The notes under the pieces: generated by a model | Seen by the model: only the letters and a program-made list of their open reading frames with translations | What the model was told of the DNA's origin: nothing | The model's database searches: none | Program-made: the position numbers and the translations under genes | Source: Rhodopseudomonas palustris | Lineage (GTDB): Bacteria; Pseudomonadota; Alphaproteobacteria; Rhizobiales; Xanthobacteraceae | Length of the DNA: 64,000 bases | Assembly (NCBI RefSeq): GCF_013415845.1 | Contig: NZ_CP058907.1 | Span: 3,038,001 to 3,102,000, forward strand | Direction of reading: 5' to 3' | In this document: piece after piece, positions 1 to 64,000 of the stretch | How positions within the stretch are numbered: the first letter of the stretch is position 1 | Layout: every line of letters starts with the position of its first letter

Positions 1-1839
1 TGATCGCGCCTCCGGCCGATCCGCATTGAGACGCTGCGCGGCGACAAACTCCTCGGCGGCCAGATCGAACCGCTGCCGATCGGCAATCGGCTGCTGGTCG
101 GTCGGAACGGCCGCAAGTAGCGACGCAGCGCGAATACGCACGCCACGAACTGGATCCGACAGCAGCGGCGCGGCCGTCGCCCATCGCTGCCCTGCCGGTA
201 CGCCCTCCAGCAGATCGAGCGCCCCGATCCGCACCATCGGATCGGAGCTTGCCAAACCAGCTTTCGCAAGCTCGAGGGCCTCCGGCGATGGGTGCGAACC
301 GAGTTCTGCTAACGCGGTGGCACGGACGATATCGGGCGTCGCCGGATCGGCGGCGACCGCAGCGAGCAGGCGGGATGCGTCGGCCCCCTCGCCCCAGGTG
401 GCGGCGAACGCTGGTGCAAAGGTCTGGAAGCCCTTGCGGTTCGGTCCGTGCCAAGCCTCGATCGCGTCGGCGGCCCATCGTGGTGACCGGTCGGAATGGC
501 AATCGTTGCAGGCGTTCGGCGTATCGAGCTGCGCCGAGACGTCCGGCCGCGGGATACGGAAGCCGTGGTCATGCCGCTGGTCGACGCCCATGTAGGTCCG
601 AACCGGCATGTGGCACGTAATGCAAGGAGGAGGCGGCTCTACGGCGGCGTGCCGATGGTGCGTGGCACTCGAGAATTGTTCTGCGGCGTGACACTGCAGG
701 CAGACATTGTCTCCGTCGTGACGCAGCTTTCCGCTGTGCGGATCGTGACAGTCACTGCAGGTCACGCCGGCAGCGAACATCTTGCTCTGTTTGAACGATC
801 CGTAGTTGTAGACCTCGTCACGCATCTGGCCGTCGGCGTGATAGAGGCCGCGGCTCAGAGGCGAGACAGCATGCGTGTCGGACAGCCGTCGGCCCGGCAC
901 CCATCCCTCGGACAATTGCCCTCGCCTTGCGTGGCAAAGCCCGCAGGATTCGACCTCGGTACGAAGCGTCGCGGGCGCCGAACTTCGTGTCGGATTTCCC
1001 GTCTTCGGATCAATCCTCCAGGTGATGTTGTTGCGCTCGGCGTAGCGCACCAGCAAGCCCATCGTGGCGTCATCTGATATTCCGATCGGCCACCAGCTTT
1101 GCTGCGCATGGGCCCAACCGACATGACGCGATCCCTGGCCGTGGCAGGCTTCACACCCCACGCTGATCTCGGCCCATGACGTCTTGAAGCGATCGGACGC
1201 CGCCTCGTAGTTCTTCCGAACGCCGGTCGAATGGCATTCGGCGCACATGAAATTCCAGTTCTGGTTCAGCCTGGTCCAGTGCAGCGCGTCGTCGTGCCCG
1301 ATCCGTTCGTCCGGGTAGAGATGAAACCAGCGCTGCCCTCCCTTATCCTTCGGCCGTGTATCCCAGGCAATCGACAGCGCCTGCAGGCGCCCGTCTGGAA
1401 ATTCGATGAGGTACTGTTGAAGCGGATAAATCCCGAACGTGTACTTCGCTTCGAATGTCGCCAGCTTTCCGTCCGGTCCTTCGGCCTCCACCATGAACTT
1501 GCCGTTCTGCCGGAAGAACCGCGACCGAACGCCAAAATGGTCGAAATGCTGATCATTGAAGTCGCCGAGCACGGAGCTCTCGGTTGCGTGCTGCATCGCG
1601 GCTTTGTGCTGCGACTTGTTCCACAGCCGGGCCTCGGTCTGGTGACAGCCCACGCAGGTGTCACTGCCGACGAAGGAGGCTGAAGACGTTTGCGTTGGCT
1701 TCGACGGCTCTCCGGGGCTCTCCAGTACATGGAATACGAAACCCGCACCGAATAGCACGACCAGCGTGGCGACGGCCACGACCCAAGGCTTCCACCTCGA
1801 GAATTCGACGGGTCGACCAGAACCAACAGCTTCAGACAT
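1..1839 (-). CDS. Eight-haem c-type cytochrome with HEAT-like C-terminus (partial)
   Basis: The reading frame runs from an ATG at 1839 leftwards off the window without a stop, giving 613 codons. Residues 18-37 form a membrane anchor or uncleaved signal. Eight CXXCH haem sites follow: CVGCH (62-66), CAECH (199-203), CEACH (229-233), CGLCH (299-303), CSDCH (361-365), CLQCH (380-384), CITCH (406-410) and CNDCH (444-448). After about residue 480 the chain becomes helical and alanine/leucine-rich with HEAT-like repeats, as in cytochrome c554-like proteins that carry HEAT or TPR tails. It is probably a periplasmic electron carrier or multihaem reductase; the substrate cannot be read from sequence. 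The gene lies upstream of other envelope genes on the same strand. The family call is firm, the function open. Confidence 0.88.
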   Translation of the reverse strand, partial: MSEAVGSGRPVEFSRWKPWVVAVATLVVLFGAGFVFHVLESPGEPSKPTQTSSASFVGSDTCVGCHQTEARLWNKSQHKAAMQHATESSVLGDFNDQHFDHFGVRSRFFRQNGKFMVEAEGPDGKLATFEAKYTFGIYPLQQYLIEFPDGRLQALSIAWDTRPKDKGGQRWFHLYPDERIGHDDALHWTRLNQNWNFMCAECHSTGVRKNYEAASDRFKTSWAEISVGCEACHGQGSRHVGWAHAQQSWWPIGISDDATMGLLVRYAERNNITWRIDPKTGNPTRSSAPATLRTEVESCGLCHARRGQLSEGWVPGRRLSDTHAVSPLSRGLYHADGQMRDEVYNYGSFKQSKMFAAGVTCSDCHDPHSGKLRHDGDNVCLQCHAAEQFSSATHHRHAAVEPPPPCITCHMPVRTYMGVDQRHDHGFRIPRPDVSAQLDTPNACNDCHSDRSPRWAADAIEAWHGPNRKGFQTFAPAFAATWGEGADASRLLAAVAADPATPDIVRATALAELGSHPSPEALELAKAGLASSDPMVRIGALDLLEGVPAGQRWATAAPLLSDPVRGVRIRAASLLAAVPTDQQPIADRQRFDLAAEEFVAAQRLNADRPEARS

Positions 1840-2077
1840 CGGCGGCGAAGAGCGATCCGCGGCCCCTTTCGAATTATTTGCCTTGCCACCGGTCTTCCGC
1901 CGCTTGCGCGCCAATCGTCAAATCCTCGAACCAACACTAGGGCGACACACTGCCTCGGCGAGCGAGGGCCGGATCGGTTCATTCCGGGTTGGAAATTCGA
2001 TCATCGGCTCTTGCAGATTCCCCCACCCCGAGGTTCACCGCCCTACTCCACGGCTGCAGCCGATCTCACTCTCAATT

Positions 2078-3151
2078 TTACTTCGTTATCAGATGTCTGG
2101 ATGGCGTTACGGTGCTCTCCGGCGGCGCCGCTGAAACTGCGAACGTCAGCCAGCTGTTCCAGCCCGATGGCCGATTCGCCGCAGCGAACTCGCCGTAGCC
2201 TTTGAGATTCAAATATCCGTGCAGGTCACCCATCGGGAAAATATATCCAATCTGCGGACCGACTCCGACAACACGTGATCGGAAGCCGCCGAGGACCGGC
2301 AGTCCGCCGCTATCGTCGGAGACTTGCTGATACGCGTATCCAACAAGGCCGACGAAGACCTGCTTGGACAGAAATTTCGATGCACCCCAGTCGAAGTGGA
2401 AATCGATGCCGCTCTGATAATGCGTGTCCGGATTCTTGAAATTGTATGTGAATCCGGCAACGCCGGAGAATTCGTAACCCGATGCAGGGTTGAGATAGGT
2501 GTATCCGGCACCGCCGTCGATCGCACCGTGACCAACCCCGAGATTAGCAAGACGGCCCGGATTGTAAGCGCCGACCGGAATATCGCCCGTCACGTACACC
2601 ATCCAGTTATGAACTCCGTTGTGCCACTTCAGCGACATGATCGGGTAGAGATCGCCGACGGAGGTCAGCGAGTCCGAGATGCTTCCCGTGCGCGTCTGCC
2701 AAAACTGGCCAAATCCGGTCGTCAGCGTCCCATCAAGCCCGACGCTGTTGCGGCCGAATATCCCGGTCACGCCGATCGCCAATTGTCCGCCCAGCACCGG
2801 TGTCGCGAACGTGTAGGTCGGCGAGAGGATCGTCATATCACCCTGCGCATTCAGGTTTGCGCTCAGGCTGACGCTGGCCGTCGGGGAGAATCTGCCAATC
2901 TGGAATTGTTTTGCAGCCGCCACGGCCCCCGACGCATTGACCTGGGTGTGATAGTAAATTGCCCCTATCGACCAGCCCGGGGTCTGTGGAACAGCGGCGA
3001 GACTGCCGAACAATCCTGGAAGCCAGAACGAAACACCGACCTCATCGGCGCGTGCGATCTGGGTGGGCACCGCGAGAAAGGCGCCCACCGCGCCGACGCT
3101 TAAGCAACGTCGCCAAGATCGAAATCCACAATGAAGTCTATTGCGCCGCAT
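2078..3151 (-). CDS. SphA/MetA-like outer-membrane protein (phenol_MetA_deg family)
   Basis: The product has 357 residues. A basic start followed by a hydrophobic stretch and ARADE looks like a signal peptide cut near residue 36. The rest alternates short amphipathic strands with glycine/aromatic turns and is typical of the beta-barrel family named after the meta-pathway of phenol degradation (SphA family). Such proteins are thought to let hydrophobic compounds cross the outer membrane. It lies 147 bases downstream of the arylsulfatase on the same strand, so a joint role in handling an aromatic or sulfated substrate is possible but unproven. The very C-terminus, HLITK, does not end in the usual aromatic residue. 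Confidence 0.72.
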   Translation of the reverse strand: MRRNRLHCGFRSWRRCLSVGAVGAFLAVPTQIARADEVGVSFWLPGLFGSLAAVPQTPGWSIGAIYYHTQVNASGAVAAAKQFQIGRFSPTASVSLSANLNAQGDMTILSPTYTFATPVLGGQLAIGVTGIFGRNSVGLDGTLTTGFGQFWQTRTGSISDSLTSVGDLYPIMSLKWHNGVHNWMVYVTGDIPVGAYNPGRLANLGVGHGAIDGGAGYTYLNPASGYEFSGVAGFTYNFKNPDTHYQSGIDFHFDWGASKFLSKQVFVGLVGYAYQQVSDDSGGLPVLGGFRSRVVGVGPQIGYIFPMGDLHGYLNLKGYGEFAAANRPSGWNSWLTFAVSAAPPESTVTPSRHLITK

Positions 3152-3298
3152 CGCTTTGCCCCAACCAAATCAGTCGTCCCACGCCACCTGACCGCCAACT
3201 GGGTCAGCACGCACCTGCCCAAGAACTCCCCAGACGCATCGCTCGCCCTCCCCCGGTCGGGTACCTGCAGTGCGCGGTTCAGTTGCAAGTCCAGTTCA

Positions 3299-5740
3299 TC
3301 AGTCTGACAGGCCTTTCTTCATCGCTGCAGCCTTCTTGGCCTCCGCGGCGTCTTCGGCATCGGCCTTCTTCAAGTCCTTGAGTTCGATCGTTACGGCGCC
3401 GATCTTGCCCGTGAACTTGAACGGCACCTTGTAGGCTTCGGTGACCGGGGTGCCTTCATCGGCGCCGACATCGGCGCCTTCGTCGGCGGAGTAGCCGCAG
3501 CATTGGGTGCGGTCGATCCGGCCCGTCGCGACGCTCTTGCCGTTGACAAACAGCGTGCCCACACCGCCTTTGCCGACTCCGTCGCCGTCATAGGCGAACT
3601 CGTAGCTGATCTTGGACTTTCCGACAGGCAAGGACTGCTTTGCTGCAATCGTGAACCGCTGCAGACCGAGGAAGTTGTAGGTGTAGGTCGGCTTGCCGTC
3701 CTTCAGATACAGGCTCCAACCTCCAAACCGCCCCGCCTGCGCGAGGATCACCCCGCTGGCACCGCCCTTCGGAATGTCGACGTCGGCCGTGATGGTGTGT
3801 GACCTATTCTTCGTATTGATGAAGACGTTCTCGGACATTCCGGTCATGCCCTCGTGCACAGTCAGCGACGTGCGACCGGCCATCAGGTCGGGCCGACCAA
3901 CCATCGCCGGATTCAATCGCTCCAAAGTCCGGTCGTCGAGCGGCAAGACTGAGTATTTGACGGCTTCCGAGAGGAACAGCTCCTGAAGCTGTTTCAGCTT
4001 CTCCGGATTTTTTGCGGCCAGATCGTTGGACAGGCTGAAGTCCGATCGCGTGTCGTAAAGCTCCCAGATATCCTGTTCGAGCGGCCTGCGGTTCCTGGTT
4101 TCCCATGCCGCCCGGTGAATGGTGCCGGCCAGCCAGCCGTCGTTATAGATCGCCCGGTTGCCGAAGATTTCGAAATACTGCGTCGTATGCGTGCTCGGCG
4201 CATTCGCGGCGGCAAAACTGTAAGCCATGCTCACGCCCTCGATCGGGGTCTGTGGCGTTCCGTTCACGCTTGTTGGTTCAGGAAGCTTTGCCACCTCGAG
4301 GATCGTCGGCACGATATCGATGACATGGTGCCATTGCGAGCGCACCTCTCCTTTGGCCGCAATCCCTTTGGGCCAATGCACCACCATGCCGTTGCGAGTG
4401 CCGCCATAGCTCGAAGCAACCTGCTTCGTCCACGTGAAAGGGGTATCGCCTGCGATCGCCCAGCCTGCCGCATAGTGGCTATAGGTCATCGGGCCGCCGA
4501 GTTTGTCATAGTGCTTGAGGATGTCCTGAACACTCTCCTGAACGCCGTTGAAGTAAGTCATCTCGTTGAACAGCCCGTTCATGCCGCCTTCGGCACTGGC
4601 ACCATTGTCGCCGACGATGTAGAACACCAGCGTGTTGTCGAGCTGCCCGGTCGCCTTGATGGCATCGACCAGACGGCCGATCTCGGTGTCGGCATATTCC
4701 CCGAAGCCGGCGAACACCTCCATCTGTCGTGCGAACAATTTCTTCTCGTCGGGGCTAAGGGATGCCCAGTCCTTGATGGCCTCGGGCTTGGGAGCAAGCT
4801 TCGTGTCCGGCGGGACAACGCCGAGCTTGATCTGGCGGGCGAGCGTCTCCTCCCGAAGCTTGTCCCAGCCCTGGTCGAACTTGCCCTTGTACTTGTCGAT
4901 CCAGGTCTTCGGCACATGGTGCGGCGCATGAGTTGCACCTGGCGCGAAGTAGATGAAGAACGGCTTATCCGGCGTCAGCGATTTCTGGTATTGCATCCAG
5001 TCGATCGCCTTGTTGGTCATGTCTGTCATGAAATTATAGGTCGGGTCCTTCGACGGCTCGACCTGGGTCATCCCGTCATAGATCAGCGGCGCCCATTGGT
5101 TGGTCTCGCCGCCCATGAAACCGTAAAACTTGTCGAAGCCCTGGCGTGTCGGCCATCGGTCGGTCGGGCCCGATGGACTGACTTCCCAAGCCGCCGTTTC
5201 GTGATTTTTGCCGAAATGGGCGGTGCTGTAGCCGTTCAGCCTCAGCATTTCCGCGACGGTGGCGACGCTGTTGGGACGCTGCCCGGTTTGTCCGGGGAAC
5301 GTGGTCGCCGTTTCCGCGATCGAGCCGAAATTGTTCATGTGATGGTTGCGACCGCTCAGCAGCGCTGCCCGGGTCGGCGAACAAAGCGCCGTCGTGTGAA
5401 ACTGATTGTAGCGCAATCCGTTGTTGGCGAGTTGCTCGACGGTCGGCATGGCGATCGAACCGCCGAACGCGCTCGATTGCCCAAAGCCCATGTCGTCGAT
5501 CAGGATGATCAGCACGTTGGGAGCTTTGGCGGGTGCTTTGATCTCGAAGCGTGGCGGCGGTGTTGCATTCCGCGCATCGAGCACTGTGCTGTGAGGGTAC
5601 GTTGGCTCGGGTATCGGCAGCACGCTGCGGTCGGTCGGAAACACCGTGCCGGGCGAGCCCGCAGTCTGGGCACTTGCAGGCATCGCCAGAAGGGCCACGA
5701 ACGATAGTGTCGCAATCGCAGGAGCTAATAGACGCTTCAT
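3299..5740 (-). CDS. Exported arylsulfatase
   Basis: The 813-residue product is a type I sulfatase that hydrolyses sulfate esters. Residues 1-24 are a signal peptide ending in PASA. The metal-binding aspartates occur in the segment IILIDDMGFG (about 78-87). The sulfatase signature CSPTRAALLSGR (120-131) supplies Cys120, the residue converted to formylglycine in active enzymes. HNN-type and GDNG motifs further on (for example VGDNGAS) complete the metal site. The last 150 or so residues, rich in lysine and glycine, form a beta-sandwich extension seen in the large AtsA-type bacterial arylsulfatases. Cys-type maturation needs a formylglycine-generating enzyme, which is not in this window. The neighbouring genes are all exported proteins on the same strand. 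Confidence 0.9.
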   Translation of the reverse strand: MKRLLAPAIATLSFVALLAMPASAQTAGSPGTVFPTDRSVLPIPEPTYPHSTVLDARNATPPPRFEIKAPAKAPNVLIILIDDMGFGQSSAFGGSIAMPTVEQLANNGLRYNQFHTTALCSPTRAALLSGRNHHMNNFGSIAETATTFPGQTGQRPNSVATVAEMLRLNGYSTAHFGKNHETAAWEVSPSGPTDRWPTRQGFDKFYGFMGGETNQWAPLIYDGMTQVEPSKDPTYNFMTDMTNKAIDWMQYQKSLTPDKPFFIYFAPGATHAPHHVPKTWIDKYKGKFDQGWDKLREETLARQIKLGVVPPDTKLAPKPEAIKDWASLSPDEKKLFARQMEVFAGFGEYADTEIGRLVDAIKATGQLDNTLVFYIVGDNGASAEGGMNGLFNEMTYFNGVQESVQDILKHYDKLGGPMTYSHYAAGWAIAGDTPFTWTKQVASSYGGTRNGMVVHWPKGIAAKGEVRSQWHHVIDIVPTILEVAKLPEPTSVNGTPQTPIEGVSMAYSFAAANAPSTHTTQYFEIFGNRAIYNDGWLAGTIHRAAWETRNRRPLEQDIWELYDTRSDFSLSNDLAAKNPEKLKQLQELFLSEAVKYSVLPLDDRTLERLNPAMVGRPDLMAGRTSLTVHEGMTGMSENVFINTKNRSHTITADVDIPKGGASGVILAQAGRFGGWSLYLKDGKPTYTYNFLGLQRFTIAAKQSLPVGKSKISYEFAYDGDGVGKGGVGTLFVNGKSVATGRIDRTQCCGYSADEGADVGADEGTPVTEAYKVPFKFTGKIGAVTIELKDLKKADAEDAAEAKKAAAMKKGLSD

Positions 5741-5921
5741 GGTAACGACCTCGGTACGGAACGAACAGGATACAGGCCGATATTAACCTGTCTGGGCCAT
5801 CTTTCGGCGCAACGCATGTATCGAGACTACAGAGTTTGGAACCCTGGTGGCGCAGAGGGCATGATCCAGATCAAGAACCAGCCTGGTCGATCGCAGCCAC
5901 ACGCTTCACCCGAACTCGGTA

Positions 5922-7436
5922 CTACAACTCTTCGATCTCGCCCGGGCGCCATGTCTTGTCGAACCACGGCTGCAGCGGACCATAGAGGCGAAACAGAGTG
6001 TTCCAGCCTTTGCCGGGCACCGTCTGGATCCAATTGGACTCCTTGCCGGCCGGCGCCTTGGGTCCGAAATAGACATCGACCGAGCCGTCCGGGTTGGTTG
6101 CAAGTTTCGGGTCCTGACTGGTCGCCGCCGGCCAACGCTGGTCGGTTTGCAGCATCGATCGCGTCTGGTTGTCGTAGACGATCACCGACCAGAATTGCTT
6201 GACCGGAATGTTGGGAGGCAAATGGAGTCTGTAAGTCTTCCCGCCGTCGAGTGGTCGGCTCTTGCTGTCGACGAACGCCCCCATGTATTGCGAGCCTTCG
6301 CCGACCGTCTTCGAGTCCATCGCCGGGGTCACGCCGGTCGCGTAAAAGAAGAACGCCGAATATGCATCAAGGATGCGGGCACCGTTCTCCTCGAATTTGT
6401 AGCCGCCGAAGAACCCGGTGCGCCAGGCACTGTTGGGATAATAGTAGCTCTCCTTGATCCGGAGCCGACTGTTGATCGTCCGCGCCGTCGCGTCACCGAC
6501 AAGCGCCGCCTCCGTCAGAATCGCCTTCATCCGCGCATCAGGCGCAAATGGCTTGCCCTTTTGAATGCCGACCGACGCGTACAGGCCGAGCGTGACCGGA
6601 TCGACGGATTCCGTCGGCTCTTCCTGCACGACCTGGTCCAGATATTCCCAAAACGTGTAATCGGCCGGCGCCAGCGTGCTGAACGCCTTGCCGGACACGT
6701 GCACGAAGTTGAGTTTCGGCGGATTGGCGGCGTCCTTCAGGCGATAGATTCGCGTGTGCTTCTCGACCAGATCGACGCCCGGCTTCGGGTCGCCGTCCAC
6801 GAGAAACGAGCGCCATGGGACCCACACGCTGAATGTCGCAGGCCTCACGATGAAGTAGCCTTCGGGAGGGTCGCCCTTGTAGCCGGGCGGCAGAAGCAGA
6901 TACTTGCCACCCTGCCCCTTGTCAGGGCCGACAAATCCCAAGTCCGTCACATAATTGTACCACATATCGTCGATTGCGCCGAGCACCTTGGGCGGTACCT
7001 CGAGGACCAGCGGTCCGTCGCGCAGATCAAGCCAGAACCAGGTGTAGGGCGTATTGTTGTTGGGTGTCAGGAACAGCGACTTCGAATCCATCCGGTCCTG
7101 GAAGATCGGCACCGTGAGATTGATCGGTCCTATTCCGGCAATCCCCTTGCGATTGGCCAGTTGGCTCACCGGTGCCAGGGCCAGAAGGTAGGCTTGAACG
7201 GCGCGCTGGAAATCCAGGTTGTCGTACAGCTTCTCGACCGTGGCATCGTCGGGAAAGCCATCGAAGAACTTCAACGTCCCGAGTCGCGTATCCACTTTGT
7301 CGGGAATAGCGATGCCCGAAGGGATGGGCGTTTGCATCTTGTACTGCTGCGCATCCACCGATTGCGATGCGCTCGCAATCAGCAGGATCGTTGCGAGGTA
7401 TAGCCGAGTGGACTTCATGACATTTCGCCTATTCAT
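5922..7436 (-). CDS. DUF1254/DUF1214 domain exported protein
   Basis: From the ATG at 7436 the product has about 504 residues; a second ATG at 7418 (MKSTRLYL) would place the signal peptide exactly at the N-terminus and is equally likely. The signal peptide ends near VDAQQ. An N-terminal DUF1254 domain is followed by a DUF1214 domain containing FWSVIVYDNQTRSM and the C-terminal WNTLFRLYGPLQPWFDKTW, both characteristic. The biochemical function of this family is not established. The gene sits between an arylsulfatase and small exported proteins on the same strand, a grouping that suggests a shared regulator but does not prove an operon (about 180 bases separate it from the sulfatase). Confidence 0.85.
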   Translation of the reverse strand: MNRRNVMKSTRLYLATILLIASASQSVDAQQYKMQTPIPSGIAIPDKVDTRLGTLKFFDGFPDDATVEKLYDNLDFQRAVQAYLLALAPVSQLANRKGIAGIGPINLTVPIFQDRMDSKSLFLTPNNNTPYTWFWLDLRDGPLVLEVPPKVLGAIDDMWYNYVTDLGFVGPDKGQGGKYLLLPPGYKGDPPEGYFIVRPATFSVWVPWRSFLVDGDPKPGVDLVEKHTRIYRLKDAANPPKLNFVHVSGKAFSTLAPADYTFWEYLDQVVQEEPTESVDPVTLGLYASVGIQKGKPFAPDARMKAILTEAALVGDATARTINSRLRIKESYYYPNSAWRTGFFGGYKFEENGARILDAYSAFFFYATGVTPAMDSKTVGEGSQYMGAFVDSKSRPLDGGKTYRLHLPPNIPVKQFWSVIVYDNQTRSMLQTDQRWPAATSQDPKLATNPDGSVDVYFGPKAPAGKESNWIQTVPGKGWNTLFRLYGPLQPWFDKTWRPGEIEEL

Positions 7437-7515
7437 GGTGGTCGCGGGGACGATGGTCGACGGGCACAATCGAACGACGCGCCCGAATTGAGGACTGATC
7501 GCAGCGCATTGCCCG

Positions 7516-7773
7516 TCAGCGACGACCGACGCGGTTGACGGGACCACCACGATTGGCGGGCGTTCCGGGACGTACGCCGACCCCGGCCGCGCCGACCCCG
7601 GGCGTCACGACGGCCCGCGCCGCAGGCCTTGGACGCAGCACTACTCCTGGCCTGACCACACAGCCCGCCGGATAGCCGACATATTGGCAATACACAGCGG
7701 CAGCGGCCGGCTCGGTCGCCACGGCCGCAAAGCCGACGACCAGCAACGACGATAGCGTGAGCGAACGTTTCAT
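7516..7773 (-). CDS. Small exported Pro/Gly/Arg-rich protein
   Basis: The 85-residue product starts with a clear signal peptide (MKRSLTLSSLLVVGFAAVA, cleavage near PAAAA). The mature part begins with a short cysteine-containing segment (YCQYVGYPAGCVVRPG) that could form one disulfide, then becomes rich in proline, arginine, valine and glycine. No enzymatic motif is visible. Such small periplasmic proteins are frequent beside DUF1254 genes in Bradyrhizobium relatives, but I know no assigned role. The start lies 80 bases downstream of the next small exported gene on the same strand. Confidence 0.6.
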   Translation of the reverse strand: MKRSLTLSSLLVVGFAAVATEPAAAAVYCQYVGYPAGCVVRPGVVLRPRPAARAVVTPGVGAAGVGVRPGTPANRGGPVNRVGRR

Positions 7774-7852
7774 GCCGATTTCCTCGTCTGCAGGTGGTGG
7801 ACCCTCGCCTTCGAAGACGACAGCCGACCCTGGTTTCTCAGAACCACGTCTG

Positions 7853-8146
7853 TCAGCGACAAACGGTTACGATACGCCCGTAGACGTCGACCGCCTGGGT
7901 ACAGACGGGGGAGACCACCACCGACCCACCATAGACTGCCGCAGTCCCCACCACGGCCCGACGGGTCGTACGCCGCGCAACTCCAGCATAACTCATGGGA
8001 GTCAGCGGTCGGCCGATCCTCGCCTCGGCGGACGAGAGCAGCGAAGACGACGACTGCAGTGGAGACGTGCCATTCCACATCATCGCTGCGGTGCAGACAC
8101 CCAATGACAGAGAGATGTGAAACAGGATCTTTGAAGTCCGGATCAT
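7853..8146 (-). CDS. Small exported hypothetical protein
   Basis: The 97-residue product has a hydrophobic N-terminal segment (ILFHISLSLGVCTAAMMW) that is probably a signal peptide or anchor. The remainder is short, with RRTTRRAVVG and a C-terminal segment containing two cysteines (PVCTQAVDVYGRIVTVCR) resembling the cysteine-containing motif of the preceding small protein. Its ATG overlaps the last codon of the DUF2092 gene by four bases, so translation of the two is likely coupled. Function unknown. Confidence 0.6.
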   Translation of the reverse strand: MIRTSKILFHISLSLGVCTAAMMWNGTSPLQSSSSLLSSAEARIGRPLTPMSYAGVARRTTRRAVVGTAAVYGGSVVVSPVCTQAVDVYGRIVTVCR

Positions 8147-8937
8147 TTCTCTGCTCCCGCCTTGATGCTGCCCTGCGGCACCTCGTCGATATCCGCCAGA
8201 TCACCGATTGCAATCTTCTTGGCGGATGGATCGGGCTTGAACGTGAACGCGTCGGCAGTCACGTCTGATTTCCACTCCTTGATGCGCAGCGTATATTGCG
8301 GCGCCTCACCCACACCCTTGCTGGTGATCACATATTTCCGTGGAATCGGCCGCGCGCCGGATTCGATCCAGATTTGCCAGTCGGTTTCAGTGTTGCGGAA
8401 TGCCAGATGATCGCATTCGACGCCGTCGATGACACCTTTGCCGATCACGCTGGCTTCGATGACATCGGCCATCAGGCTTTCGAAGACATTGGCAACCAGG
8501 AGATCGGCGCCGGGAGCCGCTACGCGGTGCTTTTCGCGGAGGCCATCAATCAATTCATCGATCGTACCGTTCGCCTCGATTTGGGCGTAGTCGTTGAAAT
8601 CCTTGTTGTTCACGGTCGCCGTCTTGCCGTCGAACACCAGCTCGACATCCCGGTATCCGCCCGTTCGGGTCGCGCGAAGCTTGTCGGGACGGCTCAGCTG
8701 CACCTGACCAGAGCTGGTAAACTGGATTTTTTGCAGCTTCGATGTGATCACTTCGACATCTGAGTCGAATTTGATCGCGAGGGTCTTCTGGCTGCCGACA
8801 TAGTCCGACATCGCCTTGAGCAGCGTTGCAGCGTCGACAGGTTGAGCGCTCGCTGATCCGGCGAACGCAACGCTCCCGACCAATGATGCACCGATTAAGA
8901 TGCAAGCTCGTCGCAATAAATGGCGTGGCGTCATCAT
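8143..8937 (-). CDS. DUF2092 exported protein
   Basis: The product has 264 residues with a signal peptide ending near GSASAQP (about residue 32). The body matches the DUF2092 family, which shares the LolA/LppX-like half-barrel fold: a repeated pattern of charged beta strands (VEVITSKLQKIQFTSSGQVQLSRPDKLRATRTG) and the motif VECDHLAFRNTETDWQIWIESG near residues 175-195. Members are periplasmic and probably bind a lipid or hydrophobic ligand. It is the first gene of the minus-strand group and faces the AraC-type regulator across a 160-base intergenic region, which makes it a likely target of that regulator. Confidence 0.8.
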   Translation of the reverse strand: MMTPRHLLRRACILIGASLVGSVAFAGSASAQPVDAATLLKAMSDYVGSQKTLAIKFDSDVEVITSKLQKIQFTSSGQVQLSRPDKLRATRTGGYRDVELVFDGKTATVNNKDFNDYAQIEANGTIDELIDGLREKHRVAAPGADLLVANVFESLMADVIEASVIGKGVIDGVECDHLAFRNTETDWQIWIESGARPIPRKYVITSKGVGEAPQYTLRIKEWKSDVTADAFTFKPDPSAKKIAIGDLADIDEVPQGSIKAGAEK

Positions 8938-9097
8938 CGTATTCCCCCACCCGATACGTCAGTACTAGTGACTAATATCGCCGCCTGCCGCGACTAATCG
9001 ACGACGACCGGCTGCAACAGTAGGGCGAAACAGACGCTCGAACTATCCGTTTTCTGCAAAAGACGACCTGACTCTCCATTTTGGAGATGATAAAGCC

Positions 9098-10096
9098 ATG
9101 ATGCCGCAGTGCCATCGTCGACCGGAGAGATTCTCCATGTTGCGCGACCTGCCTGTTCCGTTCGCTCGCATCGATAACACGTTCGACGATGTGGATGCCA
9201 TGGCCGCGAGCCCGATCGCATGGAATCAGCACTACGAGCAAATTGGCCGAGGTCGCTTCCAAGGCCGGTTGACGCAGTTCGTCTTCGACCAGTTCCAGTT
9301 CGCTCGCGTTTCATATTCATTAGGTGTGCTTCAGCGCGGCTGCGCGCCTGACGACGCATGGGCTTTCGGGTTGCCTCTCTCTGCTCAAGGCTCATTGCAT
9401 GTTCGCCGGAGGCCGGTTGCTCAGGGAGAGTTGATTGCTGCGACATCTCAGGATGATGTCGGTTTCGCGACCACGGGATCCGCCGATATCATCGTTGCGG
9501 TGCTGCCAGCACAAGCGATTGAGCACTGGATGCATGTGCGTCGTGGCGCTGACGACTTCAACGTCCACCTACCGTCGCCGCGCTGGCACGTACCGACCGA
9601 GGAATTGAGCCGTCGTACGCATGCGCTATCGGCTCTGCTCGAGGAACTCGCCACCCACGCCGAGATGGAGCTGCGCGGCGCAGCGCCGCAGCTTCAGGAA
9701 CGCATCTTTCAGATCATACTCGGCATGATCCCGTCGGCCGAAATCATCGAGCCGTTGCACAACCGCGCTCGCATTGCGCGACAACTGCTCGCAATTTTGA
9801 ATGAGAGACTGGACGATCCACCAACGATCACCGACCTCTGCGTAGCAGTCAGTGCGAAAGAGCGCACACTCCATCTGAGCTGTATGGAAGCGTTTGGCTG
9901 GTCACCGATGGCACTGATGACGGATTTGAGACTCAACGCCACTCGCCGTGCCCTGCTGCGGCCTGACGGAGCCACGAGCGTGACCAGCGTTGCGGAAAGA
10001 TACTCCTTTACCCATCTGGGACGGTTTTCGAATATCTACAGACGCAAATTCGGAGAACTGCCATCCGTCACTCTTTTGAGAGCGCGAGCCTGTTGA
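9098..10096 (+). CDS. AraC-family transcriptional regulator
   Basis: The 332-residue product has an N-terminal AraC-binding-like domain (about 20-200, cupin-like strands) and a C-terminal double helix-turn-helix of the AraC/XylS type (about 225-330). The second helix-turn-helix is clear: SVAERYSFTHLGRFSNIYRRKFGELPS. The gene diverges from the DUF2092 gene, and a short inverted repeat (CTCCA-N3-TGGAG, near 9072-9086) just before the start could be an operator. The likely targets are the divergent exported-protein genes. The inducer cannot be predicted. Confidence 0.88.
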   Translation: MMPQCHRRPERFSMLRDLPVPFARIDNTFDDVDAMAASPIAWNQHYEQIGRGRFQGRLTQFVFDQFQFARVSYSLGVLQRGCAPDDAWAFGLPLSAQGSLHVRRRPVAQGELIAATSQDDVGFATTGSADIIVAVLPAQAIEHWMHVRRGADDFNVHLPSPRWHVPTEELSRRTHALSALLEELATHAEMELRGAAPQLQERIFQIILGMIPSAEIIEPLHNRARIARQLLAILNERLDDPPTITDLCVAVSAKERTLHLSCMEAFGWSPMALMTDLRLNATRRALLRPDGATSVTSVAERYSFTHLGRFSNIYRRKFGELPSVTLLRARAC

Positions 10097-10236
10097 TTGC
10101 ATTGCTATTTGCAATCTCAGAAGCGGATTGAATCAAACAATTACATCTTCCGTTCCCCTGACTGAGCACTACCGCCGGGTGTGGTTGCCATCGTCGCCAA
10201 ACCACAGCACCGCAGATACAGAGTACGTCACAGCGA

Positions 10237-10932
10237 CTAGATCGCATGCCCTACAAGCGCGCCGATACCGGCGCTGGCAGCCATCGCGATGGCACCCCAA
10301 AAAGTGACTCGTAGCGTTGGCTTCACAATGCCTGCGCCGCCAATGCGTGCGCTGACGGCACCTAGCAACGCCAGGCAAAATAGAGAACCGCCAGACACGA
10401 TGAGGGCCGTTGAACCCGAAGGTGCAAGCAGCACGATGCCGATCGGCAAAGCTGCGCCGACCGAAAACGTTAGAGCCGACGTCAATGCCGCCTGCACCGG
10501 CCGGGCGACGACATGGGGCGATAGCCCCAATTCATCTCTTGCATGCGCAGCAAATGCGTCCTTCGCCGTCAATTGCTCGGCAACTTTTCGCGCCAAGGCG
10601 AACTCGACGCCGCGATCAACGTAGATTTGTGTCAACTCGTCTAACTCAGACTCGGGTGTTTCAGCGAGCTCCTTGCGCTCTCGGGCCAGATCAGCCTGTT
10701 CGGTATCGGCCTGAGAGCTTACGGACACATATTCCCCGGCGGCCATGGACATGGCTCCGGCGACAAGCCCGGCGACTCCTGCCACCAGGACTTCGCTAGA
10801 GGCGGTAGCGGCTGCGGCAACACCGACAACCAGACTGGCAGTCGAAATAATTCCGTCATTTGCACCCAGCACTGCGGCGCGAAGCCAGCCGATCCGTTCG
10901 ATGAGATGAGATTCACGGTGGATCGGATGCAT
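10237..10932 (-). CDS. VIT1/CCC1-family membrane transporter, copy A
   Basis: The product has 231 residues and belongs to the VIT family of iron/manganese transporters. It has the conserved start (RIGWLRAAVLGANDGIISTASLVVG), a methionine-rich second membrane helix (AGAMSMAAGEYVSVSSQ), a charged metal-binding loop (about 80-135, ERKEL...ELDEL) and three C-terminal helices. It is nearly identical to the protein encoded at 33058-33753. This is the first recognisable member of module A. Iron or manganese sequestration or efflux is the known role of eukaryotic homologues; the bacterial role is inferred. Confidence 0.88.
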   Translation of the reverse strand: MHPIHRESHLIERIGWLRAAVLGANDGIISTASLVVGVAAAATASSEVLVAGVAGLVAGAMSMAAGEYVSVSSQADTEQADLARERKELAETPESELDELTQIYVDRGVEFALARKVAEQLTAKDAFAAHARDELGLSPHVVARPVQAALTSALTFSVGAALPIGIVLLAPSGSTALIVSGGSLFCLALLGAVSARIGGAGIVKPTLRVTFWGAIAMAASAGIGALVGHAI

Positions 10933-11065
10933 AATCGACTCTTCCTAAGGACTAAGATTGCTCGAGATTGACGTCGCACCGTTCCCAATCATAGTCCTCG
11001 AAAGTACCCCGTTCCGGTGCGCTGTGATAGGCCTTATGCGACGACAATCATCTTCCGGTCTGGGA

Positions 11066-11665
11066 TCATCGTCGCTTCGCATCGGTCTTGGCACGGAACG
11101 GAAACATCCGATATAGCACCGACTCTCGGAACATAAATCGATGTAGTAGAGCCGCAGCGGTGTGAACTCCGACCAAGCATAACAATACAATGGCCAGAGC
11201 CTCGTGAACCTCCTCGAGCGAATGTGCGAATGCGCGATTCGTCGATACCAGTGGCGGCAGGGTAAACAAACCGAACACTTCGATCGCGCGCCCCTTTGCC
11301 GCCATCATCAGCAAGCCTGTTATCGGTATTGCAAAGAGCACGAGGTACAGTCCCACGTGCACCACCTTGGCGCCGAGGCGCAGCAGTTGAGGTCCAGGCG
11401 CCGACTGTAGCGGCGGTACCGCCAAGCGCCAAGTCAGCCGGATTGTGGTCAACGCGAATAATATCACGCCGATCGAAGCATGCAGATTGAGGAGCTGTAC
11501 CTTCTCTGGGCCGCGTGGCATTTCCTCCATGACGAGACCGGCCACGAAGGCAATCACGACGATTAGCAGCGTCAGCCAATGGATCGATTGCGTGCAAAGA
11601 TCGTAGCGGTCTTCAGTCGGTGGCGAAGCGATCTCGACCGCGTTCGTGTAAGTCATTGGGTGCAC
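11066..11665 (-). CDS. Cytochrome b561-type membrane protein
   Basis: The 199-residue product has four predicted membrane helices with histidines placed as in the CybB/b561 family: RYDLCTQSIHWLTLLIVV, LNLHASIGVILF, GAKVVHVGLYLVLF and LEEVHEALAIVLLCLVGVHTAAALLHRFM. These would ligate two b haems and move electrons between quinol and a periplasmic acceptor. The related gene set at 33-37 kb lacks this gene, so it is specific to module A. The gene faces the DUF4010 gene divergently. Confidence 0.82.
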   Translation of the reverse strand: MHPMTYTNAVEIASPPTEDRYDLCTQSIHWLTLLIVVIAFVAGLVMEEMPRGPEKVQLLNLHASIGVILFALTTIRLTWRLAVPPLQSAPGPQLLRLGAKVVHVGLYLVLFAIPITGLLMMAAKGRAIEVFGLFTLPPLVSTNRAFAHSLEEVHEALAIVLLCLVGVHTAAALLHRFMFRESVLYRMFPFRAKTDAKRR

Positions 11666-11856
11666 ACCTCGGTTGAAGGTGCTTCATGATCACACGGCGG
11701 CCCTGACCAGTCGCTGACACACCCTCTCTCAGGAACTTATCCTGACCTTTCTTGCCATTCATTCGCAAGCTGTTTCGAGAGGTGTCGCTTCTCGTCTTGC
11801 TTCGATGCCGATAGTCTGCTCGCTATCGCAACCAATTTGCTGGGAGAGCTTCCATC

Positions 11857-13101
11857 ATCGATCCCATTGTTCTCAACCTGGCTGTTGCCCTCGGAGTCGG
11901 TCTGCTGATCGGGACGGAGCGGGAGCGTCGCAAAGGCGTTGGTCCGTTACGCTCGCCAGCTGGAATTCGGACGTTCGCAGTTGCCTCGATTGTTGGTGCG
12001 ATAAGCTTCATCGTCGGCGGCGTCACGCTGTTTGCCATTGTGACCGCTGGTGTCGTGCTTTTGGTTACGGCCGCCTACTGGCGTGTGCACGAGGACGATC
12101 CTGGACTGACAACGGAATTGGCCTTGATTGCAACCGTCCTGCTTGGCGGGCTGTCGATGCAGAAGCCAGAAGTTGCCGGCGGCATTGCTGTGGTACTGAC
12201 CATATTGCTGACAGTGAAATCATGGCTTCATCGATTCGTTCGGACCTTGCTCACCGAAGACGAACTTGAGGATGCCTTGATCTTTGCAGCGGCTTCGCTT
12301 GTCATCCTGCCGCTTGTGCCAGACCGTGCGATGGGACCTTATGGGGCGCTCAATCCGCACGCCATCTGGATCATCGTCGTCCTCATCATGGCGATCAGCG
12401 CCGGAGGCTACCTCGCAGTCCGTCTCCTCGGGGCGCGTTTCGGATTGCCGATCGCAGGGCTGGCATCCGGCTTTATCTCGAGCACGGCCACGATTGGTGC
12501 CATGGGAGCGCTGGCCGCCAAGTCCAGAGAGGCTCTCCCGGCCGCGGTTGCAGGCGCGGTGTTATCGACAATAGCGACGATTGTTCAGATGACGGTCGTT
12601 CTGGCCGCGACCAGCATTGCCACGCTGCAATCCCTTGCCGTCCCGCTACTCTGCGCAGGCCTCGCCGCCACTGCCTACGGCAGCACATTCACGATCCTGG
12701 CATTGCGGCAACGGGTGGCCGGAGCTCCTCAACAAGGCCGCGCATTCAGCATCTCGACTGCATTGGTGTTCGCCTCCATGCTGGCTTGCATCCTGGTCGC
12801 CTCCGCAGCACTTCAGGATATTTTCGGCGAAAAAGGCACCTTCATCGCAGCAGCTCTCGCCGGCTTTGCGGATACGCATTCCGCCGCAATTTCAATTGCC
12901 ACGTTGGTGTCGTCGGGAAGAATCACGCCGGATGGTGCGATCCTTCCGATTTTGGCGGGACTTACGACCAACACGGTGAGCAAGATGATATTCGCGGCTA
13001 TCAGCGGCGGATCGGCATTCGCTATTCGGGTGATCCCGGGACTGATCGTCGTCGCCCTTGCGGCATGGGCAGGCACACTCCTCGGCGTTAACCTGATCTA
13101 A
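11857..13101 (+). CDS. DUF4010/MgtC-like membrane protein, unusual start
   Basis: The coding frame encodes a multi-helix membrane protein with an N-terminal MgtC/SapB-like domain (VALGVGLLIGTERERRKG) and a C-terminal DUF4010 domain. The frame opens after a TAG at 11814 and contains no ATG, GTG or TTG before a GTG at 12040, which would remove 61 conserved residues including the TERERR motif. A good ribosome-binding site (GGGAGAG, 11842-11848) sits just upstream of two ATC codons at 11854 and 11857, exactly where family members start (MDPIV-like). I therefore extend the gene to 11857 (414 residues) and suggest an ATC start or a mutated ATG. Function of the family is unknown; divergent from the b561 gene. 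Confidence 0.75.
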   Translation: MDPIVLNLAVALGVGLLIGTERERRKGVGPLRSPAGIRTFAVASIVGAISFIVGGVTLFAIVTAGVVLLVTAAYWRVHEDDPGLTTELALIATVLLGGLSMQKPEVAGGIAVVLTILLTVKSWLHRFVRTLLTEDELEDALIFAAASLVILPLVPDRAMGPYGALNPHAIWIIVVLIMAISAGGYLAVRLLGARFGLPIAGLASGFISSTATIGAMGALAAKSREALPAAVAGAVLSTIATIVQMTVVLAATSIATLQSLAVPLLCAGLAATAYGSTFTILALRQRVAGAPQQGRAFSISTALVFASMLACILVASAALQDIFGEKGTFIAAALAGFADTHSAAISIATLVSSGRITPDGAILPILAGLTTNTVSKMIFAAISGGSAFAIRVIPGLIVVALAAWAGTLLGVNLI

Positions 13102-13133
13102 GGCGCCCGGCAGCTCTGGCGAGAGTTTCGTGG

Positions 13134-14366
13134 TCACATAATAACGTCGATGACGAGAAGCAGAAGGCTGGATAGCAAGCCTGCGAACGGCACCCACCGC
13201 GGACAGATGAACGCACCTTCCGGCGGATTGTCATGTCTGTGCTTGATCCAGATGAGCGCGAGATTGACGATCGCAAAGATCATCAATGTGAAGCGCGCAG
13301 TCAACGCGGCCAGTCCCGCGAGCGGAACCGCTAGCGCGAGCGCAAGAATGGCGAAAATGCCGATCGCCGTCGCAAGTAACGGCGTATGCGTCAGCGGATT
13401 CAGCCACGTCAGGACCTTCGGCAAATTGCCTTGATCCGCCAAGCCGTAGATCACCCGGGCGATCATGATCATATGCACGATGATGCCGTTGAGAGTTGCC
13501 ACAATAGCGATGGCTCCCATCGTCACCAGTGGCAAACCGGTCAGCCGCTCGAACACGAGTGCCAGCGGTGCCGACGATTCCGCCAGTTCCTTCGGAGGCA
13601 CCGCGGTTACCGCAATCCATACGACCAGCGCGTAGATCAGCGCTGTCAGGCCGAGCGTCAGAAACAGCGCGCGTGGCAGGGTCCGGTTCGGGTCCTTCAT
13701 CTCTTCCGCAACATTGACGAGATGCTCGAAGCCGATAAAGGAAAACACCGCGATAAGTGCGGTTCCGCCAAGGCCTATCCATGCGCTCGCGTCGGCGGCG
13801 GACGGCCAGATTTCCGGCAATCGGGTGACGACGGTTGTCCCCTGCCCGAAGCCAGCGATGATGATCAGCACCAGCCCGCCGATCTCGATCAGTGTCATGA
13901 TTCCGGCAAAGCTGACAGACTGTACCGTGGCGAGACACGCCACTACACCCATGATCAACACCACCCCAGTGATGATCCATGGCGCCTGAAACGGTAAGAA
14001 CACCGCAACGTAACCAGCGCTGCCGACGCTGATCGTGGCGGCAGAAATCGTCGCCGTGGCGACCACGAGAAGCCCGACAAGAAGGCTGAGCCATTCAGAT
14101 CCGAAAGCAGCTTTGACATAGGCCGCCTCACTGGCGCTGACGGGCATCCGTGTTCCCAATTCGGCGAACGATGCTGCACTGAAGCCCATTACAACCGCGG
14201 CACCCATGAACGCCAGCGGGGCATGCATGCCGCTACGCCCAGCGGCAATCCCAACCAAAACGTAGATTCCGGCACCAATGGTGACGCCAAGTCCGTACAA
14301 AACCGCATGCGTTAACGTCAGGGAACGGACCAATCGCGCCTGCGACTCCGCAATTTTCAGGGACAT
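13134..14366 (-). CDS. APC-family amino-acid permease
   Basis: From the ATG at 14366 (MSLKIAESQ) the product has 410 residues and about twelve membrane helices. The first helix has the glycine-rich motif GLGVTIGAGIYVLVG that binds the substrate amine/carboxylate in the amino acid-polyamine-organocation family. Helix 6 carries FSFIGFEHLVNVAEEMKDPNRTLPRA, typical of the YfnA/CAT-like branch. An upstream ATG would add 15 residues with no membrane character. It converges on the DUF4010 gene with 32 bases between stops. The substrate cannot be named. Confidence 0.85.
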   Translation of the reverse strand: MSLKIAESQARLVRSLTLTHAVLYGLGVTIGAGIYVLVGIAAGRSGMHAPLAFMGAAVVMGFSAASFAELGTRMPVSASEAAYVKAAFGSEWLSLLVGLLVVATATISAATISVGSAGYVAVFLPFQAPWIITGVVLIMGVVACLATVQSVSFAGIMTLIEIGGLVLIIIAGFGQGTTVVTRLPEIWPSAADASAWIGLGGTALIAVFSFIGFEHLVNVAEEMKDPNRTLPRALFLTLGLTALIYALVVWIAVTAVPPKELAESSAPLALVFERLTGLPLVTMGAIAIVATLNGIIVHMIMIARVIYGLADQGNLPKVLTWLNPLTHTPLLATAIGIFAILALALAVPLAGLAALTARFTLMIFAIVNLALIWIKHRHDNPPEGAFICPRWVPFAGLLSSLLLLVIDVIM

Positions 14367-14465
14367 GCCAAGGTCTTTCTCGCCACCAATCAGAAGGCAA
14401 CATCGCAACACTAAAGGACACTCGCTGGCTCAGGATTGGATCGGCTGCCGACGAGCAGCTGAAAT

Positions 14466-15743
14466 TCAGCGCATGTCGAACAATTCCTGATGGAAACGCG
14501 ATGTCGGCAGTCCTTGCGCGACCATTGCGAGACGCATCGAATCTCCAAAGCCGCTTGGGCCGCAGAACCAGACATCCGCTCGCTTCCATTCGGGCACCAT
14601 GGCGGCGAGCGTCTCAATTGTAAGGCGGTCATTTTTCGATCCATCGACCAAATGGAAGGCTACTCCGGTTTGTTGAGCCAGTTGCCGGATCGGAGCCATG
14701 AAGCCGTTATCTGGCGTACTGGTCGCATAGAACAGATCGATTGGACCGGTCCGGCTGAATCGGAGGAGTTGCTTCAGCCGAGCGATGAAGGGTGTGATGC
14801 CGACTCCGCCACCGATCCAGATCTGACGGTCGCCGTCGCCCTGAAAATTGAACCTACCATAAGGACCTTCAACCACCACGCCCTGCCCGACATGCAGGCT
14901 GCCCGCCAGCGTCCGCGTGTAGTCGCCTAGGCCTTTGATCGAAAATTTCAGCAGCCCGTCGTCGAGCCACGCGGACGTAATGGTGAAGGGATGCGCTGCC
15001 TCGGCATCGTCGAAATCCACGAAAGCAAACTGTCCGGCCTCATGTCCACGCCAGGCCGTCTCCAGCCTGACGCCTACGTCCAGCACCTGATTTTCATCGT
15101 AGAGCGAAAGTGTCGCAATCTGCCCCGCGGCCTTTCGTGAATAGCCAATCCGTCGAAACAGCGAGATCAGCGCGGCAGTCGTTCCGGTGAGCAATAAAAA
15201 TGCAAGCACTGGACCGAGCGGTTTGGTCCAGTAACTTCGGTCGATCAGGATGAAAGCGTGAAACACCAGAACCAGATAGACGGCGGGCATCAGCCGATGC
15301 GTCATGTAGAAGTACTTGTAAGGAAACCGTTTCCACAGCGCGATCGCCGCTAGTGCGAGCAGAGCATAAAGTGCCCATTCGCCGATTTCAGCGGCCGGAT
15401 GCTTGAGATCACGAAACAGGTTGAAGCCGGTTTCAAGCTCCTGCGCATGCGCTGGCTTCGGCGGGATCGCGAACAGGCCGATTTCGCTGATCAACGACGG
15501 TCCCTTTCGCAGCACCCAATGCATGATCGCGCATCCCAGCACTGAAATGCCGAGCCATTTGTGCAGGCGATAGAATTTGTCGAGACCACCCAGCGGCGTT
15601 TCGAACCAAACCGGCCGGGCTGTCAGAATGACGCCGATCGACATCAGGCCGAGCGCCAGCACGCCGCTGCCGTAAACAAGCGTGGTGCGCGTCGCCCAGA
15701 ACCCCTGGTCGAAAGCACCGGGCGGAAGGCTGAGAAGCCACAA
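14466..15743 (-). CDS. Ferric-reductase-like flavoprotein, copy A (frameshifted start)
   Basis: The open part encodes 425 residues: a ferric-reductase-like membrane domain, then FAD- and NAD-binding domains (GPYGRFNF, IGGGVGITPFIARL, WFCGPSGFGD). Copy B at 33847-35184 is close in sequence and starts with a further 20 residues. In copy A the matching start (MQFKRLTTAFAVAVGG, ATG at 15801) is in another frame. The two frames meet near 15750, where copy A has seven bases (CTAAGGC on the minus strand) against six in copy B (TCGGGC). A one-base insertion has thus separated the first part of helix 1 from the rest; translation from the internal ATG at 15743 is possible but would yield a damaged first helix. 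Confidence 0.8.
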   Translation of the reverse strand: MWLLSLPPGAFDQGFWATRTTLVYGSGVLALGLMSIGVILTARPVWFETPLGGLDKFYRLHKWLGISVLGCAIMHWVLRKGPSLISEIGLFAIPPKPAHAQELETGFNLFRDLKHPAAEIGEWALYALLALAAIALWKRFPYKYFYMTHRLMPAVYLVLVFHAFILIDRSYWTKPLGPVLAFLLLTGTTAALISLFRRIGYSRKAAGQIATLSLYDENQVLDVGVRLETAWRGHEAGQFAFVDFDDAEAAHPFTITSAWLDDGLLKFSIKGLGDYTRTLAGSLHVGQGVVVEGPYGRFNFQGDGDRQIWIGGGVGITPFIARLKQLLRFSRTGPIDLFYATSTPDNGFMAPIRQLAQQTGVAFHLVDGSKNDRLTIETLAAMVPEWKRADVWFCGPSGFGDSMRLAMVAQGLPTSRFHQELFDMR

Positions 15744-15895
15744 GCCTTAGCAGCCCGCCGACTGCCACTGCAAACGCGGTCGTCAATCGTTTAAACTGCA
15801 TCGTTCGCCCTCGATCGGGTTGGTGGAAAGGACGAATAGCGGGCCGCCAGAAAGGAAGCCCACTATTGCGAAGTCGCTAGTGAGAAGTCCTGCTC

Positions 15896-16354
15896 TCAAT
15901 CGGAGCGGCGATCACGCGACCGATGAAACAACGCTTCTCCGAACCTCTGCTTCTGCTGATCGTTGAGGGATGCATAGAGAGGCTGGGACGCATCGGCGAG
16001 CTTCTTCAGATCGTTGCCACGCTCGATCCAGTCGTCGCCATCCTTGCGCATTTGCTCGATCAGATCGGCGCTGCCCGCCTGGTTTGCGCGTGCAATCCGC
16101 CAGGATTGTCGGTGCTCGTCGTGCTTCTTCCAGACGTTGACCAGTTCGGCCTGGACACCCGACCAATTCTTGTCCTGCTCCGGCGTGAGCCTCAGGTCCG
16201 CCTTGAGCTGGGCGGCACGGGCCGCCGCCCGATCGGTGAGCTGGCTCGCGGTCAATTCCACACGGTCGGATCGATCCCGCGCCATTGCGGGCCCAATTGC
16301 CGCCGACCCGATCAACACAGCAGCGGTCGCCAGGGATGTGATGGTTCTTCGCAT
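15896..16354 (-). CDS. Periplasmic LTXXQ (Spy/CpxP-like) protein, copy A
   Basis: The 152-residue product has a signal peptide (MRRTITSLATAAVLIGSAAIGPAMA) and a mature helical part with the LTPEQ motif (LRLTPEQDKNWSGVQ) that defines the LTXXQ family. Members such as CpxP and Spy are periplasmic chaperones or stress sensors. It closely resembles copy B at 35275-35742. It lies between the flavoprotein and the small DUF3309 gene on the same strand, an order repeated in module B, so the three probably form one stress-response unit. Confidence 0.82.
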   Translation of the reverse strand: MRRTITSLATAAVLIGSAAIGPAMARDRSDRVELTASQLTDRAAARAAQLKADLRLTPEQDKNWSGVQAELVNVWKKHDEHRQSWRIARANQAGSADLIEQMRKDGDDWIERGNDLKKLADASQPLYASLNDQQKQRFGEALFHRSRDRRSD

Positions 16355-16389
16355 GGTGCAGTCCTCTTTTGGAGTTCAGTTCGTGCGTT

Positions 16390-16549
16390 CTTATTTTTCC
16401 GAGCAACAGCAAGATCATCAGAATGACGACCACAAGGCCGAGACCGCCGCCGAGTATTCAGTGCCGTAGAAGGGCCCGCCCCCTTCGCCGCTGAATCCCC
16501 CCAGCAGCGCGATGGCGAAGATGATGAGAATGATTAATCCGAGTGACAT
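16390..16549 (-). pseudogene. DUF3309 small membrane protein, copy A, frameshifted
   Basis: An ATG at 16549 opens MSLGLIILIIFAIALLGGF followed by a glycine-rich turn ending FYGTEY; the frame then ends early at 16418 after 43 codons. The expected second hydrophobic segment (GGGLGLVVVILMILLLLGKI) is present in the adjacent frame. Compared with the intact copy at 35832-35996 one base is missing right after the TAC codon of FYGTEY. The family consists of about 50-residue peptides with two membrane segments and no known function. Confidence 0.75.
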
Positions 16550-16903
16550 GACAGACTCCTGTCAGGCATCATTCCGACAAAAGTCGGCAAGCCGGAAAGC
16601 GAGCTATCGATCAGTATTTCGGGAGTGACACGACGCGGCTCGCACGCCGTGCTCGTCGAGACTTAGTCATCGATGGTGTTGAGGATTGACCGCTCAGCAA
16701 GCAAGACCGTCACTTGCGACAATTTGCTTGGAACTCGATAGTTCCATTCTGGAACAACGAAATCACCGGGGGCGGACTTGTTGCGAGAAGGTCTCAAAAC
16801 CAAGCCGCAATTGGCGAGCTCTGCACCAAGTTACGCGAGGCGCTATCCGTCATGACACCAACTTTATCGCTTATTCGAGCGGAAGCACTTCACCGTGGGC
16901 CGC
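16550..16903. other. Intergenic region with palindrome GGAAC-N6-GTTCC
   Basis: No complete gene is visible in these 354 bases. A palindrome TGGAAC-TCGATA-GTTCCA spans 16729-16746, and the equivalent intergenic region of module B has GGAAC-CTCATA-GTTCC at 36176-36191. Around both palindromes the minus strand can be read as a similar short peptide segment (NYRVP and NYEVP, followed by VTVLLAER and VTVLIVER). This is either a relic of a shared short gene or a conserved regulatory site. GGAAC is also the -35 element of EcfG-type sigma factors, but no matching -10 (CGTT at 16-17 bases) was found. Confidence 0.4.
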
Positions 16904-17278
16904 TCAAATGTCGCCCGATATCAGCAACGCTATCGCGTCCGTAATCGAGCGTTCGTCATAAGGCTTGGAAAAGAACCGGCTCCCGGTCGGCAGGCTGCTC
17001 TTTTCGAGAATGGCCTCGCCGGAGGCGACGATCAGTTTAACAGGTGGCCATCGATCGTGGATGTAGTGCGACAGTTTGATGCCGTCCATCGTCCCCGGCA
17101 TCCGCACATCGGTAAATACGATATCAACGTCATTTCGCGCTTCAAGGATACGGATCGCCCCCTCCGCATCGTTCGCCTCCAGAGCTTCGTACCCGGCTGA
17201 CAGCACGAGATCTACAGCTCCCATCCGAATGATCGTGCTGTCTTCGACTATCAAGACAACTGCCTTGCCATTGTTCAT
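16904..17278 (-). CDS. Single-domain response regulator (CheY-like)
   Basis: The 124-residue product is a lone receiver domain. The acidic pocket is formed by Glu12-Asp13 (VEDS), the phospho-acceptor is Asp57 (VFTDVRMPG), Ser87 sits in VASGEA and Lys105 in FFSKPY. There is no output domain, so it acts by protein contact or phosphotransfer. It is 58 bases downstream of a broken histidine kinase gene on the same strand, which was probably its partner. The gene itself is intact. Confidence 0.88.
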   Translation of the reverse strand: MNNGKAVVLIVEDSTIIRMGAVDLVLSAGYEALEANDAEGAIRILEARNDVDIVFTDVRMPGTMDGIKLSHYIHDRWPPVKLIVASGEAILEKSSLPTGSRFFSKPYDERSITDAIALLISGDI

Positions 17279-17336
17279 AAGGGACTCGGTTTGCTAAGCG
17301 GTGCATTAAGTGCGGAGATTCGACGGCGCATAGCTG

Positions 17337-18320
17337 CTAAGTCTGCGAAACGACGTCTTGGCTATCGGAATTCTCCCGATGGCTGATTGTGACGATCGTG
17401 CCGGGATTTGCGTCAACCGACGTAACCGTCCCCATCAGGTTCTTGGCGAGAGCCTCAACAATGCCGGTACCCAGGCCTGCCTTTGGCGTATCCCCGCCGA
17501 AAGGCATGCCGACGCCGTTATCTGAGACCGAAAGAGTCCAGTCGTTGCCGGACGAGTGATAGTCGATTACGATTTGACCTGTAGGTTGATCCGGAAATGC
17601 GCGCTTGAGGGCATTGATCACCAGTTCGGTGACGATAAGGCCGAGACTAACGGATACGCCCGCGCTCACCGTGGTTTCGTCGGCTCTCACCAGAATGGAG
17701 AGGCGGTCCGGATCATCGATCATGGACGCCCCCAGGCTCTGGGAGAGTTGCGAAAAGTTGGTCCGGAGTTCGACGGTTTCTCCACTGGCGGTGGAGAGCA
17801 GCGATTGACATGACCCGATTGTGGGCATTGCGCAGATGACCACGCGCTTCTTCGGACTGACCCAGACGCGCGCTCTGCATCAGCACGCTGGCAATGATCT
17901 GAAGGCTGTTCGCAACCTGGTGCTGCACTTCTTGCAGCAGGATTGCTTTCTCGCGAATGAGATCGTCTTTAAGCCGAGCCGCGGCTCGCTCGTCGGTCAC
18001 ATCGGTAACCGCCATCAGCAGCCGGACGTGATCCTTGTCTCCGTCATCAATCGTTCGAGCGTTGATGACAGGTTCCGAGCTTGCCGATGCGGCCTCTGAA
18101 GGTCGATTTCATAGGCTTCGATCTGAGCGCTTCCCGACGCTGTCGCCTTCAGCAGAGAAGCGAGCTTGGGCATCGCCCACTCACCGTGTCCAATTTCGCT
18201 GAGACATTTGCCGGTCACCGTCGCAGGATCGATCTCGAATGCCCGGCAGAACGACGCGCTTGCTGCGATGACTCGCTGCTCCTCCGAGAGGAACAGCAGC
18301 GGTTCGTGCGATGACACCAC
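17337..18320 (-). pseudogene. PAS/HisKA_2 sensor histidine kinase, multiply frameshifted
   Basis: Three overlapping fragments in different frames together make one kinase. The first (18015-18320) is a PAS-like domain (LFLSEEQRVIAASASFCRAFEIDP). The second (17713-18015) carries VTDVTDERAAARLKDDLIRE and the HisKA_2 box (LQEVQHQVANSLQIIASVL). The third (17337-17843) carries the ATPase domain (VTELVINALKRAF, SVSDNGVGMP, GLGTGIVEALA). The first break lies near 18060-18085, the second near 17775-17800 where the sequence CTCCACCGCCAG suggests a lost repeat unit. The start is also atypical: the conserved upstream segment (EHFEAASTLAVVV) has no ATG. His in QHQVAN replaces the usual HRVAN context. Confidence 0.72.
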
Positions 18321-18410
18321 AACGGCAAGTGTGCTCGCTGCCTCGAAATGTTCGGTCGGGGTCGTAAGAATGTTTGGCCCTCAGGGGCCGGAGACTCGCG
18401 ATGCGAATCA

Positions 18411-18663
18411 TAGCTCGGCGAGAGCGCCGCCTTTCTCACTTGAAGGTTGACGCCCTATAGTACCCTATCATATGGGATGCAGAACAGCATCACGCTATGT
18501 AGCGACCTTAGGATCTTGGGCCTCTGGCGTCCGGTCCATGCGCGCAATCAGAATTCATTCCGATTCTCATTTGCGGATAACTCCGCCTGGATAGGCTTGA
18601 GCGGCTATGGTTCACGCGCCGCCTACGCCGCCGATACCCCGCGCTCCCGCGGCCTTTGCCATT
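18411..18663. other. Intergenic region at left side of accessory island
   Basis: This stretch separates module A from the accessory genes. I see no gene, no tRNA and no copy of the TTATGGGGTG repeats found at the right side of the island. A short near-palindromic run (CCCTATCATATGGGA) is present near 18462-18476 but has no known meaning. Confidence 0.3.
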
Positions 18664-19380
18664 TCAGGAGACGACACCAATCATCTGATTTTTGGCCACT
18701 CCCAGTACGGCCTTCTGTTGCCCCGCTTTCATGGCCTCCAAGGCAGTCCTTCCGCCGAGTTCGGCGTGTTCAGTCTTCAGAAACCGATAGACCGACCAAG
18801 GCTGCTTTCCGAGAATTTCGAATAGTTCGGATAAACCAGGCAATGGCATCCCAGACTCAGTGACTTGCCAACTCGGATATCTCACACCGCGAGTCGCCCC
18901 TTGTAGCCCGAGTATCTCTCCCCGCCCTCGCCTGACGTTTACTGTCTCGTGCGAAGCCCCAATGAGAGACCCGAAGGCGCCAGCGGTTAACATGTCCTCG
19001 CCTTTTAGAATTTCGGCGATCTTGATCGTTCCTCGCTCTCGGGCGGATTTCAGCGAAGTTTCCAGCGACGAGACATTTGGTGGAGCAATGGTGACGGGAG
19101 TTCCGATCGCTTTCGCGCTGCCATCTGGCAACACCTCCACAGTGAAGCGAACAGGTTGCCCGACCTTTTTGGCTTTCTTCGCTCCAGCTGAGTACCATTT
19201 AAAAAACTCGAGGCTCACACGCTTCTCGATCGATCTCGGGTTCGTTTTCGCCGAGGTCTTCGGCTTCTTTCCAAGCGCGACAACCCGGACGGCCTCTTTT
19301 CCCCGCCCCGAATTCACGAGCTTCTTGCTGCGCTTCTTTGATGCGCCCGCCCCTCGATTTCGCTTCCTCGTCTGTGCCAC
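18664..19380 (-). CDS. MbcA/Xre-antitoxin-like DNA-binding protein
   Basis: The 238-residue product has a very basic N-terminus (first 50 residues rich in Lys/Arg), a middle part with a helix-turn-helix-like segment (MLTAGAFGSLIGASHETVNVRRGRGEILGLQ, about 128-158) and a C-terminal region like the MbcA/ParS/Xre antitoxin toxin-binding domain (ELFEILGKQPWSVYRFL, LGGRTALEAMKAGQQKAVLGVA). Antitoxins of this type normally pair with a RES or MbcT toxin, but neither neighbour encodes one; downstream is a remnant kinase. It is therefore an orphan antitoxin-like regulator or a domesticated transcription factor. The ATG at 19380 is followed by a coherent basic start. Confidence 0.55.
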   Translation of the reverse strand: MAQTRKRNRGAGASKKRSKKLVNSGRGKEAVRVVALGKKPKTSAKTNPRSIEKRVSLEFFKWYSAGAKKAKKVGQPVRFTVEVLPDGSAKAIGTPVTIAPPNVSSLETSLKSARERGTIKIAEILKGEDMLTAGAFGSLIGASHETVNVRRGRGEILGLQGATRGVRYPSWQVTESGMPLPGLSELFEILGKQPWSVYRFLKTEHAELGGRTALEAMKAGQQKAVLGVAKNQMIGVVS

Positions 19381-19401
19381 GGCGAGCCTCCGCCGGACAG
19401 C

Positions 19402-19979
19402 ATGACGTCAAACGTCAACATTGTCCAATTCATCAAGTCCATCAGGTTGTTCGCCTACAGAGTCTGCCAGTCCGGGAGGACCGACGCAAGATTCAGTCGC
19501 CGAAGCGCCTGGTCGTCATGGCTGTCCGGGAACGTCGCCTGACTGGGCAGACGTTGACCCGAGTGACGCCGAGCGAGAATGCCGACTGTGCATGGGACAT
19601 GGTCCGGGCGCACGTCAGCCGCAAGGCTCACGTCTATGTTGACGAGCACCTGGCCTATGACGAAATCTGCGGCCTTAATTCGCTCACCCGGGTAAACCAT
19701 TCGGAGGCCTACCAGCATGGCTTTGGCGTGTCGACTAACATCATCGAGAGCTTCTTCTCTCGTGTCCGGCGTTCGTATCGCGGGATTCATCATCGGTTCT
19801 CGATGAAGTACCTCGACTGGTACGCCGCCGAACTAGCTTGGCGTGAAGATCGCCGGCGTGTTGGCAATGGAGGACACGTTCTCGATATGCTGAAGCGCAC
19901 CTTGGCCCATCCGACGTCGCGCAATCTCTGCGGGTACTGGCAAGGAAACAAGCCGGACGATCTTGTGTGGACGAGTTAG
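19402..19979 (+). mobile_element. IS1595-family (ISXO2-like) transposase remnant
   Basis: From about 19500 to 19979 the frame encodes the C-terminal two thirds of an ISXO2-like transposase: VYVDEHLAYDE contains the second catalytic aspartate, VNHSEAYQHGFGVSTNIIESFFSRVRR carries the conserved NHSE and the catalytic glutamate, and AAELAWREDRRR is the typical C-terminus. The N-terminal zinc ribbon and the first catalytic aspartate are missing. A short ATG-led segment at 19402 in another frame (MTSNVNIVQFIKS) may be the remnant of the original N-terminus, implying an internal deletion plus frameshift. The element is inactive. Terminal inverted repeats were not found. Confidence 0.75.
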
Positions 19980-20371
19980 GCAGCAACTCTCCAGAGAAAT
20001 GCTCGGCCGTCCCCTTTAATCTGTTCAACCCGATTACGCTTCGCGAGTCCCGACAAGGAGATCGCGACTCTGTTGGCGAGCTCAGGCAATCGCGGGTCAT
20101 CCTCTGGAATGACCTTCTGCAGAGCTACGCGGATCGCGCATTCATGAGAGGAAATTCGCGTTTGCGCCAGACGTAGGGTGTTGAGGATTCGGGCGGAAAG
20201 GTTTTCGTTGGCGAACAATCCGCCGAGGCACTGCCCGCCCTTCCTACCACGTTGAGCGGCAGCCTTCCGAGGCGAATGTCCCGGCTCGTAAATCTGAATA
20301 ACTTTATCGACGGCCGCAATCTGCCTGTCGAGGCCTGCGTCCACGAAGCTGGTCATGCGATCGTTGGCCAC
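19976..20371 (-). CDS. Hypothetical winged-helix-like protein
   Basis: The 131-residue frame has a segment like a family seen near mobile elements in Rhizobiales: an N-terminal helix (LDRQIAAVDKVIQIYEP), a basic linker (RKAAAQRGRKGG) and a C-terminal winged-helix-like part (ARILNTLRLAQTRISSHECAIRVAL, NRVAISLSGLAKRNRVEQ, FLWRVAA). The first 35 codons are antisense to the HEAGH motif of the peptidase-like gene on the other strand, so one of the two genes has probably been extended by rearrangement. Its stop overlaps the end of the IS remnant. Function unknown; it may be a fragment. Confidence 0.45.
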   Translation of the reverse strand: MANDRMTSFVDAGLDRQIAAVDKVIQIYEPGHSPRKAAAQRGRKGGQCLGGLFANENLSARILNTLRLAQTRISSHECAIRVALQKVIPEDDPRLPELANRVAISLSGLAKRNRVEQIKGDGRAFLWRVAA

Positions 20372-20884
20372 TGCCTAGCAAACGAGGCTGGAAGTCGATT
20401 GCTCCAATGTCAGGTGTTCCGGGAAGTGGGAATGGATGGCTCAGGCGGCAGAACGATCATGCGGCAGATCCCGGGGCGAAACCTCGGAAAGGCAGCTTAC
20501 ACGGCTCAAATTACAATCCTCCTTGCTGGCATCGCAGCTGAGGAGATCGTCTTCGGCGATCATGCCGATGGTGCTGGCGGCTCCGACGATTCCGATCTCC
20601 GACAAGCAACACTCATCGCGGCGACGATGGAGGTGTCGCTCGGTCTCGGCAGCAGTCTGATTTACCTCTGCTCCAGACGACCGGATGGCGTTCTGGCGCG
20701 GCTACGAGCCGACCCGATGCTGCGACAGCTTGTCGAGCAGACATTGGATGAGTGCTTTCAGCGAGCAAGAAGCATTATCGCAGAACGCGCAGCCGCCTTC
20801 GAACGACTTGTCCAAATTCTGTTGGTATCAAGCCACCTTCCAGCGGAGATCATCGAACGCGAAATCAATGCACCTCGAGGATAA
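20252..20884 (+). CDS. M41-peptidase-like protein lacking the AAA domain
   Basis: The 210-residue product resembles only the protease domain of FtsH. It has the zinc motif HEAGH (about 31-35, in ACVHEAGHAIVGHCL) and, after GGRTIMRQIPGRN and LLAGIAAEEIVFGD, the segment GGSDDSDLRQATLIAATMEVSLGLG that contains the third zinc ligand aspartate. The AAA+ ATPase and membrane segments of FtsH are absent. Stand-alone M41 domains of this kind occur in rhizobial genomes near mobile elements. The first 25 residues overlap an antisense frame and may not belong to the original gene, so the true start is uncertain; the protease motif itself is complete. Confidence 0.6.
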   Translation: MSGSLPRRMSRLVNLNNFIDGRNLPVEACVHEAGHAIVGHCLANEAGSRLLQCQVFREVGMDGSGGRTIMRQIPGRNLGKAAYTAQITILLAGIAAEEIVFGDHADGAGGSDDSDLRQATLIAATMEVSLGLGSSLIYLCSRRPDGVLARLRADPMLRQLVEQTLDECFQRARSIIAERAAAFERLVQILLVSSHLPAEIIEREINAPRG

Positions 20885-21267
20885 GAACATTCTCCTCAAA
20901 CCGTGAATTGCCCAGTAACTCTACGGAAATCAGTTTTTGAACTCCGATCATGCGGATCTAGATCGATGAATTCAGCACTGCTAAGTGGGCTGCGTTCTTG
21001 CTCTTCAAAGGACTCAATCCTTGAAGGGTCGTCTTTGTCCTACTTTAGAAGACTAACCGATGGCTGTTCTGTCGGTCACAACCGAAGGAGAAAGTTGATG
21101 CAAGCAATCGTCCGCGCATCCTCCTCCTTCACTATGTCCACCCCCCTCCTCATAGCCTCAGCGATATAGCCGTCGAACCACGGCTGAAATCGTTGACGAT
21201 CGCTGGCTCCCTCAGCGGTCGAGAAAATACTCGACGCACATTGCGGCGAGGTGAGGAGTTGCGTGTC
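20885..21267. other. Gene-poor stretch before the transposition operon
   Basis: These 383 bases precede the tnsA-like gene, where the left transposon end would be expected. I found no TTATGGGGTG or CACCCCATAA repeat and no open frame with convincing codon use. A ribosome-binding site (GAGGTGAGGAG, about 21249-21259) at the right border serves the ATG at 21268. Confidence 0.35.
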
Positions 21268-21656
21268 ATGAACTACAACGAGCAATTTCAACATCCGTAC
21301 GATCCGTCTGATCCCAATCGCTCTTCCGCCGGCGGCCGCCGCAACGCGTCGGATCTTCACGTGAGTGACGTCTCCAGGGGCTTGCACATAACGGGCTAAC
21401 CAACCGGCGCAAGCGATCTGGGAACGAAGATGACGTCGAACGTGAGGATGAAAGCCGAAATGTCGTCGGCAATCATCCAGCTGAAGAAGCTCCCCGTCTC
21501 GAAGTTCGGCGCCGGCCGCCCGCATCGCCCGATGAAGAACTCGAATGGGATCTGCCGTGCGCAGAAGATCCCGATGATGACCCCGAGGGGACTCCGCCGT
21601 CCGAAGAGGACGATCTTGAGCCAAGCCTGGCTAAAGCAAAGAAGCGTGGTCGCCGT
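21268..21656 (+). other. Probable 5' part of tnsA-like gene, in two frames
   Basis: An ATG at 21268 with a good ribosome-binding site opens a 43-codon frame (MNYNEQFQHPYDPSDPNRSS...) that stops at 21399. A second frame, open from 21369 without any ATG, GTG or TTG start until 21657, runs straight into the tnsA-like gene and encodes a strongly acidic, protein-like segment (for example GNEDDVEREDESRN, CAEDPDDDPEGTPPSEEDD) and then a basic patch KAKKRGRRVGTRPG. The two frames overlap in 21369-21399, so a -1 shift there would join them into one gene of about 347 codons. No classical slippery heptamer is present, so a point deletion or insertion is the simpler explanation. Confidence 0.55.
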
Positions 21657-22310
21657 GTGGGCACCCGGCCGGGCGCAATTCGCAGCGGGCAGGAAGACCA
21701 CTATGTCGGAGAGACACCGATGATGTGTTTAGAGAACAAGCTCGTCGGGGCGCGCTCCTTGCTCGCTCTCGATTTCCTGACGGTGATCGATGCCTTCACG
21801 CGCAATGTCACCGACGTCATCGACGGACCTCCTCCTCTGTCCTTTGACGTGCGCGGCGAAGCGACGGTGCAGCGGATCGACTACGCGATCTTCCATCAGG
21901 ATGGGCAGCGCGATCTTGTTCTGGTGAGAACCCTCTCCTGGCTGTCGTATCGCGTAAGAAAACTGAGTGTAACGCCCAGAGATTTCATTGATGCGATGTC
22001 GTCGGCAGCCCGCCGCATTGGTTTTGGATTCCGCTTCGTAGCCGAGAACGATATTCGGATTCAGCCGCGCCTTTCGAACGCAAGGATGCTTCGGCGACAC
22101 CTCGTCGGATATGCCGAGAACGTCCAAAAGCTCTTGGCAATCGAAGCATTGGCGCAGCTTCCTGAGGAATCGTCGATCGCCGCCTTGCAGGAGCAAGTTG
22201 GCAGCCGCCTCGATGCATTCGCCCTCGCCCTCCAGCTCGACTGGCTCGGACACATCAGAGTGGATCGTCGCACCGCGTTCAGCCGTCACTCCACATTCGT
22301 GAAGACCTAA
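21657..22310 (+). CDS. tnsA: TnsA-like transposon endonuclease subunit, degenerate active site
   Basis: From a GTG at 21657 the product has 217 residues (an ATG at 21720 is also possible). The layout is that of the TnsA endonuclease fold: an acidic residue (Glu26 in CLENKL), a strand pattern VTDVIDGPPPLSFDVRGEA, Asp75 in RIDYAIF (usually PDF), and the C-terminal signature RFVAENDIRIQPRLSNARMLRRH, which matches the TE-x-IR-x-PRL-N-x-x-L pattern of the family. The catalytic QxK (Gln130/Lys132 of Tn7 TnsA) is replaced by Leu89-Val-Arg91. In Tn7 this subunit cuts the 5' ends, so loss of activity would change transposition from cut-and-paste to replicative. The gene is 26 bases upstream of tnsB. 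Confidence 0.68.
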   Translation: MGTRPGAIRSGQEDHYVGETPMMCLENKLVGARSLLALDFLTVIDAFTRNVTDVIDGPPPLSFDVRGEATVQRIDYAIFHQDGQRDLVLVRTLSWLSYRVRKLSVTPRDFIDAMSSAARRIGFGFRFVAENDIRIQPRLSNARMLRRHLVGYAENVQKLLAIEALAQLPEESSIAALQEQVGSRLDAFALALQLDWLGHIRVDRRTAFSRHSTFVKT

Positions 22311-22336
22311 TTCCACCTGCGTCAGGAGGAATGCAA

Positions 22337-24529
22337 ATGAACCTTGCGCACGTTCCCGTTCAAATCCGTACCGGAGCCACTATCCGCATCGACACTCGCC
22401 GCTATCTCGTCGGTCCGCCTGGAGACCAGGTTCGTGTATTTACCGATAAGGAGTCCGGCACCGAGAAGGCTTTAGCAAACACTGCAATTCTTCACATGAT
22501 GCGTTCGGGCCGGATCACGACCGACGCTGCCTTTCGTGCTCTCCCCCCGGTCGTCCAAGACAATCTGCAGGTGGACTGGGGCGCATTCTCCGATGTCGAA
22601 CGGTTGTCGGCGGAACGAAAGTATCCCTTCGTCAAAGCTATCGATGACCTCCCCGCACCATTTCGAGACAAACGGAAGCATGTCTTGCCTGTCATCGAGC
22701 GCGTCCTCGGTGAAGCAACAGACGATTTGCGTCCGCACAGGGACGTCACCTTCCGTACCGCTCGGGAATGGTACCTGCGCTGGCTGGTAGCTGGGCGGGA
22801 CATTCGCGCTCTGGTCGACAATCACCGAAAGAAGGGCAATCGGACACCTCGTCTGGAGGAATGGCACAAACAGGAGATCATGAAAGGCATCGATGAGGTC
22901 TATCGAAACGAAATCGCTGGTTCGAAAGCCGATGCCCGCGCAGCGGCCGCTCGCCACATTTTGCTTCGCGCGGACCGCGACGGCCTTGGTCTTCCGACGC
23001 TTGGCGCCAAGGAGGTGATCGGAAAGCATTTGGTCTCGCGAATGATCAACAAGATGGAAGTCTACGATCTGACCGTCGCGAGACATGGCAAAAGACAAGC
23101 GGACTTTCTGATGAAAGCGGTTCGAGCGGGACCTGCCTGCAGCATGCCGCTCGAAGAAGCGGAGGTTGATCACACGCCACTTGACCTAATTGTCGTAGAC
23201 AAAAATGGCCTCGTCCTCGGTCGCCCGTGGCTCACGGTCATCATCGATCGTTGGTCACGAATGATCCTTGGCCTGTCACTCAGCTTCACGCCGCCTTCCT
23301 GGGTTAGCGTCATGGAAGCGCTCAGGGTGGCAGTCCAGCCCAAAGAAGGCCTGCTCGCGAAGGTCAGTGAAGCGGCTGGCCGAGATGTCACCTTCCGCTT
23401 TCCTTGGCCGTGCTACGGCCCGATGACGCGGCTATTCTGCGATAATGGCGCTGAGTTTCGCTCGACGTCCATGAGGCAGACCGAACGCGCGTTGAATATG
23501 CAGATCGTCGATCTGCCGAGAGCAGCGGGATGGCTCAAAGGGCGCGTCGAGCGCTGGTTTAGGACACACAACCAGGGCATCATTCACAAGCTGCCGGGCA
23601 CGACCAAGTCGAACCCTCGAGACCGCGGAACCTACAAGTCCGAAAAGCACGCGGTCCTTACTCTCGAAGACGCAAATTGGATCATCGCGAAATGGATCGT
23701 GGATGTCTACCACACGACCAAACACTCCGAGATTGGGGAGCCCCCGCTGGACCGATGGACGAGAGGCATTATCGAGGTTGGAGAGCGCCCTGCTCCGCCT
23801 GAGGAACTCCTTGTTCCGCTGACCGGTCTCGTAATCGACCGCCACCTAAGATCTCCCGGTATTGAGTTCGAAGGCCTGCGATGGAATTCCAATGCCTTCT
23901 CGGGGCTCCGGAATAGGCTTGCCGGAAATAGCGCTGTGACTGTCCGGATCGACCCACTGGATTTAAGGACGGCGTACATTCTCGATCCTACCGCCTTGGA
24001 CGCGAAAGCGAAATGGGTGGAAGGCTATCTTCAAGCAGATGAAGATGTCGCAAAGCTGACACTCTATCAATATCGGGTTCTGAAGAAGGCGCGTCAGAAT
24101 GCAGACGACGAGTGCTTCGATCCGAAAAAGGCTTTAGCTCGGGCGAAATCGAGCCAAGAGATCATCGATCTCATCGACGAACGCAGCCCCCGCAAGAAAT
24201 TGCCGAAAAAAGCGGTCCGCTTCCTGACCGATGGTCGCAATCCTTCCGAGCATCTCCGTGGCGAGCGCCTTTGTTCGGATGAAAGCGAACGGGAGTTGGG
24301 CTCCTACGATCCAGATAGCGCTCTGATGTCACCGCCACCCGACGAGCGGGGCCCCTACCGTGATCGTACTCCGGCCGTCGAAGCCCCACATGCGCAGGCG
24401 CCTCTCCCACCGGAGGTCGATCTTGACGCCTTCGCAGCCAGTGCAGACGCAGAATGCGAGCCGAAGCGCGATGTAACACCTGATCAATCACCGCCGATCT
24501 TAGTTGTGAAGCGGCGCTCTCTTGACTAA
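22337..24529 (+). CDS. tnsB: TnsB/TniA-like DDE transposase
   Basis: The product has 730 residues and belongs to the Mu/Tn7 TnsB family of retroviral-integrase-fold transposases that cut and join the 3' ends. Counting from the ATG six bases upstream (22331), the catalytic triad is Asp280 (EVDHTPLD), Asp371 (LFCDNGAEF) and Glu407 (KGRVERWFRT), a spacing typical of the family. Helix-turn-helix-like DNA-binding regions occupy the first 250 residues, a Mu-C-like beta-barrel follows (about 500-570), and the C-terminal 120 residues are charged and proline-rich, as expected for TnsC contact. The start at 22337 is chosen because AGGAGGA ends directly at 22330, too close to the ATG at 22331. Confidence 0.92.
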   Translation: MNLAHVPVQIRTGATIRIDTRRYLVGPPGDQVRVFTDKESGTEKALANTAILHMMRSGRITTDAAFRALPPVVQDNLQVDWGAFSDVERLSAERKYPFVKAIDDLPAPFRDKRKHVLPVIERVLGEATDDLRPHRDVTFRTAREWYLRWLVAGRDIRALVDNHRKKGNRTPRLEEWHKQEIMKGIDEVYRNEIAGSKADARAAAARHILLRADRDGLGLPTLGAKEVIGKHLVSRMINKMEVYDLTVARHGKRQADFLMKAVRAGPACSMPLEEAEVDHTPLDLIVVDKNGLVLGRPWLTVIIDRWSRMILGLSLSFTPPSWVSVMEALRVAVQPKEGLLAKVSEAAGRDVTFRFPWPCYGPMTRLFCDNGAEFRSTSMRQTERALNMQIVDLPRAAGWLKGRVERWFRTHNQGIIHKLPGTTKSNPRDRGTYKSEKHAVLTLEDANWIIAKWIVDVYHTTKHSEIGEPPLDRWTRGIIEVGERPAPPEELLVPLTGLVIDRHLRSPGIEFEGLRWNSNAFSGLRNRLAGNSAVTVRIDPLDLRTAYILDPTALDAKAKWVEGYLQADEDVAKLTLYQYRVLKKARQNADDECFDPKKALARAKSSQEIIDLIDERSPRKKLPKKAVRFLTDGRNPSEHLRGERLCSDESERELGSYDPDSALMSPPPDERGPYRDRTPAVEAPHAQAPLPPEVDLDAFAASADAECEPKRDVTPDQSPPILVVKRRSLD

Positions 24530-24544
24530 TTGACGGAGTCACAA

Positions 24545-25642
24545 ATGCAGTGGAGTACTCGCTCTGTAGAAGAGCGCCGAAAGCATATCGGCAGTTTTGT
24601 TGCCGTCACGCCGACGATGAAGCGAGCGACGGATGTTTTCCGTCGTTGTTACCGCGAGCACCACGAAGATCCACAGGCGAGCTGCTCGTTCGTTGTCGGC
24701 GAAACCGGTGTCGGGAAGACGACCGCTGCGAACGACTTCATGGAGGAAATCCGCGAAGAATATCGCGGCATGCTCAAAGACGGCATCGACGTCCAGACGA
24801 TCGATCCTAAAACCTATCCGACGAACATGAGCGTGACATTTCAGGAGCCAGGCCGCGGTCTCGTTCGCCCGGTTCTTAAGATTATGGTCAGCAAGAAGAC
24901 CACCTACAAACAATTGTTCGGTGAGACGTTAGCCGCGCTCGGCATGCCCACCAAGCGGGCCACCTTGGCGGAAATGAAGTCGATTCTTCGTCGACAGATC
25001 GAGGGGCAAGGCGTGCGAATGATTATTTTCGACGAATGCCAACACATCGTCGATAGCAGCCAAATTCGCGATCCGTACGAGGCCGCAGACTTTCTGAAGG
25101 AGCTGATGAAAGAGACCCGCGTCCAAATCTGCTGCGTCGGGCTTCACTATGCGACGGACTTCCTGATTGAGAATGGGCAGCTCGAGACCATGAAGAGCGA
25201 GGAACATCATATGAGACCCTTTCCGCTCGATTTAAGCGAAAGGGAGGAATTGTCCATGTTCTTGAGGTCACTGTCGGACGACTTGCCCTTTGATCGCAAG
25301 CCGCAGCTGTTCGCGCCTCCCCTGGCCCTTCGACTTCACCTCGCCTCCGACGGTTACGTGGGTTATATCACTAAGTACGTCTCATTGGCAGCGAAAGACG
25401 CGATCGACCAGAACCTCGATACAGTGACGATTGATCTTCTTGGTGACGCGTATGCTCGCAAGCATAATGTTCCTGACAAGGAGAACCCGTTCCGAGTGAC
25501 GGGAGAGATCGACGAGGACGGCTTTCAGAAGATCAAAGCTGCCCGCAGAAAGATGCTTGAGGAAGAGGCTCGTAAGAGCCGGGCAGCTCGCCGGAAAAAG
25601 GAACGGGAAAAATCACTCAGAAAGGCAGCTGCGGCGGCATGA
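24545..25642 (+). CDS. tnsC: TnsC/TniB-like AAA+ ATPase
   Basis: The 365-residue product is the ATP-dependent regulator of Tn7-like transposition, which links the target selector to the transposase. It has Walker A GETGVGKT and Walker B MIIFDECQHI, about 110 residues apart, then a sensor region (VQICCVGLHYATDFL) and a lysine/arginine-rich C-terminal tail (residues 330-365). The start ATG at 24545 has ACGGAG five to six bases upstream; an in-frame TTG at 24530 directly after the tnsB stop is less likely. It overlaps the first tniQ gene by four bases (GCATGAG), so the operon is translationally coupled. Confidence 0.92.
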   Translation: MQWSTRSVEERRKHIGSFVAVTPTMKRATDVFRRCYREHHEDPQASCSFVVGETGVGKTTAANDFMEEIREEYRGMLKDGIDVQTIDPKTYPTNMSVTFQEPGRGLVRPVLKIMVSKKTTYKQLFGETLAALGMPTKRATLAEMKSILRRQIEGQGVRMIIFDECQHIVDSSQIRDPYEAADFLKELMKETRVQICCVGLHYATDFLIENGQLETMKSEEHHMRPFPLDLSEREELSMFLRSLSDDLPFDRKPQLFAPPLALRLHLASDGYVGYITKYVSLAAKDAIDQNLDTVTIDLLGDAYARKHNVPDKENPFRVTGEIDEDGFQKIKAARRKMLEEEARKSRAARRKKEREKSLRKAAAAA

Positions 25643-26673
25643 GAGTTGACTATTTCCCTCTATTGGTCTCCCCGGGTGAAGACGAACCAGCTCATGCGCT
25701 TCTCCGTCGCCTTGCGAGACGTAACGGCATCGATAATCGTGGTGTGATGACAGAGCTGACAGGCCTGTCCGCCTCGCGACTAAGACGGGGTGACGGTGTC
25801 GAGAAGCTCGCTCACCTCCTTAATTGCAATCCTGATGTCCTCTCGCACTCCACAGCGCAATCGATCGTCAAGGGAATCGTGTCGTTGCGGGGCGAACCAT
25901 TACGTTTGGCTGACGACCTTCTCCAGAAGGAACGAAGAGTCTGCCCCGTTTGCATTTCTGAGGGAGCATATCAGCGGTTTTGGTTTGAGCTTTCGTTCGT
26001 GTCGACTTGCCCTAAGCACCGAGTTGCCCTTGTCGACGCCTGCTCGTGCGGCAAACCACTCTCTTGGGACGACGTAAATATCGAAAAGTGCTCCCATTGC
26101 GAAGATGGCAGCGTATATCGCTTGACGCCTTTGACCCCTCACGAAGACGTATTGATGATGAACCGATGGGCCTTGGGACGGCTCGGTGTCGGAAGAACGG
26201 TCTCGATTCCGATCTTGGACTCAATGCCGTTGTGGATCGCTCTAAACGTCGTGAGCCGCGTCGGCGTCGTTGCGATCAAGGGCTACACCTTCTGGCGCGG
26301 CGTAGATGGCTATGACACACCAGCTCACGAAATTCGAGCCGCAGGATTTCGTATTCTGCAATCAGGGCGGCTCGATCAGCTCCTCGACGAGGTCTACGGT
26401 CAATACCTAGCCGAAAAGACGAAGAACTACGCGGAGACCTATAGAACGATCTATGGCTTCTTCGGAGAGTGGTTCAAGGTTTGGTACAACAGCAAATATT
26501 TCGTTGAAGGCGCCCGCCCGTTCGCCGACATCGTCATCGCAAACGCTGCGCGTAAAAAGGTCGTTGACCTCGAAATGAAGAAGACAACCCGCCATGCCAA
26601 ACGCACCTCTTCCGCTGTGGGTCGTTCCGGCCGAGGACGAGCCTCCGCACGGGATGTTGCTCCGGCTTGCTGA
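25639..26673 (+). CDS. tniQ: TniQ-family target-selection protein, first copy
   Basis: The 344-residue product is a TniQ/TnsD-type protein. After an N-terminal helical segment (EDEPAHALLRRLARRNG) it carries the TniQ zinc-finger set: Cys102 and Cys105 (VCPVC), Cys124 and His127 (TCPKH), Cys135 and Cys137 (CSCGKPLSW), Cys151 and Cys154 (KCSHC). A C-terminal helix-turn-helix-like region follows (YGFFGEWFKVWY). It overlaps the next tniQ by 80 bases, so its last 27 residues may be non-essential read-through. Proteins of this family recognise the target DNA or bridge to it. Confidence 0.88.
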   Translation: MRVDYFPLLVSPGEDEPAHALLRRLARRNGIDNRGVMTELTGLSASRLRRGDGVEKLAHLLNCNPDVLSHSTAQSIVKGIVSLRGEPLRLADDLLQKERRVCPVCISEGAYQRFWFELSFVSTCPKHRVALVDACSCGKPLSWDDVNIEKCSHCEDGSVYRLTPLTPHEDVLMMNRWALGRLGVGRTVSIPILDSMPLWIALNVVSRVGVVAIKGYTFWRGVDGYDTPAHEIRAAGFRILQSGRLDQLLDEVYGQYLAEKTKNYAETYRTIYGFFGEWFKVWYNSKYFVEGARPFADIVIANAARKKVVDLEMKKTTRHAKRTSSAVGRSGRGRASARDVAPAC

Positions 26674-27547
26674 GCGAAATGGCATCAAGACCTACGCTCA
26701 ACTCTCAGCGTTGACCGAGCTGACCATTCGCGATTTGCGAAACGGCATCGGAGTCAACCGCCTCGCCGCAATTTTGCACTGCGACCCTGATCGCCTCCTC
26801 GATTGTACGCCTCTTGTCTCAAGCGCCTCTTTCGCCATTCGAGGAGAGCGTTTCAGCGCAAAGCAGGCGGTGAAGCAGTCCGTGCGTCGCCTCTGTCCCG
26901 ATTGTGTTCGGCAATCTGCTCACCATCGATTCTGGTTCGACCTCGAATTCGTCACCACTTGCCCTGCTCACGGTAGACCTCTCATTCGGACATGTTCTTG
27001 CGGACAGCCTCTTTCCTGGGCGGATGTGAGAATTTCGAAATGTCGGCGGTGCGACAACGGCGACGTCACCACAGTCCCGTGGACACCGGCCAACCCGGAT
27101 ATCATCGAGATGGATCGATGGATTCTGGGGCGGCTCGGTGTTGGCAAGGCAGCTCCGGCGTCATTCCTCGATGGTCTCGATTTGGGTGCGGCGCTCCATT
27201 TGATGCAGAACGTCGGCGTGCTCGACCTCGGAGGTTATCAAACCGCGTGGCCAGAACCAGCGGATTTCGGTGTGTCGATGGCCGAGGCGCGGTCGCGAGG
27301 CTTCAAGGTCCTTAAGCATGACCGACTGAGCGAAATTATGGACCGCGTTTGCGCGGAATTCGTAACCTCAAAGTCAGGTAGAGCGGCCACGATTAAAAAT
27401 GCCTATGGATGGTTCGGCCAATGGCTTCTAGATCTTCAGCCTCAGGATGTGGCTGATCGAATCTGCGAGATGGCCCCCAACAACGCGCCGGGGCAAACGC
27501 GGTGGCCGCTATCCGGAAGAATGGCTGACTTCCGTCAGGCGAGCTAG
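26594..27547 (+). CDS. tniQ: TniQ-family target-selection protein, second copy
   Basis: The 317-residue product is a paralogue of the preceding gene, with the same opening (VVPAEDEPPHGMLLRLAERNGI) and the same zinc ligands: Cys101, Cys104, Cys123, His126, Cys134, Cys136, Cys150 and Cys153. The C-terminal part again contains an aromatic helix (YGWFGQWLLDLQ). Having two divergent TniQ proteins in tandem is known in several Tn7-like groups, where one recognises a chromosomal site and the other serves a second pathway. No CRISPR effector genes or array are present here, so RNA-guided targeting is not supported. The ATG at 26594 lies inside the first tniQ. Confidence 0.88.
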   Translation: MPNAPLPLWVVPAEDEPPHGMLLRLAERNGIKTYAQLSALTELTIRDLRNGIGVNRLAAILHCDPDRLLDCTPLVSSASFAIRGERFSAKQAVKQSVRRLCPDCVRQSAHHRFWFDLEFVTTCPAHGRPLIRTCSCGQPLSWADVRISKCRRCDNGDVTTVPWTPANPDIIEMDRWILGRLGVGKAAPASFLDGLDLGAALHLMQNVGVLDLGGYQTAWPEPADFGVSMAEARSRGFKVLKHDRLSEIMDRVCAEFVTSKSGRAATIKNAYGWFGQWLLDLQPQDVADRICEMAPNNAPGQTRWPLSGRMADFRQAS

Positions 27548-27841
27548 GTCGGGGCTTCGACCATCGGACAGCCGACCTTATCCCGATGACAAGGCTATCT
27601 GTACAGGCGCTTGCTTCGAAAACGTCGGGTCAGGATGGAAACATCTCGTCGAACGCACCTCGAATGAAGAATGTGCATTGAGATTGACTGGTCAGTCTCC
27701 CCTTTGTGAGGCAAGTGCCGCCACGTACTGTTTGCGTGTGCTGCTTTCCCGCAACGTTTGAGTGGCCTCGCAGGATGGTCTATACGGCTTGTTTAGGGCT
27801 GAGGTAGTGTCTGATGACAACGAGAAACGTTGCGAGAATAG

Positions 27842-28954
27842 ATGGAAGCCACTTCAGACGATAAGGTCCTGCCTGGGCACGGACGACTCGCTTGCAATCG
27901 TTGCTTTGGCTCGTCTCAGGTAAGTTGGGGCCAAACGATCCATGAGCCTGGCAACGGTTGGAGTATAGTCAACAACCCGATGTCATGGGGCAGCCGTTCA
28001 CCTAGAATCCTCGTTCTTGGTTTTTCAAAAGGCGGGAACCAGAACGCTAAGATTCTTACCACACCTCACGACGAGGTCGCGTTCAAGGGCGGGCGCACTA
28101 ACCTGTCAACCATTCTCGAAACACTCGGGGTGAAATCGAAATACTGGCCGATCGATGAACTCATCAGTTGCCAGAACGGAAATTTCGCATTCGGATCGCT
28201 TGTCCGCTGTTCGGTGAAAAAACGGAGCGGTGACAAATGGCTGATGTCCGGAAAGGACATTATGTCATCGTGCCTTCAGGACAACGAAATGGGCGACGTG
28301 ATTGAGAATTGTGTCTCCCAGTATATTGGTCAACTACCAGCATCGGTTCGCCTAGTCGTGATGCTCGGCAATGATCTAAAGTACATTGCAGGGTGCTACG
28401 CGGCCATTCGAAAGGTGCGTCCTCATCTGAAGACGATCAACGCTGTCGCGTATGGCGATGACCAGGTGACCTTCATTCACACTGTTCACTTCAAGGCGCA
28501 GGGCTCTCTCGTTCCGAATTGGTCGACGGGCACTCCAGGCAACTCTAAGAAGCTGGAAACAGACCAGCCTCTCAAACGTGAACTCGCCAAGGAAGCTGTT
28601 TCCAAAGCGATTTGGCAGCCGGTCGTGTGGCAGAAGAATAACGGCATCCTCTATCACGCCACCAACAGGGAGAATCGGGAAAGCATCCAAACACACGGAT
28701 TGCTCTTGAACCCAGAGGGCGGAGAAGGAACACCAAGCATCACCGGGGGCTTCTTTTTCTCTCGCAAGAAGCCCCCGGCTTCCGAGCATATCGATGTTTG
28801 GGAGGTGAATGCCGAAGGGTTGCAACTTCAACTGGACGATATCGACCTGCCGCTCGAATTGGACGACACTTGGTGGGTCCATTACGGCCAGCCCGTCATC
28901 GAACCTTGGCGCCTCACTCTGGTGTCCAGCCAACCGCTCGGAGAGCCGACATAG
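27842..28954 (+). CDS. Putative UDG-fold/ART-like fusion protein (cargo)
   Basis: The 370-residue product appears to have two domains. The first (about 15-215) has a CxxC pair (CNRC, 18-21), a strand with the motif ILVLGFSKGGNQ (56-67), FKGGRTNLSTILETLG, GSLVRCSV (118-125) and LVVMLGN (171-177), a layout like the uracil-DNA glycosylase superfamily. The second (about 268-362) starts with ILYHATNRENRESIQTHGLLL and includes GGFFFSRKK, DVWEVNAEGL and WWVHYGQPVIEPWRL, a pattern of the ADP-ribosyltransferase/RNA 2'-phosphotransferase-like fold. Both assignments are by motif pattern only. The gene lies directly after the transposition operon, so it is likely cargo, perhaps acting on foreign nucleic acid. 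Confidence 0.5.
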   Translation: MEATSDDKVLPGHGRLACNRCFGSSQVSWGQTIHEPGNGWSIVNNPMSWGSRSPRILVLGFSKGGNQNAKILTTPHDEVAFKGGRTNLSTILETLGVKSKYWPIDELISCQNGNFAFGSLVRCSVKKRSGDKWLMSGKDIMSSCLQDNEMGDVIENCVSQYIGQLPASVRLVVMLGNDLKYIAGCYAAIRKVRPHLKTINAVAYGDDQVTFIHTVHFKAQGSLVPNWSTGTPGNSKKLETDQPLKRELAKEAVSKAIWQPVVWQKNNGILYHATNRENRESIQTHGLLLNPEGGEGTPSITGGFFFSRKKPPASEHIDVWEVNAEGLQLQLDDIDLPLELDDTWWVHYGQPVIEPWRLTLVSSQPLGEPT

Positions 28955-29026
28955 CACACTAGATCAATGCGACGATGAAACGCGTCAAGCGGTCTATTGC
29001 CTTAAAGTACGCCCGCACGTAACGAA

Positions 29027-29926
29027 TCACACCCAATTCTCGAGCAGCGGGCAGAACTGCGCCTTCTGATGAACTTCTACCTGAATATTGTCGAATGCTA
29101 CCTTGCCATCTGAACTTCGCCTCGATTCGCTAGAGGCAAACCATTGGCCAAATACTAAATAGTCCCGATCGAGATCGAGCTGCGAAAGCAGATGAGGCTG
29201 CGCGCAGATTCTCGGGACAACGTAAATGGCATTATGCTTAGCCTCCTCAGCATAACATTGAAGGTGGCCTTCCTTTCTGATTTTAGGTCGAACCAATAGC
29301 GCGACCGGATGCCAACTCTTGGTATATCTCGCAGATCTAAGGTATCGAACCAATCTTCCAGCGTTTCCTTCGCCAAAATATAGATGGCTCCAATCGATAG
29401 GCGAGGCCCTGTAAGTCACTTCGATCCGACGACGAACCACAGAATCGTCTTCGAGTAATTCCGCTATTCTTGCCAATCCTGCTGCGGTGCGGCAGTAAGG
29501 TGCGAGCATATCCCCAGACCACACCTGCGCGGTTCGCGCTCTATTACTCTCTAAATCGCCTCCGCGAGGGCTATGGGCAAATTCCTTGAAGCGATCGTGA
29601 ATTATATTCAGTCTCAATCGATACTTGCCGTTTGCCAACAGACTCAGGGGTCGACGTGAAACATCGATGTCATTGCCGATCGCAGAGAGATAACGGAGTT
29701 GCGCTTCCAGCGTGTACTTGCAATCGTCGTTGTGATCATTCCCCTTAGCCAGGCGGAGATGATGAGCCACCTTTATCTTGCCGCCACCACGTGAATATGG
29801 CGAGACGTACGATATTGGCGCCCCGCAACCCTCGCACGATAGCGACTGGTTTGCCATCGCTTGCGAGATCGCAACTATCTCTCCCGATGCATTGCGAGCT
29901 CGATACATTTTTAGGCCTTTGGCCAT
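29027..29926 (-). CDS. CoiA-like zinc-finger protein (cargo)
   Basis: The 299-residue product begins with a zinc-ribbon-like module: Cys31 and Cys34 (SCEGCGAPISYV), two histidines at 55-56 (VAHHLR) and Cys69 (DDCKYTLEAQLRYL). This spacing is like the N-terminus of CoiA-like competence and defence-island proteins. The remaining 220 residues have no motif I can name; a helical part is followed by strands (HPVALLVRPKIRKEG, NAIYVVPRI, DYLVFGQWF). It is last in a minus-strand group with the small unknown gene and the PIN-domain gene, and ends 72 bases from the convergent fusion gene. A nuclease or DNA-binding role is a guess. Confidence 0.5.
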   Translation of the reverse strand: MAKGLKMYRARNASGEIVAISQAMANQSLSCEGCGAPISYVSPYSRGGGKIKVAHHLRLAKGNDHNDDCKYTLEAQLRYLSAIGNDIDVSRRPLSLLANGKYRLRLNIIHDRFKEFAHSPRGGDLESNRARTAQVWSGDMLAPYCRTAAGLARIAELLEDDSVVRRRIEVTYRASPIDWSHLYFGEGNAGRLVRYLRSARYTKSWHPVALLVRPKIRKEGHLQCYAEEAKHNAIYVVPRICAQPHLLSQLDLDRDYLVFGQWFASSESRRSSDGKVAFDNIQVEVHQKAQFCPLLENWV

Positions 29927-29962
29927 GGCTGCCCTCCATGGCCTGTACCTATGCGACGACTT

Positions 29963-30319
29963 TCAAAATTTTGCTAAATTCACCGCGACCGAATATTCTT
30001 CAACAATTCTGCGTCGAAAGTGGATTCTTATCGTCGCCTTTTGCAACTGCTTCAATTTAGCGAAAAGACCACTTGCCTGGCGACCAAGATACGCTCGGGA
30101 GCACTCATCTTCCAACAAAAGTGTAACTGCCGTTTCATCGGCGAGCTTGCACAACTCCACCTGAAGAACTCGCGGAGGCGGCGGTTCAGCAATAAGCAGA
30201 TCAAAACCGGCGCTGCCCGAGTCTGTGAAGCCCATGTAGCCTTTGAAGAAGATTGGCTGCTTATTCCAGCGCGAGGAGCGGCAACTTGTTTTCAGCGATT
30301 GACGATCAGCAATTTCCAT
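29963..30319 (-). CDS. Small unknown protein (cargo)
   Basis: From the ATG at 30319 the product has 118 residues; an ATG at 30439 in the same frame would give 158. I prefer 30319 because AGGATG precedes it at a suitable distance and the sequence from MEIADRQSLKTS onward looks protein-like. The middle has a strand-rich segment (GSAGFDLLIAEPPPPRVLQVELCKLADETAVTLLLED) and then basic helices. I recognise no family. Its stop is 36 bases from the start of the CoiA-like gene and it follows the PIN-domain gene, so the three are probably co-transcribed. Confidence 0.45.
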   Translation of the reverse strand: MEIADRQSLKTSCRSSRWNKQPIFFKGYMGFTDSGSAGFDLLIAEPPPPRVLQVELCKLADETAVTLLLEDECSRAYLGRQASGLFAKLKQLQKATIRIHFRRRIVEEYSVAVNLAKF

Positions 30320-30491
30320 TTCGAAACATCCTGACGACCTTGAAATATGATCGCCACGGACTTTGCATGACGCAAATTCAGGAGGAAGGACGGCGACAAC
30401 GTCTCGTTGTCCTGGAAAGCGTTTGGTTTCAATCATCAAAGGGAGCTGGCGTTCGGAACGCGTGTCCGTACATCAGGCGATTTCGGGAGAA

Positions 30492-32135
30492 TTAGTTTCC
30501 GCACTCGATCATCGCCATAGCCAAATCAAACACTTCAATGAACACGGTATTCCGCTCTACCACCACCTTCAGCTGCTGCGGCGTTGTGAGATTTTCGGCA
30601 TGCACACTGCATTCTACGACGCCTCTGACGTCACCGTGTCCTTCGAAGAGCACTTCGAACTCGATAAAATGATCGCTCGTCTGGTGTCGCCACAAATCAC
30701 AGGTTTGCGCACCGCTTCGAACTAGCTCTGACTTCGGCCAAGATGAATAGTAAAATTCTTCAGGATTGTGGGGCTCCCGTCGTAGGTATGGAGGAAGCGA
30801 GAACTGCGAGATAGGGGTGATCGTAGGCGCTACGATGTTGGCTAATGAAGCTCGCATAGCTGCATCAGCTGCGGTGATACCCAGCATTGAGTCTTGAAAC
30901 CGCTTGAGCGCACCGACATCGACCGCGCCAGACGTCGCCAGCCTTTTGGCTGCATCCAATGCATGTTGATATTGTTTCGGAATATCAACGCCACGCAGTG
31001 AAGACAATGGTACGCGTCCCACTATTTCGAGATTTGAGGCGGGCAAAGGTTCGCATGTGACCGTTTCTCGAAACGCAGGTGGTTGAGGAGGAGATGGCAG
31101 CCGTGTCACAGGGCTTGGGGATGATCTGACAGTTGAGCCTTTATCCTCGTCTTCTACGTCGTCGTTCTTGCCTCCTCGCATCAACGCCAACGGCCCCGAA
31201 GTCGCGAATTCGACTCTGACCCGCGATGCGGGTCGTGATCCTTCGTTTGACATCGTCCACTGAAGGACAGCAGGCGGTGCGTCCTCGTCCCGTCCGAAGT
31301 GGAAGTTTGTCAGAATTTCTCGGCAGCTCTTTATCCACTCTGGATAGCGGACGTCGCGATAGGTGGCGATCTCTTCCTCTGTCGGAGCCGAGTATTCGAC
31401 GGTTTTGGTCTCTCGGATTCCAACAGTAGTAACGCTCGGAGGGGGCGTAAAATCGGTACGGATGGGGTGTTTGAGGAGCAGCAACTCGATGAGTTGGGCA
31501 ACTTCTTCTTCCTTTAAGGGCTTGGCGACCTTGCCGATGACCTTCACAAAGCGATTAGCATCAGCCGTCTCGCAGCGAATGGCAATTTTAGGTTCGAGGT
31601 CGCGATAGGCCTCCAGATCCTTTTTCAGCTCACGGATCTGCTTCGCTTCGGTCGTCTCCGCTGGGGGACGGCGCCAGCTCTGATCAATCATCAGAAACGG
31701 GATGCCCAAATCGAGTGCCATGCCCGCCGGACCGCCGTCATCTGTGAATAGTTTCACCTCGTATCCAGAGGCCTCTTTGTTCAATTCCGAGACAATCCCG
31801 ATGAGCCTTTCGTCAGCCTTCGCGTAATCGAGATGATCTTTGTAGGCCGGATCTGGCAGGACACTCGTCATCCTGCGAAGAACAACGTGAGGTCCAGAAG
31901 TCCGGATTGAAGCGTCTTGGACGCCTTGCGTAAGCATGCTCCGGAAGCGTCCGAAAATGTCGAGCGCACGGTCGCGCGTGCGTCCACTGCCCTTCTTGTG
32001 CTTGTCGATCTCGTCCAAGACAGGCTTCGTCAGAAGCAGCACGATCGGGTCGAAGCCAAGTTCCTCCCACGGGAGCTGTTCGAGTGTTCTGAACTCGAAG
32101 AACAGATTGGTGTCGGGGACGAGATGCAGTTCCAT
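30492..32135 (-). CDS. PIN-domain protein (cargo)
   Basis: The 547-residue product begins with a PIN-type nuclease domain (1-155). Its acidic residues are Asp8 (LVPDTNLFFEF), Glu42/Asp44 (VLDEIDKHKKG), Asp108 (KADERLIGI) and Asp132/Asp133 (LFTDDGGPAG), as in the large PIN families that cleave RNA. The middle is charged, and the C-terminal half contains an Ig-like segment (MSNEGSRPASRVRVEFATSGPLALM) and two long proline-rich linkers. The full architecture is unfamiliar to me. It is the outermost gene on the right side of the transposon, 186 bases from the first TTATGGGGTG repeat, and heads the minus-strand cargo group. Confidence 0.7.
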   Translation of the reverse strand: MELHLVPDTNLFFEFRTLEQLPWEELGFDPIVLLLTKPVLDEIDKHKKGSGRTRDRALDIFGRFRSMLTQGVQDASIRTSGPHVVLRRMTSVLPDPAYKDHLDYAKADERLIGIVSELNKEASGYEVKLFTDDGGPAGMALDLGIPFLMIDQSWRRPPAETTEAKQIRELKKDLEAYRDLEPKIAIRCETADANRFVKVIGKVAKPLKEEEVAQLIELLLLKHPIRTDFTPPPSVTTVGIRETKTVEYSAPTEEEIATYRDVRYPEWIKSCREILTNFHFGRDEDAPPAVLQWTMSNEGSRPASRVRVEFATSGPLALMRGGKNDDVEDEDKGSTVRSSPSPVTRLPSPPQPPAFRETVTCEPLPASNLEIVGRVPLSSLRGVDIPKQYQHALDAAKRLATSGAVDVGALKRFQDSMLGITAADAAMRASLANIVAPTITPISQFSLPPYLRREPHNPEEFYYSSWPKSELVRSGAQTCDLWRHQTSDHFIEFEVLFEGHGDVRGVVECSVHAENLTTPQQLKVVVERNTVFIEVFDLAMAMIECGN

Positions 32136-32320
32136 GACCTACGCTGCGCAACCTGGGATAGACAGGTCAGCCTACACTCGATTGCAGGATTCGCACCGGG
32201 TCGAAAGCGTTTCAGCACCACAGGTGGTGTAGGCCGCTTCGGCAGCGGTAAAGTTGCTTCCGCGAAGGGTGTTTCGGTACCGCACTCCCGGCTAGGCAAA
32301 GCTCGAAAAACGCGACGCCT

Positions 32321-32440
32321 TTATGGGGTGAAAACGTCTGGCCACGACGGTCTTATGGGGTGCGCCGCGTTTTCTTATGGGGTGCGAGCTGGACTGAATT
32401 CATTGAAAAATTCGGATTTTTGGGTGGCCTTTATGTGGGG
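32321..32440 (+). repeat. Transposon right-end repeats (TTATGGGGTG)
   Basis: The ten-base sequence TTATGGGGTG occurs exactly at 32321-32330, 32353-32362 and 32375-32384, all in the same orientation; a weaker match, TTATGTGGGG, is at 32431-32440. The spacings are 32, 22 and 56 bases. Tn7-like elements carry several TnsB-binding repeats of this sort at the right end, commonly about 22 bases apart. The three flanking bases are also pyrimidine-rich (CCT, TCC or TTC before TTATG). The element probably ends a little to the right; a possible terminal ACA is at 32444-32446, but no partner end or target duplication was identified. Confidence 0.65.
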
Positions 32441-33057
32441 AGCAACACTCGGTTTGCCCAGTGCAAGGTCGGCATTCCCCCGCGACGATCATGGCGATGC
32501 ACCAAGATGGACGCGCTTCTTGGCTCGCTGAGCTGCGGTCACCACGCTCAGCTCGGACAGCGCCGTGACAGCGGTCGGATATGCGAAGCATCGCGACTGA
32601 CGTTGTCCGCCGCCGTGGGCGGTCATCCACCACGCGCAGCCGCGAGCACTCTGCGAAAGGTCGGCTCCAGATCGGCCAATGCAGCCCCTCTTCACGAGCC
32701 GGTTTCGAACGACGAGTTGGGTTTGGCGCGATGCAGCCATCACTCGTTCGGTGGCCGAGGGTTGCTGTCTCCGTCGTTGTGTCGTCGGTATTCTTCAGCC
32801 CCCGCTGGAAGCGATCCTGGCCGGTCGGCTGTCCGGATGCACAATGTCGGCGCCGCGACCGCGTCGTCGGCCGCGGTCGATGCGGCCAGCATGAGATCAG
32901 ACATTGTCGGTTTCAATTCGGACGCGAGGAGACAGGAAGTAACATTGTTTGTTGCCGGCTCTCTGACAACGGCGCATTCATCCGTCCGAAGGCTGCACGC
33001 CGAAGATATCGCCACGAGACCGCGAAGTAATTCTGAATCTCGATCACAGGTCGGCCC
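32441..33057. other. Gene-poor stretch between transposon end and module B
   Basis: In these 617 bases I find open frames on both strands but none with convincing protein-like composition or a recognisable domain. The stretch probably contains the right junction of the transposon and the promoter of the VIT gene. It may also contain decayed chromosomal sequence. Confidence 0.35.
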
Positions 33058-33753
33058 ATGCATCCGCTTCACCGCGAAAACCACCTCATCAATCGAATTG
33101 GCTGGTTGCGTGCCGCAGTCCTGGGCGCCAACGACGGGATCATTTCGACGGCCAGCTTGGTCGTCGGAGTTGCCGCGGCTGCGACCTCGTCCAAGGAGGT
33201 CCTGCTCGCCGGCGTCGCCGGCCTGGTTGCGGGTGCGATGTCCATGGCCGCAGGCGAATATGTCTCCGTCAGCTCACAATCAGATACCGAACAGGCGGAT
33301 CTGGCACGCGAGCGCAAGGAGTTGGCCGACGCGCCGGACTCCGAGCTCGATGAGCTGACCAAGATCTACATCGACCGCGGCCTCGAACCGGCCTTGGCGC
33401 GGCAGGTGGCAGAACAGCTCTCCGCCAAAGACATCTTCGCCGCGCATGCCCGAGATGAACTCGGACTGAGCGCCCACGTCGTCGCCCGGCCGGTGCAGGC
33501 TGCCTTGACGTCAGCCCTGACCTTCTCGGTCGGCGCCGCATTGCCGATCGGAATCGTGCTGCTCGCACCGACCGGATCGACCTCTATGGTCGTGTCCGGC
33601 GGATCGCTGATTTGCCTCGCGATCCTCGGCGCCGTCAGCGCCCACATCGGCGGTGCCGGACTGCTGAAACCAACGCTGCGGGTCACGTTCTGGGGGGCTC
33701 TGGCGATGGCTGCGAGCGCAGCGATCGGCGCGCTGGTGGGGCACACGATCTAG
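33058..33753 (+). CDS. VIT1/CCC1-family membrane transporter, copy B
   Basis: The 231-residue product differs from copy A (10237-10932) at few positions and has the same length, including the conserved RIGWLRAAVLGANDGIISTAS start, AGAMSMAAGEYVSVSSQ helix and the charged metal-binding loop. In contrast to copy A it is transcribed on the plus strand, towards the flavoprotein gene, so the two modules do not share the orientation of this gene. The likely substrate is iron or manganese by family. Confidence 0.88.
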   Translation: MHPLHRENHLINRIGWLRAAVLGANDGIISTASLVVGVAAAATSSKEVLLAGVAGLVAGAMSMAAGEYVSVSSQSDTEQADLARERKELADAPDSELDELTKIYIDRGLEPALARQVAEQLSAKDIFAAHARDELGLSAHVVARPVQAALTSALTFSVGAALPIGIVLLAPTGSTSMVVSGGSLICLAILGAVSAHIGGAGLLKPTLRVTFWGALAMAASAAIGALVGHTI

Positions 33754-33846
33754 TATCGTCCTAGCTATTGTCGTCGCCCTGCGCCCTTCCCTTGCCGCCC
33801 GGACGATCAGCGGATCTTCTGGGCCGCGGTGAACGAAGGCGGTCGA

Positions 33847-35184
33847 TCACCGCATCTCGAACGATTCCTGATGGAAACGCGACGCCGGCAGTCCTTGCGC
33901 CACCATCGCGCGGCGCATCGCATCACCAAATCCGCTTGGGCCGCAAAACCAGACGTCCGCTTGCTTCCATTCGGGCACCAGGGCCGCGAGTTTTTCAAGC
34001 GTCAGGCGGTCGCCTTGCGATCCGTCCACGACATGAAAAGCGATCCCCGACTGACGGGCCAGTTGCGCGATCGGAGCGACAAAGCCGGGGTCGGGCGTAT
34101 CGGTGGCGTAGAACAAATCAACCGGATTGGACTGCCCGCCTCCCACCAGTTGCTTCAGCCGGGCGATGAACGGCGTGACGCCCACGCCGCCGCCGATCCA
34201 GATCTGCCGGCCGCTGTCGTCCTCAAAATTGAACCGGCCATACGGCCCCTCCACGACGACGCCCTGCCCCACATGCAGGCTGCCCGCCAGGCTTCGCGTG
34301 TAGTCGCCGAGTCCCTTGATCGAGAACATCAACAGCCCGTCATTTTGCCAGGAGGACGAGATCGTGAAGGGATGCGCAGCCTCGGCGTCGTCGAAGTCCA
34401 CGAAGGCGAACTGACCGGCCTCGTGGCCGCGCCATGCCGTTTCGAGCCGGACGCCGACCTCGAGCATTTGATTGTCGTCGTAAAGCGACAGCGTCGCGAT
34501 CGTGCCGGATGCCTTTCGCGAACTGCCGATCCGTCGAAACAGCGCAGTCACGGCGGCGACCGTCCCGGCGATCAACAGACACGCCAGCACCAGCCCGAGC
34601 GGCTTGGTCCAGTAGCTCTTGTCGATCAGAATGAAGGCGTGAAACACCAGCGCCAGATAGACGAGCGGCATCAACCGATGCGTCCAGAAGAAGTATTTGT
34701 AGGGAAACCGTTTCCACAAGGCGATCGCAACCAGGACGACGAGGGCGTAGAGCGCCCACTCACCGACCTCGGCGGCGGGATGCTTCAGATCACGAAACAG
34801 ATCGAAGCCCAGGGCGGCGTCTTCTTGCGGGTGCGCCGGCTTCGGCGGGAGCGCGACCAGACCGAGCTCCGTGATCCATGACGGCCCCTCGCGCAGCAGC
34901 CAGTGCGCCAGCGCAAATCCAAGCGCCGAAATCCCCAGCCATCGATGTAGGCGATAGAACTTGTCGAGGCCTCCCAGCGGCGTTTCGAACCAAACCGGCC
35001 GGGCGGCCAGGATCACGCCGACGGACATCAGCCCCAGCGCGAGCACGCCGCAGCCATAAACCAGCGTCGCGCGGGTCTCCCAGAAACCTTGCTGCCATGG
35101 GTCGGGGGCCAGGCTGAGGAGCCACAGGCCCGACAGACCACCGATTACCCCGGCGAACGCCACCTTCAATCTCACGGTCTGCAT
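33847..35184 (-). CDS. Ferric-reductase-like flavoprotein, copy B
   Basis: The start ATG at 35184 (MQTVRLKVAFAG) gives 445 residues. About six N-terminal helices form a ferric-reductase-like domain with paired histidines (HRWLGISALGFALAHWLL, WTHRLMPLVYLALVFHAF) that can bind haem. The C-terminal half is a ferredoxin-NADP reductase-like module: AHPFTISS and GPYGRFNF for FAD, IGGGVGVTPFIARL and WFCGPSGFGD for NAD(P)H. The protein could move electrons across the membrane. It is intact, unlike copy A, and lies upstream of nothing on its own strand; the LTXXQ gene precedes it. Confidence 0.85.
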   Translation of the reverse strand: MQTVRLKVAFAGVIGGLSGLWLLSLAPDPWQQGFWETRATLVYGCGVLALGLMSVGVILAARPVWFETPLGGLDKFYRLHRWLGISALGFALAHWLLREGPSWITELGLVALPPKPAHPQEDAALGFDLFRDLKHPAAEVGEWALYALVVLVAIALWKRFPYKYFFWTHRLMPLVYLALVFHAFILIDKSYWTKPLGLVLACLLIAGTVAAVTALFRRIGSSRKASGTIATLSLYDDNQMLEVGVRLETAWRGHEAGQFAFVDFDDAEAAHPFTISSSWQNDGLLMFSIKGLGDYTRSLAGSLHVGQGVVVEGPYGRFNFEDDSGRQIWIGGGVGVTPFIARLKQLVGGGQSNPVDLFYATDTPDPGFVAPIAQLARQSGIAFHVVDGSQGDRLTLEKLAALVPEWKQADVWFCGPSGFGDAMRRAMVAQGLPASRFHQESFEMR

Positions 35185-35274
35185 GCTTCGCCTCGATCGC
35201 CGCCTCAAAAAGGACGAATAGCGGGCCATCCAGAGGACGCCCGCTATTGCGAAACTGCTCAAGCGATCTTCAGC

Positions 35275-35742
35275 TCAATCCGAGCGGCGATCGCGATGCC
35301 GTTGAAACAACGCCTCGGTGAAGCGCCGCTTCTGCTGATCGTCAAGTGATGCGTACAGCGGCTGAGCGGCATCGGCGAGCTTCTTCAGATTATTGCCGCG
35401 TTCGATCTGATCGTCGCCAGTCTTGCGCATCCGCTCGATCAGATCGGTGCTGCCTGTCTCATTGGCGCGCGCGTTCCGCCAGGATTGGCGCTCTTCGGCC
35501 TGCTTCCTCCAGACATCGACCAACGCGCCCTGGACGCCCGCCCAGTTCTTGTCCTGCTCCGGCGTGAGACGAAGGTCAGCTTTGAGCTGGGCTGCGCGGG
35601 CCGCCGCCTGATCGGTGAGCTGACTTGTGGTCAATTCCACACGGTCGGCGCGGTCAGAGCGATCGCGGGCAATTGCGGGGCCGACGGTCGCCGATCCGAT
35701 TAGCAAGGCAGCTGTCGCCAGGGATGTGATTGCTTTACGCAT
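35275..35742 (-). CDS. Periplasmic LTXXQ (Spy/CpxP-like) protein, copy B
   Basis: From the ATG at 35742 (MRKAITSLATAALLIG) the product has 155 residues with a signal peptide ending in AIARD and the LRLTPEQDKNWAGVQ motif. It matches copy A almost throughout. A longer frame begins at 36069, but its extra part is the DUF3309 gene read out of frame, so the shorter start is correct. It is followed on the same strand by the flavoprotein (90 bases) and preceded by the DUF3309 gene. Confidence 0.85.
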   Translation of the reverse strand: MRKAITSLATAALLIGSATVGPAIARDRSDRADRVELTTSQLTDQAAARAAQLKADLRLTPEQDKNWAGVQGALVDVWRKQAEERQSWRNARANETGSTDLIERMRKTGDDQIERGNNLKKLADAAQPLYASLDDQQKRRFTEALFQRHRDRRSD

Positions 35743-35831
35743 AGCGCGTTCCTTTTTTGGAGTTGAGCTTGTATCGATGAGTGCCTGCCGTAGTCTCGGG
35801 AAGCGACCAGAGATGTCGCGCCGATCTGCGA

Positions 35832-35996
35832 TCAGAGCTTTCCGAGCAAAAGCAGGATCAGCAGGATGACGATCACGAGCCCAAGCCCCCCGCCTCCGTA
35901 ATATCCGGTGCCGTAGAAGTGCCCGCCTCCGATCCCCGTGAAGCCACCTAACAGCGCGATGATCAGGATAACGAGAATGATTGTTCCGATTGACAT
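35832..35996 (-). CDS. DUF3309 small membrane peptide, copy B
   Basis: The 54-residue product starts at the ATG at 35996. Two hydrophobic segments, SIGTIILVILIIALLGGF and LGLVIVILLILLLLGKL, flank a glycine/aromatic turn (IGGGHFYGTGYYGGGG). This is the pattern of the DUF3309 family, short inner-membrane peptides found beside stress-response genes in alphaproteobacteria, with no known function. It is intact, whereas copy A at 16390-16549 has lost one base. At this size it is easily missed by gene finders. Confidence 0.8.
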   Translation of the reverse strand: MSIGTIILVILIIALLGGFTGIGGGHFYGTGYYGGGGLGLVIVILLILLLLGKL

Positions 35997-36175
35997 GGTG
36001 AGACTCCCCTCTGTGCATTCCGACAGTGTCGGTCGTGGCAGTGCGATCGAGCAGGCGATCAGAACTCACGACCCGTCGACACAGCTCGAATGATCCGATC
36101 GAGGATCACTCCTTCACGTCCATGAAGGGCATTACGCGCTCAACAATCAGCACCGTCACTCGCCATGACTCTCGG

Positions 36176-36191
36176 GGAACCTCATAGTTCC
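36176..36191. promoter_or_regulatory. Palindrome GGAAC-N6-GTTCC before kinase gene
   Basis: The sequence GGAAC-CTCATA-GTTCC lies between the divergent DUF3309 and kinase genes of module B. A matching palindrome (GGAAC-TCGATA-GTTCC) is at 16730-16745 in module A. Conservation in both modules while the flanks diverge suggests a regulator-binding site, but it also falls within a conserved short minus-strand peptide-like frame, so coding conservation cannot be excluded. Confidence 0.4.
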
Positions 36192-36308
36192 TCAAGGATA
36201 CGAAATCATCGCAAACGGTATCCGGTTGAATAACTCGGCGACAGCTGCCAGTTGAGGTGCTACCATTCTCGATTAGCGAATGGCGTCCCAACTGAAATGA
36301 TGGTGGCG

Positions 36309-37358
36309 ATGTCGAGTTTTGCGAACAAGTCCGAACATCAGAGGGTTGCGGAAGCGGAAATCGAGAGCTTTCGGAACGAGCTCGGGCCATTTGTTGTCGC
36401 CGCCGAGACGACGCGGATGGCGATGCTCTTCGCTGATGCCGAACGGTCGAATTGTCCGATTATTTTCGCAAACGATAGCCTTCTATCCCTGACGGGCTAC
36501 GATCGCGACGAAGTCCTTGGACGAAGCTTAGCATCCATGCTGGTGCATGATGCTGATCGCGAGACGCTCGCGCAACTCGCAGGGAAGTTCGGAGGCACCT
36601 CCGACAAAGGCGTCGAGTTTCTGTGTCGCCGCAAGGATGACAGCGAGTTCTGGGCCGCCGTCTTCATTAGTCCCGTTCGCGATGAGGCTGGCACCGTCAT
36701 CCAGTATTTTGCCTCGTTTGTCGATCTGACCAAGCACAAGGAGGACGAAGCCCGCTCCAAAATGCTGATCGACGAGCTGAATCATCGGGTCAAGAACGTT
36801 CTGGCGACCGTGCAGGCAATCGTCTGGCAGGCTTTGCGAACGTCGTCCGATCCCAAGACGATTCAGCAAGCAATCGAATCCAGGCTGGTCGCGCTGTCGA
36901 GGTCGCACGATCTCCTGACCCGTGAGAATTGGGAAAGCGCGGGCCTCCACGACATCATCGCGAACGCATTGGAGCCATTCGAGAGAGCCGACGGTCTTTC
37001 GGGGCGGATTTTCATCGCAGGCGACAACGTACGGTTTCCTCCGAAAGCCGCCTTGGCGCTGGGCATTGTCTTCAACGAACTCGCCACGAACGCCGTCAAG
37101 TACGGCGCCTTGTCGACCGACAATGGCGCGCTGCACATCGACTGGAAGACGGTGTCGTCGCCGGAAGGGCAGCGAGTCCTGCTTCAATGGCGGGAAGCCG
37201 GCGGTCCGGTCGTGGCAGCGCCCTCGCGCAAAGGTTTCGGTTCGCGCGTCATCGATCGCGTGCTCGCCCATGAGTTGGCTGGTGAGGTTCGGATGGACTT
37301 CCTCGCGGACGGATTGATCTGCTCGTGTTCACTTCTGGTCCCGAAGGACGCTGGCTGA
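36309..37358 (+). CDS. PAS-HWE sensor histidine kinase
   Basis: The product has about 349 residues; ATGs at 36252, 36297 and 36309 are all possible starts and no strong ribosome-binding site decides. A PAS domain (about 25-140: NCPIIFANDSLLSLTGYDRDEVLGRS) lacks the photoactive cysteine of LOV domains. The HWE kinase core follows: ELNHRVKNVLATVQAIVWQ contains the phosphorylated histidine, VFNELATNAVKYGAL is the N box and LQWREAGGP supplies the W-x-E motif; GFGSRVIDRVLAHEL is the G box. Such kinases often feed the general stress response through PhyR in this group, but no PhyR, NepR or EcfG gene is in the window. Confidence 0.87.
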   Translation: MSSFANKSEHQRVAEAEIESFRNELGPFVVAAETTRMAMLFADAERSNCPIIFANDSLLSLTGYDRDEVLGRSLASMLVHDADRETLAQLAGKFGGTSDKGVEFLCRRKDDSEFWAAVFISPVRDEAGTVIQYFASFVDLTKHKEDEARSKMLIDELNHRVKNVLATVQAIVWQALRTSSDPKTIQQAIESRLVALSRSHDLLTRENWESAGLHDIIANALEPFERADGLSGRIFIAGDNVRFPPKAALALGIVFNELATNAVKYGALSTDNGALHIDWKTVSSPEGQRVLLQWREAGGPVVAAPSRKGFGSRVIDRVLAHELAGEVRMDFLADGLICSCSLLVPKDAG

Positions 37359-37387
37359 ACGAGCCGCCCCTGGCGAGCAACTTGGCG

Positions 37388-38134
37388 TCACCGCGCCATC
37401 AGCGCAAACACGCCCCAGCCCAGGTAATCGCGGCCATACCTGGCGTAGCGCTCCGGCGACGAGGTCAGCTCGGCGCGAACATCAGCGGCGAAGTCGTCGT
37501 CAGGATTGGCGTCCAGCCATCGGCGCATCGTGAGCCATTTTGCGGCCTCGTACCGGTCCCAACTGTCCTGGCTTGCCAGGACCATTTCGACGACGTCGTA
37601 ATTCAGAGCGCCGAACGACGCGATCAGGTCTGGCAGCAGCAGGAAGTCGGAAATCGCACGAGCACGGCATCCCTGGGCGACCTCCTCGGTCGTCGGCAAT
37701 TGCAGCCAGTAGGGCTCGCCGATCAGGATGATCCCTCCGTCTCGGAGGCTACGGGCCAGAAGCTCGATCGTGCCGCTGACGCCTCCGCCGATCCAGGTCG
37801 CCCCCACGCAGGCCGCCACCCCGACCGTCTCTCCGGCGACGTAGCCGGCAGCGTTGCCGTGAACGAAGGTGACCCGATCGGCGACGCCAAGCTCACGCGC
37901 GCGAAGCTTCGCTTGTTCGGAGAACAGCTGGCTCATATCGATACCAGTGCCAGTGATGCCGTAGTCGCGCGCCCAGGTACACAGCATCTCGCCCGAACCG
38001 CTGCCGAGATCGAGGACGCGGGTCCCCGGCTCCATCCGCAGCGATGACCCGAGCGCCGCGAGCTTCTCCGCCGTGAACGGATTGTGGATGCGATGCGCGC
38101 TTTCGCTGATGTTGAAGATCCGCGGAATGTCCAC
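37388..38134 (-). CDS. Class I SAM-dependent methyltransferase
   Basis: The 248-residue product has the SAM-binding motif I VLDLGSGSGEMLC (39-51), an acidic residue at the end of strand 2 (GTGIDMSQLF), and motif post-I/II segments VTFVHGNAAGYVAGETVGVAACVGATWIGG and DGGIILIGEPYW. It converges with the kinase gene, with 29 bases between. The substrate is not evident. Confidence 0.82.
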   Translation of the reverse strand: MDIPRIFNISESAHRIHNPFTAEKLAALGSSLRMEPGTRVLDLGSGSGEMLCTWARDYGITGTGIDMSQLFSEQAKLRARELGVADRVTFVHGNAAGYVAGETVGVAACVGATWIGGGVSGTIELLARSLRDGGIILIGEPYWLQLPTTEEVAQGCRARAISDFLLLPDLIASFGALNYDVVEMVLASQDSWDRYEAAKWLTMRRWLDANPDDDFAADVRAELTSSPERYARYGRDYLGWGVFALMAR

Positions 38135-38574
38135 GCCAGAAGCTCCTTTGGTCGTTCGGTCTTAGACGCTGGCCCCTCGCCGCTGTCGGCGTCGCGGCAC
38201 CAAGCCTCCATGTGCAGCGATCCGCGCGTGCGGGTCATTGAGCGACGTCACCGATCAGCAGATCCCGTGGACAGGTAGCAAGACCGAAAGTGGGGTAAAA
38301 CGTCGCACCGACGACCGGCCGTCACAGCGAGAGATCGCAGGTGCCGTCTTCTTGCTGCCGCCGACGCCGCGAGCACGGGCGTGTCACGGGCTCGATCGCC
38401 AAGGGCTTCGTGCGACATTCGGCCCGGCCCTGACCGGCCCGGACTGTTCTTTGAGCGATCGACGCGGCTCATTGGCCTTGCCCCGAGGGCCTTCGAACCC
38501 CATAAAATGAATCGTGACGAAGAACGTTGCCGAAAGGGCTGCGGAACGACGAACAGGATTGGAAGGACCGAGGA
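38135..38574. other. Intergenic region before the Mrp antiporter operon
   Basis: These 440 bases lie between the divergent methyltransferase and antiporter genes and must contain both promoters. A ribosome-binding site (GACCGAGGA, just before 38575) supports the antiporter start. No gene or clear regulatory palindrome was recognised. Confidence 0.35.
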
Positions 38575-41502
38575 ATGCCGCAGAACGTCTATCTTCTCGC
38601 GGTGATCCTTCTCCCGTTCGCCGGCAGCCTGCTTGCGGCGCTGCTGCCGGCTAATGCGCGGAACGCAGAGGCTTGGCTGGCTGCCCTCGTCGCGCTCGGC
38701 TGTCTGGCGCTGCTGGTACTGCTGTATCCCGGCACCGAGACTGTGCCGATCCGTTATCAGCTCGAGTGGCTGCCGCAGTTCGGCCTGAACTTCACGTTGC
38801 GGCTGGACGGGTTCGCCTGGGCGTTCGCCTGTCTGATCACCGCGATCGGTGCTCTGGTCGTTCTGTACGCCCGCTACTACATGTCGCCGTCCGACCCGGT
38901 GCCGCGGTTCTTTTCCTTCCTGCAGGGCTTCATGGGCGCGATGCTGGGCATCGTGCTTTCCGGCAATCTGATCCAGCTGGTGTTCTTCTGGGAGCTCACC
39001 AGCCTGTTCTCGTTTCTGCTGATCGGCTACTGGCACCACAACGCCGCGGCGCGTGAGGGCGCGCGCGTGGCGCTGACCATCACCGGCACCGGCGGGCTGT
39101 GCCTGTTTGCGGGCGTCGTCGTACTCGGCCATATCGTCGGCAGCTACGACCTCGACGCCGTGCTGTCGGCTGGCGCCGAGGTCCGCGGCGACGCGCTGTA
39201 CGTGCCGACGCTGATCCTGATCCTGCTCGGCGCGCTGACCAAGAGCGCGCAGTTTCCGTTCCACTTCTGGCTGCCGCGGGCGATGACGGCGCCGACGCCG
39301 GTCTCGGCCTATCTGCACTCCGCCACCATGGTGAAGGCCGGCGTATTCCTGCTGGTCCGGCTGTGGCCGGTGCTCGGCGGCACCAATGAATGGCTATGGA
39401 TCGTCGGCACCACCGGCCTCGCCACTTTCATCGTCGGCGCCTACCTCGCGGTGTTCCAGCGCGACCTGAAGGGCCTTCTCGCCTACTCCACAATCAGCCA
39501 TCTCGGCCTGATCACGCTGCTGATCGGCCTCGACCGGCCGCTGGCGCTGGTCGCGGCGATCTTCCACATCTTCAACCATGCCACCTTCAAGGCATCGCTG
39601 TTCATGGCGGCGGGCATCATCGATCACGAGACCGGTACGCGCGATCTGCGCCGGCTCAGCGGCCTCTGGAAGTTCATGCCGAAGACCGGCGCGCTGGCGA
39701 TCGTCGCCGCCTCGGCGATGGCCGGCGTGCCGCTGCTGAACGGCTTCTTGTCCAAGGAGATGTTCTTCGCCGAGACGATCGAGACCCATGACGGTTCGAT
39801 GCTCGACGACGCCTTGCCCTATATCGTCACCCTCGCCAGCATGTTCACGGTGGCGTATTCGCTGCGCTTCATCCGCGAGGTTTTCTTCGGCCCGCCGCCG
39901 GTCGATCTGCCCCGCACGCCGCACGAGCCGCCGCGCTGGATGCGGTTTCCGGTCGAGCTGCTGGTGCTGACCTGTCTGGTGGTCGGCATCGTTCCTTCGT
40001 TGACGATCGGGCCGTTCCTGCAGCTCGCGGTGCATGCGGTGCTCGGAGCCGCGACGCCGTATTACAGCCTCGCGGTCTGGCACGGCTTCAACTGGCCGCT
40101 GCTGATGAGTGTGATCGCGCTCGTCGGCGGTGTGCTGTTGTACCTGATGCTGCGCGAGCCGCTGCAGCAGGGGCTGACGAGCTCGCTGTTCGCCGGCCGG
40201 TTCAAGACCCAGCGGGTGTTCGACCTGGTGCTGGTGACCGTGTCGTGGCGCTGGGCGCGCGCGATCGAGCGGGTGTTCGGCACCCGCCGGCTGCAGCCGC
40301 AATTGCTGCTGCTGGTCTGCGTTGCGCTGATTGCGGCTGCGGTGCCGGTGCTGACGCGCGGTCTCAGCCTCGCGCCGGTCGCGCTCGGCGGCATCGATCC
40401 GGCGCTCGCCGTGGTGTGGTCCGTCGGCATCGCCTGCGCGCTCGGCGGCACCGCAGTCGCCAAATTCCATCGTCTGGCCGCCCTGATCCTGATCGGCGGA
40501 TCGGGGCTGACGACCTGCCTCACCTTCGTCTGGTTCTCCGCACCCGATCTGGCGCTGACTCAGATCGGCGTCGAGATCGTCACGACCGTGCTGTTGCTGC
40601 TCGGGTTGCGCTGGCTGCCGAAGCAGCTCGAGACCGGCGAGATCACCGCCAACCGCAGCGTCCTCAAGCTCGTGCAGCGGATCCGCGACCTCGCGGTCGC
40701 TGCAACTGCCGGAATCGGCGTTGCGCTGCTGGCCTATGCGGTGATGACCCGCGCCGCGCCCGACAGCATCGCGCAATTCTTCATGCGCCACGCTTACGCG
40801 GACGGCGGCGGCACCAACGTCGTCAACGTCATTCTGGTCGACTTCCGCGGTTTCGATACGCTCGGCGAGATCACCGTGCTGGCGGTGGTGGCATTGACGG
40901 TGTTCGCCCTGCTCCGCCGCTTCCGCCCCGCCGCCGACAGCATCGACATCCCCGAGCAGCAGCGGCTGCAGGACGAGCACGACGATGCCGACGCCGATCG
41001 CCGCAAGGGCGACACCATCGCCGATTATCTGGCGGTGCCGGCGATGATCATGCAGCTGTTGTTTCCGTTCATCTTCATCGCCGCGATGTATCTGCTGTTG
41101 CGCGGCCATGATCAGCCCGGTGGCGGCTTCGTGGCCGGCATCGCGATGGCGGCGGCGCTGATCCTGCAATACATGGCGGGCGGCGCCCGCTGGATCGAAG
41201 CGCGGCTGCGCATCCATCCGCTGCGCTGGATCGCCATCGGGTTGCTGCTCGCGCTGTTCACCGGCGCTGCGGCGCTGCCGCTGGCCCGCCCGTTCCTCAC
41301 CTCCGCCTTCGCCTATGCCGAGATCCCGTGGATCGGCAAGGTGCCGCTCGCCAGCGCGGCGCTGTTCGACCTCGGCGTGTTCTCGCTCGTGGTCGGCGCG
41401 ACCGCGCTGATGCTGCTGGCCCTGGCGCACCAATCGATCCGCGGCCATCGCCGTCCCTCCGGCGGCCGTGCCGCAACGCCCGAGGTCAGCCGATGGAACT
41501 GA
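38575..41502 (+). CDS. mnhA: Mrp/Mnh antiporter subunit A fused to subunit B
   Basis: The product has 975 residues. The first 600 resemble NuoL-like MrpA: LVFFWELTSLFSFLLIGYW, GALTKSAQFPFHFWLP (with Glu and Lys of the proton channel), THMAT-like HIFNHATFKASLFMAAG. A central MrpA C-terminal part (DUF4040) includes TQIGVEIVTTVLLLLGLRWLP. From about residue 830 (IADYLAVPAMIMQLLFPFIFIA) the MrpB domain (RGHDQPGGGFVAGIAMAAALILQYM) is fused. The fused form explains the absence of a separate B gene. The complex exchanges Na+ or K+ for protons across the inner membrane, giving salt and pH tolerance. The next gene overlaps by ten bases. Confidence 0.93.
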   Translation: MPQNVYLLAVILLPFAGSLLAALLPANARNAEAWLAALVALGCLALLVLLYPGTETVPIRYQLEWLPQFGLNFTLRLDGFAWAFACLITAIGALVVLYARYYMSPSDPVPRFFSFLQGFMGAMLGIVLSGNLIQLVFFWELTSLFSFLLIGYWHHNAAAREGARVALTITGTGGLCLFAGVVVLGHIVGSYDLDAVLSAGAEVRGDALYVPTLILILLGALTKSAQFPFHFWLPRAMTAPTPVSAYLHSATMVKAGVFLLVRLWPVLGGTNEWLWIVGTTGLATFIVGAYLAVFQRDLKGLLAYSTISHLGLITLLIGLDRPLALVAAIFHIFNHATFKASLFMAAGIIDHETGTRDLRRLSGLWKFMPKTGALAIVAASAMAGVPLLNGFLSKEMFFAETIETHDGSMLDDALPYIVTLASMFTVAYSLRFIREVFFGPPPVDLPRTPHEPPRWMRFPVELLVLTCLVVGIVPSLTIGPFLQLAVHAVLGAATPYYSLAVWHGFNWPLLMSVIALVGGVLLYLMLREPLQQGLTSSLFAGRFKTQRVFDLVLVTVSWRWARAIERVFGTRRLQPQLLLLVCVALIAAAVPVLTRGLSLAPVALGGIDPALAVVWSVGIACALGGTAVAKFHRLAALILIGGSGLTTCLTFVWFSAPDLALTQIGVEIVTTVLLLLGLRWLPKQLETGEITANRSVLKLVQRIRDLAVAATAGIGVALLAYAVMTRAAPDSIAQFFMRHAYADGGGTNVVNVILVDFRGFDTLGEITVLAVVALTVFALLRRFRPAADSIDIPEQQRLQDEHDDADADRRKGDTIADYLAVPAMIMQLLFPFIFIAAMYLLLRGHDQPGGGFVAGIAMAAALILQYMAGGARWIEARLRIHPLRWIAIGLLLALFTGAAALPLARPFLTSAFAYAEIPWIGKVPLASAALFDLGVFSLVVGATALMLLALAHQSIRGHRRPSGGRAATPEVSRWN

Positions 41503-41834
41503 TCGTCTCACTCGCCATCGCCGTGCTGACCGGCTCCGGGGTCTGGCTATTGCTGCGGCCGCGCACCTTCCAGGTGATCATCGGCTTGGCGCTGCTGTCC
41601 TATGCGGTGAACCTGTTCATCTTCAGCATGGGCCGGCTCAAGGTCGGGGCCGCGGCGGTGCTGGAGAAGGGGCAGATCGCCGATCCGCACGCGTTCGCCG
41701 ATCCGCTGCCGCAGGCACTGGTGCTCACTGCCATCGTGATCAGCTTCGCCACCACGGCGCTGTTCCTGGTGGTGCTGCTTGCATCGCGCGGCCTTACCGG
41801 AAATGACCACGTCGACGGCCGGGACCACGAATGA
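41493..41834 (+). CDS. mnhC: Mrp/Mnh antiporter subunit C
   Basis: The 113-residue product (ATG at 41493, overlapping the end of subunit A) has three membrane helices and resembles NuoK: GLALLSYAVNLFIFSMG and the conserved PLPQALVLTAIVISFATTALFLV. In the operon the order A(B), C, D, E, F, G is standard. It overlaps subunit D by four bases. Confidence 0.92.
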   Translation: MELIVSLAIAVLTGSGVWLLLRPRTFQVIIGLALLSYAVNLFIFSMGRLKVGAAAVLEKGQIADPHAFADPLPQALVLTAIVISFATTALFLVVLLASRGLTGNDHVDGRDHE

Positions 41835-43465
41835 CGAGCTGGACCGACCATCTGATCATCCTGCCAATCCTGCTGCCGCTGTTCGTCGGCGCAGTGATGC
41901 TGCTGATCGACGAGCGCTATCAGCAGATCAAGGCGTTCGCCAATCTCGCCTCGATCGTGATGATGGGCATCATCGCGCTGCTCTTGATGCGCGCCGCGGA
42001 TGTCACGACAGCGACCGGCACGGCGCCGATCGCGGTGTACAGGCTCGGCGACTGGCCGGCGCCATTCGCGATCGTGCTGGTGGCGGACCGGCTGTCGGCG
42101 CTGATGCTGGCGCTCACCAGCGTACTCGCCTTCGCGTCGACGATCTTCGCGACGGCGCGTTGGCACCGGGGCGGCGCGCATTTTCATTCGCTGATGCAGT
42201 TTCTGCTGATGGGTCTGAACGGCGCCTTCCTGACCGGCGACCTGTTCAACCTGTTCGTGTTCTTCGAACTGCTCCTGGCCGCGTCTTACGGCCTGGTGCT
42301 GCACGGCTCGGGGCAGGCGCGGGTGCGGGCCGGGCTGCAATACATCGCCATCAACCTCACCGCCTCGGTGCTGTTCCTGATCGGCGTCAGCCTGATCTAC
42401 GCCGTCACCGGCACGCTCAATATGGCCGATCTGGCAATCCGGATTCCGCAGGTGCTGGCGCAGGACCGAGCTCTGCTGGAAGCAGGTGCTGCCATCCTCG
42501 GCGTCGCATTCATGGTCAAGGCCGGGATGTGGCCGCTGTGCTTCTGGCTGCCGACGACCTACGCGGCCGCGGCGGCGCCGGTCGCGGCGATCTTCGCGAT
42601 CATGAGCAAGGTCGGCATCTACATCCTGCTGCGGCTGTCGCTGTTGTTCTTCGGCGTCGGCAGCGGCGCTTCGGCGCTGTTCGGCAGCGAGTGGCTGGTC
42701 GCCGCCGGCATCGCCACCATCCTGTTCGGGTTGATCGGCGCGCTGGCGTCGCAGGAAATCTCGCGGCTCGCCGGCTACGCCGTGCTGGTGTCGTCCGGCA
42801 CGGTCCTGGCGGTCGCGGCCGCTGCTGGCACAGCCGCCGTGACAGCCTCGGCGCTGTTCTATCTGGTCAGCTCGACGCTGGCGATTGCCGCGTTCTTCAT
42901 GCTGATCGAGTTGCTCGAACGCGGTCGCGATCCCGGCGCCGACATGCTGGCGGTGACGCGCGAGGCCTATGGCGAGGACATGCCGGACGATCCGGACGCC
43001 GAGGAGGTCGGGATGGTCATCCCGGCGTCGATGGCGATCCTCGGCTGGTGCTTCGTCGGCTGTGCGGCGGTGATCGCAGGCCTGCCGCCGGTGTCCGGCT
43101 TCATCGCCAAATTCTCGATGCTGACCGCCCTGCTCAGCGGCGACACCGGCAGCAGCATCACGCCGCTGCACTGGACCTTGCTGGCGCTGCTGATGCTGTC
43201 GGGGCTGACGATGCTGATCGCCATGACCCGCGCCGGCATTCGCACGCTCTGGTCGCCGACCGAACGCGCCGATCCGCGGATTCGCCTTGCGGAGATCGTT
43301 CCGATCGCACTCCTGCTCCTCGGCTGCGCGGCGATGACCGTGCAGCCGCAGGCCGCGATGACCTACATGCAGGGCGCGGCGAAATCGTTGCACACGCCAG
43401 CCGCCTATATCGACAGCGTGCTGGCCCCGGCGCAGACGCGGGTGAAGCTCGGAGGCGGCTCATGA
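41831..43465 (+). CDS. mnhD: Mrp/Mnh antiporter subunit D
   Basis: The 544-residue product is a NuoM/N-like membrane protein with about fourteen helices. Characteristic segments are [48 protein letters not shown] (with the conserved lysine) and [23 protein letters not shown]. It is one of the two large proton-translocating-type subunits of the complex. It overlaps its neighbours by four bases at both ends, a sign of coupled translation. Confidence 0.93.
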
Positions 43466-43950
43466 GCAGGGTGTTGCCATTCCCGCTGATCTCGCTGTGC
43501 CTGCTGGCGATGTGGCTGTGGCTCAGCCAGAGCATCGCGCTCGGGCCCATCCTGCTCGGCAGCCTGTTCGCGCTGATCGGCGGTTGGCTATTGAGCCTGC
43601 TGCAATCGGACTCCGACCGCGTGCGCAATCCGGGCGCGATCATCCGGCTGACCGGCCTGGTGCTGATCGACGTGGTGCGGTCGAACATCGCGGTCGCCAG
43701 CATCATCCTCGGCGGTCAGCGCGACAACATCACCTCCGGTTTCGTCGACATCCCGCTCCAGCTGCGCAGCCGGCAGGGCCTTGCGGTGCTGGCCTGCATT
43801 ATCACCTCGACGCCCGGCACGCTGTGGGTGAACTTCACCCGGGAGACCGGCGTGCTGCAGCTCCACGTGCTCGATCTGGTCGACGAGAGCGAGTGGATCG
43901 ACCGCATCAAGGGCCGCTACGAGCGTCTGCTGTTGGAGATCTTCGAATGA
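43462..43950 (+). CDS. mnhE: Mrp/Mnh antiporter subunit E
   Basis: The 162-residue product starts with the ATG at 43462. Two N-terminal helices are followed by [13 protein letters not shown] and the conserved signature [11 protein letters not shown] of MrpE. A soluble C-terminal domain ends with [15 protein letters not shown], as in the family. It completes the small-subunit part of the complex together with F and G. Confidence 0.92.
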
Positions 43951-44228
43951 GCAGTGTGGTGCTGACCTGGTCGGTCGTGATTGCGCAGGTGATGCTCGCC
44001 CTCGCCATGGCCTGCGCGGCCTATCGAATGCTGGTCGGCCCCCGCGCCCAGGACCGCGTGCTGGGGCTGGACACCCTCTATGTCAACGCCATGCTGCTGA
44101 TGCTGACCGTCGGTATCCGCACCGGCACCGACGTGTATTTCGAAGCGGCGCTGGTCATCGCCCTGCTCGGCTTCGTCGGGACCGTGGCCCTGTCGAAATT
44201 CCTGATGCGCGGCGAGGTGATCGAATGA
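43947..44228 (+). CDS. mnhF: Mrp/Mnh antiporter subunit F
   Basis: The 93-residue product has three helices and the family signature [19 protein letters not shown] followed by [14 protein letters not shown]. It overlaps subunits E and G by four bases each. Confidence 0.92.
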
Positions 44229-44596
44229 CCCACGCGGCGGATCTTCCGGCCTGGGCGGCATGGATCGTGGCTCTGCTGCTGTTGCTCGGCGCCGGCATCA
44301 CGCTGATCGGCTCGCTCGGGCTGTTGCGGCTGCGCGGCTTCTACCAGCGCGCCCACGCGCCGACGCTGGGGACCACGCTCGGCACCGCCTTCATCATCGG
44401 CGCGTCGATGTTGTGCTTCTCGCTGCTGCAGATGCGCCCGCTGTTGCACGAGGTGCTGATCCTCGGCTTCGTCACCATCACCACCCCGGTGACGCTGATG
44501 CTGCTGGTCCGAGCCGCCCTATTCCGCGACACCGCGGAGGGCCGGATTGAGGACCACGGCCCACACGGCGGGCCGCAGCCAAGCAACGACGAGTAG
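44225..44596 (+). CDS. mnhG: Mrp/Mnh antiporter subunit G
   Basis: The 123-residue product has three helices with the MrpG signature [25 protein letters not shown] and the segment [21 protein letters not shown]. The C-terminal tail is charged. It ends the operon; the next gene is convergent, 25 bases away. Confidence 0.92.
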
Positions 44597-44620
44597 CCCT
44601 GACAGATTGATCTTCAGGAT

Positions 44621-45403
44621 CTATCGGTCGACGCTTGCGTGTGGCCAGTAGAACCTGTCGGTGGTCGGCCGAGCGCCAAAGATCGCCTGTCCGACCCGCA
44701 CCACGGTCGCCCCCTCCTCGATCGCGATCTCGAAATCACCCGACATGCCCATCGACAATTCGGTCAGGTCGGGATGAACCCGTATCGCGCGATCCCGCAG
44801 CTCCCGCAGCAGCCGGAAGCAGCCGCGGACGCGTCCGGTCTCGGCACTGAAGATCGCCAGCGTCATCAGACCGCGTGGCTTCAGCCGCGGATAGTCGGAC
44901 AGACGCTCGATGAAGGGAACGAGGTCGCAGGGAGCAAGACCGTACTTGCTCGCCTCGCCTGAGGTGTTGACCTGCACGAACACGTCGAGATCGCGTCCCT
45001 CCGCATCCAGCCGACGATTGAGTTCATCGGCGAGCCGCAGACTGTCGAGTGCATGGAATTCAGCCGCAAACCGAACGAGGTACTTCACCTTATTGGTCTG
45101 AAGGTGGCCGATGATCGACCAGCGGATCGGCAGATCCGCCAGGATGTCGCGCTTGTCGCGGGCCTCCTGTAGCTTGTTTTCGCCAAATTCTGAGATCCCG
45201 GCCGCATAGGCCCGGCGAAGCACACCGGCCGGCACGGTCTTCGTGACAGGCAAAAGACGCACCTCACCGTCGCTTCGCCCGCAGCGATGGCAAGCGGCCG
45301 AGATCTGCTCCCGAACCGACGTCAGGTTCGCCGCAAAGGCCGCGGCGGGATCGGCGCCGAAACGGGCGATCTCGTCCGGCAAGAGGTCGGGACTGGCAGG
45401 CAT
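44621..45403 (-). CDS. YggS-family PLP homeostasis protein
   Basis: The 260-residue product is an alanine-racemase-like TIM barrel. The PLP lysine is Lys55 (LLPVTKTV), followed by the family motifs GISEFGENKLQEARDK and WSIIGHLQTNKVKYLV, and LSMGMSGDFEIAIEEGATVVRVGQAIFG near the C-terminus. YggS/PROSC proteins bind PLP and balance the cellular pool; no enzymatic activity is known. Next to a second B6-linked set (SHMT, MocR-type regulator, pyridoxal kinase) it fits a role in PLP supply. It lies 20 bases downstream of the SHMT gene on the same strand. Confidence 0.9.
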   Translation of the reverse strand: MPASPDLLPDEIARFGADPAAAFAANLTSVREQISAACHRCGRSDGEVRLLPVTKTVPAGVLRRAYAAGISEFGENKLQEARDKRDILADLPIRWSIIGHLQTNKVKYLVRFAAEFHALDSLRLADELNRRLDAEGRDLDVFVQVNTSGEASKYGLAPCDLVPFIERLSDYPRLKPRGLMTLAIFSAETGRVRGCFRLLRELRDRAIRVHPDLTELSMGMSGDFEIAIEEGATVVRVGQAIFGARPTTDRFYWPHASVDR

Positions 45404-45423
45404 CGTGACACGAATACTCCTGA

Positions 45424-46728
45424 TCAGTAAGGGAGCGGAAAGCTCGCGGCCAGCCGCCGAACGCTCTTGTTGATCTCTTGCCGCGCTGCATCCAGCGTCC
45501 CGGCGCGGACGGCGTGGAGCGTTTCGAGGACAAGCCCGGCAATCTCGCGATACTGATCCGCGCCGAAGCCGCGGGACGTGCCGGCAGCCGTTCCCACACG
45601 GATGCCCGACGTCACCATTGGCTTCTCCGGATCGTTCGGGATCGCGTTCTTGTTGAGCGTGATCCCCACCGACTCCAAGGCCTGCTCGGCGATATTACCG
45701 GTCACTCCGAATGGCCGCAGATCGACAACGGCGAGATGGCAATCGGTGCCGCCCGAGGTGATCGTCAGCCCGCCATCCGCGAGCGCTTGCACCAGCACGC
45801 GGCAATTCTCGACGACGGCCTGCGCATAGGCTCCGAACTCCGGTTGCTGCGCCTCGCCAAAAGCGACGGCCTTCGCGGCGATCACATGCATCAGCGGGCC
45901 ACCCTGAAGCCCGGGGAACGTCGCTGAATTGATCTTCTTGGCGATGTTCGCATCGTTGGTCAGAACGAACCCGCCGCGCGGCCCGCGAAGCGTCTTGTGT
46001 GTCGTCGAGGTAACGACATCGGCAAACGGAACAGGCGACGGATAAACGCCTCCGGCCACGAGCCCGGCGAAGTGGGCCATGTCGACCATCAGGATCGCTT
46101 CAACCTCGTCGGCGATCTGGCGGAAGCGGCCGAAATCGATGATCCGCGGATAGGCCGACCCGCCAGCAATCAGCAGCCTTGGGCGATGCTGGCGCGCCTG
46201 TGCCGCCACCTGATCCATGTCGATGCGATGAGTCTCGGGGTCTACGCCGTAGCTGACGGCCTTGAACCAGCGGCCGGACATGTTGACCGGCGCCCCATGG
46301 GTCAGATGGCCGCCGGCCTTCAAATCCAGGCCGAGGATCGTATCGCCGGGTGCGAGCAATGCGAGAAACACCGCCTGATTGGCCTGGCTTCCCGAATGCG
46401 GCTGGACGTTGGCGTAGGCGCTGCCGAACAGCTGATTGACACGGGCGATCGCCAGATCCTCGATCGCGTCGACATTCGCGCAACCGCCGTAGTAGCGACG
46501 GTGCGGATAGCCTTCGGCATATTTGTTGGTCAGTACCGATCCCTGCGCGTCAAGAACCGCCCGGCTGACAAAATTCTCCGAGGCGATCAGCTCGATCGAG
46601 TCACGCTGGCGGGCTTCTTCATCGGCGATCGCGGCCGCGACAGCGTGATCAGCCGCGACTAGGCCGGCGGCGCTCACGCCCGGGTTTGCGATGGTGTGGA
46701 CGGCGTGCGGCGCAACGGATGGACCCAT
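45424..46728 (-). CDS. glyA: Serine hydroxymethyltransferase
   Basis: From the ATG at 46728, preceded by AGGAGATCAGCC, the product has 434 residues. It carries the SHMT signatures: [49 protein letters not shown], and [18 protein letters not shown] with the PLP-binding lysine. The enzyme interconverts serine and glycine with tetrahydrofolate. Its place between yggS and a MocR/PdxR-type gene suggests it is an accessory SHMT co-regulated with vitamin B6 genes, rather than the housekeeping copy, which cannot be judged from this window. Confidence 0.93.
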
Positions 46729-46881
46729 GGCTGATCTCCTTGATGCCGACGACTTGCCGCGCGCATCAGAAGACACGTGCTGCGTCGGTCACCAGGATCT
46801 AGCACGGGCGTGGTCTGGTCATCCCCTCCACTTCCGGCACTAAGACCAAACCAATTGATCGCAGCGGGACGCGGCGCCGGC

Positions 46882-48372
46882 TTAGGATTTCGCAGCCGCC
46901 CGAAGCGCTTTGGCGAGCTTCCTCACGGCGCCTTCGATCTCGAGCGGCGTGTACGCAGCAAAGCCCATCAGGAAGCCGGCCTCCCCGTCGCGCGCGTGAT
47001 GCAATCCAGACAGACCGAGCAACTCGATCCCGACACGCTGCGCGGCGTCGACAGCGACACGCTCCGCAAGGTCGCAGGTCAGCACGCAGGGAAGTTGTAG
47101 GCCGCCGACCGGAACGCGCGGCTCGACGAATCCAGACAGATATTTGCGGACGAGGCGGACGAGGACATCCAGGCGCTGGGCATAGACGCCGCGCATCGTG
47201 CGAACATGCGCGCCGAAATGTCCGCCCTCCATGAACCGGGCCAGCGTCAGTTGCGCCATCGAGGCGCTGTGACCATCCAGCAGCGTGCGCGCGACCGTCA
47301 TCGGCTTCACGAGCTGCGGCGGCAAGACGACGTAGCCGATCCGCAAGCCCGGAAACAGCGATTTGGTGAAGGTGCCGATGTAGACGGTCCGGTCGTGCGG
47401 ATCGAGACCTTGCACGCAAGCGGTCGGCTTGCCGGCGTAGTGGAATTCGCTGTCGTAATCGTCTTCGATGATCCAGGTCTGATGTCGCGCCGCCCATTCA
47501 ATCAATGCGAGGCGGCGATCCAGCGCCAGCGTCGCGCCGGTCGGAAACTGGTGAGAGGGCGTGAGGAACACCGCCTTGGCCCGGCGCGGCTGGGCCGTGA
47601 TCTGGTCGACGACGAGGCCCTGACGGTCGACCGGAATCGGAACGCACTCCAGACCTGCGGCATCGAACGCTTTGCGCGCGCCGTAATAGGCCGGATCTTC
47701 GATGAAGACACGATCGCCGGGATCGAGCAGCATATTCGCGCACAGCGACAGCGCCTGCTGCGAACTGGTGAGCACCAGAACCCGATCCGCCGAGGCGCGG
47801 GCGCCGCGTTCGAGGTTGACGTAGTCGGCAATGGCGCGGCGTAGCGGCTCGGTGCCCTGCGGATCGCAGTGTAGCAGGGTCTGCGCGCCCAGCTCCTTGC
47901 GGACTTGGCGTTCCAGTCGCTCCCACAGCGGAAGCGGAAACGTCCGCGCTTCCGGCACACCGTGGACGAACGGCCTCGGCAACAACTGCTCGCGAATGCC
48001 GCCGCTGCCGAACATCGCGGTCCCGCGCTTGCTGAGCTTCGGCGCCTGGCTGCGCAGCAGCGCGTCCCGCTGCGACAGGCGGCGGCCCGGCGCGAACTCC
48101 GTCACCTCCGCGACGAAGCTGCCGCTCCCCACACGCCGCTCGATGAAGCCCTCGGCATGCAGTTGGCCATAGGCGACCTCGATCGTATCGCGCGACACGC
48201 CAAGCGATTGAGCAAGCGCACGCGAGGCGGGCAGCGGCTTGCCTGCCCCCAGCACACCGTCGACGATCAGTTGACGGATGGCGCGCTGAACCCGTGCGTG
48301 CAACGGCATCGCCGCGTGGGCCGGATGCGCCACCCAGGCTTTGACGGATTCGAGCTGCGAGTGTTTGAACAA
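46882..48372 (-). CDS. MocR/PdxR-type transcriptional regulator
   Basis: The 496-residue product fuses a GntR winged helix (20-90: LHARVQRAIRQLIVDGVLGAGKPLPASRALAQSLGVSRDTIEVAYGQL) to an aminotransferase-like domain (about 130-490). The latter includes SSQQALSLCANML, IIEDDYDSEFHY and IGTFTKSLFPGLRIGY with the PLP lysine. Regulators of this architecture use PLP as effector; PdxR activates PLP synthesis or salvage genes. It diverges from a transporter and pyridoxal kinase pair and is 153 bases downstream of the SHMT start on the same strand. The 56-base gap to the transporter probably contains its operator. Confidence 0.9.
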   Translation of the reverse strand: MFKHSQLESVKAWVAHPAHAAMPLHARVQRAIRQLIVDGVLGAGKPLPASRALAQSLGVSRDTIEVAYGQLHAEGFIERRVGSGSFVAEVTEFAPGRRLSQRDALLRSQAPKLSKRGTAMFGSGGIREQLLPRPFVHGVPEARTFPLPLWERLERQVRKELGAQTLLHCDPQGTEPLRRAIADYVNLERGARASADRVLVLTSSQQALSLCANMLLDPGDRVFIEDPAYYGARKAFDAAGLECVPIPVDRQGLVVDQITAQPRRAKAVFLTPSHQFPTGATLALDRRLALIEWAARHQTWIIEDDYDSEFHYAGKPTACVQGLDPHDRTVYIGTFTKSLFPGLRIGYVVLPPQLVKPMTVARTLLDGHSASMAQLTLARFMEGGHFGAHVRTMRGVYAQRLDVLVRLVRKYLSGFVEPRVPVGGLQLPCVLTCDLAERVAVDAAQRVGIELLGLSGLHHARDGEAGFLMGFAAYTPLEIEGAVRKLAKALRAAAKS

Positions 48373-48428
48373 ATGGTCTGCCTTTGGGGCGGATAATGGA
48401 GGGGCATATCAGGCCACCGGGCGGCTAA

Positions 48429-49712
48429 ATGTCAATGCATCCATCTCTCGCCTCGCCCCAGCAGAAGATTGTCAGCCGCATGTCGTCCCGCCCTCCGCCG
48501 TCCCCGGTCCGCCTCGGCGACCTCACCCACCCGATCATCGCCGGCCTGATTTCTGTGATCGTCAACTACGGCGGCACGTTCATCCTGGTGTTTCAGGCCG
48601 CCAAGATCGCCGGCCTCAGTCCTGAGCTCACGGCATCGTGGGTCTGGTCGATTTCGATCGGCGTCGGACTAACCGGACTATTCCTGAGCCTCCGCTATCG
48701 CGAGCCGATCATCACCGCGTGGTCGACGCCAGCGGCGGCGTTCCTGGTTACAGCTCTGGCGACGACGCCGTATGCAGAGGCGATCGGCGCCTACACGATT
48801 TCGGCGGCGGCGTTCGTGGTGCTCGGCCTGTCCGGCTATTTCGAAAAGGTGATCCGTCTGATCCCGCCCGGGATCGCCTCGGGTTTGCTGGCCGGCATTC
48901 TGCTGCAGTTCGGCATCGGAGCTTTCGGCGGTGCCAGCGTCGATCCGTGGCTGGTCGGCCTGCTGATCGCCGCCTATGTCGCGTTGAAGCGATTTTCCGC
49001 GCGCTACGCCGTGGTCGGCATTCTGCTGCTCGGACTCGCGTTCCTGCTGACGCAAGGCCGTGTCGATTTGTCAGGCCTCAAGCTGGTCTTCGCGGCCCCG
49101 GTGTTCAGCATGCCGGAGTTTTCGCTCAACGCGCTATTGTCGGTGGCGTTGCCGCTGTTCCTGATCACGCTCACCGGTCAATACATGCCGGGAATGCTGG
49201 TGCTACGGAACGACGGGTTCAAGACCAGCGCCAATCCGATCGTGACCGTCACCGGTTTGGGTTCGCTCATCATGGCGCCGTTCGGCTCGCATGCTTTCAA
49301 CATCGCGGCGATCACGGCGGCGATCGCCACCGGCCGGGAGGCTCACGAAGACCCTTCCAAGAGATGGATTGCCGGCATCGCGGCGGGCTGTTTCTATGTG
49401 CTGGTCGGCGTGTTCGGCGTCACGCTCGCTGCTGTTTTCATGGCATTTCCAGCCACCTTCATCACCACCCTCGCCGGTCTCGCCCTGCTCGGCACCATCG
49501 GCGGCAGCCTTGCCGGGGCGATGGCAGACCCGAGCTCGCGCGAGGCGGCATTGATCACGTTCCTGGCGTCGGCCGCCAACATCAAGCTGCTCGGCATAGG
49601 CGGCGCATTCTGGGGCCTGCTGATCGGTGGACTCGCCTATGTTGTGCTCAACGGCCGGATGCCTTATCGCGCGACCACGGATCGCCGAGCGACTGAGGCG
49701 GCCGCGAAATGA
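48429..49712 (+). CDS. BenE-family transporter, possible B6 vitamer importer
   Basis: The 427-residue product has about twelve membrane helices of the benzoate/H+ symporter (BenE) family: IVNYGGTFILVFQAAKIAGL, WSTPAAAFLV, ISAAAFVVLGLSGYFEKVIRLIPPGIASGLLAGILLQFG and TLTGQYMPGMLVLRNDGFK. ATGs at 48429, 48435 and 48483 are possible; the last (MSSRPPPSPVRL) removes a non-conserved tail. Its stop overlaps the pyridoxal kinase ATG by four bases. The link to a PLP-sensing regulator and the kinase suggests import of pyridoxal or pyridoxine rather than benzoate; this is inference from context. Confidence 0.8.
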   Translation: MSMHPSLASPQQKIVSRMSSRPPPSPVRLGDLTHPIIAGLISVIVNYGGTFILVFQAAKIAGLSPELTASWVWSISIGVGLTGLFLSLRYREPIITAWSTPAAAFLVTALATTPYAEAIGAYTISAAAFVVLGLSGYFEKVIRLIPPGIASGLLAGILLQFGIGAFGGASVDPWLVGLLIAAYVALKRFSARYAVVGILLLGLAFLLTQGRVDLSGLKLVFAAPVFSMPEFSLNALLSVALPLFLITLTGQYMPGMLVLRNDGFKTSANPIVTVTGLGSLIMAPFGSHAFNIAAITAAIATGREAHEDPSKRWIAGIAAGCFYVLVGVFGVTLAAVFMAFPATFITTLAGLALLGTIGGSLAGAMADPSSREAALITFLASAANIKLLGIGGAFWGLLIGGLAYVVLNGRMPYRATTDRRATEAAAK

Positions 49713-50575
49713 ACCACGAGACAGCGCCGATGACGACTTCTATCATCTCGATCCAAAGCCAGGTCGTGCACGGCCACGTCGGCAACAGCGCTGCCGTGCT
49801 GCCGATGCAGGCGCACGGGCTGAACGTGGCGGCGGTGCCGACGACGCTGCTCTCCAATCATCCGGGCCTCGGGAGCACGCGCGGCCGGGTGTTGGACGCC
49901 GAACTGGTCGGCGAATTGCTGCGCGGGATCGAAGAACGCGGGCTGATCGAGACCAGCCGCTACATCGTGTCCGGCTATCTTGGCTCCCGCGCCAACGGCG
50001 AGGTGGTGGCTGCCTTCGTCAAGCGAGCCCGACAACTCAATCCCGCCATCACCTATATCTGCGATCCGGTGATGGGAGATTCCCATGTCGGGGTGTTCGT
50101 GCCCGATCCGGTTGCCGCGTGCATCTGCAACGAACTCGTCCCGCTCGCTGATCTGCTGACGCCCAACCATTTCGAGGCCGGACTGATCGCGGGCCACCCG
50201 CTGGCGACATGGCCCGAGCTCGAGGCCGCGGTCGACAAGATGCTGGCTTGGCGGGGCGCCCGTGTCGTCGTCACCAGTTGCAGGCTGGCAGATACGCCCG
50301 ACGACTCGCTGGAGAACATCGTGGTCGAGGGCGGGACCTCGACCCGACTGCCCTCGCCCCGCCTGGAGCTAGCGGCGGCGGGGACGGGCGATCTCTACAC
50401 CGGCCTTCTCACCGCTGGGCTCGCCCGCAATCTCCCTCTCGTCGATGCGGCCCGACGCGCCGCCGCCATTGTGCTCGACGTGTTGAAGCGCACCATGGCC
50501 GCCGGCGAACGCGAAATGCAGCTTGCCAGCGTCATCGACGCACTGAACCCCGCCCTGGGCCAGCCCACTCGATAA
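49709..50575 (+). CDS. pdxY: Pyridoxal kinase
   Basis: The product has 288 residues (an ATG at 49730 would give MTTSIISIQSQVVHGHVGNSA, the usual start). It belongs to the ribokinase-like PdxY/PdxK family: SQVVHGHVGNSAAVLPMQ binds the vitamer, YICDPVMGDSHVGVFV supplies metal-binding residues, LTPNHFEAGLIAG and GTGDLYTGLL include the catalytic aspartate and anion hole. It phosphorylates pyridoxal or related vitamers with ATP. Translational coupling to the upstream transporter supports an uptake-and-trapping pathway. Confidence 0.9.
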   Translation: MNHETAPMTTSIISIQSQVVHGHVGNSAAVLPMQAHGLNVAAVPTTLLSNHPGLGSTRGRVLDAELVGELLRGIEERGLIETSRYIVSGYLGSRANGEVVAAFVKRARQLNPAITYICDPVMGDSHVGVFVPDPVAACICNELVPLADLLTPNHFEAGLIAGHPLATWPELEAAVDKMLAWRGARVVVTSCRLADTPDDSLENIVVEGGTSTRLPSPRLELAAAGTGDLYTGLLTAGLARNLPLVDAARRAAAIVLDVLKRTMAAGEREMQLASVIDALNPALGQPTR

Positions 50576-50626
50576 CGCCGGATAATCCATCATCGAACGG
50601 CACTTCGGGGTGCCGGCGATCGAACA

Positions 50627-51436
50627 CTAAAGCCCCGGCGCGACCCACGCGGTCGAAATCGCACCGCGACCATCGAGGCCTATCCGCCAGTACAGCGGCC
50701 GCCGCTCGTGCTGCACCAGATAGACATCAACGCCGCCGTTGCCGACGCCGACAAACCCGACCGAACGAACCGCTCCGGCCTCGCCGATCTCCTCGTGCAA
50801 CTTTGCCAGTTGCTGTCTGGTGGCGTTGGCCAGCGCTTCCGTCATCTCGTCGTAGCACGGCTGACCACTGCGGATTCCGTCGATAAGTCGGCGCAGCGCG
50901 TCTTCCGTGCCGGCGCTCGGCCGATGACTGGTCAGTTTCTCAGCGAGCTGCTGTTCGATGCGCCGAGCCTCGTCCGCATTGATACGCGGCATCGGAATAT
51001 CGAGGCCGTTCTGATGTAGCACCAGCGATTGTGCCACGCCCGAAGCATCCGTCACGAAGCTGATCTGGGCGTCGACGACCTTGGCAAAGAACCGCGTCGG
51101 GCTGTCCGCGAACAGCGGCACGCCCGGCTGCCCGCTCAGTCGCGACACCAGCCGTCCGCTTTCGCGGCTGATCGTCATCACGCCCTGATTGGCGAGCTCG
51201 TAGAAGCCGACGTAGCGATCCAGGATTGCGGCATCGAGCCGAACTTCCTCGCGCCCGGAGCTTCGCGTCGGCTCCCCGGCGGACTGAACCGCAGCCGACA
51301 GCACATTCCAGTTCTGGCAGCCCAGAACCTTGGCGATCAGCTCCAGACTCTCACTTCGGGTGAGTTCGGCTTTCGGCTTGATGGCCTCGCGCAGCGTCTG
51401 CACCATGGCCTTTGCGTCGCGGAAATCGCGCATCAT
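50627..51436 (-). CDS. Hypothetical protein with glyoxalase-superfamily N-terminus and DUF3471-like domain
   Basis: From the ATG at 51436 the product has 269 residues. The first 60 (RDFRDAKAMVQTLREAI..., SLELIAKVLGCQNWNVLSA) match a short helical module often annotated as a glyoxalase-superfamily domain in rhizobia. Residues 80-160 (YVGFYELANQGVMTISRES, LSGQPGVPLFADSPTRFFAKVVDAQISFV) look like a beta-rich DUF3471-type domain. The C-terminus is helical with GFVGVGNGGVDVYLV. No catalytic residue set can be named. It converges on pdxY, with about 50 bases between. Confidence 0.55.
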   Translation of the reverse strand: MMRDFRDAKAMVQTLREAIKPKAELTRSESLELIAKVLGCQNWNVLSAAVQSAGEPTRSSGREEVRLDAAILDRYVGFYELANQGVMTISRESGRLVSRLSGQPGVPLFADSPTRFFAKVVDAQISFVTDASGVAQSLVLHQNGLDIPMPRINADEARRIEQQLAEKLTSHRPSAGTEDALRRLIDGIRSGQPCYDEMTEALANATRQQLAKLHEEIGEAGAVRSVGFVGVGNGGVDVYLVQHERRPLYWRIGLDGRGAISTAWVAPGL

Positions 51437-51679
51437 GAACCCTCTGCAGGGCGAACTGATCAGGTCAGATGCTTGCGTTACTGACTCCGTTCGCCTCGGC
51501 AAAGGGGGCAAGGGTCGCTCCGATACGTTCACCATTCCCCCGACGGGGCGCAAGCGGCGGGTCGTATCCACCCGCGACAACACTGGCGCGCGCCTGACTC
51601 GATGTCAAACGTCGGCGCAGCGTCGCACGATAGCGGCCGCGCGGCGCGATGCCGCGGGCCGGATCGTATCAGCGTTCGG
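51437..51679. other. Intergenic spacer downstream of collagen-like gene
   Basis: This 243-base stretch separates two genes on the minus strand. It probably holds the promoter of the glyoxalase-like gene and the terminator of the collagen-like gene. No open frame with protein-like composition was found. Confidence 0.3.
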
Positions 51680-52177
51680 TCAGTTCTTCGGCGCGGCTTC
51701 GCCAGCTTCACCCTTCGGGCCGGCGGGGCCGGTGGCGCCTGAGGGACCAGACGGGCCGGCAGGGCCCGCGGGACCGGCAGGACCAGCATCACCCTTCGAA
51801 CCGGCGGGACCCGCCGGGCCTGCAGGACCAGCGGGGCCGGCCGGGCCAGGGGCGCCTGCAGCGCCCGCTTCACCCTTCGGACCACGCGGTCCGCAATTGG
51901 CAACGAGCAGGCCGGTCAAGGTTTCGGTGCCCGACTTCAGGTCGAGCTTGCAAGTCTCGGGGGCGTCCGACAGCGAGAATTTGAAACGGCGCGATGACGA
52001 GCTCTTGGCCTTGTCGCCTGTGCCGACGACCTCGACCTCCTGGCCGGCCTTGGTGGTCTTGCCGGTGATCACCAGCTTGCCGCTCTCGATCGCCAGCGTG
52101 TCGATCTCCAGCGCCGAGGCTGCGCCGGAGGTCATCGCCAGGATCGCGGCTCCGACCAGAATGGATCGTCTTGCCAT
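51680..52177 (-). CDS. Exported collagen-like (GXY-repeat) protein
   Basis: From the ATG at 52177 ([22 protein letters not shown]) the product has 165 residues with a signal peptide. Residues 25-95 form a small beta-rich domain with one cysteine pair (ETCKLDL, ANCGP). After [11 protein letters not shown] about twenty collagen-type Gly-X-Y triplets follow, mostly GPAGPAGPA, with charged triplets GSKGDAG and GPKGEAG. Bacterial proteins of this type form triple helices and are often surface-exposed. The GC-rich repeated DNA is coding, not a CRISPR or satellite. Confidence 0.8.
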
Positions 52178-52423
52178 CAACTTCTCCCCACCTGTTGCAG
52201 TGACGCTTGCGCGTCGTGTCCATCGCCAAGGCGGCCGCCCGCGGTCGCCACAACCGAGGATAGCCGAATGAATGGCGGAGCATAGCCGGGGCAGCGCGAC
52301 ATTTTTGCTACGGAGCGCACAGTCCGCCGTGGACACCGGCGTGCGAACACCAGCGCCACGCCGGGATTGCGAACAAAGCAGGAATCTGGGAGCGTCCATC
52401 CTTCACCCGACAGGCGCTGATTC

Positions 52424-54487
52424 GTGTCCTTGCCCGCTCCGATCCTCGATGGCCTCAATCCCGAGCAGCGCTGCGCCGTCGAGCACGGCGCGGGGCCGGC
52501 GCCCTGCCCGCCGCTACTCGTGATCGCCGGCGCCGGCAGCGGTAAGACCAACACGCTGGCGCACCGGGTTGCGCATCTCGTCGTCGGCGGTGCCGACCCG
52601 TATCGCATCCTGCTGATGACGTTCTCGCGCCGCGCTGCCGCCGAGATGACCCGCCGGGTCGAGCGGATCGCCCGCAAGGTGCTCGGCGACCGCTCATCGG
52701 CGCTGAGCGGCGGCCTGCACTGGGCCGGCACCTTCCACGGCATCGGCGCCCGGCTGCTGCGCGACTATGCCGAGCGGATCGGGCTCGATCCAGGTTTCAC
52801 CATCCACGATCGGGAAGACTCTGCCGATCTGATGAACCTGGTCCGCCACGACCTCGGCTTCTCCAGGACCGACAGCCGGTTTCCGGCCAAGGCGACTTGC
52901 CTGTCGATCTACTCGCGCTGCGTCAATGCCGGCCAGCCGCTCGATGTCGTGCTCGGCGCCAACTACCCGTGGTGCGCCGGCTGGGCCGCCGAGCTGAAGC
53001 AACTATTCGCGGCCTATGTCGAAGCCAAGCAACGCCACAACGTGCTCGATTACGACGACCTGCTGCTGTACTGGGCGCAGGTGATGGAGGAGCCGGCTTT
53101 CGCCGAAGAGATCAGCGGCCGGTTCGATCACGTGCTGGTGGACGAGTATCAGGACACGAACGCCCTGCAGGCGCGGGTGCTACTGGCGCTCAAGCCCAAC
53201 GGCGCCGGATTGACCGTGGTCGGCGACGACGCGCAGGCGATCTACTCGTTCCGCGCCGCCACGGTGCGCAACATCCTCGACTTCCCGAAGGCCTTCGATC
53301 CGCCCGCTCGCGTCGTCACGCTGGACCGCAACTATCGCTCGACCCAGGCGATCCTGTCGGCCGCCAATGGCGTGATCGATCTGGCACGCGAGCGTTTCAC
53401 CAAGAACCTATGGACCGATCGGGCCGAAGGTTCGCGGCCGCTGCTGGTCGGCGTCCGCGACGAAGCCGATCAGGCGCGCTACATCGTCGAGCGGGTGCTC
53501 GATGCCCGCGAGGGCGGCGCGACGCTGAAGCAGCAGGCGGTGCTGTTCCGCACCTCGTCGCATTCCGCTCCGCTGGAGCTCGAGCTGACCCGGCGCAACA
53601 TCCCGTTCGTCAAATTCGGCGGGCTGAAGTTTCTCGACGCCGCGCACGTCAAGGACATGCTGGCGCTGCTGCGCTTCGTGCAGAACCCGCGCGACCGCGT
53701 CGCCGGATTCCGGGTGATGCTGCTGATGCAGGGCGTCGGCCCGGCGTCGGCGCAGAAGGCGCTGGATGCAATGACGGCCGCGGCCGACCCGCTCGGCGCC
53801 CTCACCGCGCTGCCCGCCCCGCCGCGCGCCGCCGCCGACTGGCGCGGCTTCGTCGCGGCGGTACAGGAGCTGCGCAGCGGCGATGCCGGCTGGCCGACCG
53901 AACTTGAGCGCGCGCTGATCTGGTACGCGCCGCATCTCGATCGCATCCACGAGGACGCCGAAACCCGCAGGGCCGACCTCGTGCAGCTCGCGCAGATCGC
54001 CTCGGGCTATCCGTCGCGCGAGCGCTTCCTCACCGAATTGACGCTCGATCCGCCGGACGCGACGTCCGATCAGGCCGGCGTGCCGACGCTCGACGACGAC
54101 TATCTGATCCTGTCGACGATCCATTCCGCCAAAGGCCAGGAATGGAAGCAGGTGTTCGTGCTCAACGTCGTCGATGGCTGCATGCCGTCCGACCTCGGCA
54201 CCGGTACCTCGGCCGAGATCGAGGAAGAGCGCCGCCTGCTCTATGTGGCGATGACGCGGGCGAAAGACGATCTGCACCTGGTGGTGCCACAGCGGTTCTT
54301 CACCCACGGCCAGAACGCCCAAGGCGACCGCCACGTCTATGCGGCCCGCACCCGGTTCATTCCCGAGCGGCTGCTGCCGCTGTTCGAACGCACCAGCTGG
54401 CCGCGCGTCACGCCCGAAGCCGCAGCGGCGGCGCAGCGCGGTCCGCGTATCGACATCAACTCGCGGATGCGGCGGATGTGGACCTGA
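52424..54487 (+). CDS. UvrD/Rep-family ATP-dependent DNA helicase
   Basis: The 687-residue product (GTG start) is a superfamily 1A helicase. Motif I is GAGSGKTNTLAHRV (about 36-49), motif Ia is RILLMTFSRRAAAEM, motif II is VDEYQDTN, motif III is VVGDDAQAIYSFR, motif IV region TLDRNYRSTQAIL, motif V STIHSAKGQEWKQVF and motif VI YVAMTRAKDDL. It unwinds DNA in 3'-5' direction by family. Many Rhodopseudomonas and Bradyrhizobium genomes have such a second UvrD-like helicase; its specific role is unknown. It is followed by a convergent small gene seven bases away. Confidence 0.92.
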   Translation: MSLPAPILDGLNPEQRCAVEHGAGPAPCPPLLVIAGAGSGKTNTLAHRVAHLVVGGADPYRILLMTFSRRAAAEMTRRVERIARKVLGDRSSALSGGLHWAGTFHGIGARLLRDYAERIGLDPGFTIHDREDSADLMNLVRHDLGFSRTDSRFPAKATCLSIYSRCVNAGQPLDVVLGANYPWCAGWAAELKQLFAAYVEAKQRHNVLDYDDLLLYWAQVMEEPAFAEEISGRFDHVLVDEYQDTNALQARVLLALKPNGAGLTVVGDDAQAIYSFRAATVRNILDFPKAFDPPARVVTLDRNYRSTQAILSAANGVIDLARERFTKNLWTDRAEGSRPLLVGVRDEADQARYIVERVLDAREGGATLKQQAVLFRTSSHSAPLELELTRRNIPFVKFGGLKFLDAAHVKDMLALLRFVQNPRDRVAGFRVMLLMQGVGPASAQKALDAMTAAADPLGALTALPAPPRAAADWRGFVAAVQELRSGDAGWPTELERALIWYAPHLDRIHEDAETRRADLVQLAQIASGYPSRERFLTELTLDPPDATSDQAGVPTLDDDYLILSTIHSAKGQEWKQVFVLNVVDGCMPSDLGTGTSAEIEEERRLLYVAMTRAKDDLHLVVPQRFFTHGQNAQGDRHVYAARTRFIPERLLPLFERTSWPRVTPEAAAAAQRGPRIDINSRMRRMWT

Positions 54488-54493
54488 CCGTGA

Positions 54494-54817
54494 TCACGCC
54501 GCCGCGCTGGTGGTGATGGTGCCGCCGTCGGCGTTGTCGACGATCACCGGGCTGTCGAACCAGCTCATCACCGGCTCGGCGCCGTACAATGCTGCGACGC
54601 GGGCGCGCCATTCGCCGCCATACACGGCTTCGGCGGCCTCGCGGTTCTCCCACAGATAGATGCCTCCGGCGGTCGTGCCGTCCTCGGAGCGAATGTAATA
54701 TTTGCGGATCAGGCCCGGCAGCTTCTGGTATTTCGGCGCGCTGCTCTCGAACCGCTTCTTTGCCTCCTCCAGGCTGATCGGCGTCGCCATGTGAAACTGC
54801 ACGACGGTGGTGATCAT
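54494..54817 (-). CDS. YdhR/monooxygenase-like small protein
   Basis: From the ATG at 54817, preceded by GAGGAGG, the product has 107 residues. The ferredoxin-like pattern VVQFHMATPISLEEAKKRFESSAPKYQKLPGLIRKYYIRSEDGTTAGGIYLWENREAAEAVY is that of the YdhR/antibiotic-biosynthesis-monooxygenase-like dimeric alpha-beta barrels. These often act on small phenolic or carbonyl compounds or are stress proteins. No cofactor is needed by relatives. Function unassigned. Confidence 0.8.
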   Translation of the reverse strand: MITTVVQFHMATPISLEEAKKRFESSAPKYQKLPGLIRKYYIRSEDGTTAGGIYLWENREAAEAVYGGEWRARVAALYGAEPVMSWFDSPVIVDNADGGTITTSAAA

Positions 54818-54888
54818 CGGAACCTCCTCGGATTTTTCCGGCATCTTAGCGCAATCGGCGCCGCGCTGTCTCTGCCTGGCGCGGCCGG

Positions 54889-55626
54889 CTATTCGAACGC
54901 TTCTGGAAACCGCACCGTGGTGCCGAGCGTGATCCAGCGGGCATTTTCGCCGGTGATGTTGTGGCCGACGATCAGGTCCATCGAAAAGATCTCGTTGGGC
55001 CGCCAGCGCACGCCGGCCTGTGCGCGCGGCCGGATCTTGCCGGCACTGTCGTCGGGAGCGCCGGATAGACCGAAGCCCTCCAGCGTCAGTTGCAGCGTGT
55101 CGGTGAACTTCCAGTCGAAGCCGACGCCGTAGCTGAGATAGTGCTGGTCGATCACCCGATCCCAGAGCCAGCCGGCGTTGAGGTTGACCCGCATTGTCTC
55201 GGACAGCCGGTAGGTCGCCGGCAGCGTCACGAACGCCACCGTGTTGTTGCCGCTGGCCGCATCGTAGGAGCCGCCGGCCTCGATCGCGAGACCGAACCGG
55301 CCGATCGCGGTCGGGACCAGTACGGTCTTGAGCTTCGGCGACAGTGTCGTGCTCCAGTCGCCGTCGGCGCGGGCCCGGTTCGCCTGCAGCGTCAGCTCGA
55401 ACGGGCGGCCGAGATCGACCACGCAGGATGGGTTCGCGACCGCAGAAAAGTCGGTGTTGGTGGCGCGCGACCACCAGCTTTCCAGCTTGCACGAACCGAG
55501 CTCGGAAATGTCGGTGGCATCGACCGCATAGGCGCCGTTCGCCGCACAGGCTTCGCCCGACAGCAGAAGGGCGAGCCCAAGCACGGCGAGCAACAGAAAG
55601 GTCAGGGCGCGGGCCAACGGAAGCAT
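54889..55626 (-). CDS. Outer-membrane beta-barrel transporter-like protein
   Basis: From the ATG at 55626 ([28 protein letters not shown]) the product has 245 residues with a signal peptide. The mature part has a repeating beta-strand pattern ([51 protein letters not shown]) and ends with VRFPEAFE. It resembles small outer-membrane proteins of the transporter/SphA-like class. A disulfide between two early cysteines ([10 protein letters not shown] and PSCVVDL) is possible. It diverges from the nitrile hydratase operon; no link can be proved. Confidence 0.65.
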
Positions 55627-55689
55627 GGAACCAGCCTTAGCAGACGGCCGGCTCGACAGCTTCCGCGACTTCCGCCTATCCTCAACTTC

Positions 55690-56328
55690 ATGGCCGACCA
55701 TGAGCATCATCACCACGACCACGATCACGACCATTCCGACTTGTCGGAGACCGAGCTGCGGGTGCGCGCGCTCGAAACCATCCTCACCGAGAAGGGCTAT
55801 GTCGATCCCGCCGCACTCGATGAGCTGATCGAGACCTACGAGACCAAGGTCGGCCCGCGCAACGGCGCCCAAGTGGTCGCCAAGGCCTGGAGCGATCCGG
55901 CGTATCGCGAGCGGCTGCTGCACGACGCCACCGCGGCGATCGCGGAGCTCGGCTACACCGGCCGCCAGGGCGAACACATCGTCGCGGTCGAGAATACGCC
56001 GGCCACCCACAACATGGTCGTGTGCACGCTGTGCTCCTGCTACCCGTGGCCGGTGCTCGGCCTACCGCCGGTCTGGTACAAATCGGCGCCGTATCGATCG
56101 CGCGTGGTCAAGGAGCCGCGCGCGGTGCTAGCCGAATTCGGCGTGACGCTGCCGCAGGACACGGCGATCCGGGTGTGGGATTCGACCGCCGAGATCCGTT
56201 ACCTGGTGATTCCGATGCGCCCAGACGGCAGCGACGATCTCAGCGAAGGTCAGCTCGCCGACCTCGTCACTCGCGACAGCATGATCGGCACAGGCCTTGC
56301 TCGCACGCCTGCAGAGATCACGGCATGA
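55690..56328 (+). CDS. nthA: Nitrile hydratase alpha subunit, cobalt type
   Basis: The 212-residue product contains VCTLCSC (Cys112, Cys115, Cys117) followed by [10 protein letters not shown]. Thr113 in the claw motif is typical of cobalt enzymes, where iron enzymes have Ser. In the mature enzyme the second and third cysteines are oxidised to sulfinic and sulfenic acids. The N-terminus is unusually rich in His and Asp ([12 protein letters not shown], 4-15) and may bind metal. The enzyme hydrates nitriles to amides in the cytoplasm. The beta subunit gene overlaps by four bases. Confidence 0.93.
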
Positions 56329-56981
56329 ACGGCGCACACGACATGGGCGGCATGGACGGGTTCGGGCCAATTGTGATTGAGGCCAATGAGCCGTTGTTTC
56401 ACGCCGCATGGGAGCGCCGCGCCTTCGCGCTGACGCTGGCGATGGGACGGCCCGGTGGCTGGAACATCGACATGTCGCGGTTCGCCCGCGAGAACCGCGC
56501 GCCGATCGATTATCTCTCGAAGAGCTACTATCAGCTCTGGCTCGCTGGCCTCGAAGTGCTGATGGCCGAGCGCGGCCTCGTCACCGCCGACGAGATCGCC
56601 GCGGGTCGCCCGCTGCATCCGCGCAGGGACGTCCAGGTGCTGACCGCTGCGGACGTTACGCCGATGCTGGCACGCGGCGCACCAACCGAACGCGACGCTG
56701 CGGCCCCTGCCCGGTTCGGCGTCGGCGATCGCGTCCGTGCCAAGGACCTGCATCCACGAACCCATATCCGCCTGCCGCGCTACGTGCGCGGCCGGATCGG
56801 CACCATCGAACTGGTACACGGCGCGCACGTGTTTCCGGACAGCCACGCGCATGGCGGCGGCGAGCAGCCGCAATGGCTTTACACGGTGGCGTTCGAGGCA
56901 CGCGAATTGTGGGGCGACGATGCCGACCCGACATCGCGTGTCTCGGTCGATGCCTGGGACTCCTATCTGGAGCGCGCGTGA
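56325..56981 (+). CDS. nthB: Nitrile hydratase beta subunit
   Basis: The 218-residue product has the family start ([16 protein letters not shown]), a helical region ([20 protein letters not shown]) and a C-terminal SH3-like barrel with [30 protein letters not shown] and [10 protein letters not shown]. The conserved arginines that hydrogen-bond to the oxidised cysteines of the alpha subunit are in the HTRLPRY-like segment. It is coupled to both neighbours. Confidence 0.93.
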
Positions 56982-57403
56982 TGAGCAGCCAGTCCGAGGC
57001 TGCGGCGATCGCCGCGCACAGCGTGCCGGGCCTGCCGCGCGACGATGACGGCCCGGTATTCCGCGAGCCCTGGGAAGCCCATGCGTTTGCGATGGCGGTG
57101 ACGCTGCATGGCCGCGGCCTGTTCACCTGGCCAGAATGGGCGGCGGCGCTCTCCGCCGAGATCCGCCGAGCCCAAGCTGACGGCGATCCCGACTGCGGCG
57201 ACACCTATTATCGCCATTGGCTCGCGACGCTGGAACAGATGGTCGCAACCAAGGGTGTCGCCAGCCTCGAGACCCAGCATCGGTACCGCGACGCCTGGGA
57301 CCGCGCCGCCGATCGCACGCCGCACGGCCGTCCGATCGAGCTGCAGCCGGGGGATTTTCCACAGTCAGAGGCGTTTTCGGCGGCAGAGTCACCGCCGCGT
57401 TAA
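56981..57403 (+). CDS. Nitrile hydratase accessory (activator-like) protein
   Basis: The 140-residue product has the motif PVFREPWEAHAFAMAVTLHGRGLFTWPEWAAALSAEI near residues 25-65, which resembles the N-terminal part of the beta subunit. Proteins of this type, encoded directly after nthB in cobalt nitrile hydratase operons (p14K/NhlE-like), act as metal chaperones that swap the alpha subunit. Its ATG overlaps the nthB stop by one base. It completes a minimal nthA-nthB-activator operon; an amidase is not encoded nearby. Confidence 0.88.
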   Translation: MSSQSEAAAIAAHSVPGLPRDDDGPVFREPWEAHAFAMAVTLHGRGLFTWPEWAAALSAEIRRAQADGDPDCGDTYYRHWLATLEQMVATKGVASLETQHRYRDAWDRAADRTPHGRPIELQPGDFPQSEAFSAAESPPR

Positions 57404-57514
57404 CGCTGATGCGACAAGTTTGGTCGGTGCGTCACTGACGTCAACGAGAACCGAACCGATCGGCGTTAATCTGCAGCCTGCCGACAGATCGCGGATGGCG
57501 AGGCTGCGGCGGCA

Positions 57515-58660
57515 GTGAGTTGGGTGATGGCGCAGATCGATTTTGATCGACCAATGCGATGGACGGCAAATGCCGCCGGCCGCTATCTTGCCGAAGCAAC
57601 CTGCGACTCCGAACTGTTCCTGCAGCGCGCCGCCGCGCTCGGCCCCTCCGCGGCGATCACCCCGTTTCAGTCTCCCGACTGGCTGAGCACCTGGTTGAAG
57701 TTGCTCGGGCCTTCCGTGGCCGCCGAGCCGCTGTTGATTACCGTGCGCGACAGCTTCCGCGACGAGATCGCGATGCTGCTGCCGCTGGTGGTCCGCCGGG
57801 TGTGTGGCGTGGCCCTGGTCGAATTCGCCGACCTCTCAGTGTCGGACTACAACGTGCCCCTGCTCGGCCCCGCTGCGCCGTCGACGCCGGAAGCGGCTGC
57901 GGCGGCTTTCGAAGCCGCGTTGGCGGCGATGCCAGACGTCGACGTGGTGCGTCTGTGCAACCTGCCGCTGACCGCGGGCGGCAAGGTCAATCCGTTGGCG
58001 CTGCTGGCGTCGACCCCGTCCTCAACAGTGCGCAATGTCACCACGCTGCCGCGCTCGTGGGACGATTATCTCGAGTCGCGTCCGCGCAAATTCCGCAAGG
58101 CGCTACGCCAGCATCATCGCGCGCTCGACGCGCTCGGCGGCGTGCGGGTTCGGATGATGACCTCGCCGGGCGACGACACCGCACATCTGTTCGGCAAGCT
58201 CGATCAGTTTCAGCGCGCGCGGATCGCCGCGCTCGGCAAGCGCTATGTACTCGACCGACCGGCCTATGCGCGGTTCTATCGCGAGGTGTTTTCGCGCGGA
58301 CAGGCGATGCTGTCGGTGATGGAATCCAGCGACTCTGTGGTTGCGGTCGCCTACAGCCTGCTGCATCGACAGAGCTGCACGACGGTGCGGCTCGCGCACG
58401 CCGGCGCAGAATGGAACCGCGGATCGCCCGGAATCGTGCTGGCGAGCGAGATCATCCGCTGGCTGATCGACAGCGGCATCGAACAATTCGATCTCGGCGC
58501 CGGAGGCTACGACTACAAGAAGCAGCTCGGCTGCGAGCCGCAGCCGCTTATGGTTTTGGATAAGGCGCTGACGCTGAAAGGCCGAATGGCACTGTCGGCG
58601 TGGTCGACCTATACGGGCGGTCGCTCGCTGGTTCAGTCGTTGACGGCGAAGGCGTCGTAA
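57515..58660 (+). CDS. GNAT-fold (BcsL/CelD, Acetyltransf_6) acyltransferase
   Basis: The 381-residue product (GTG start; an ATG at 57527 is also possible) has a double GNAT-like arrangement. The C-terminal half carries RKFRKALRQHHRALDALGG, FYREVFSRGQAMLSVME and IEQFDLGAGGYDYKKQLGCEPQPLMVL, typical of FemAB-like/CelD acyltransferases found in polysaccharide biosynthesis clusters. The acceptor is unknown and no polysaccharide genes are adjacent. It overlaps the end of the convergent serine hydrolase gene by 28 bases. Confidence 0.8.
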   Translation: MSWVMAQIDFDRPMRWTANAAGRYLAEATCDSELFLQRAAALGPSAAITPFQSPDWLSTWLKLLGPSVAAEPLLITVRDSFRDEIAMLLPLVVRRVCGVALVEFADLSVSDYNVPLLGPAAPSTPEAAAAAFEAALAAMPDVDVVRLCNLPLTAGGKVNPLALLASTPSSTVRNVTTLPRSWDDYLESRPRKFRKALRQHHRALDALGGVRVRMMTSPGDDTAHLFGKLDQFQRARIAALGKRYVLDRPAYARFYREVFSRGQAMLSVMESSDSVVAVAYSLLHRQSCTTVRLAHAGAEWNRGSPGIVLASEIIRWLIDSGIEQFDLGAGGYDYKKQLGCEPQPLMVLDKALTLKGRMALSAWSTYTGGRSLVQSLTAKAS

Positions 58661-59925
58661 ACCAGCTTCTTGAACTCCGGTACCACGCGGCCGCGTTCAG
58701 TCTCGGTCTGCTGCATCAGGACGTAAATCATGTCGAGCGACGGATCGACGCCGAAATAGGTGCCACTGCCGCTGTCCCATTTCAGTTCGCCGATCGAGCC
58801 AGGCGCGGGCGGGGTTGCCTCCCCCGACTCGACCCGCACTGCTAGACCGTAGCCGTAGCCGAACCCATCGCCGGGAAAATAGAAGTAGTCGCGCTCGACG
58901 CCGGAGCCCGGGCCGATCTGGTCGGTGGTCATCGCCTTGAACGCCGCAGCGCTGAGATAACGGCGGCCGTCGAGCACGCCGCCTTCGAGCAGCATCTGGG
59001 CGAACCGCGCATAGTCGGTGACGGTCGACAGCAGGCCGCCGCCACCCGATTGCCATTCCGGATGCGCGCCGCGCTGCCGCTCGGCATCGGCCAGTACGGT
59101 ATCGGTGGGGAACACCGCGGCCATCCGCGCTTGCTCCGCCTCGGTTCGCAGCACAAAGCTGGTGCTGGTCATGCCGAGCGGATCGAACAGCCGCTGCTTG
59201 AGGAAATCGTACAGTGGCTCGCCCGACACGATCTCGATGACGCGGCCGAGCACGTCAGTCGAATGGCCGTAGCGCCACAGCGTGCCGGGCTGGCGCGCCA
59301 ACGGCAAACGGGCGATCCGTTCCGCGAACTCGGCGTTGTCGAATCGGCCGGCGAATAGATTCGCCTGCTGATACGCTGCCATAATCAGTTCGCCGCCGAT
59401 ATATTCGTAAGTAATCCCCGAGGTGTGGCGCAGCAGGTCTTCGATCGTCACCAGCCGATCGGGATCGACCAGCCTCAGTGCCGGCTTACCGTCTTCGACA
59501 GTCTCGATCCCAACCTTTACGCGTGCAAACGACGGAATGTACTTCGACAGTGGATCTTGCAATTCCAGTCGCCGCTCGTCGATCAGCATCATCGCCGCGA
59601 CACTGGTGATCGGCTTGGTCATCGAATGCAGCGCGAAGATCGTGTCCGGCGTCATCCGGTGCTGCCGCGCGGCAGTACGCCAGCCGAAGCACTGCAGGTA
59701 AACCGGCCTGCCGTGCTGTTGGATCAGCACTACGGCACCCGGCAGCTTCCCCGCAGCAACTTGATGTTCGAAGAAAGCGCTGAGCCGCGCCAGCTTCTCG
59801 GGCTTGGGAGTAGCCGCCGCGCTCGCGGGCGCCGCTGTTGCGGCCCGCACAGCAGGCATCGTCAGCGTCACGCCGATGGCTTGGAGAACTTGACGACGGC
59901 TGATCGAAACGAAGGGAGGCGGCAT
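58633..59925 (-). CDS. Serine hydrolase, beta-lactamase class C/EstB family
   Basis: The 430-residue product begins with a twin-arginine-like leader (SRRQVLQAIGVTLTMPAVRA). The catalytic motif is Ser101-Met-Thr-Lys104 (ALHSMTKPITS) and the tyrosine-containing motif is LWRYGHSTDVLGRVIEI (YGH instead of YSN). A C-terminal stretch KWDSGSGTYFGVDPSLDMIYVLMQQ supplies the third motif region. Such proteins are mostly esterases or D-aminopeptidases; beta-lactam hydrolysis is not implied. Stop and neighbouring gene overlap convergently. Confidence 0.85.
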   Translation of the reverse strand: MPPPFVSISRRQVLQAIGVTLTMPAVRAATAAPASAAATPKPEKLARLSAFFEHQVAAGKLPGAVVLIQQHGRPVYLQCFGWRTAARQHRMTPDTIFALHSMTKPITSVAAMMLIDERRLELQDPLSKYIPSFARVKVGIETVEDGKPALRLVDPDRLVTIEDLLRHTSGITYEYIGGELIMAAYQQANLFAGRFDNAEFAERIARLPLARQPGTLWRYGHSTDVLGRVIEIVSGEPLYDFLKQRLFDPLGMTSTSFVLRTEAEQARMAAVFPTDTVLADAERQRGAHPEWQSGGGGLLSTVTDYARFAQMLLEGGVLDGRRYLSAAAFKAMTTDQIGPGSGVERDYFYFPGDGFGYGYGLAVRVESGEATPPAPGSIGELKWDSGSGTYFGVDPSLDMIYVLMQQTETERGRVVPEFKKLVYDAFAVND

Positions 59926-60006
59926 GGCAAGACTGTCCGTAGCGTCGAGACGCCAGCCTTAGCATGCACACCTTGGCGGCTCGATGATACGAAGGAGTGC
60001 CGCCGG

Positions 60007-60720
60007 TCAAATGCCGGAAGCGTATTCGATCCAGCCCTTGGCGCGCAGCCGGCACGCAGGGCATTCGCCGCAGCCGTAGCCCCAATCGTGACGCGCCCCA
60101 CGTTCGCCAAGATAGCAGGTGTGGGAGTCCTCGCGGATCAGATCGACCAGCGCATCACCGCCGAGGTCTTGAGCGAGTTGCCACGTGGCAGCCTTGTCGC
60201 GCCACATCAACGGTGTGTGCAGGGTGATGTCGCGCGCCATGCCGAGCGACAGCGCAGTCTGCAGTGCCTGAATGGTGTCGTTGCGGCAATCCGGATAGCC
60301 GGAGTAATCGGTTTCGCACATCCCGCCGACGATGTCGGTGATGCCACGCCGATACGCCAGCGCCGCCGCGAAGTTCAGGAAGATCAGATTACGGCCGGGC
60401 ACGAAGGTGTTTGGCAGTCCGTCGGCCCCCATCGCAATCGCGACGTCACGGGTCAGTGCGGTGTCGGAGATTTGCGCCAGCGTCGGGATCGTCAGCGTGT
60501 GATTGTCGCCGAGCTTGGCGGCCCAGTCGTCGCTGATGGCACGGAAGCCGTCGAGCAGCCGTGCGCGGCACTCCAATTCGATCAGATGCCGCTGGCCGTA
60601 GTCGAAGCCGATGGTCTCGACGCGGGCGAAGCGCGCGAGCGCCCAGGCCAGACAGGTCGCGGAGTCCTGCCCGCCGGAGAACAGCACCAGCGCGGTCTTG
60701 TCGGAAGAATGGTCGGTCAT
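60007..60720 (-). CDS. queC: 7-cyano-7-deazaguanine synthase QueC
   Basis: From the ATG at 60720 the product has 237 residues. The PP-loop [11 protein letters not shown] (13-23) binds ATP, and [17 protein letters not shown] near the C-terminus holds the zinc cysteines. It converts 7-carboxy-7-deazaguanine to preQ0 in the queuosine pathway. It is divergent from mazG, with about 115 bases between. A preQ1 riboswitch was not recognised. Confidence 0.93.
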
Positions 60721-60836
60721 GGCGCATGGCTGTAGCACCACGCGCTGCGCAGGCCAATCCGGCGCGGTTTTCGCTGGGATGGCGGCGCCGGTTGCGGCAT
60801 AGGAAACGGGACGTCCTCCTGCCCCGGATCCGCACC

Positions 60837-61661
60837 ATGCCCCCTTCCCGCGATATCGCCCGCCTGATCGAGATCATGGCCGCGCTCCGCACTCCGGTGA
60901 CCGGCTGTCCGTGGGACCTCGAGCAGGATTTCGCGACGATCGCGCCCTACACCATCGAGGAAGCGTTCGAGGTCGCCGAAGCGATTTCCCGCCACGATCT
61001 CGACGATCTGCGCGAAGAGCTCGGAGACCTGCTGCTCCAGGTGGTGTTCCATGCGCGGATCGCCGAAGAGCGTGGCGCGTTCGCGTTCGGCGACGTGGTC
61101 GAGGCCATCACCCGCAAGATGATCCGCCGCCATCCGCATGTGTTCGCCGACGCCGACGGCAATCTGACGCCGTCGCATGTCGAGGGCGTCTGGGACCGGA
61201 TCAAGGCCGAAGAGAAGGCCGAGCGCGCCGCCCGCCGCGGCCTCACCGAACAGCCGTCGAGCTCAGTGCTGGCGGGGGTCAAATCCGGCCAGCCGGCGCT
61301 GTCGCGGGCGATGGACCTGCAGCGCAAGGCCGCCAAGGTCGGCTTCGACTGGAACGACCCGCGCGCGGTACTCGCCAAGATCCGCGAAGAGACCGACGAA
61401 ATCGAGGCCGCGCTGGATCGTGGCGATCAGGCGCACATCACCGAGGAGACCGGCGATCTGCTGTTTGCGCTGGTCAATCTCGCCCGCCACGCCAAGGCCG
61501 ACCCGGAAATCGCGCTGCGCGGCGCCAATGCCAAGTTCGAACGCCGCTTCGCCTACATCGAACAAGCGCTGGCGGCCCAGGGCCGCACCCCGGACGACGC
61601 CACGCTCGCCGAAATGGATGCGCTGTGGAACGAGGCCAAGACGACCGAAGCGACGAAATAA
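60837..61661 (+). CDS. mazG: Nucleoside triphosphate pyrophosphohydrolase MazG
   Basis: The 274-residue product from the ATG at 60837 has two MazG domains. The first has [26 protein letters not shown] and [19 protein letters not shown] with the EExxD metal-binding residues; the second has [10 protein letters not shown] and [17 protein letters not shown]. It hydrolyses NTPs to NMPs and pyrophosphate and limits (p)ppGpp or damaged nucleotides. A longer upstream frame has no protein-like content. Confidence 0.92.
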
Positions 61662-61739
61662 CGCCGCCCAGTTCCGATTCCGGGCGCGACTTCCTATCTA
61701 TACCTGCACGAAAACAATGCAGGGGGTCGCGCGAGCATC

Positions 61740-63035
61740 ATGCTCTCGGTGGAATTGGCAATCGTTGTCGCCTTGATCGTCGTCAACGGTCTGCTGTCGA
61801 TGTCCGAACTGGCGATCGTCTCGTCACGCCCGGCGCGGCTGTCGATCCTGGCGCAGCGCGGCGTCCGCGGCGCACGCCAGGCGATGAAGCTGAGCGAAGA
61901 CCCCGGCCGGTTTCTCTCCACCGTCCAGATCGGCATCACCTTGGTCGGCGTGCTGTCCGGAGCGTTCTCCGGCGCGACGCTGGGCCAGCGCCTGAGCGAT
62001 TGGTTGACCGCGTCCGGCGTGCCGTTCGCCGACATCATCGGCTTCGGCCTGGTGGTGACGCTGATCACCTACGCGACCCTGATCGTCGGCGAACTGGTGC
62101 CGAAACAGCTGGCGCTACGCGATCCCGAAGCGGTGGCGGTGAAGGTCGCGCCGGCAATGGCGCTGCTCGCCAAGATCTCGCTGCCAGTCGTGGTCGTGCT
62201 CGACATCTCCGGCAAGGCGATGCTGGCACTGCTTGGCCAGAGCGGGGAACCTGAGGACAAAATCTCCGAAGAAGAAATCCATAGCCTGGTGATGGAAGCT
62301 GAGACCGCCGGCATACTCGAGCCTGGTGAGCGCCAGATGATTGCAGGCGTGATGCGGCTCGGCGACCGCCCGGTCGGCGCGGTGATGACGCCGCGTCCCG
62401 AGGTCGACATGATCGACCTGTCCGATCCGCCCGACCAGATCCGCGCCACTTTCGCGAGCAGTCCGCATTCGCGGTTGCCGGCCACGGATGAAGATCGCGA
62501 CGATCCGATCGGCATTATCCAATCCAAGGACGTGCTCGAAGTCTATCTGCGCGGGGAGACGCCGGACTTCCGGGCGCTGGTGCGCGACGCGCCGGTGATC
62601 CCAGCCTCCGCCGATGCGCGCGACGCACTAATCATGCTGCGCAACGCCTCGGTCCATATGGGGCTGGTGTACGACGAATTCGGCGGCTTCGAAGGCGTGG
62701 TCAGCACTGCCGATATTCTGGAGTCGATCGTCGGCGCGTTCAGCTCCGAAGACGGGCCGCCGGAGCCCGCCGCAGTGCGCCGCGACGACGGCTCGTACCT
62801 TGTCGCGGGGTGGATGCCGGTCGACGAGTTCGGCGACCTGCTGGGCATGCCGGTGCCGGCGCAGCGCGATTATCACACCGTCGCCGGTCTGGTGCTGTCG
62901 CATCTCGGCGCGCTGCCGAGCGTCGGCGACAAGTTCGACTTCCAGGGCTGGCGGTTCGAGATCCTGGACCTTGATCACCGGCGGATCGACAAGATCCTGG
63001 CGAGCCGCCTGCCGGACGACCAAGCCTCGCCATGA
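61740..63035 (+). CDS. CNNM/CorC-family (HlyC-type) membrane protein
   Basis: The 431-residue product has an N-terminal DUF21 domain with four membrane helices (IVVALIVVNGLLSMSELAIVSSRPARL, GRFLSTVQIGITLVGVLSGAFSG), a pair of CBS domains (VGAVMTPRPEVDMIDL, NASVHMGLVYDEFGGFEGVVS) and a C-terminal CorC/HlyC domain (RRDDGSYLVAGWMPVDEFGDLLG). Members are linked to Mg2+ or Co2+ efflux. It overlaps a small membrane gene by four bases. Confidence 0.92.
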   Translation: MLSVELAIVVALIVVNGLLSMSELAIVSSRPARLSILAQRGVRGARQAMKLSEDPGRFLSTVQIGITLVGVLSGAFSGATLGQRLSDWLTASGVPFADIIGFGLVVTLITYATLIVGELVPKQLALRDPEAVAVKVAPAMALLAKISLPVVVVLDISGKAMLALLGQSGEPEDKISEEEIHSLVMEAETAGILEPGERQMIAGVMRLGDRPVGAVMTPRPEVDMIDLSDPPDQIRATFASSPHSRLPATDEDRDDPIGIIQSKDVLEVYLRGETPDFRALVRDAPVIPASADARDALIMLRNASVHMGLVYDEFGGFEGVVSTADILESIVGAFSSEDGPPEPAAVRRDDGSYLVAGWMPVDEFGDLLGMPVPAQRDYHTVAGLVLSHLGALPSVGDKFDFQGWRFEILDLDHRRIDKILASRLPDDQASP

Positions 63036-63394
63036 CCGAGCGGCCGCTCCACGCGCGTCGCGACGCGCACGCCCTCGCCGCCATTCGGCTGCTGCACACC
63101 GCGATCTGGGCGTTCTTCGCGTCCTCGATCCTGGCAATCCCGGTGACGATCTGGGCCGGGCAGCTCGTCGCCGCGCTATGGCTCAGCGTGTTCGTGTGGG
63201 GCGAAGTCGTCGTGCTGGTGCTCAACCGGATGCGCTGTCCGCTGACGACGCTGGCGGCGCGCTATACCGACGACCGCGCCGACAATTTCGATATCTGTCT
63301 GCCGCGCTGGCTGGCCCGCCATAACCAGCGGCTTTTCGGGACGTTGTTCGCCCTCACCCAGCTTCAGCTTGGCTGGGCGCTGCTGGTGCGCTGA
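63032..63394 (+). CDS. Small membrane protein, function unknown
   Basis: The 120-residue product has two central hydrophobic helices (AFFASSILAIPVTIWAGQLV, AALWLSVFVWGEVVVLVLNRM) followed by a short cytosolic part with RCPLTTLAARYTDDRADNFDICLPRWLARHNQ and a final hydrophobic stretch. The CPLT-x-A-x-RYT motif is shared with a family of small uncharacterised membrane proteins. The four-base overlap with the CorC-like gene suggests they act together. Confidence 0.6.
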   Translation: MTERPLHARRDAHALAAIRLLHTAIWAFFASSILAIPVTIWAGQLVAALWLSVFVWGEVVVLVLNRMRCPLTTLAARYTDDRADNFDICLPRWLARHNQRLFGTLFALTQLQLGWALLVR

Positions 63395-63417
63395 CCGCCT
63401 CGCCGGCCCCAAAACGG

Positions 63418-63451
63418 CGACGGCCGCCGCGATGGGGCGCGGCGGCCGTCG
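63418..63451. terminator. Bidirectional stem-loop between the small membrane gene and ssb
   Basis: A perfect 13-base stem (CGACGGCCGCCGC at 63418-63430 with its complement at 63439-63451) encloses an eight-base loop. On the minus strand, the stem is followed by CGTTTT, so it fits an intrinsic terminator for ssb. On the plus strand no T-run follows. Confidence 0.6.
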
Positions 63452-63509
63452 TCTCGTATCCCGTCCCAGCCGGGCGCGGCCGGAAAGGAATGGCTGAGAA
63501 CCCGTGGGC

Positions 63510-64000
63510 TCAGAACGGAATGTCGTCGTCCATATCGCTGCGGCCGCCGCCGCTGCTGGCCGGCATCGGCCGCCGTGCGCCGCCGCCACCCGAGGGGCCG
63601 CTGGAGCCGAAATCGCCGCCGGAGTTGTCGTCGCCATAGCCGCCGCCACCTCCGCCGCCGCTGCGGCCGTCGAGCATGGTCAGATTCGAGTTGAAGTTCT
63701 GCAGCACCACCTCGGTGCTGTAGCGCTCAGCGCCGCTCTGATCGGTCCATTTGCGTGTCTGCAGCTGGCCTTCGATGTAAACCTTCGCGCCTTTTCTCAG
63801 GTACTGCTCGGCGACCTTGCACAATCCCTCATTGAAGATCACCACGCGGTGCCACTCGGTCTTTTCCTTGCGCTCGCCGGTGGCGCGATCGCGCCAGGAC
63901 TCCGAGGTGGCGATCCGCAGGTTCGCAATCGGACGCCCATCCTGGGTCCGCTTGATCTCCGGATCGGCACCGAGATTCCCGACCAGGATCACCTTGTTCA
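63510..64000 (-). CDS. ssb: Single-stranded DNA-binding protein (5' end cut by window)
   Basis: The frame runs off the right edge; the visible part includes [17 protein letters not shown], the OB-fold core ([36 protein letters not shown]) and a glycine-rich linker. It ends with the acidic tip DMDDDIPF that binds partner proteins. The first four to eight residues are missing. The protein protects single-stranded DNA in replication and repair. Confidence 0.95.

Follow-up and report, generated by a model that had tools for sequence, protein, structure and literature searches.

We report that a Tn7-like transposon of Rhodopseudomonas palustris, most of which lies in a window of 64,000 nucleotides (the whole stretch of DNA that was analysed), is, judged from where it and its relatives are inserted, an element that homes to dif, a site present on most bacterial chromosomes, at which linked chromosomes are separated and which is normally bound by XerCD. 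The reading we favour, with a probability of roughly 0.6, is that Tn7-like transposons of a small hyphomicrobial clade home to dif with host XerCD as target selector in trans, acting via a pair of TniQ proteins.

The complete element is 33,481 bp long and runs from window coordinate -1033 to 32447, the sequence having been extended to the left of the window. As is characteristic of Tn7-like elements, it has TGT/ACA termini, several TnsB-type repeats that are conserved at the ends and a perfect 5-bp duplication, CTCGG, on both flanks. Exact copies of TTATGGGGTG lie at 32321, 32353 and 32375, and the variant TTATGTGGGG at 32431; allowing one mismatch, the whole window contains 6 matches (1.18 expected; 0 of 100 shuffles as high). 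The spacing of these repeats from the tniQ-side end is identical in a relative from another Rhodopseudomonas (G199), and partly so in relatives in Tardiphaga (G026) and in genome G089. A sequence-only reading of this DNA had placed right-end-type repeats here, correctly, and had put the right end at 32446. Its left boundary was wrong, and the element is three times larger than proposed. The IS1595-bearing stretch (18.4-21.3 kb) had looked like a left edge during the present analysis and was ruled out by the true end. Since this end is found 1,033 bp to the left of the window, window positions 1 to about 20 kb are cargo too. The features are as follows.

-1033 (G000:C1:3036967), just outside the window: left terminus TGTTGCGCACCCCATAA; the second repeat lies 43 bp further in
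1..32447, + strand: in-window part of the element
1..1914, - strand: multihaem cytochrome c-like cargo protein; the gene extends to -557
2078..15743: metabolic cargo (MetA-pathway protein, sulfatase, DUF1254/1214, DUF2092, AraC-type regulator at 9098-10096 on the + strand, VIT1 family, cytochrome b561, amino-acid permease, ferric reductase)
18664..19380, - strand: Xre/MbcA/ParS-C antitoxin-like protein (E 2e-4, just below cut-off)
19338..19979, + strand: IS1595-type transposase ORF, occupying the region that in relatives holds a second TnsA-like gene and the AAA domain
20252..20884, + strand: C-terminal M41 part of AAA-M41 (FtsH-like), truncated here and longer upstream of tnsA in relatives
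21657..22310, + strand: TnsA-like, without the catalytic E and K; the open frame continues upstream of 21657
22331..24529, + strand: TnsB DDE transposase (PADLOC TnsB E 2e-38)
24530..25642, + strand: TnsC / TniB AAA+ regulator (E 2e-17)
25639..26673, + strand: TniQ1, 344 aa, core only (E 1e-12)
26594..27547, + strand: TniQ2, 317 aa, core only (E 2e-13), sharing 41% identity with TniQ1
27842..28954, + strand: cargo, UDG-fold protein with a variable C-terminal domain (fusion gene)
29027..29926, - strand: cargo ORF, no family match in Pfam, NCBIfam or PADLOC (CoiA-like label by eye only)
29963..30439, - strand: cargo ORF, no family match in Pfam, NCBIfam or PADLOC
30492..32135, - strand: PIN-domain protein adjoining the end (PF13638 E 6e-5; 76% identical in the G199 element)
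32321..32447, + strand: tniQ-side end, four TnsB-type repeats, terminal ACA at 32447, with CTCGG following at 32448-32452

A DDE TnsB, an AAA+ TnsC and TniQ/TnsD proteins share one operon, as in the core of Tn7-like elements, and profile matches bear out the overlapping series of tnsA-, tnsB- and tnsC-like genes and two tniQ genes that had been read from the letters alone. TnsB residues D280, D371 and E407, which we take to be the DDE residues, are invariant in an alignment of 30 sequences. No close direct repeats of at least 22 bp were found in window 1-33000, and hence no CRISPR array there; there was no Rfam match, and no Cas12k among the subset of ORFs scanned with PADLOC. The earlier description was right in that this is a Tn7-like element with a pair of TniQs, in which no CRISPR component was recognised.

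The chromosome has a single dif, and 36 bp separate its XerC arm from the start of the element. The 28-mer of this site is identical at 28/28 positions to Bradyrhizobium japonicum dif, as given for strain USDA 110 in the table of PMC2731167. A different target, the operator of the dctP / acyl-CoA synthetase operon, was dropped once the sequence matched that published table, the operon being a mere neighbour of dif. With up to 2 mismatches, the dif core was found in 189 of 296 family genomes (reversed-pattern control, 0) and exactly once per genome in 16/16 genomes of the genus; GC skew changes sign, weakly, at this site.

In six copies the element end lies 35-39 bp from the XerC arm, and the 28-mer carries no substitution in 5/6 and one in G199. 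A search pattern combining the dif site and the end matched 6/391 family genomes (control, 0) and 2/397 genomes order-wide, both already known. Since this pattern presets side and orientation and permits 28-50 bp, the independent evidence from the three genomes it retrieved is limited to their duplications and their tight spacing of 36-38 bp. Both ends were mapped in only three autonomous copies: the R. palustris element, that of G199 (TnsB 93%, 35 bp from dif, duplication GATGT), which was inserted at the ruler distance despite another end already there, and that of G026 (TnsB 57%, 39 bp, CTTAA). Two tns-less, non-autonomous cassettes with the same ends also lie at dif (G067, duplication TCGGT; G189, ATTGC), and in G107 the dif-side end only was found. 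Duplications and distances differ between copies, which points to independent insertions at dif.

An empty site with a 5-bp duplication, the check proposed for the element, was found for the Tardiphaga relative: the joined G026 flanks match a second Tardiphaga, G066, at 93% over 1518 of 1526 bp, and CTTAA is single in G066. For the R. palustris copy, which itself has the expected duplication, comparison with G170 yielded no empty site. In G170 a distance of 329 bp separates the dif core from the DNA of a methyltransferase gene (window 37383 onwards), whereas R. palustris has about 4.9 kb of further accessory DNA (32453-37383) between element and gene; the empty site is therefore shown with G026/G066.

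These insertions bear on three other explanations. That this is an ordinary Tn7-like element whose proximity to dif reflects coincidence or shared descent draws on the close relationship of the R. palustris and G199 copies, which belong to one genus, but these two differ in duplication and distance, a second genus has a clean empty site and there is a distant relative in Devosia, so that this idea is scarcely credible. A location adjoining dif would also be expected of an island integrated there by Xer recombination, as in IMEX, without transposition. However, each genome has one dif-like 28-mer (up to 7 substitutions, 78-104 kb examined), with none at the other junction in the R. palustris, G199 and G026 elements, and the missing second dif together with TGT/ACA ends and 5-bp duplications refutes this proposal as nearly as we can judge. 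Finally, proximity to dif could express a TnsE-like preference for the terminus or for replication termination, TnsE being thought to use replication features (PMC10293859, in the sections cited here); a ruler of 35-39 bp in 6 copies, and of 36 bp in Devosia, makes this very improbable.

The Devosia relative (L071) is a distant dual-TniQ element (TnsB 34%; TniQs of 410 and 412 aa) and is the only one of 22 named loci with a good dif. Its outer end lies 36 bp from a dif-like 28-mer, with 0.02 such sites per shuffled locus. This end is on the side of XerD, so the rule cannot be one of XerC contact only. Within the locus sequence no far end or duplication was found, there was no copy of the TTGAG flank after an ACA, and the outer end showed no second repeat. 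Among the close relatives with two TniQs, the fourth (L055/G072) sits on a contig of 11.5 kb; its insertion is unmapped, and in its genome no such end was found at dif.

Relatives with a single TniQ are placed differently. Three mapped sisters with one long TniQ lie at gene 3′ ends, G089 13 bp past nrdJ, and L070 and L068 15 bp past an HNH gene; G089, a single-TniQ sister with mismatched flanks (TCCAC and CCACA), was rejected as a dif element. Distant relatives with one short TniQ (278 aa in L065 and in the Bosea plasmid L076, 355 in L073, 377 in L066) have locations that the dif-homing reading does not account for. In L076 a dif-like sequence with 5 substitutions, at a distance of 7.4 kb from tnsA, was taken as a chance match. 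A possible left end in L060 was left out. Order-wide, TnsB at E ≤ 1e-60 was found in 4/397 genomes, the R. palustris genome and G026 among them, and viral contigs contained no relative.

The two TniQs had been taken to mean two targeting routes. This finds no support: both are short and core-only, and every mapped insertion of the sub-clade lies at one site, dif (3/3 autonomous copies with both ends mapped). The TniQ pairs at dif measure 344+317, 315+318 and 358+340 aa. TniQ1 and TniQ2 lack the long C-terminal extension of a TnsD-type protein; their nearest single-TniQ sisters, at 527-535 aa, have one of about 220 aa, with weak HTH_17 matches, under cut-off, in two tested proteins. Besides the two short TniQs, no target selector was recognised in the autonomous dif elements: inside the R. 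palustris, G199 and G026 elements there was no match to a serine resolvase or to a tyrosine recombinase (PF00589), the latter of which would indicate an element-encoded TnsF, although a very diverged TnsF could escape.

The fixed distance from dif suggests that the target is found via the host machinery for chromosome separation rather than a guide of the element's own. One alternative is direct binding of dif DNA by TniQ1, TniQ2 or both, in the manner of TnsD on glmS, with Xer uninvolved. In the sections of the sources cited, TnsD homes Tn7 by direct DNA binding with an attTn7 site at +23 to +58, a similar distance (PMC2918618), and the TniQ core contains a zinc finger (PMC10293859). dif is also strongly conserved, and its arms are similar inverted sequences, such that a DNA reader could also account for both sides. 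This serious contender is nevertheless unlikely, as both TniQs are without the extension of their nearest single-TniQ sisters and XerCD normally occupies dif.

Under selection by XerCD, XerC and XerD, both tyrosine recombinases, would mark the target in trans when seated on dif. The TniQ pair, which we infer to contact XerCD, would dock on XerC/XerD and couple TnsC, TnsC would nucleate on the adjacent 30-34 bp, and TnsB would insert the element there, leaving dif intact. Two precedents exist in the passages cited: TniQ binds TnsF, which is derived from a tyrosine recombinase, and IS1202-family insertion sequences insert beside the XerC sites of dif (PMC10132070).

The TnsA proteins bear on how insertion would proceed. 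The TnsA-like ORF matches NCBIfam TnsA_like at E 1e-5, below the family cut-off, and a 15-protein TnsA profile matches PseTnsAB in PDB (E 9e-12); the second TnsA-like gene of close relatives was detected by hhalign at E 2e-6. Intact catalytic residues, a feature of cut-and-paste Tn7 that some relatives lack, are missing here. The positions are lost in 7/7 close relatives, where SLLE reads SLLA or SMLA and EVK reads LVR, LVW, IVR, MVH or MVR, and are kept in 7/8 distant ones. With the catalytic glutamate and lysine absent from both TnsA-like subunits, insertion may, with less confidence, proceed via a Shapiro intermediate and a cointegrate; host XerCD could resolve this cointegrate if a dif adjoins both the donor and the target copy. 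The 5-bp duplications are compatible with cut-and-paste as well as with resolved cointegrates. A fuller version, in which the transposon has no selector of its own, a TniQ heteropair reads the XerC-XerD heterodimer (one TniQ per Xer subunit, either side by clade), transposition is replicative with dead TnsAs, XerCD/dif resolves the cointegrates and tns-less cassettes are homed in trans, is tentative and on balance doubtful. The R. palustris copy may be inactive, having lost both its second TnsA-like gene and the AAA portion of AAA-M41.

Cargo differs between copies, comprising metabolic genes and unknown nucleic-acid proteins here and Gabija (GajA/GajB) or pAgo in relatives (PADLOC). The sequence-only reading had described nucleic-acid-acting cargo with a fusion gene and a PIN/CoiA-like group. 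Such proteins are present, alongside metabolic genes; the fusion is real, with an N-terminal uracil-DNA-glycosylase fold, and the PIN assignment held while the CoiA-like one found no profile match. Several homologues match the fusion protein in length but align with only some two thirds of it, so the C-terminal part, predicted in structure with low confidence, is variable; a motif resembling that of ADP-ribosyltransferases was noticed by eye and is not put forward as an assignment. As for a suggested defence module, the four right-hand cargo ORFs gave 0 PADLOC hits to known defence families (0 again on rescanning three), these being the part of the cargo that the scan covered; a module is plausible because relatives carry Gabija and pAgo.

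In the sections cited, Faure et al. 2023 (PMC10293859) describe many Tn7-like loci with a TniQ too short for target choice and no visible partner, and guess that selectors are borrowed in trans, naming no example there. The present clade offers a concrete case on which this guess can be tested: the host site is one known sequence of 28 bp, the element lies at a fixed distance from it, and XerCD is the candidate machine. If true, it would be an evolutionary parallel to TnsF, a selector derived from a tyrosine recombinase, and a natural large-cargo element homing to dif without breaking a gene.

Dual-tniQ Tn7-like elements, of which the cited parts of PMC10293859 count 998 loci, usually with one TniQ above 400 aa, share TnsABC and TniQ, TGT/ACA ends, multiple TnsB sites, 5-bp duplications and site-specific homing; here, in contrast, both TniQs are short, the target is dif rather than the 3′ end of a gene, the catalytic residues of TnsA are lost and close relatives add second TnsA-like and AAA-M41 genes upstream. 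The text of PMC8649781 does not mention FtsH, protease, Argonaute, Alphaproteobacteria, Rhizobiales or nonautonomous. Tn6022 likewise combines a short TniQ with a tyrosine-recombinase protein as selector, demonstrated there and putative here, but targets comM rather than dif, and our elements contain no tyrosine recombinase match. With type V-K CAST and other elements without TnsA, the clade would share replicative transposition if TnsA is inactive, although its TnsA genes are present yet degenerate and no Cas12k occurs among the ORFs scanned. The titles, abstracts and passages of open-licence PMC literature yielded no Tn7-like element at dif; they did yield the IS1202 'dif site hunters'. As described in the cited parts of PMC10132070, these share a TnsB-like transposase, TGT/ACA ends, a 5-bp duplication, the XerC side of dif and a fixed orientation, but they are single-gene, 1.5-kb insertion sequences without TnsC or TniQ, 5 bp from the XerC site, whereas the elements described here are 31-33 kb long and lie 35-39 bp away.

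The operon described in an earlier sequence-only reading was borne out: genes for a TnsA-like protein, TnsB, TnsC/TniB and two TniQ proteins lie on the same strand with short overlaps, in a genome assembled as a single contig of 5.32 Mb. The nearest TnsB, 93% identical, is encoded by another Rhodopseudomonas genome (G199). Alignment of these two copies breaks off at window coordinate 32447, immediately past TTATGTGGGGAGCAACA, and when the sequence was extended leftwards, the inverted counterpart of this end, TGTTGCGCACCCCATAA, turned up at window coordinate -1033; another repeat lies 43 bp inward of it. Since the paired ends are accompanied by CTCGG on both outer flanks, the element measures 33,481 bp. 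The exact terminal 17-mer occurred twice in the 104 kb examined, both times at the element ends, and on average 0.02 times (maximum 1) in 100 first-order Markov sequences. The 17 nt between the TTATG-type repeat and the terminal ACA recur in G199, G106 and a Tardiphaga genome (G026); G089 and G188 show this geometry with a single mismatch. The end at -1033, which is on the tnsA side and adjoins the target, corresponds in Tn7 usage to the right end; the opposite end, previously called the right end, would be the left end by that usage.

The outer left flanks of the window, G199 and G026 elements have TATTCCATAATATACCTTATGCGAA in common, 37-41 nt ahead of the element, and the DNA beyond it is unlike among the three. 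At two or fewer mismatches, TATTCCATAATATACCTTATGCGAA was found in 189 of 296 family genomes; all 16 genomes of the genus have exactly one copy. The window site is the exact reverse complement (28/28 bases) of the dif chromosome-separation site tabulated for Bradyrhizobium japonicum USDA 110 in PMC2731167. GC skew changes sign weakly around dif, from +0.007 to -0.019 in the window genome, from +0.016 to -0.024 in G199 and, over few windows, from +0.011 to -0.006 in G026. With the XerC arm assigned by the C-spacer-D order given in the relevant passage of PMC10132070, the element duplication begins 30-34 bp from that arm.

Insertions beside dif, with the distance between the element TGT and the XerC arm, measured at the arm's outer end
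Window element: 36 bp
G199 element, 31,040 bp, perfect duplication GATGT at both borders: 35 bp
G026 element, 31,163 bp, perfect duplication CTTAA at both borders: 39 bp
G067 cassette (L160/L161), 3,575 bp, perfect duplication TCGGT: 37 bp
G107 end: 36 bp
G189 cassette (L164/L165), 7,584 bp, perfect duplication ATTGC: 38 bp

The window and G199 insertions differ both in duplication and in distance to dif. A site-plus-end search of 391 family genomes returned six matches, namely the three autonomous elements and the sites in G067, G107 and G189, and the control returned none. Because the search pattern prescribes side and orientation and permits 28-50 bp, independent evidence for the latter three is limited to their duplications and the tightness of the distance. 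None of nine proteins encoded by the element, Tns and TniQ among them, had a tblastn match in the 22.6-40 kb around the cassette sites, where a control sequence matched; judged from sequence, the G067 and G189 insertions are non-autonomous cassettes. By eye, the G067 cassette contains a transporter-type ORF. The G199 element landed directly beside an older G067-type end, and its duplication therefore takes in the TGT of that end. In another Tardiphaga genome (G066) the empty site is present base by base, with CTTAA once.

DNA to the right of dif varies between Tardiphaga and Rhodopseudomonas genomes (L135, L136, L137 and other dif loci), decayed end-like sequences were seen by eye at some dif loci (G125, G108, G156, L107), and this side of dif looks like an insertion hot spot in the two genera. 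In the window, ∼4.9 kb of accessory DNA (32453-37383) separates the element from a methyltransferase gene that in G170 lies 329 bp after dif. VIT1, ferric-reductase and Spy-like (by eye) genes in this stretch, which is possibly an older dif-site insertion, resemble copies within the element (10237-10932, 14466-16550).

The close dif elements carry short TniQ pairs (344+317, 315+318 and 358+340 aa). Their nearest sisters (G106, G089, L056) encode one TniQ of 527-535 aa adjoining tnsC, with a ∼220-aa extension; HTH_17 matches in the two sister proteins tested were weak, at E 0.007 and 0.07, and did not reach the cut-off. Single-TniQ elements whose tnsA-side end was mapped lie at the 3′ end of a gene, 13 bp past nrdJ (PF02867 + PF08471) in G089 and 15 bp past an HNH endonuclease gene in L070 and L068 (PF01844 in L070; that of L068 is 60% identical). 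No dif-like site was found near these three ends (best 15-16 mismatches within 200 bp), and the G106, G089 and G188 genomes have dif with no such element end beside it. At the G106 locus (L035), another outer end of this type (TGTTGTTCCCCTCATAA, oriented region coordinate 19232), 2.3 kb past the end of the first element, and an extra 616-aa TniQ ORF (30524-32374) suggest a neighbouring element. A fourth close dual-TniQ relative (L055, contig C25 of G072) has its second TniQ interrupted by the contig end, and the site-plus-end search found no such element end at dif in that genome. Among distant relatives, a single short TniQ is encoded by L065 and the Bosea plasmid L076 (278 aa each), L073 (355 aa) and L066 (377 aa), and two long ones by L074 (521+640 aa).

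A good dif-like site was present at one of the 22 loci L055-L076, that of a Devosia genome bin (L071) with a 34% identical TnsB and a pair of TniQ ORFs (410 and 412 aa). This site and the Agrobacterium dif tabulated in PMC2731167 disagree at 4 of 28 positions, and such sites averaged 0.02 per shuffled version of the locus. The outer end (TGTCTTCCACCCTATAAG, one repeat mismatch) lies 36 bp away, on the XerD side (L071 5894-5958); no far end or duplication was found in the stretch of the locus examined. We take this to mean that a further dual-TniQ lineage has apparently come to use dif independently.

Across 20 further loci, TnsB was present in 20, TnsC in 19, TniQ in 18, TnsA in 15 and an AAA-M41 (FtsH-like) protein, conserved upstream of tnsA, in 11; window 20252-20884 is a remnant of its gene. 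This companion of the transposase is possibly a transpososome remodeller or an IetA-like defence protein. In an alignment of 15 TnsA proteins, with catalytic residues assigned through a match to PseTnsAB and from work on Tn7, the glutamate of SLLE is alanine in all seven close relatives, in which the EVK motif reads LVR, LVW, IVR, MVH or MVR. Both residues are intact in seven of eight distant proteins; in L060 alanine replaces the glutamate and the lysine is retained. A second TnsA-like gene lies upstream of AAA-M41 (214 aa in five of six loci, 230 aa in G106). Its profile matches TnsA (hhalign probability 89.5, E 2e-6), three proteins tested had no Pfam match, and all six have alanine at the glutamate position and a motif without lysine. 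BLAST found no counterpart of this gene in the window copy, where the AAA half of AAA-M41 is also gone and an IS1595-type ORF lies in that stretch; with both missing, this copy may no longer move.

Left-hand cargo comprises genes for a multihaem cytochrome, a MetA-pathway protein, a sulfatase, DUF1254/1214 and DUF2092 proteins, an AraC-type regulator, VIT1, cytochrome b561, a permease, a ferric reductase and a histidine-kinase-type ATPase. An Xre/MbcA/ParS-C antitoxin-like gene (18664-19380) has no obvious toxin partner, and a gene with a similar annotation is found upstream of tnsA on the Bosea plasmid pB32-2. Right-hand cargo consists of a UDG-fold protein with a variable C-terminus, two ORFs without an assigned family and a PIN protein common to the window and G199 copies. 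The best PDB match of the UDG-fold protein is 2d3y (E 2.5e-5, TM-score 0.47 by target length). Its family (window 27842-28954; homologues P0122-P0196) has conserved cysteines and interchangeable C-terminal domains; PF01420 (Methylase_S) is present in the homologue P0175. The suggestion that the element may carry a defence module holds for relatives, but PADLOC returned no matches in the right-hand cargo of the window copy. The G026 element carries a Gabija pair (L059:2274-5554; PADLOC GajA E 2e-71, GajB E 2e-51) and the G199 element a prokaryotic Argonaute (L033:6002-7555; PADLOC pAgo_I, E 1e-215), so carrying defence genes is a trait of the clade.

TnsC connects the target selector to the transposase, and short TniQs act with a partner; in Tn6022 TniQ is bound by its partner TnsF, a tyrosine recombinase that has been inactivated. 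For IS1202-family insertion sequences, the authors of PMC10132070 suggest contact with XerC. No tyrosine recombinase or serine resolvase matched inside the window, G199 and G026 elements. PF00589 matched three genes in the window genome, two of them strongly, and three in G199, where PF00239 had no match; we infer that the strongly matching ones encode XerC and XerD. Given these precedents and the lack of a recombinase or resolvase within the elements, the host tyrosine recombinases XerCD are the simplest candidate selector: bound at dif, they would specify the target, and the TniQ pair would serve as adaptor. The TnsD site of attTn7 spans +23 to +58, as stated in PMC2918618, and the extra distance of the duplications here, relative to IS1202-family insertions, would fit a TniQ-TnsC assembly. 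Replicative transposition is expected without TnsA, according to PMC11406308, and we propose that XerCD might resolve the products.

Dual TniQ, short TniQ and dif-targeting insertion sequences are already known separately; a search of the open-licence PMC literature, supplements aside, found no Tn7-like element homing to dif. Whereas insertion of IS1202-family elements takes place 5 bp from the XerC site (PMC10132070), the duplications described here start 30-34 bp from the XerC arm.
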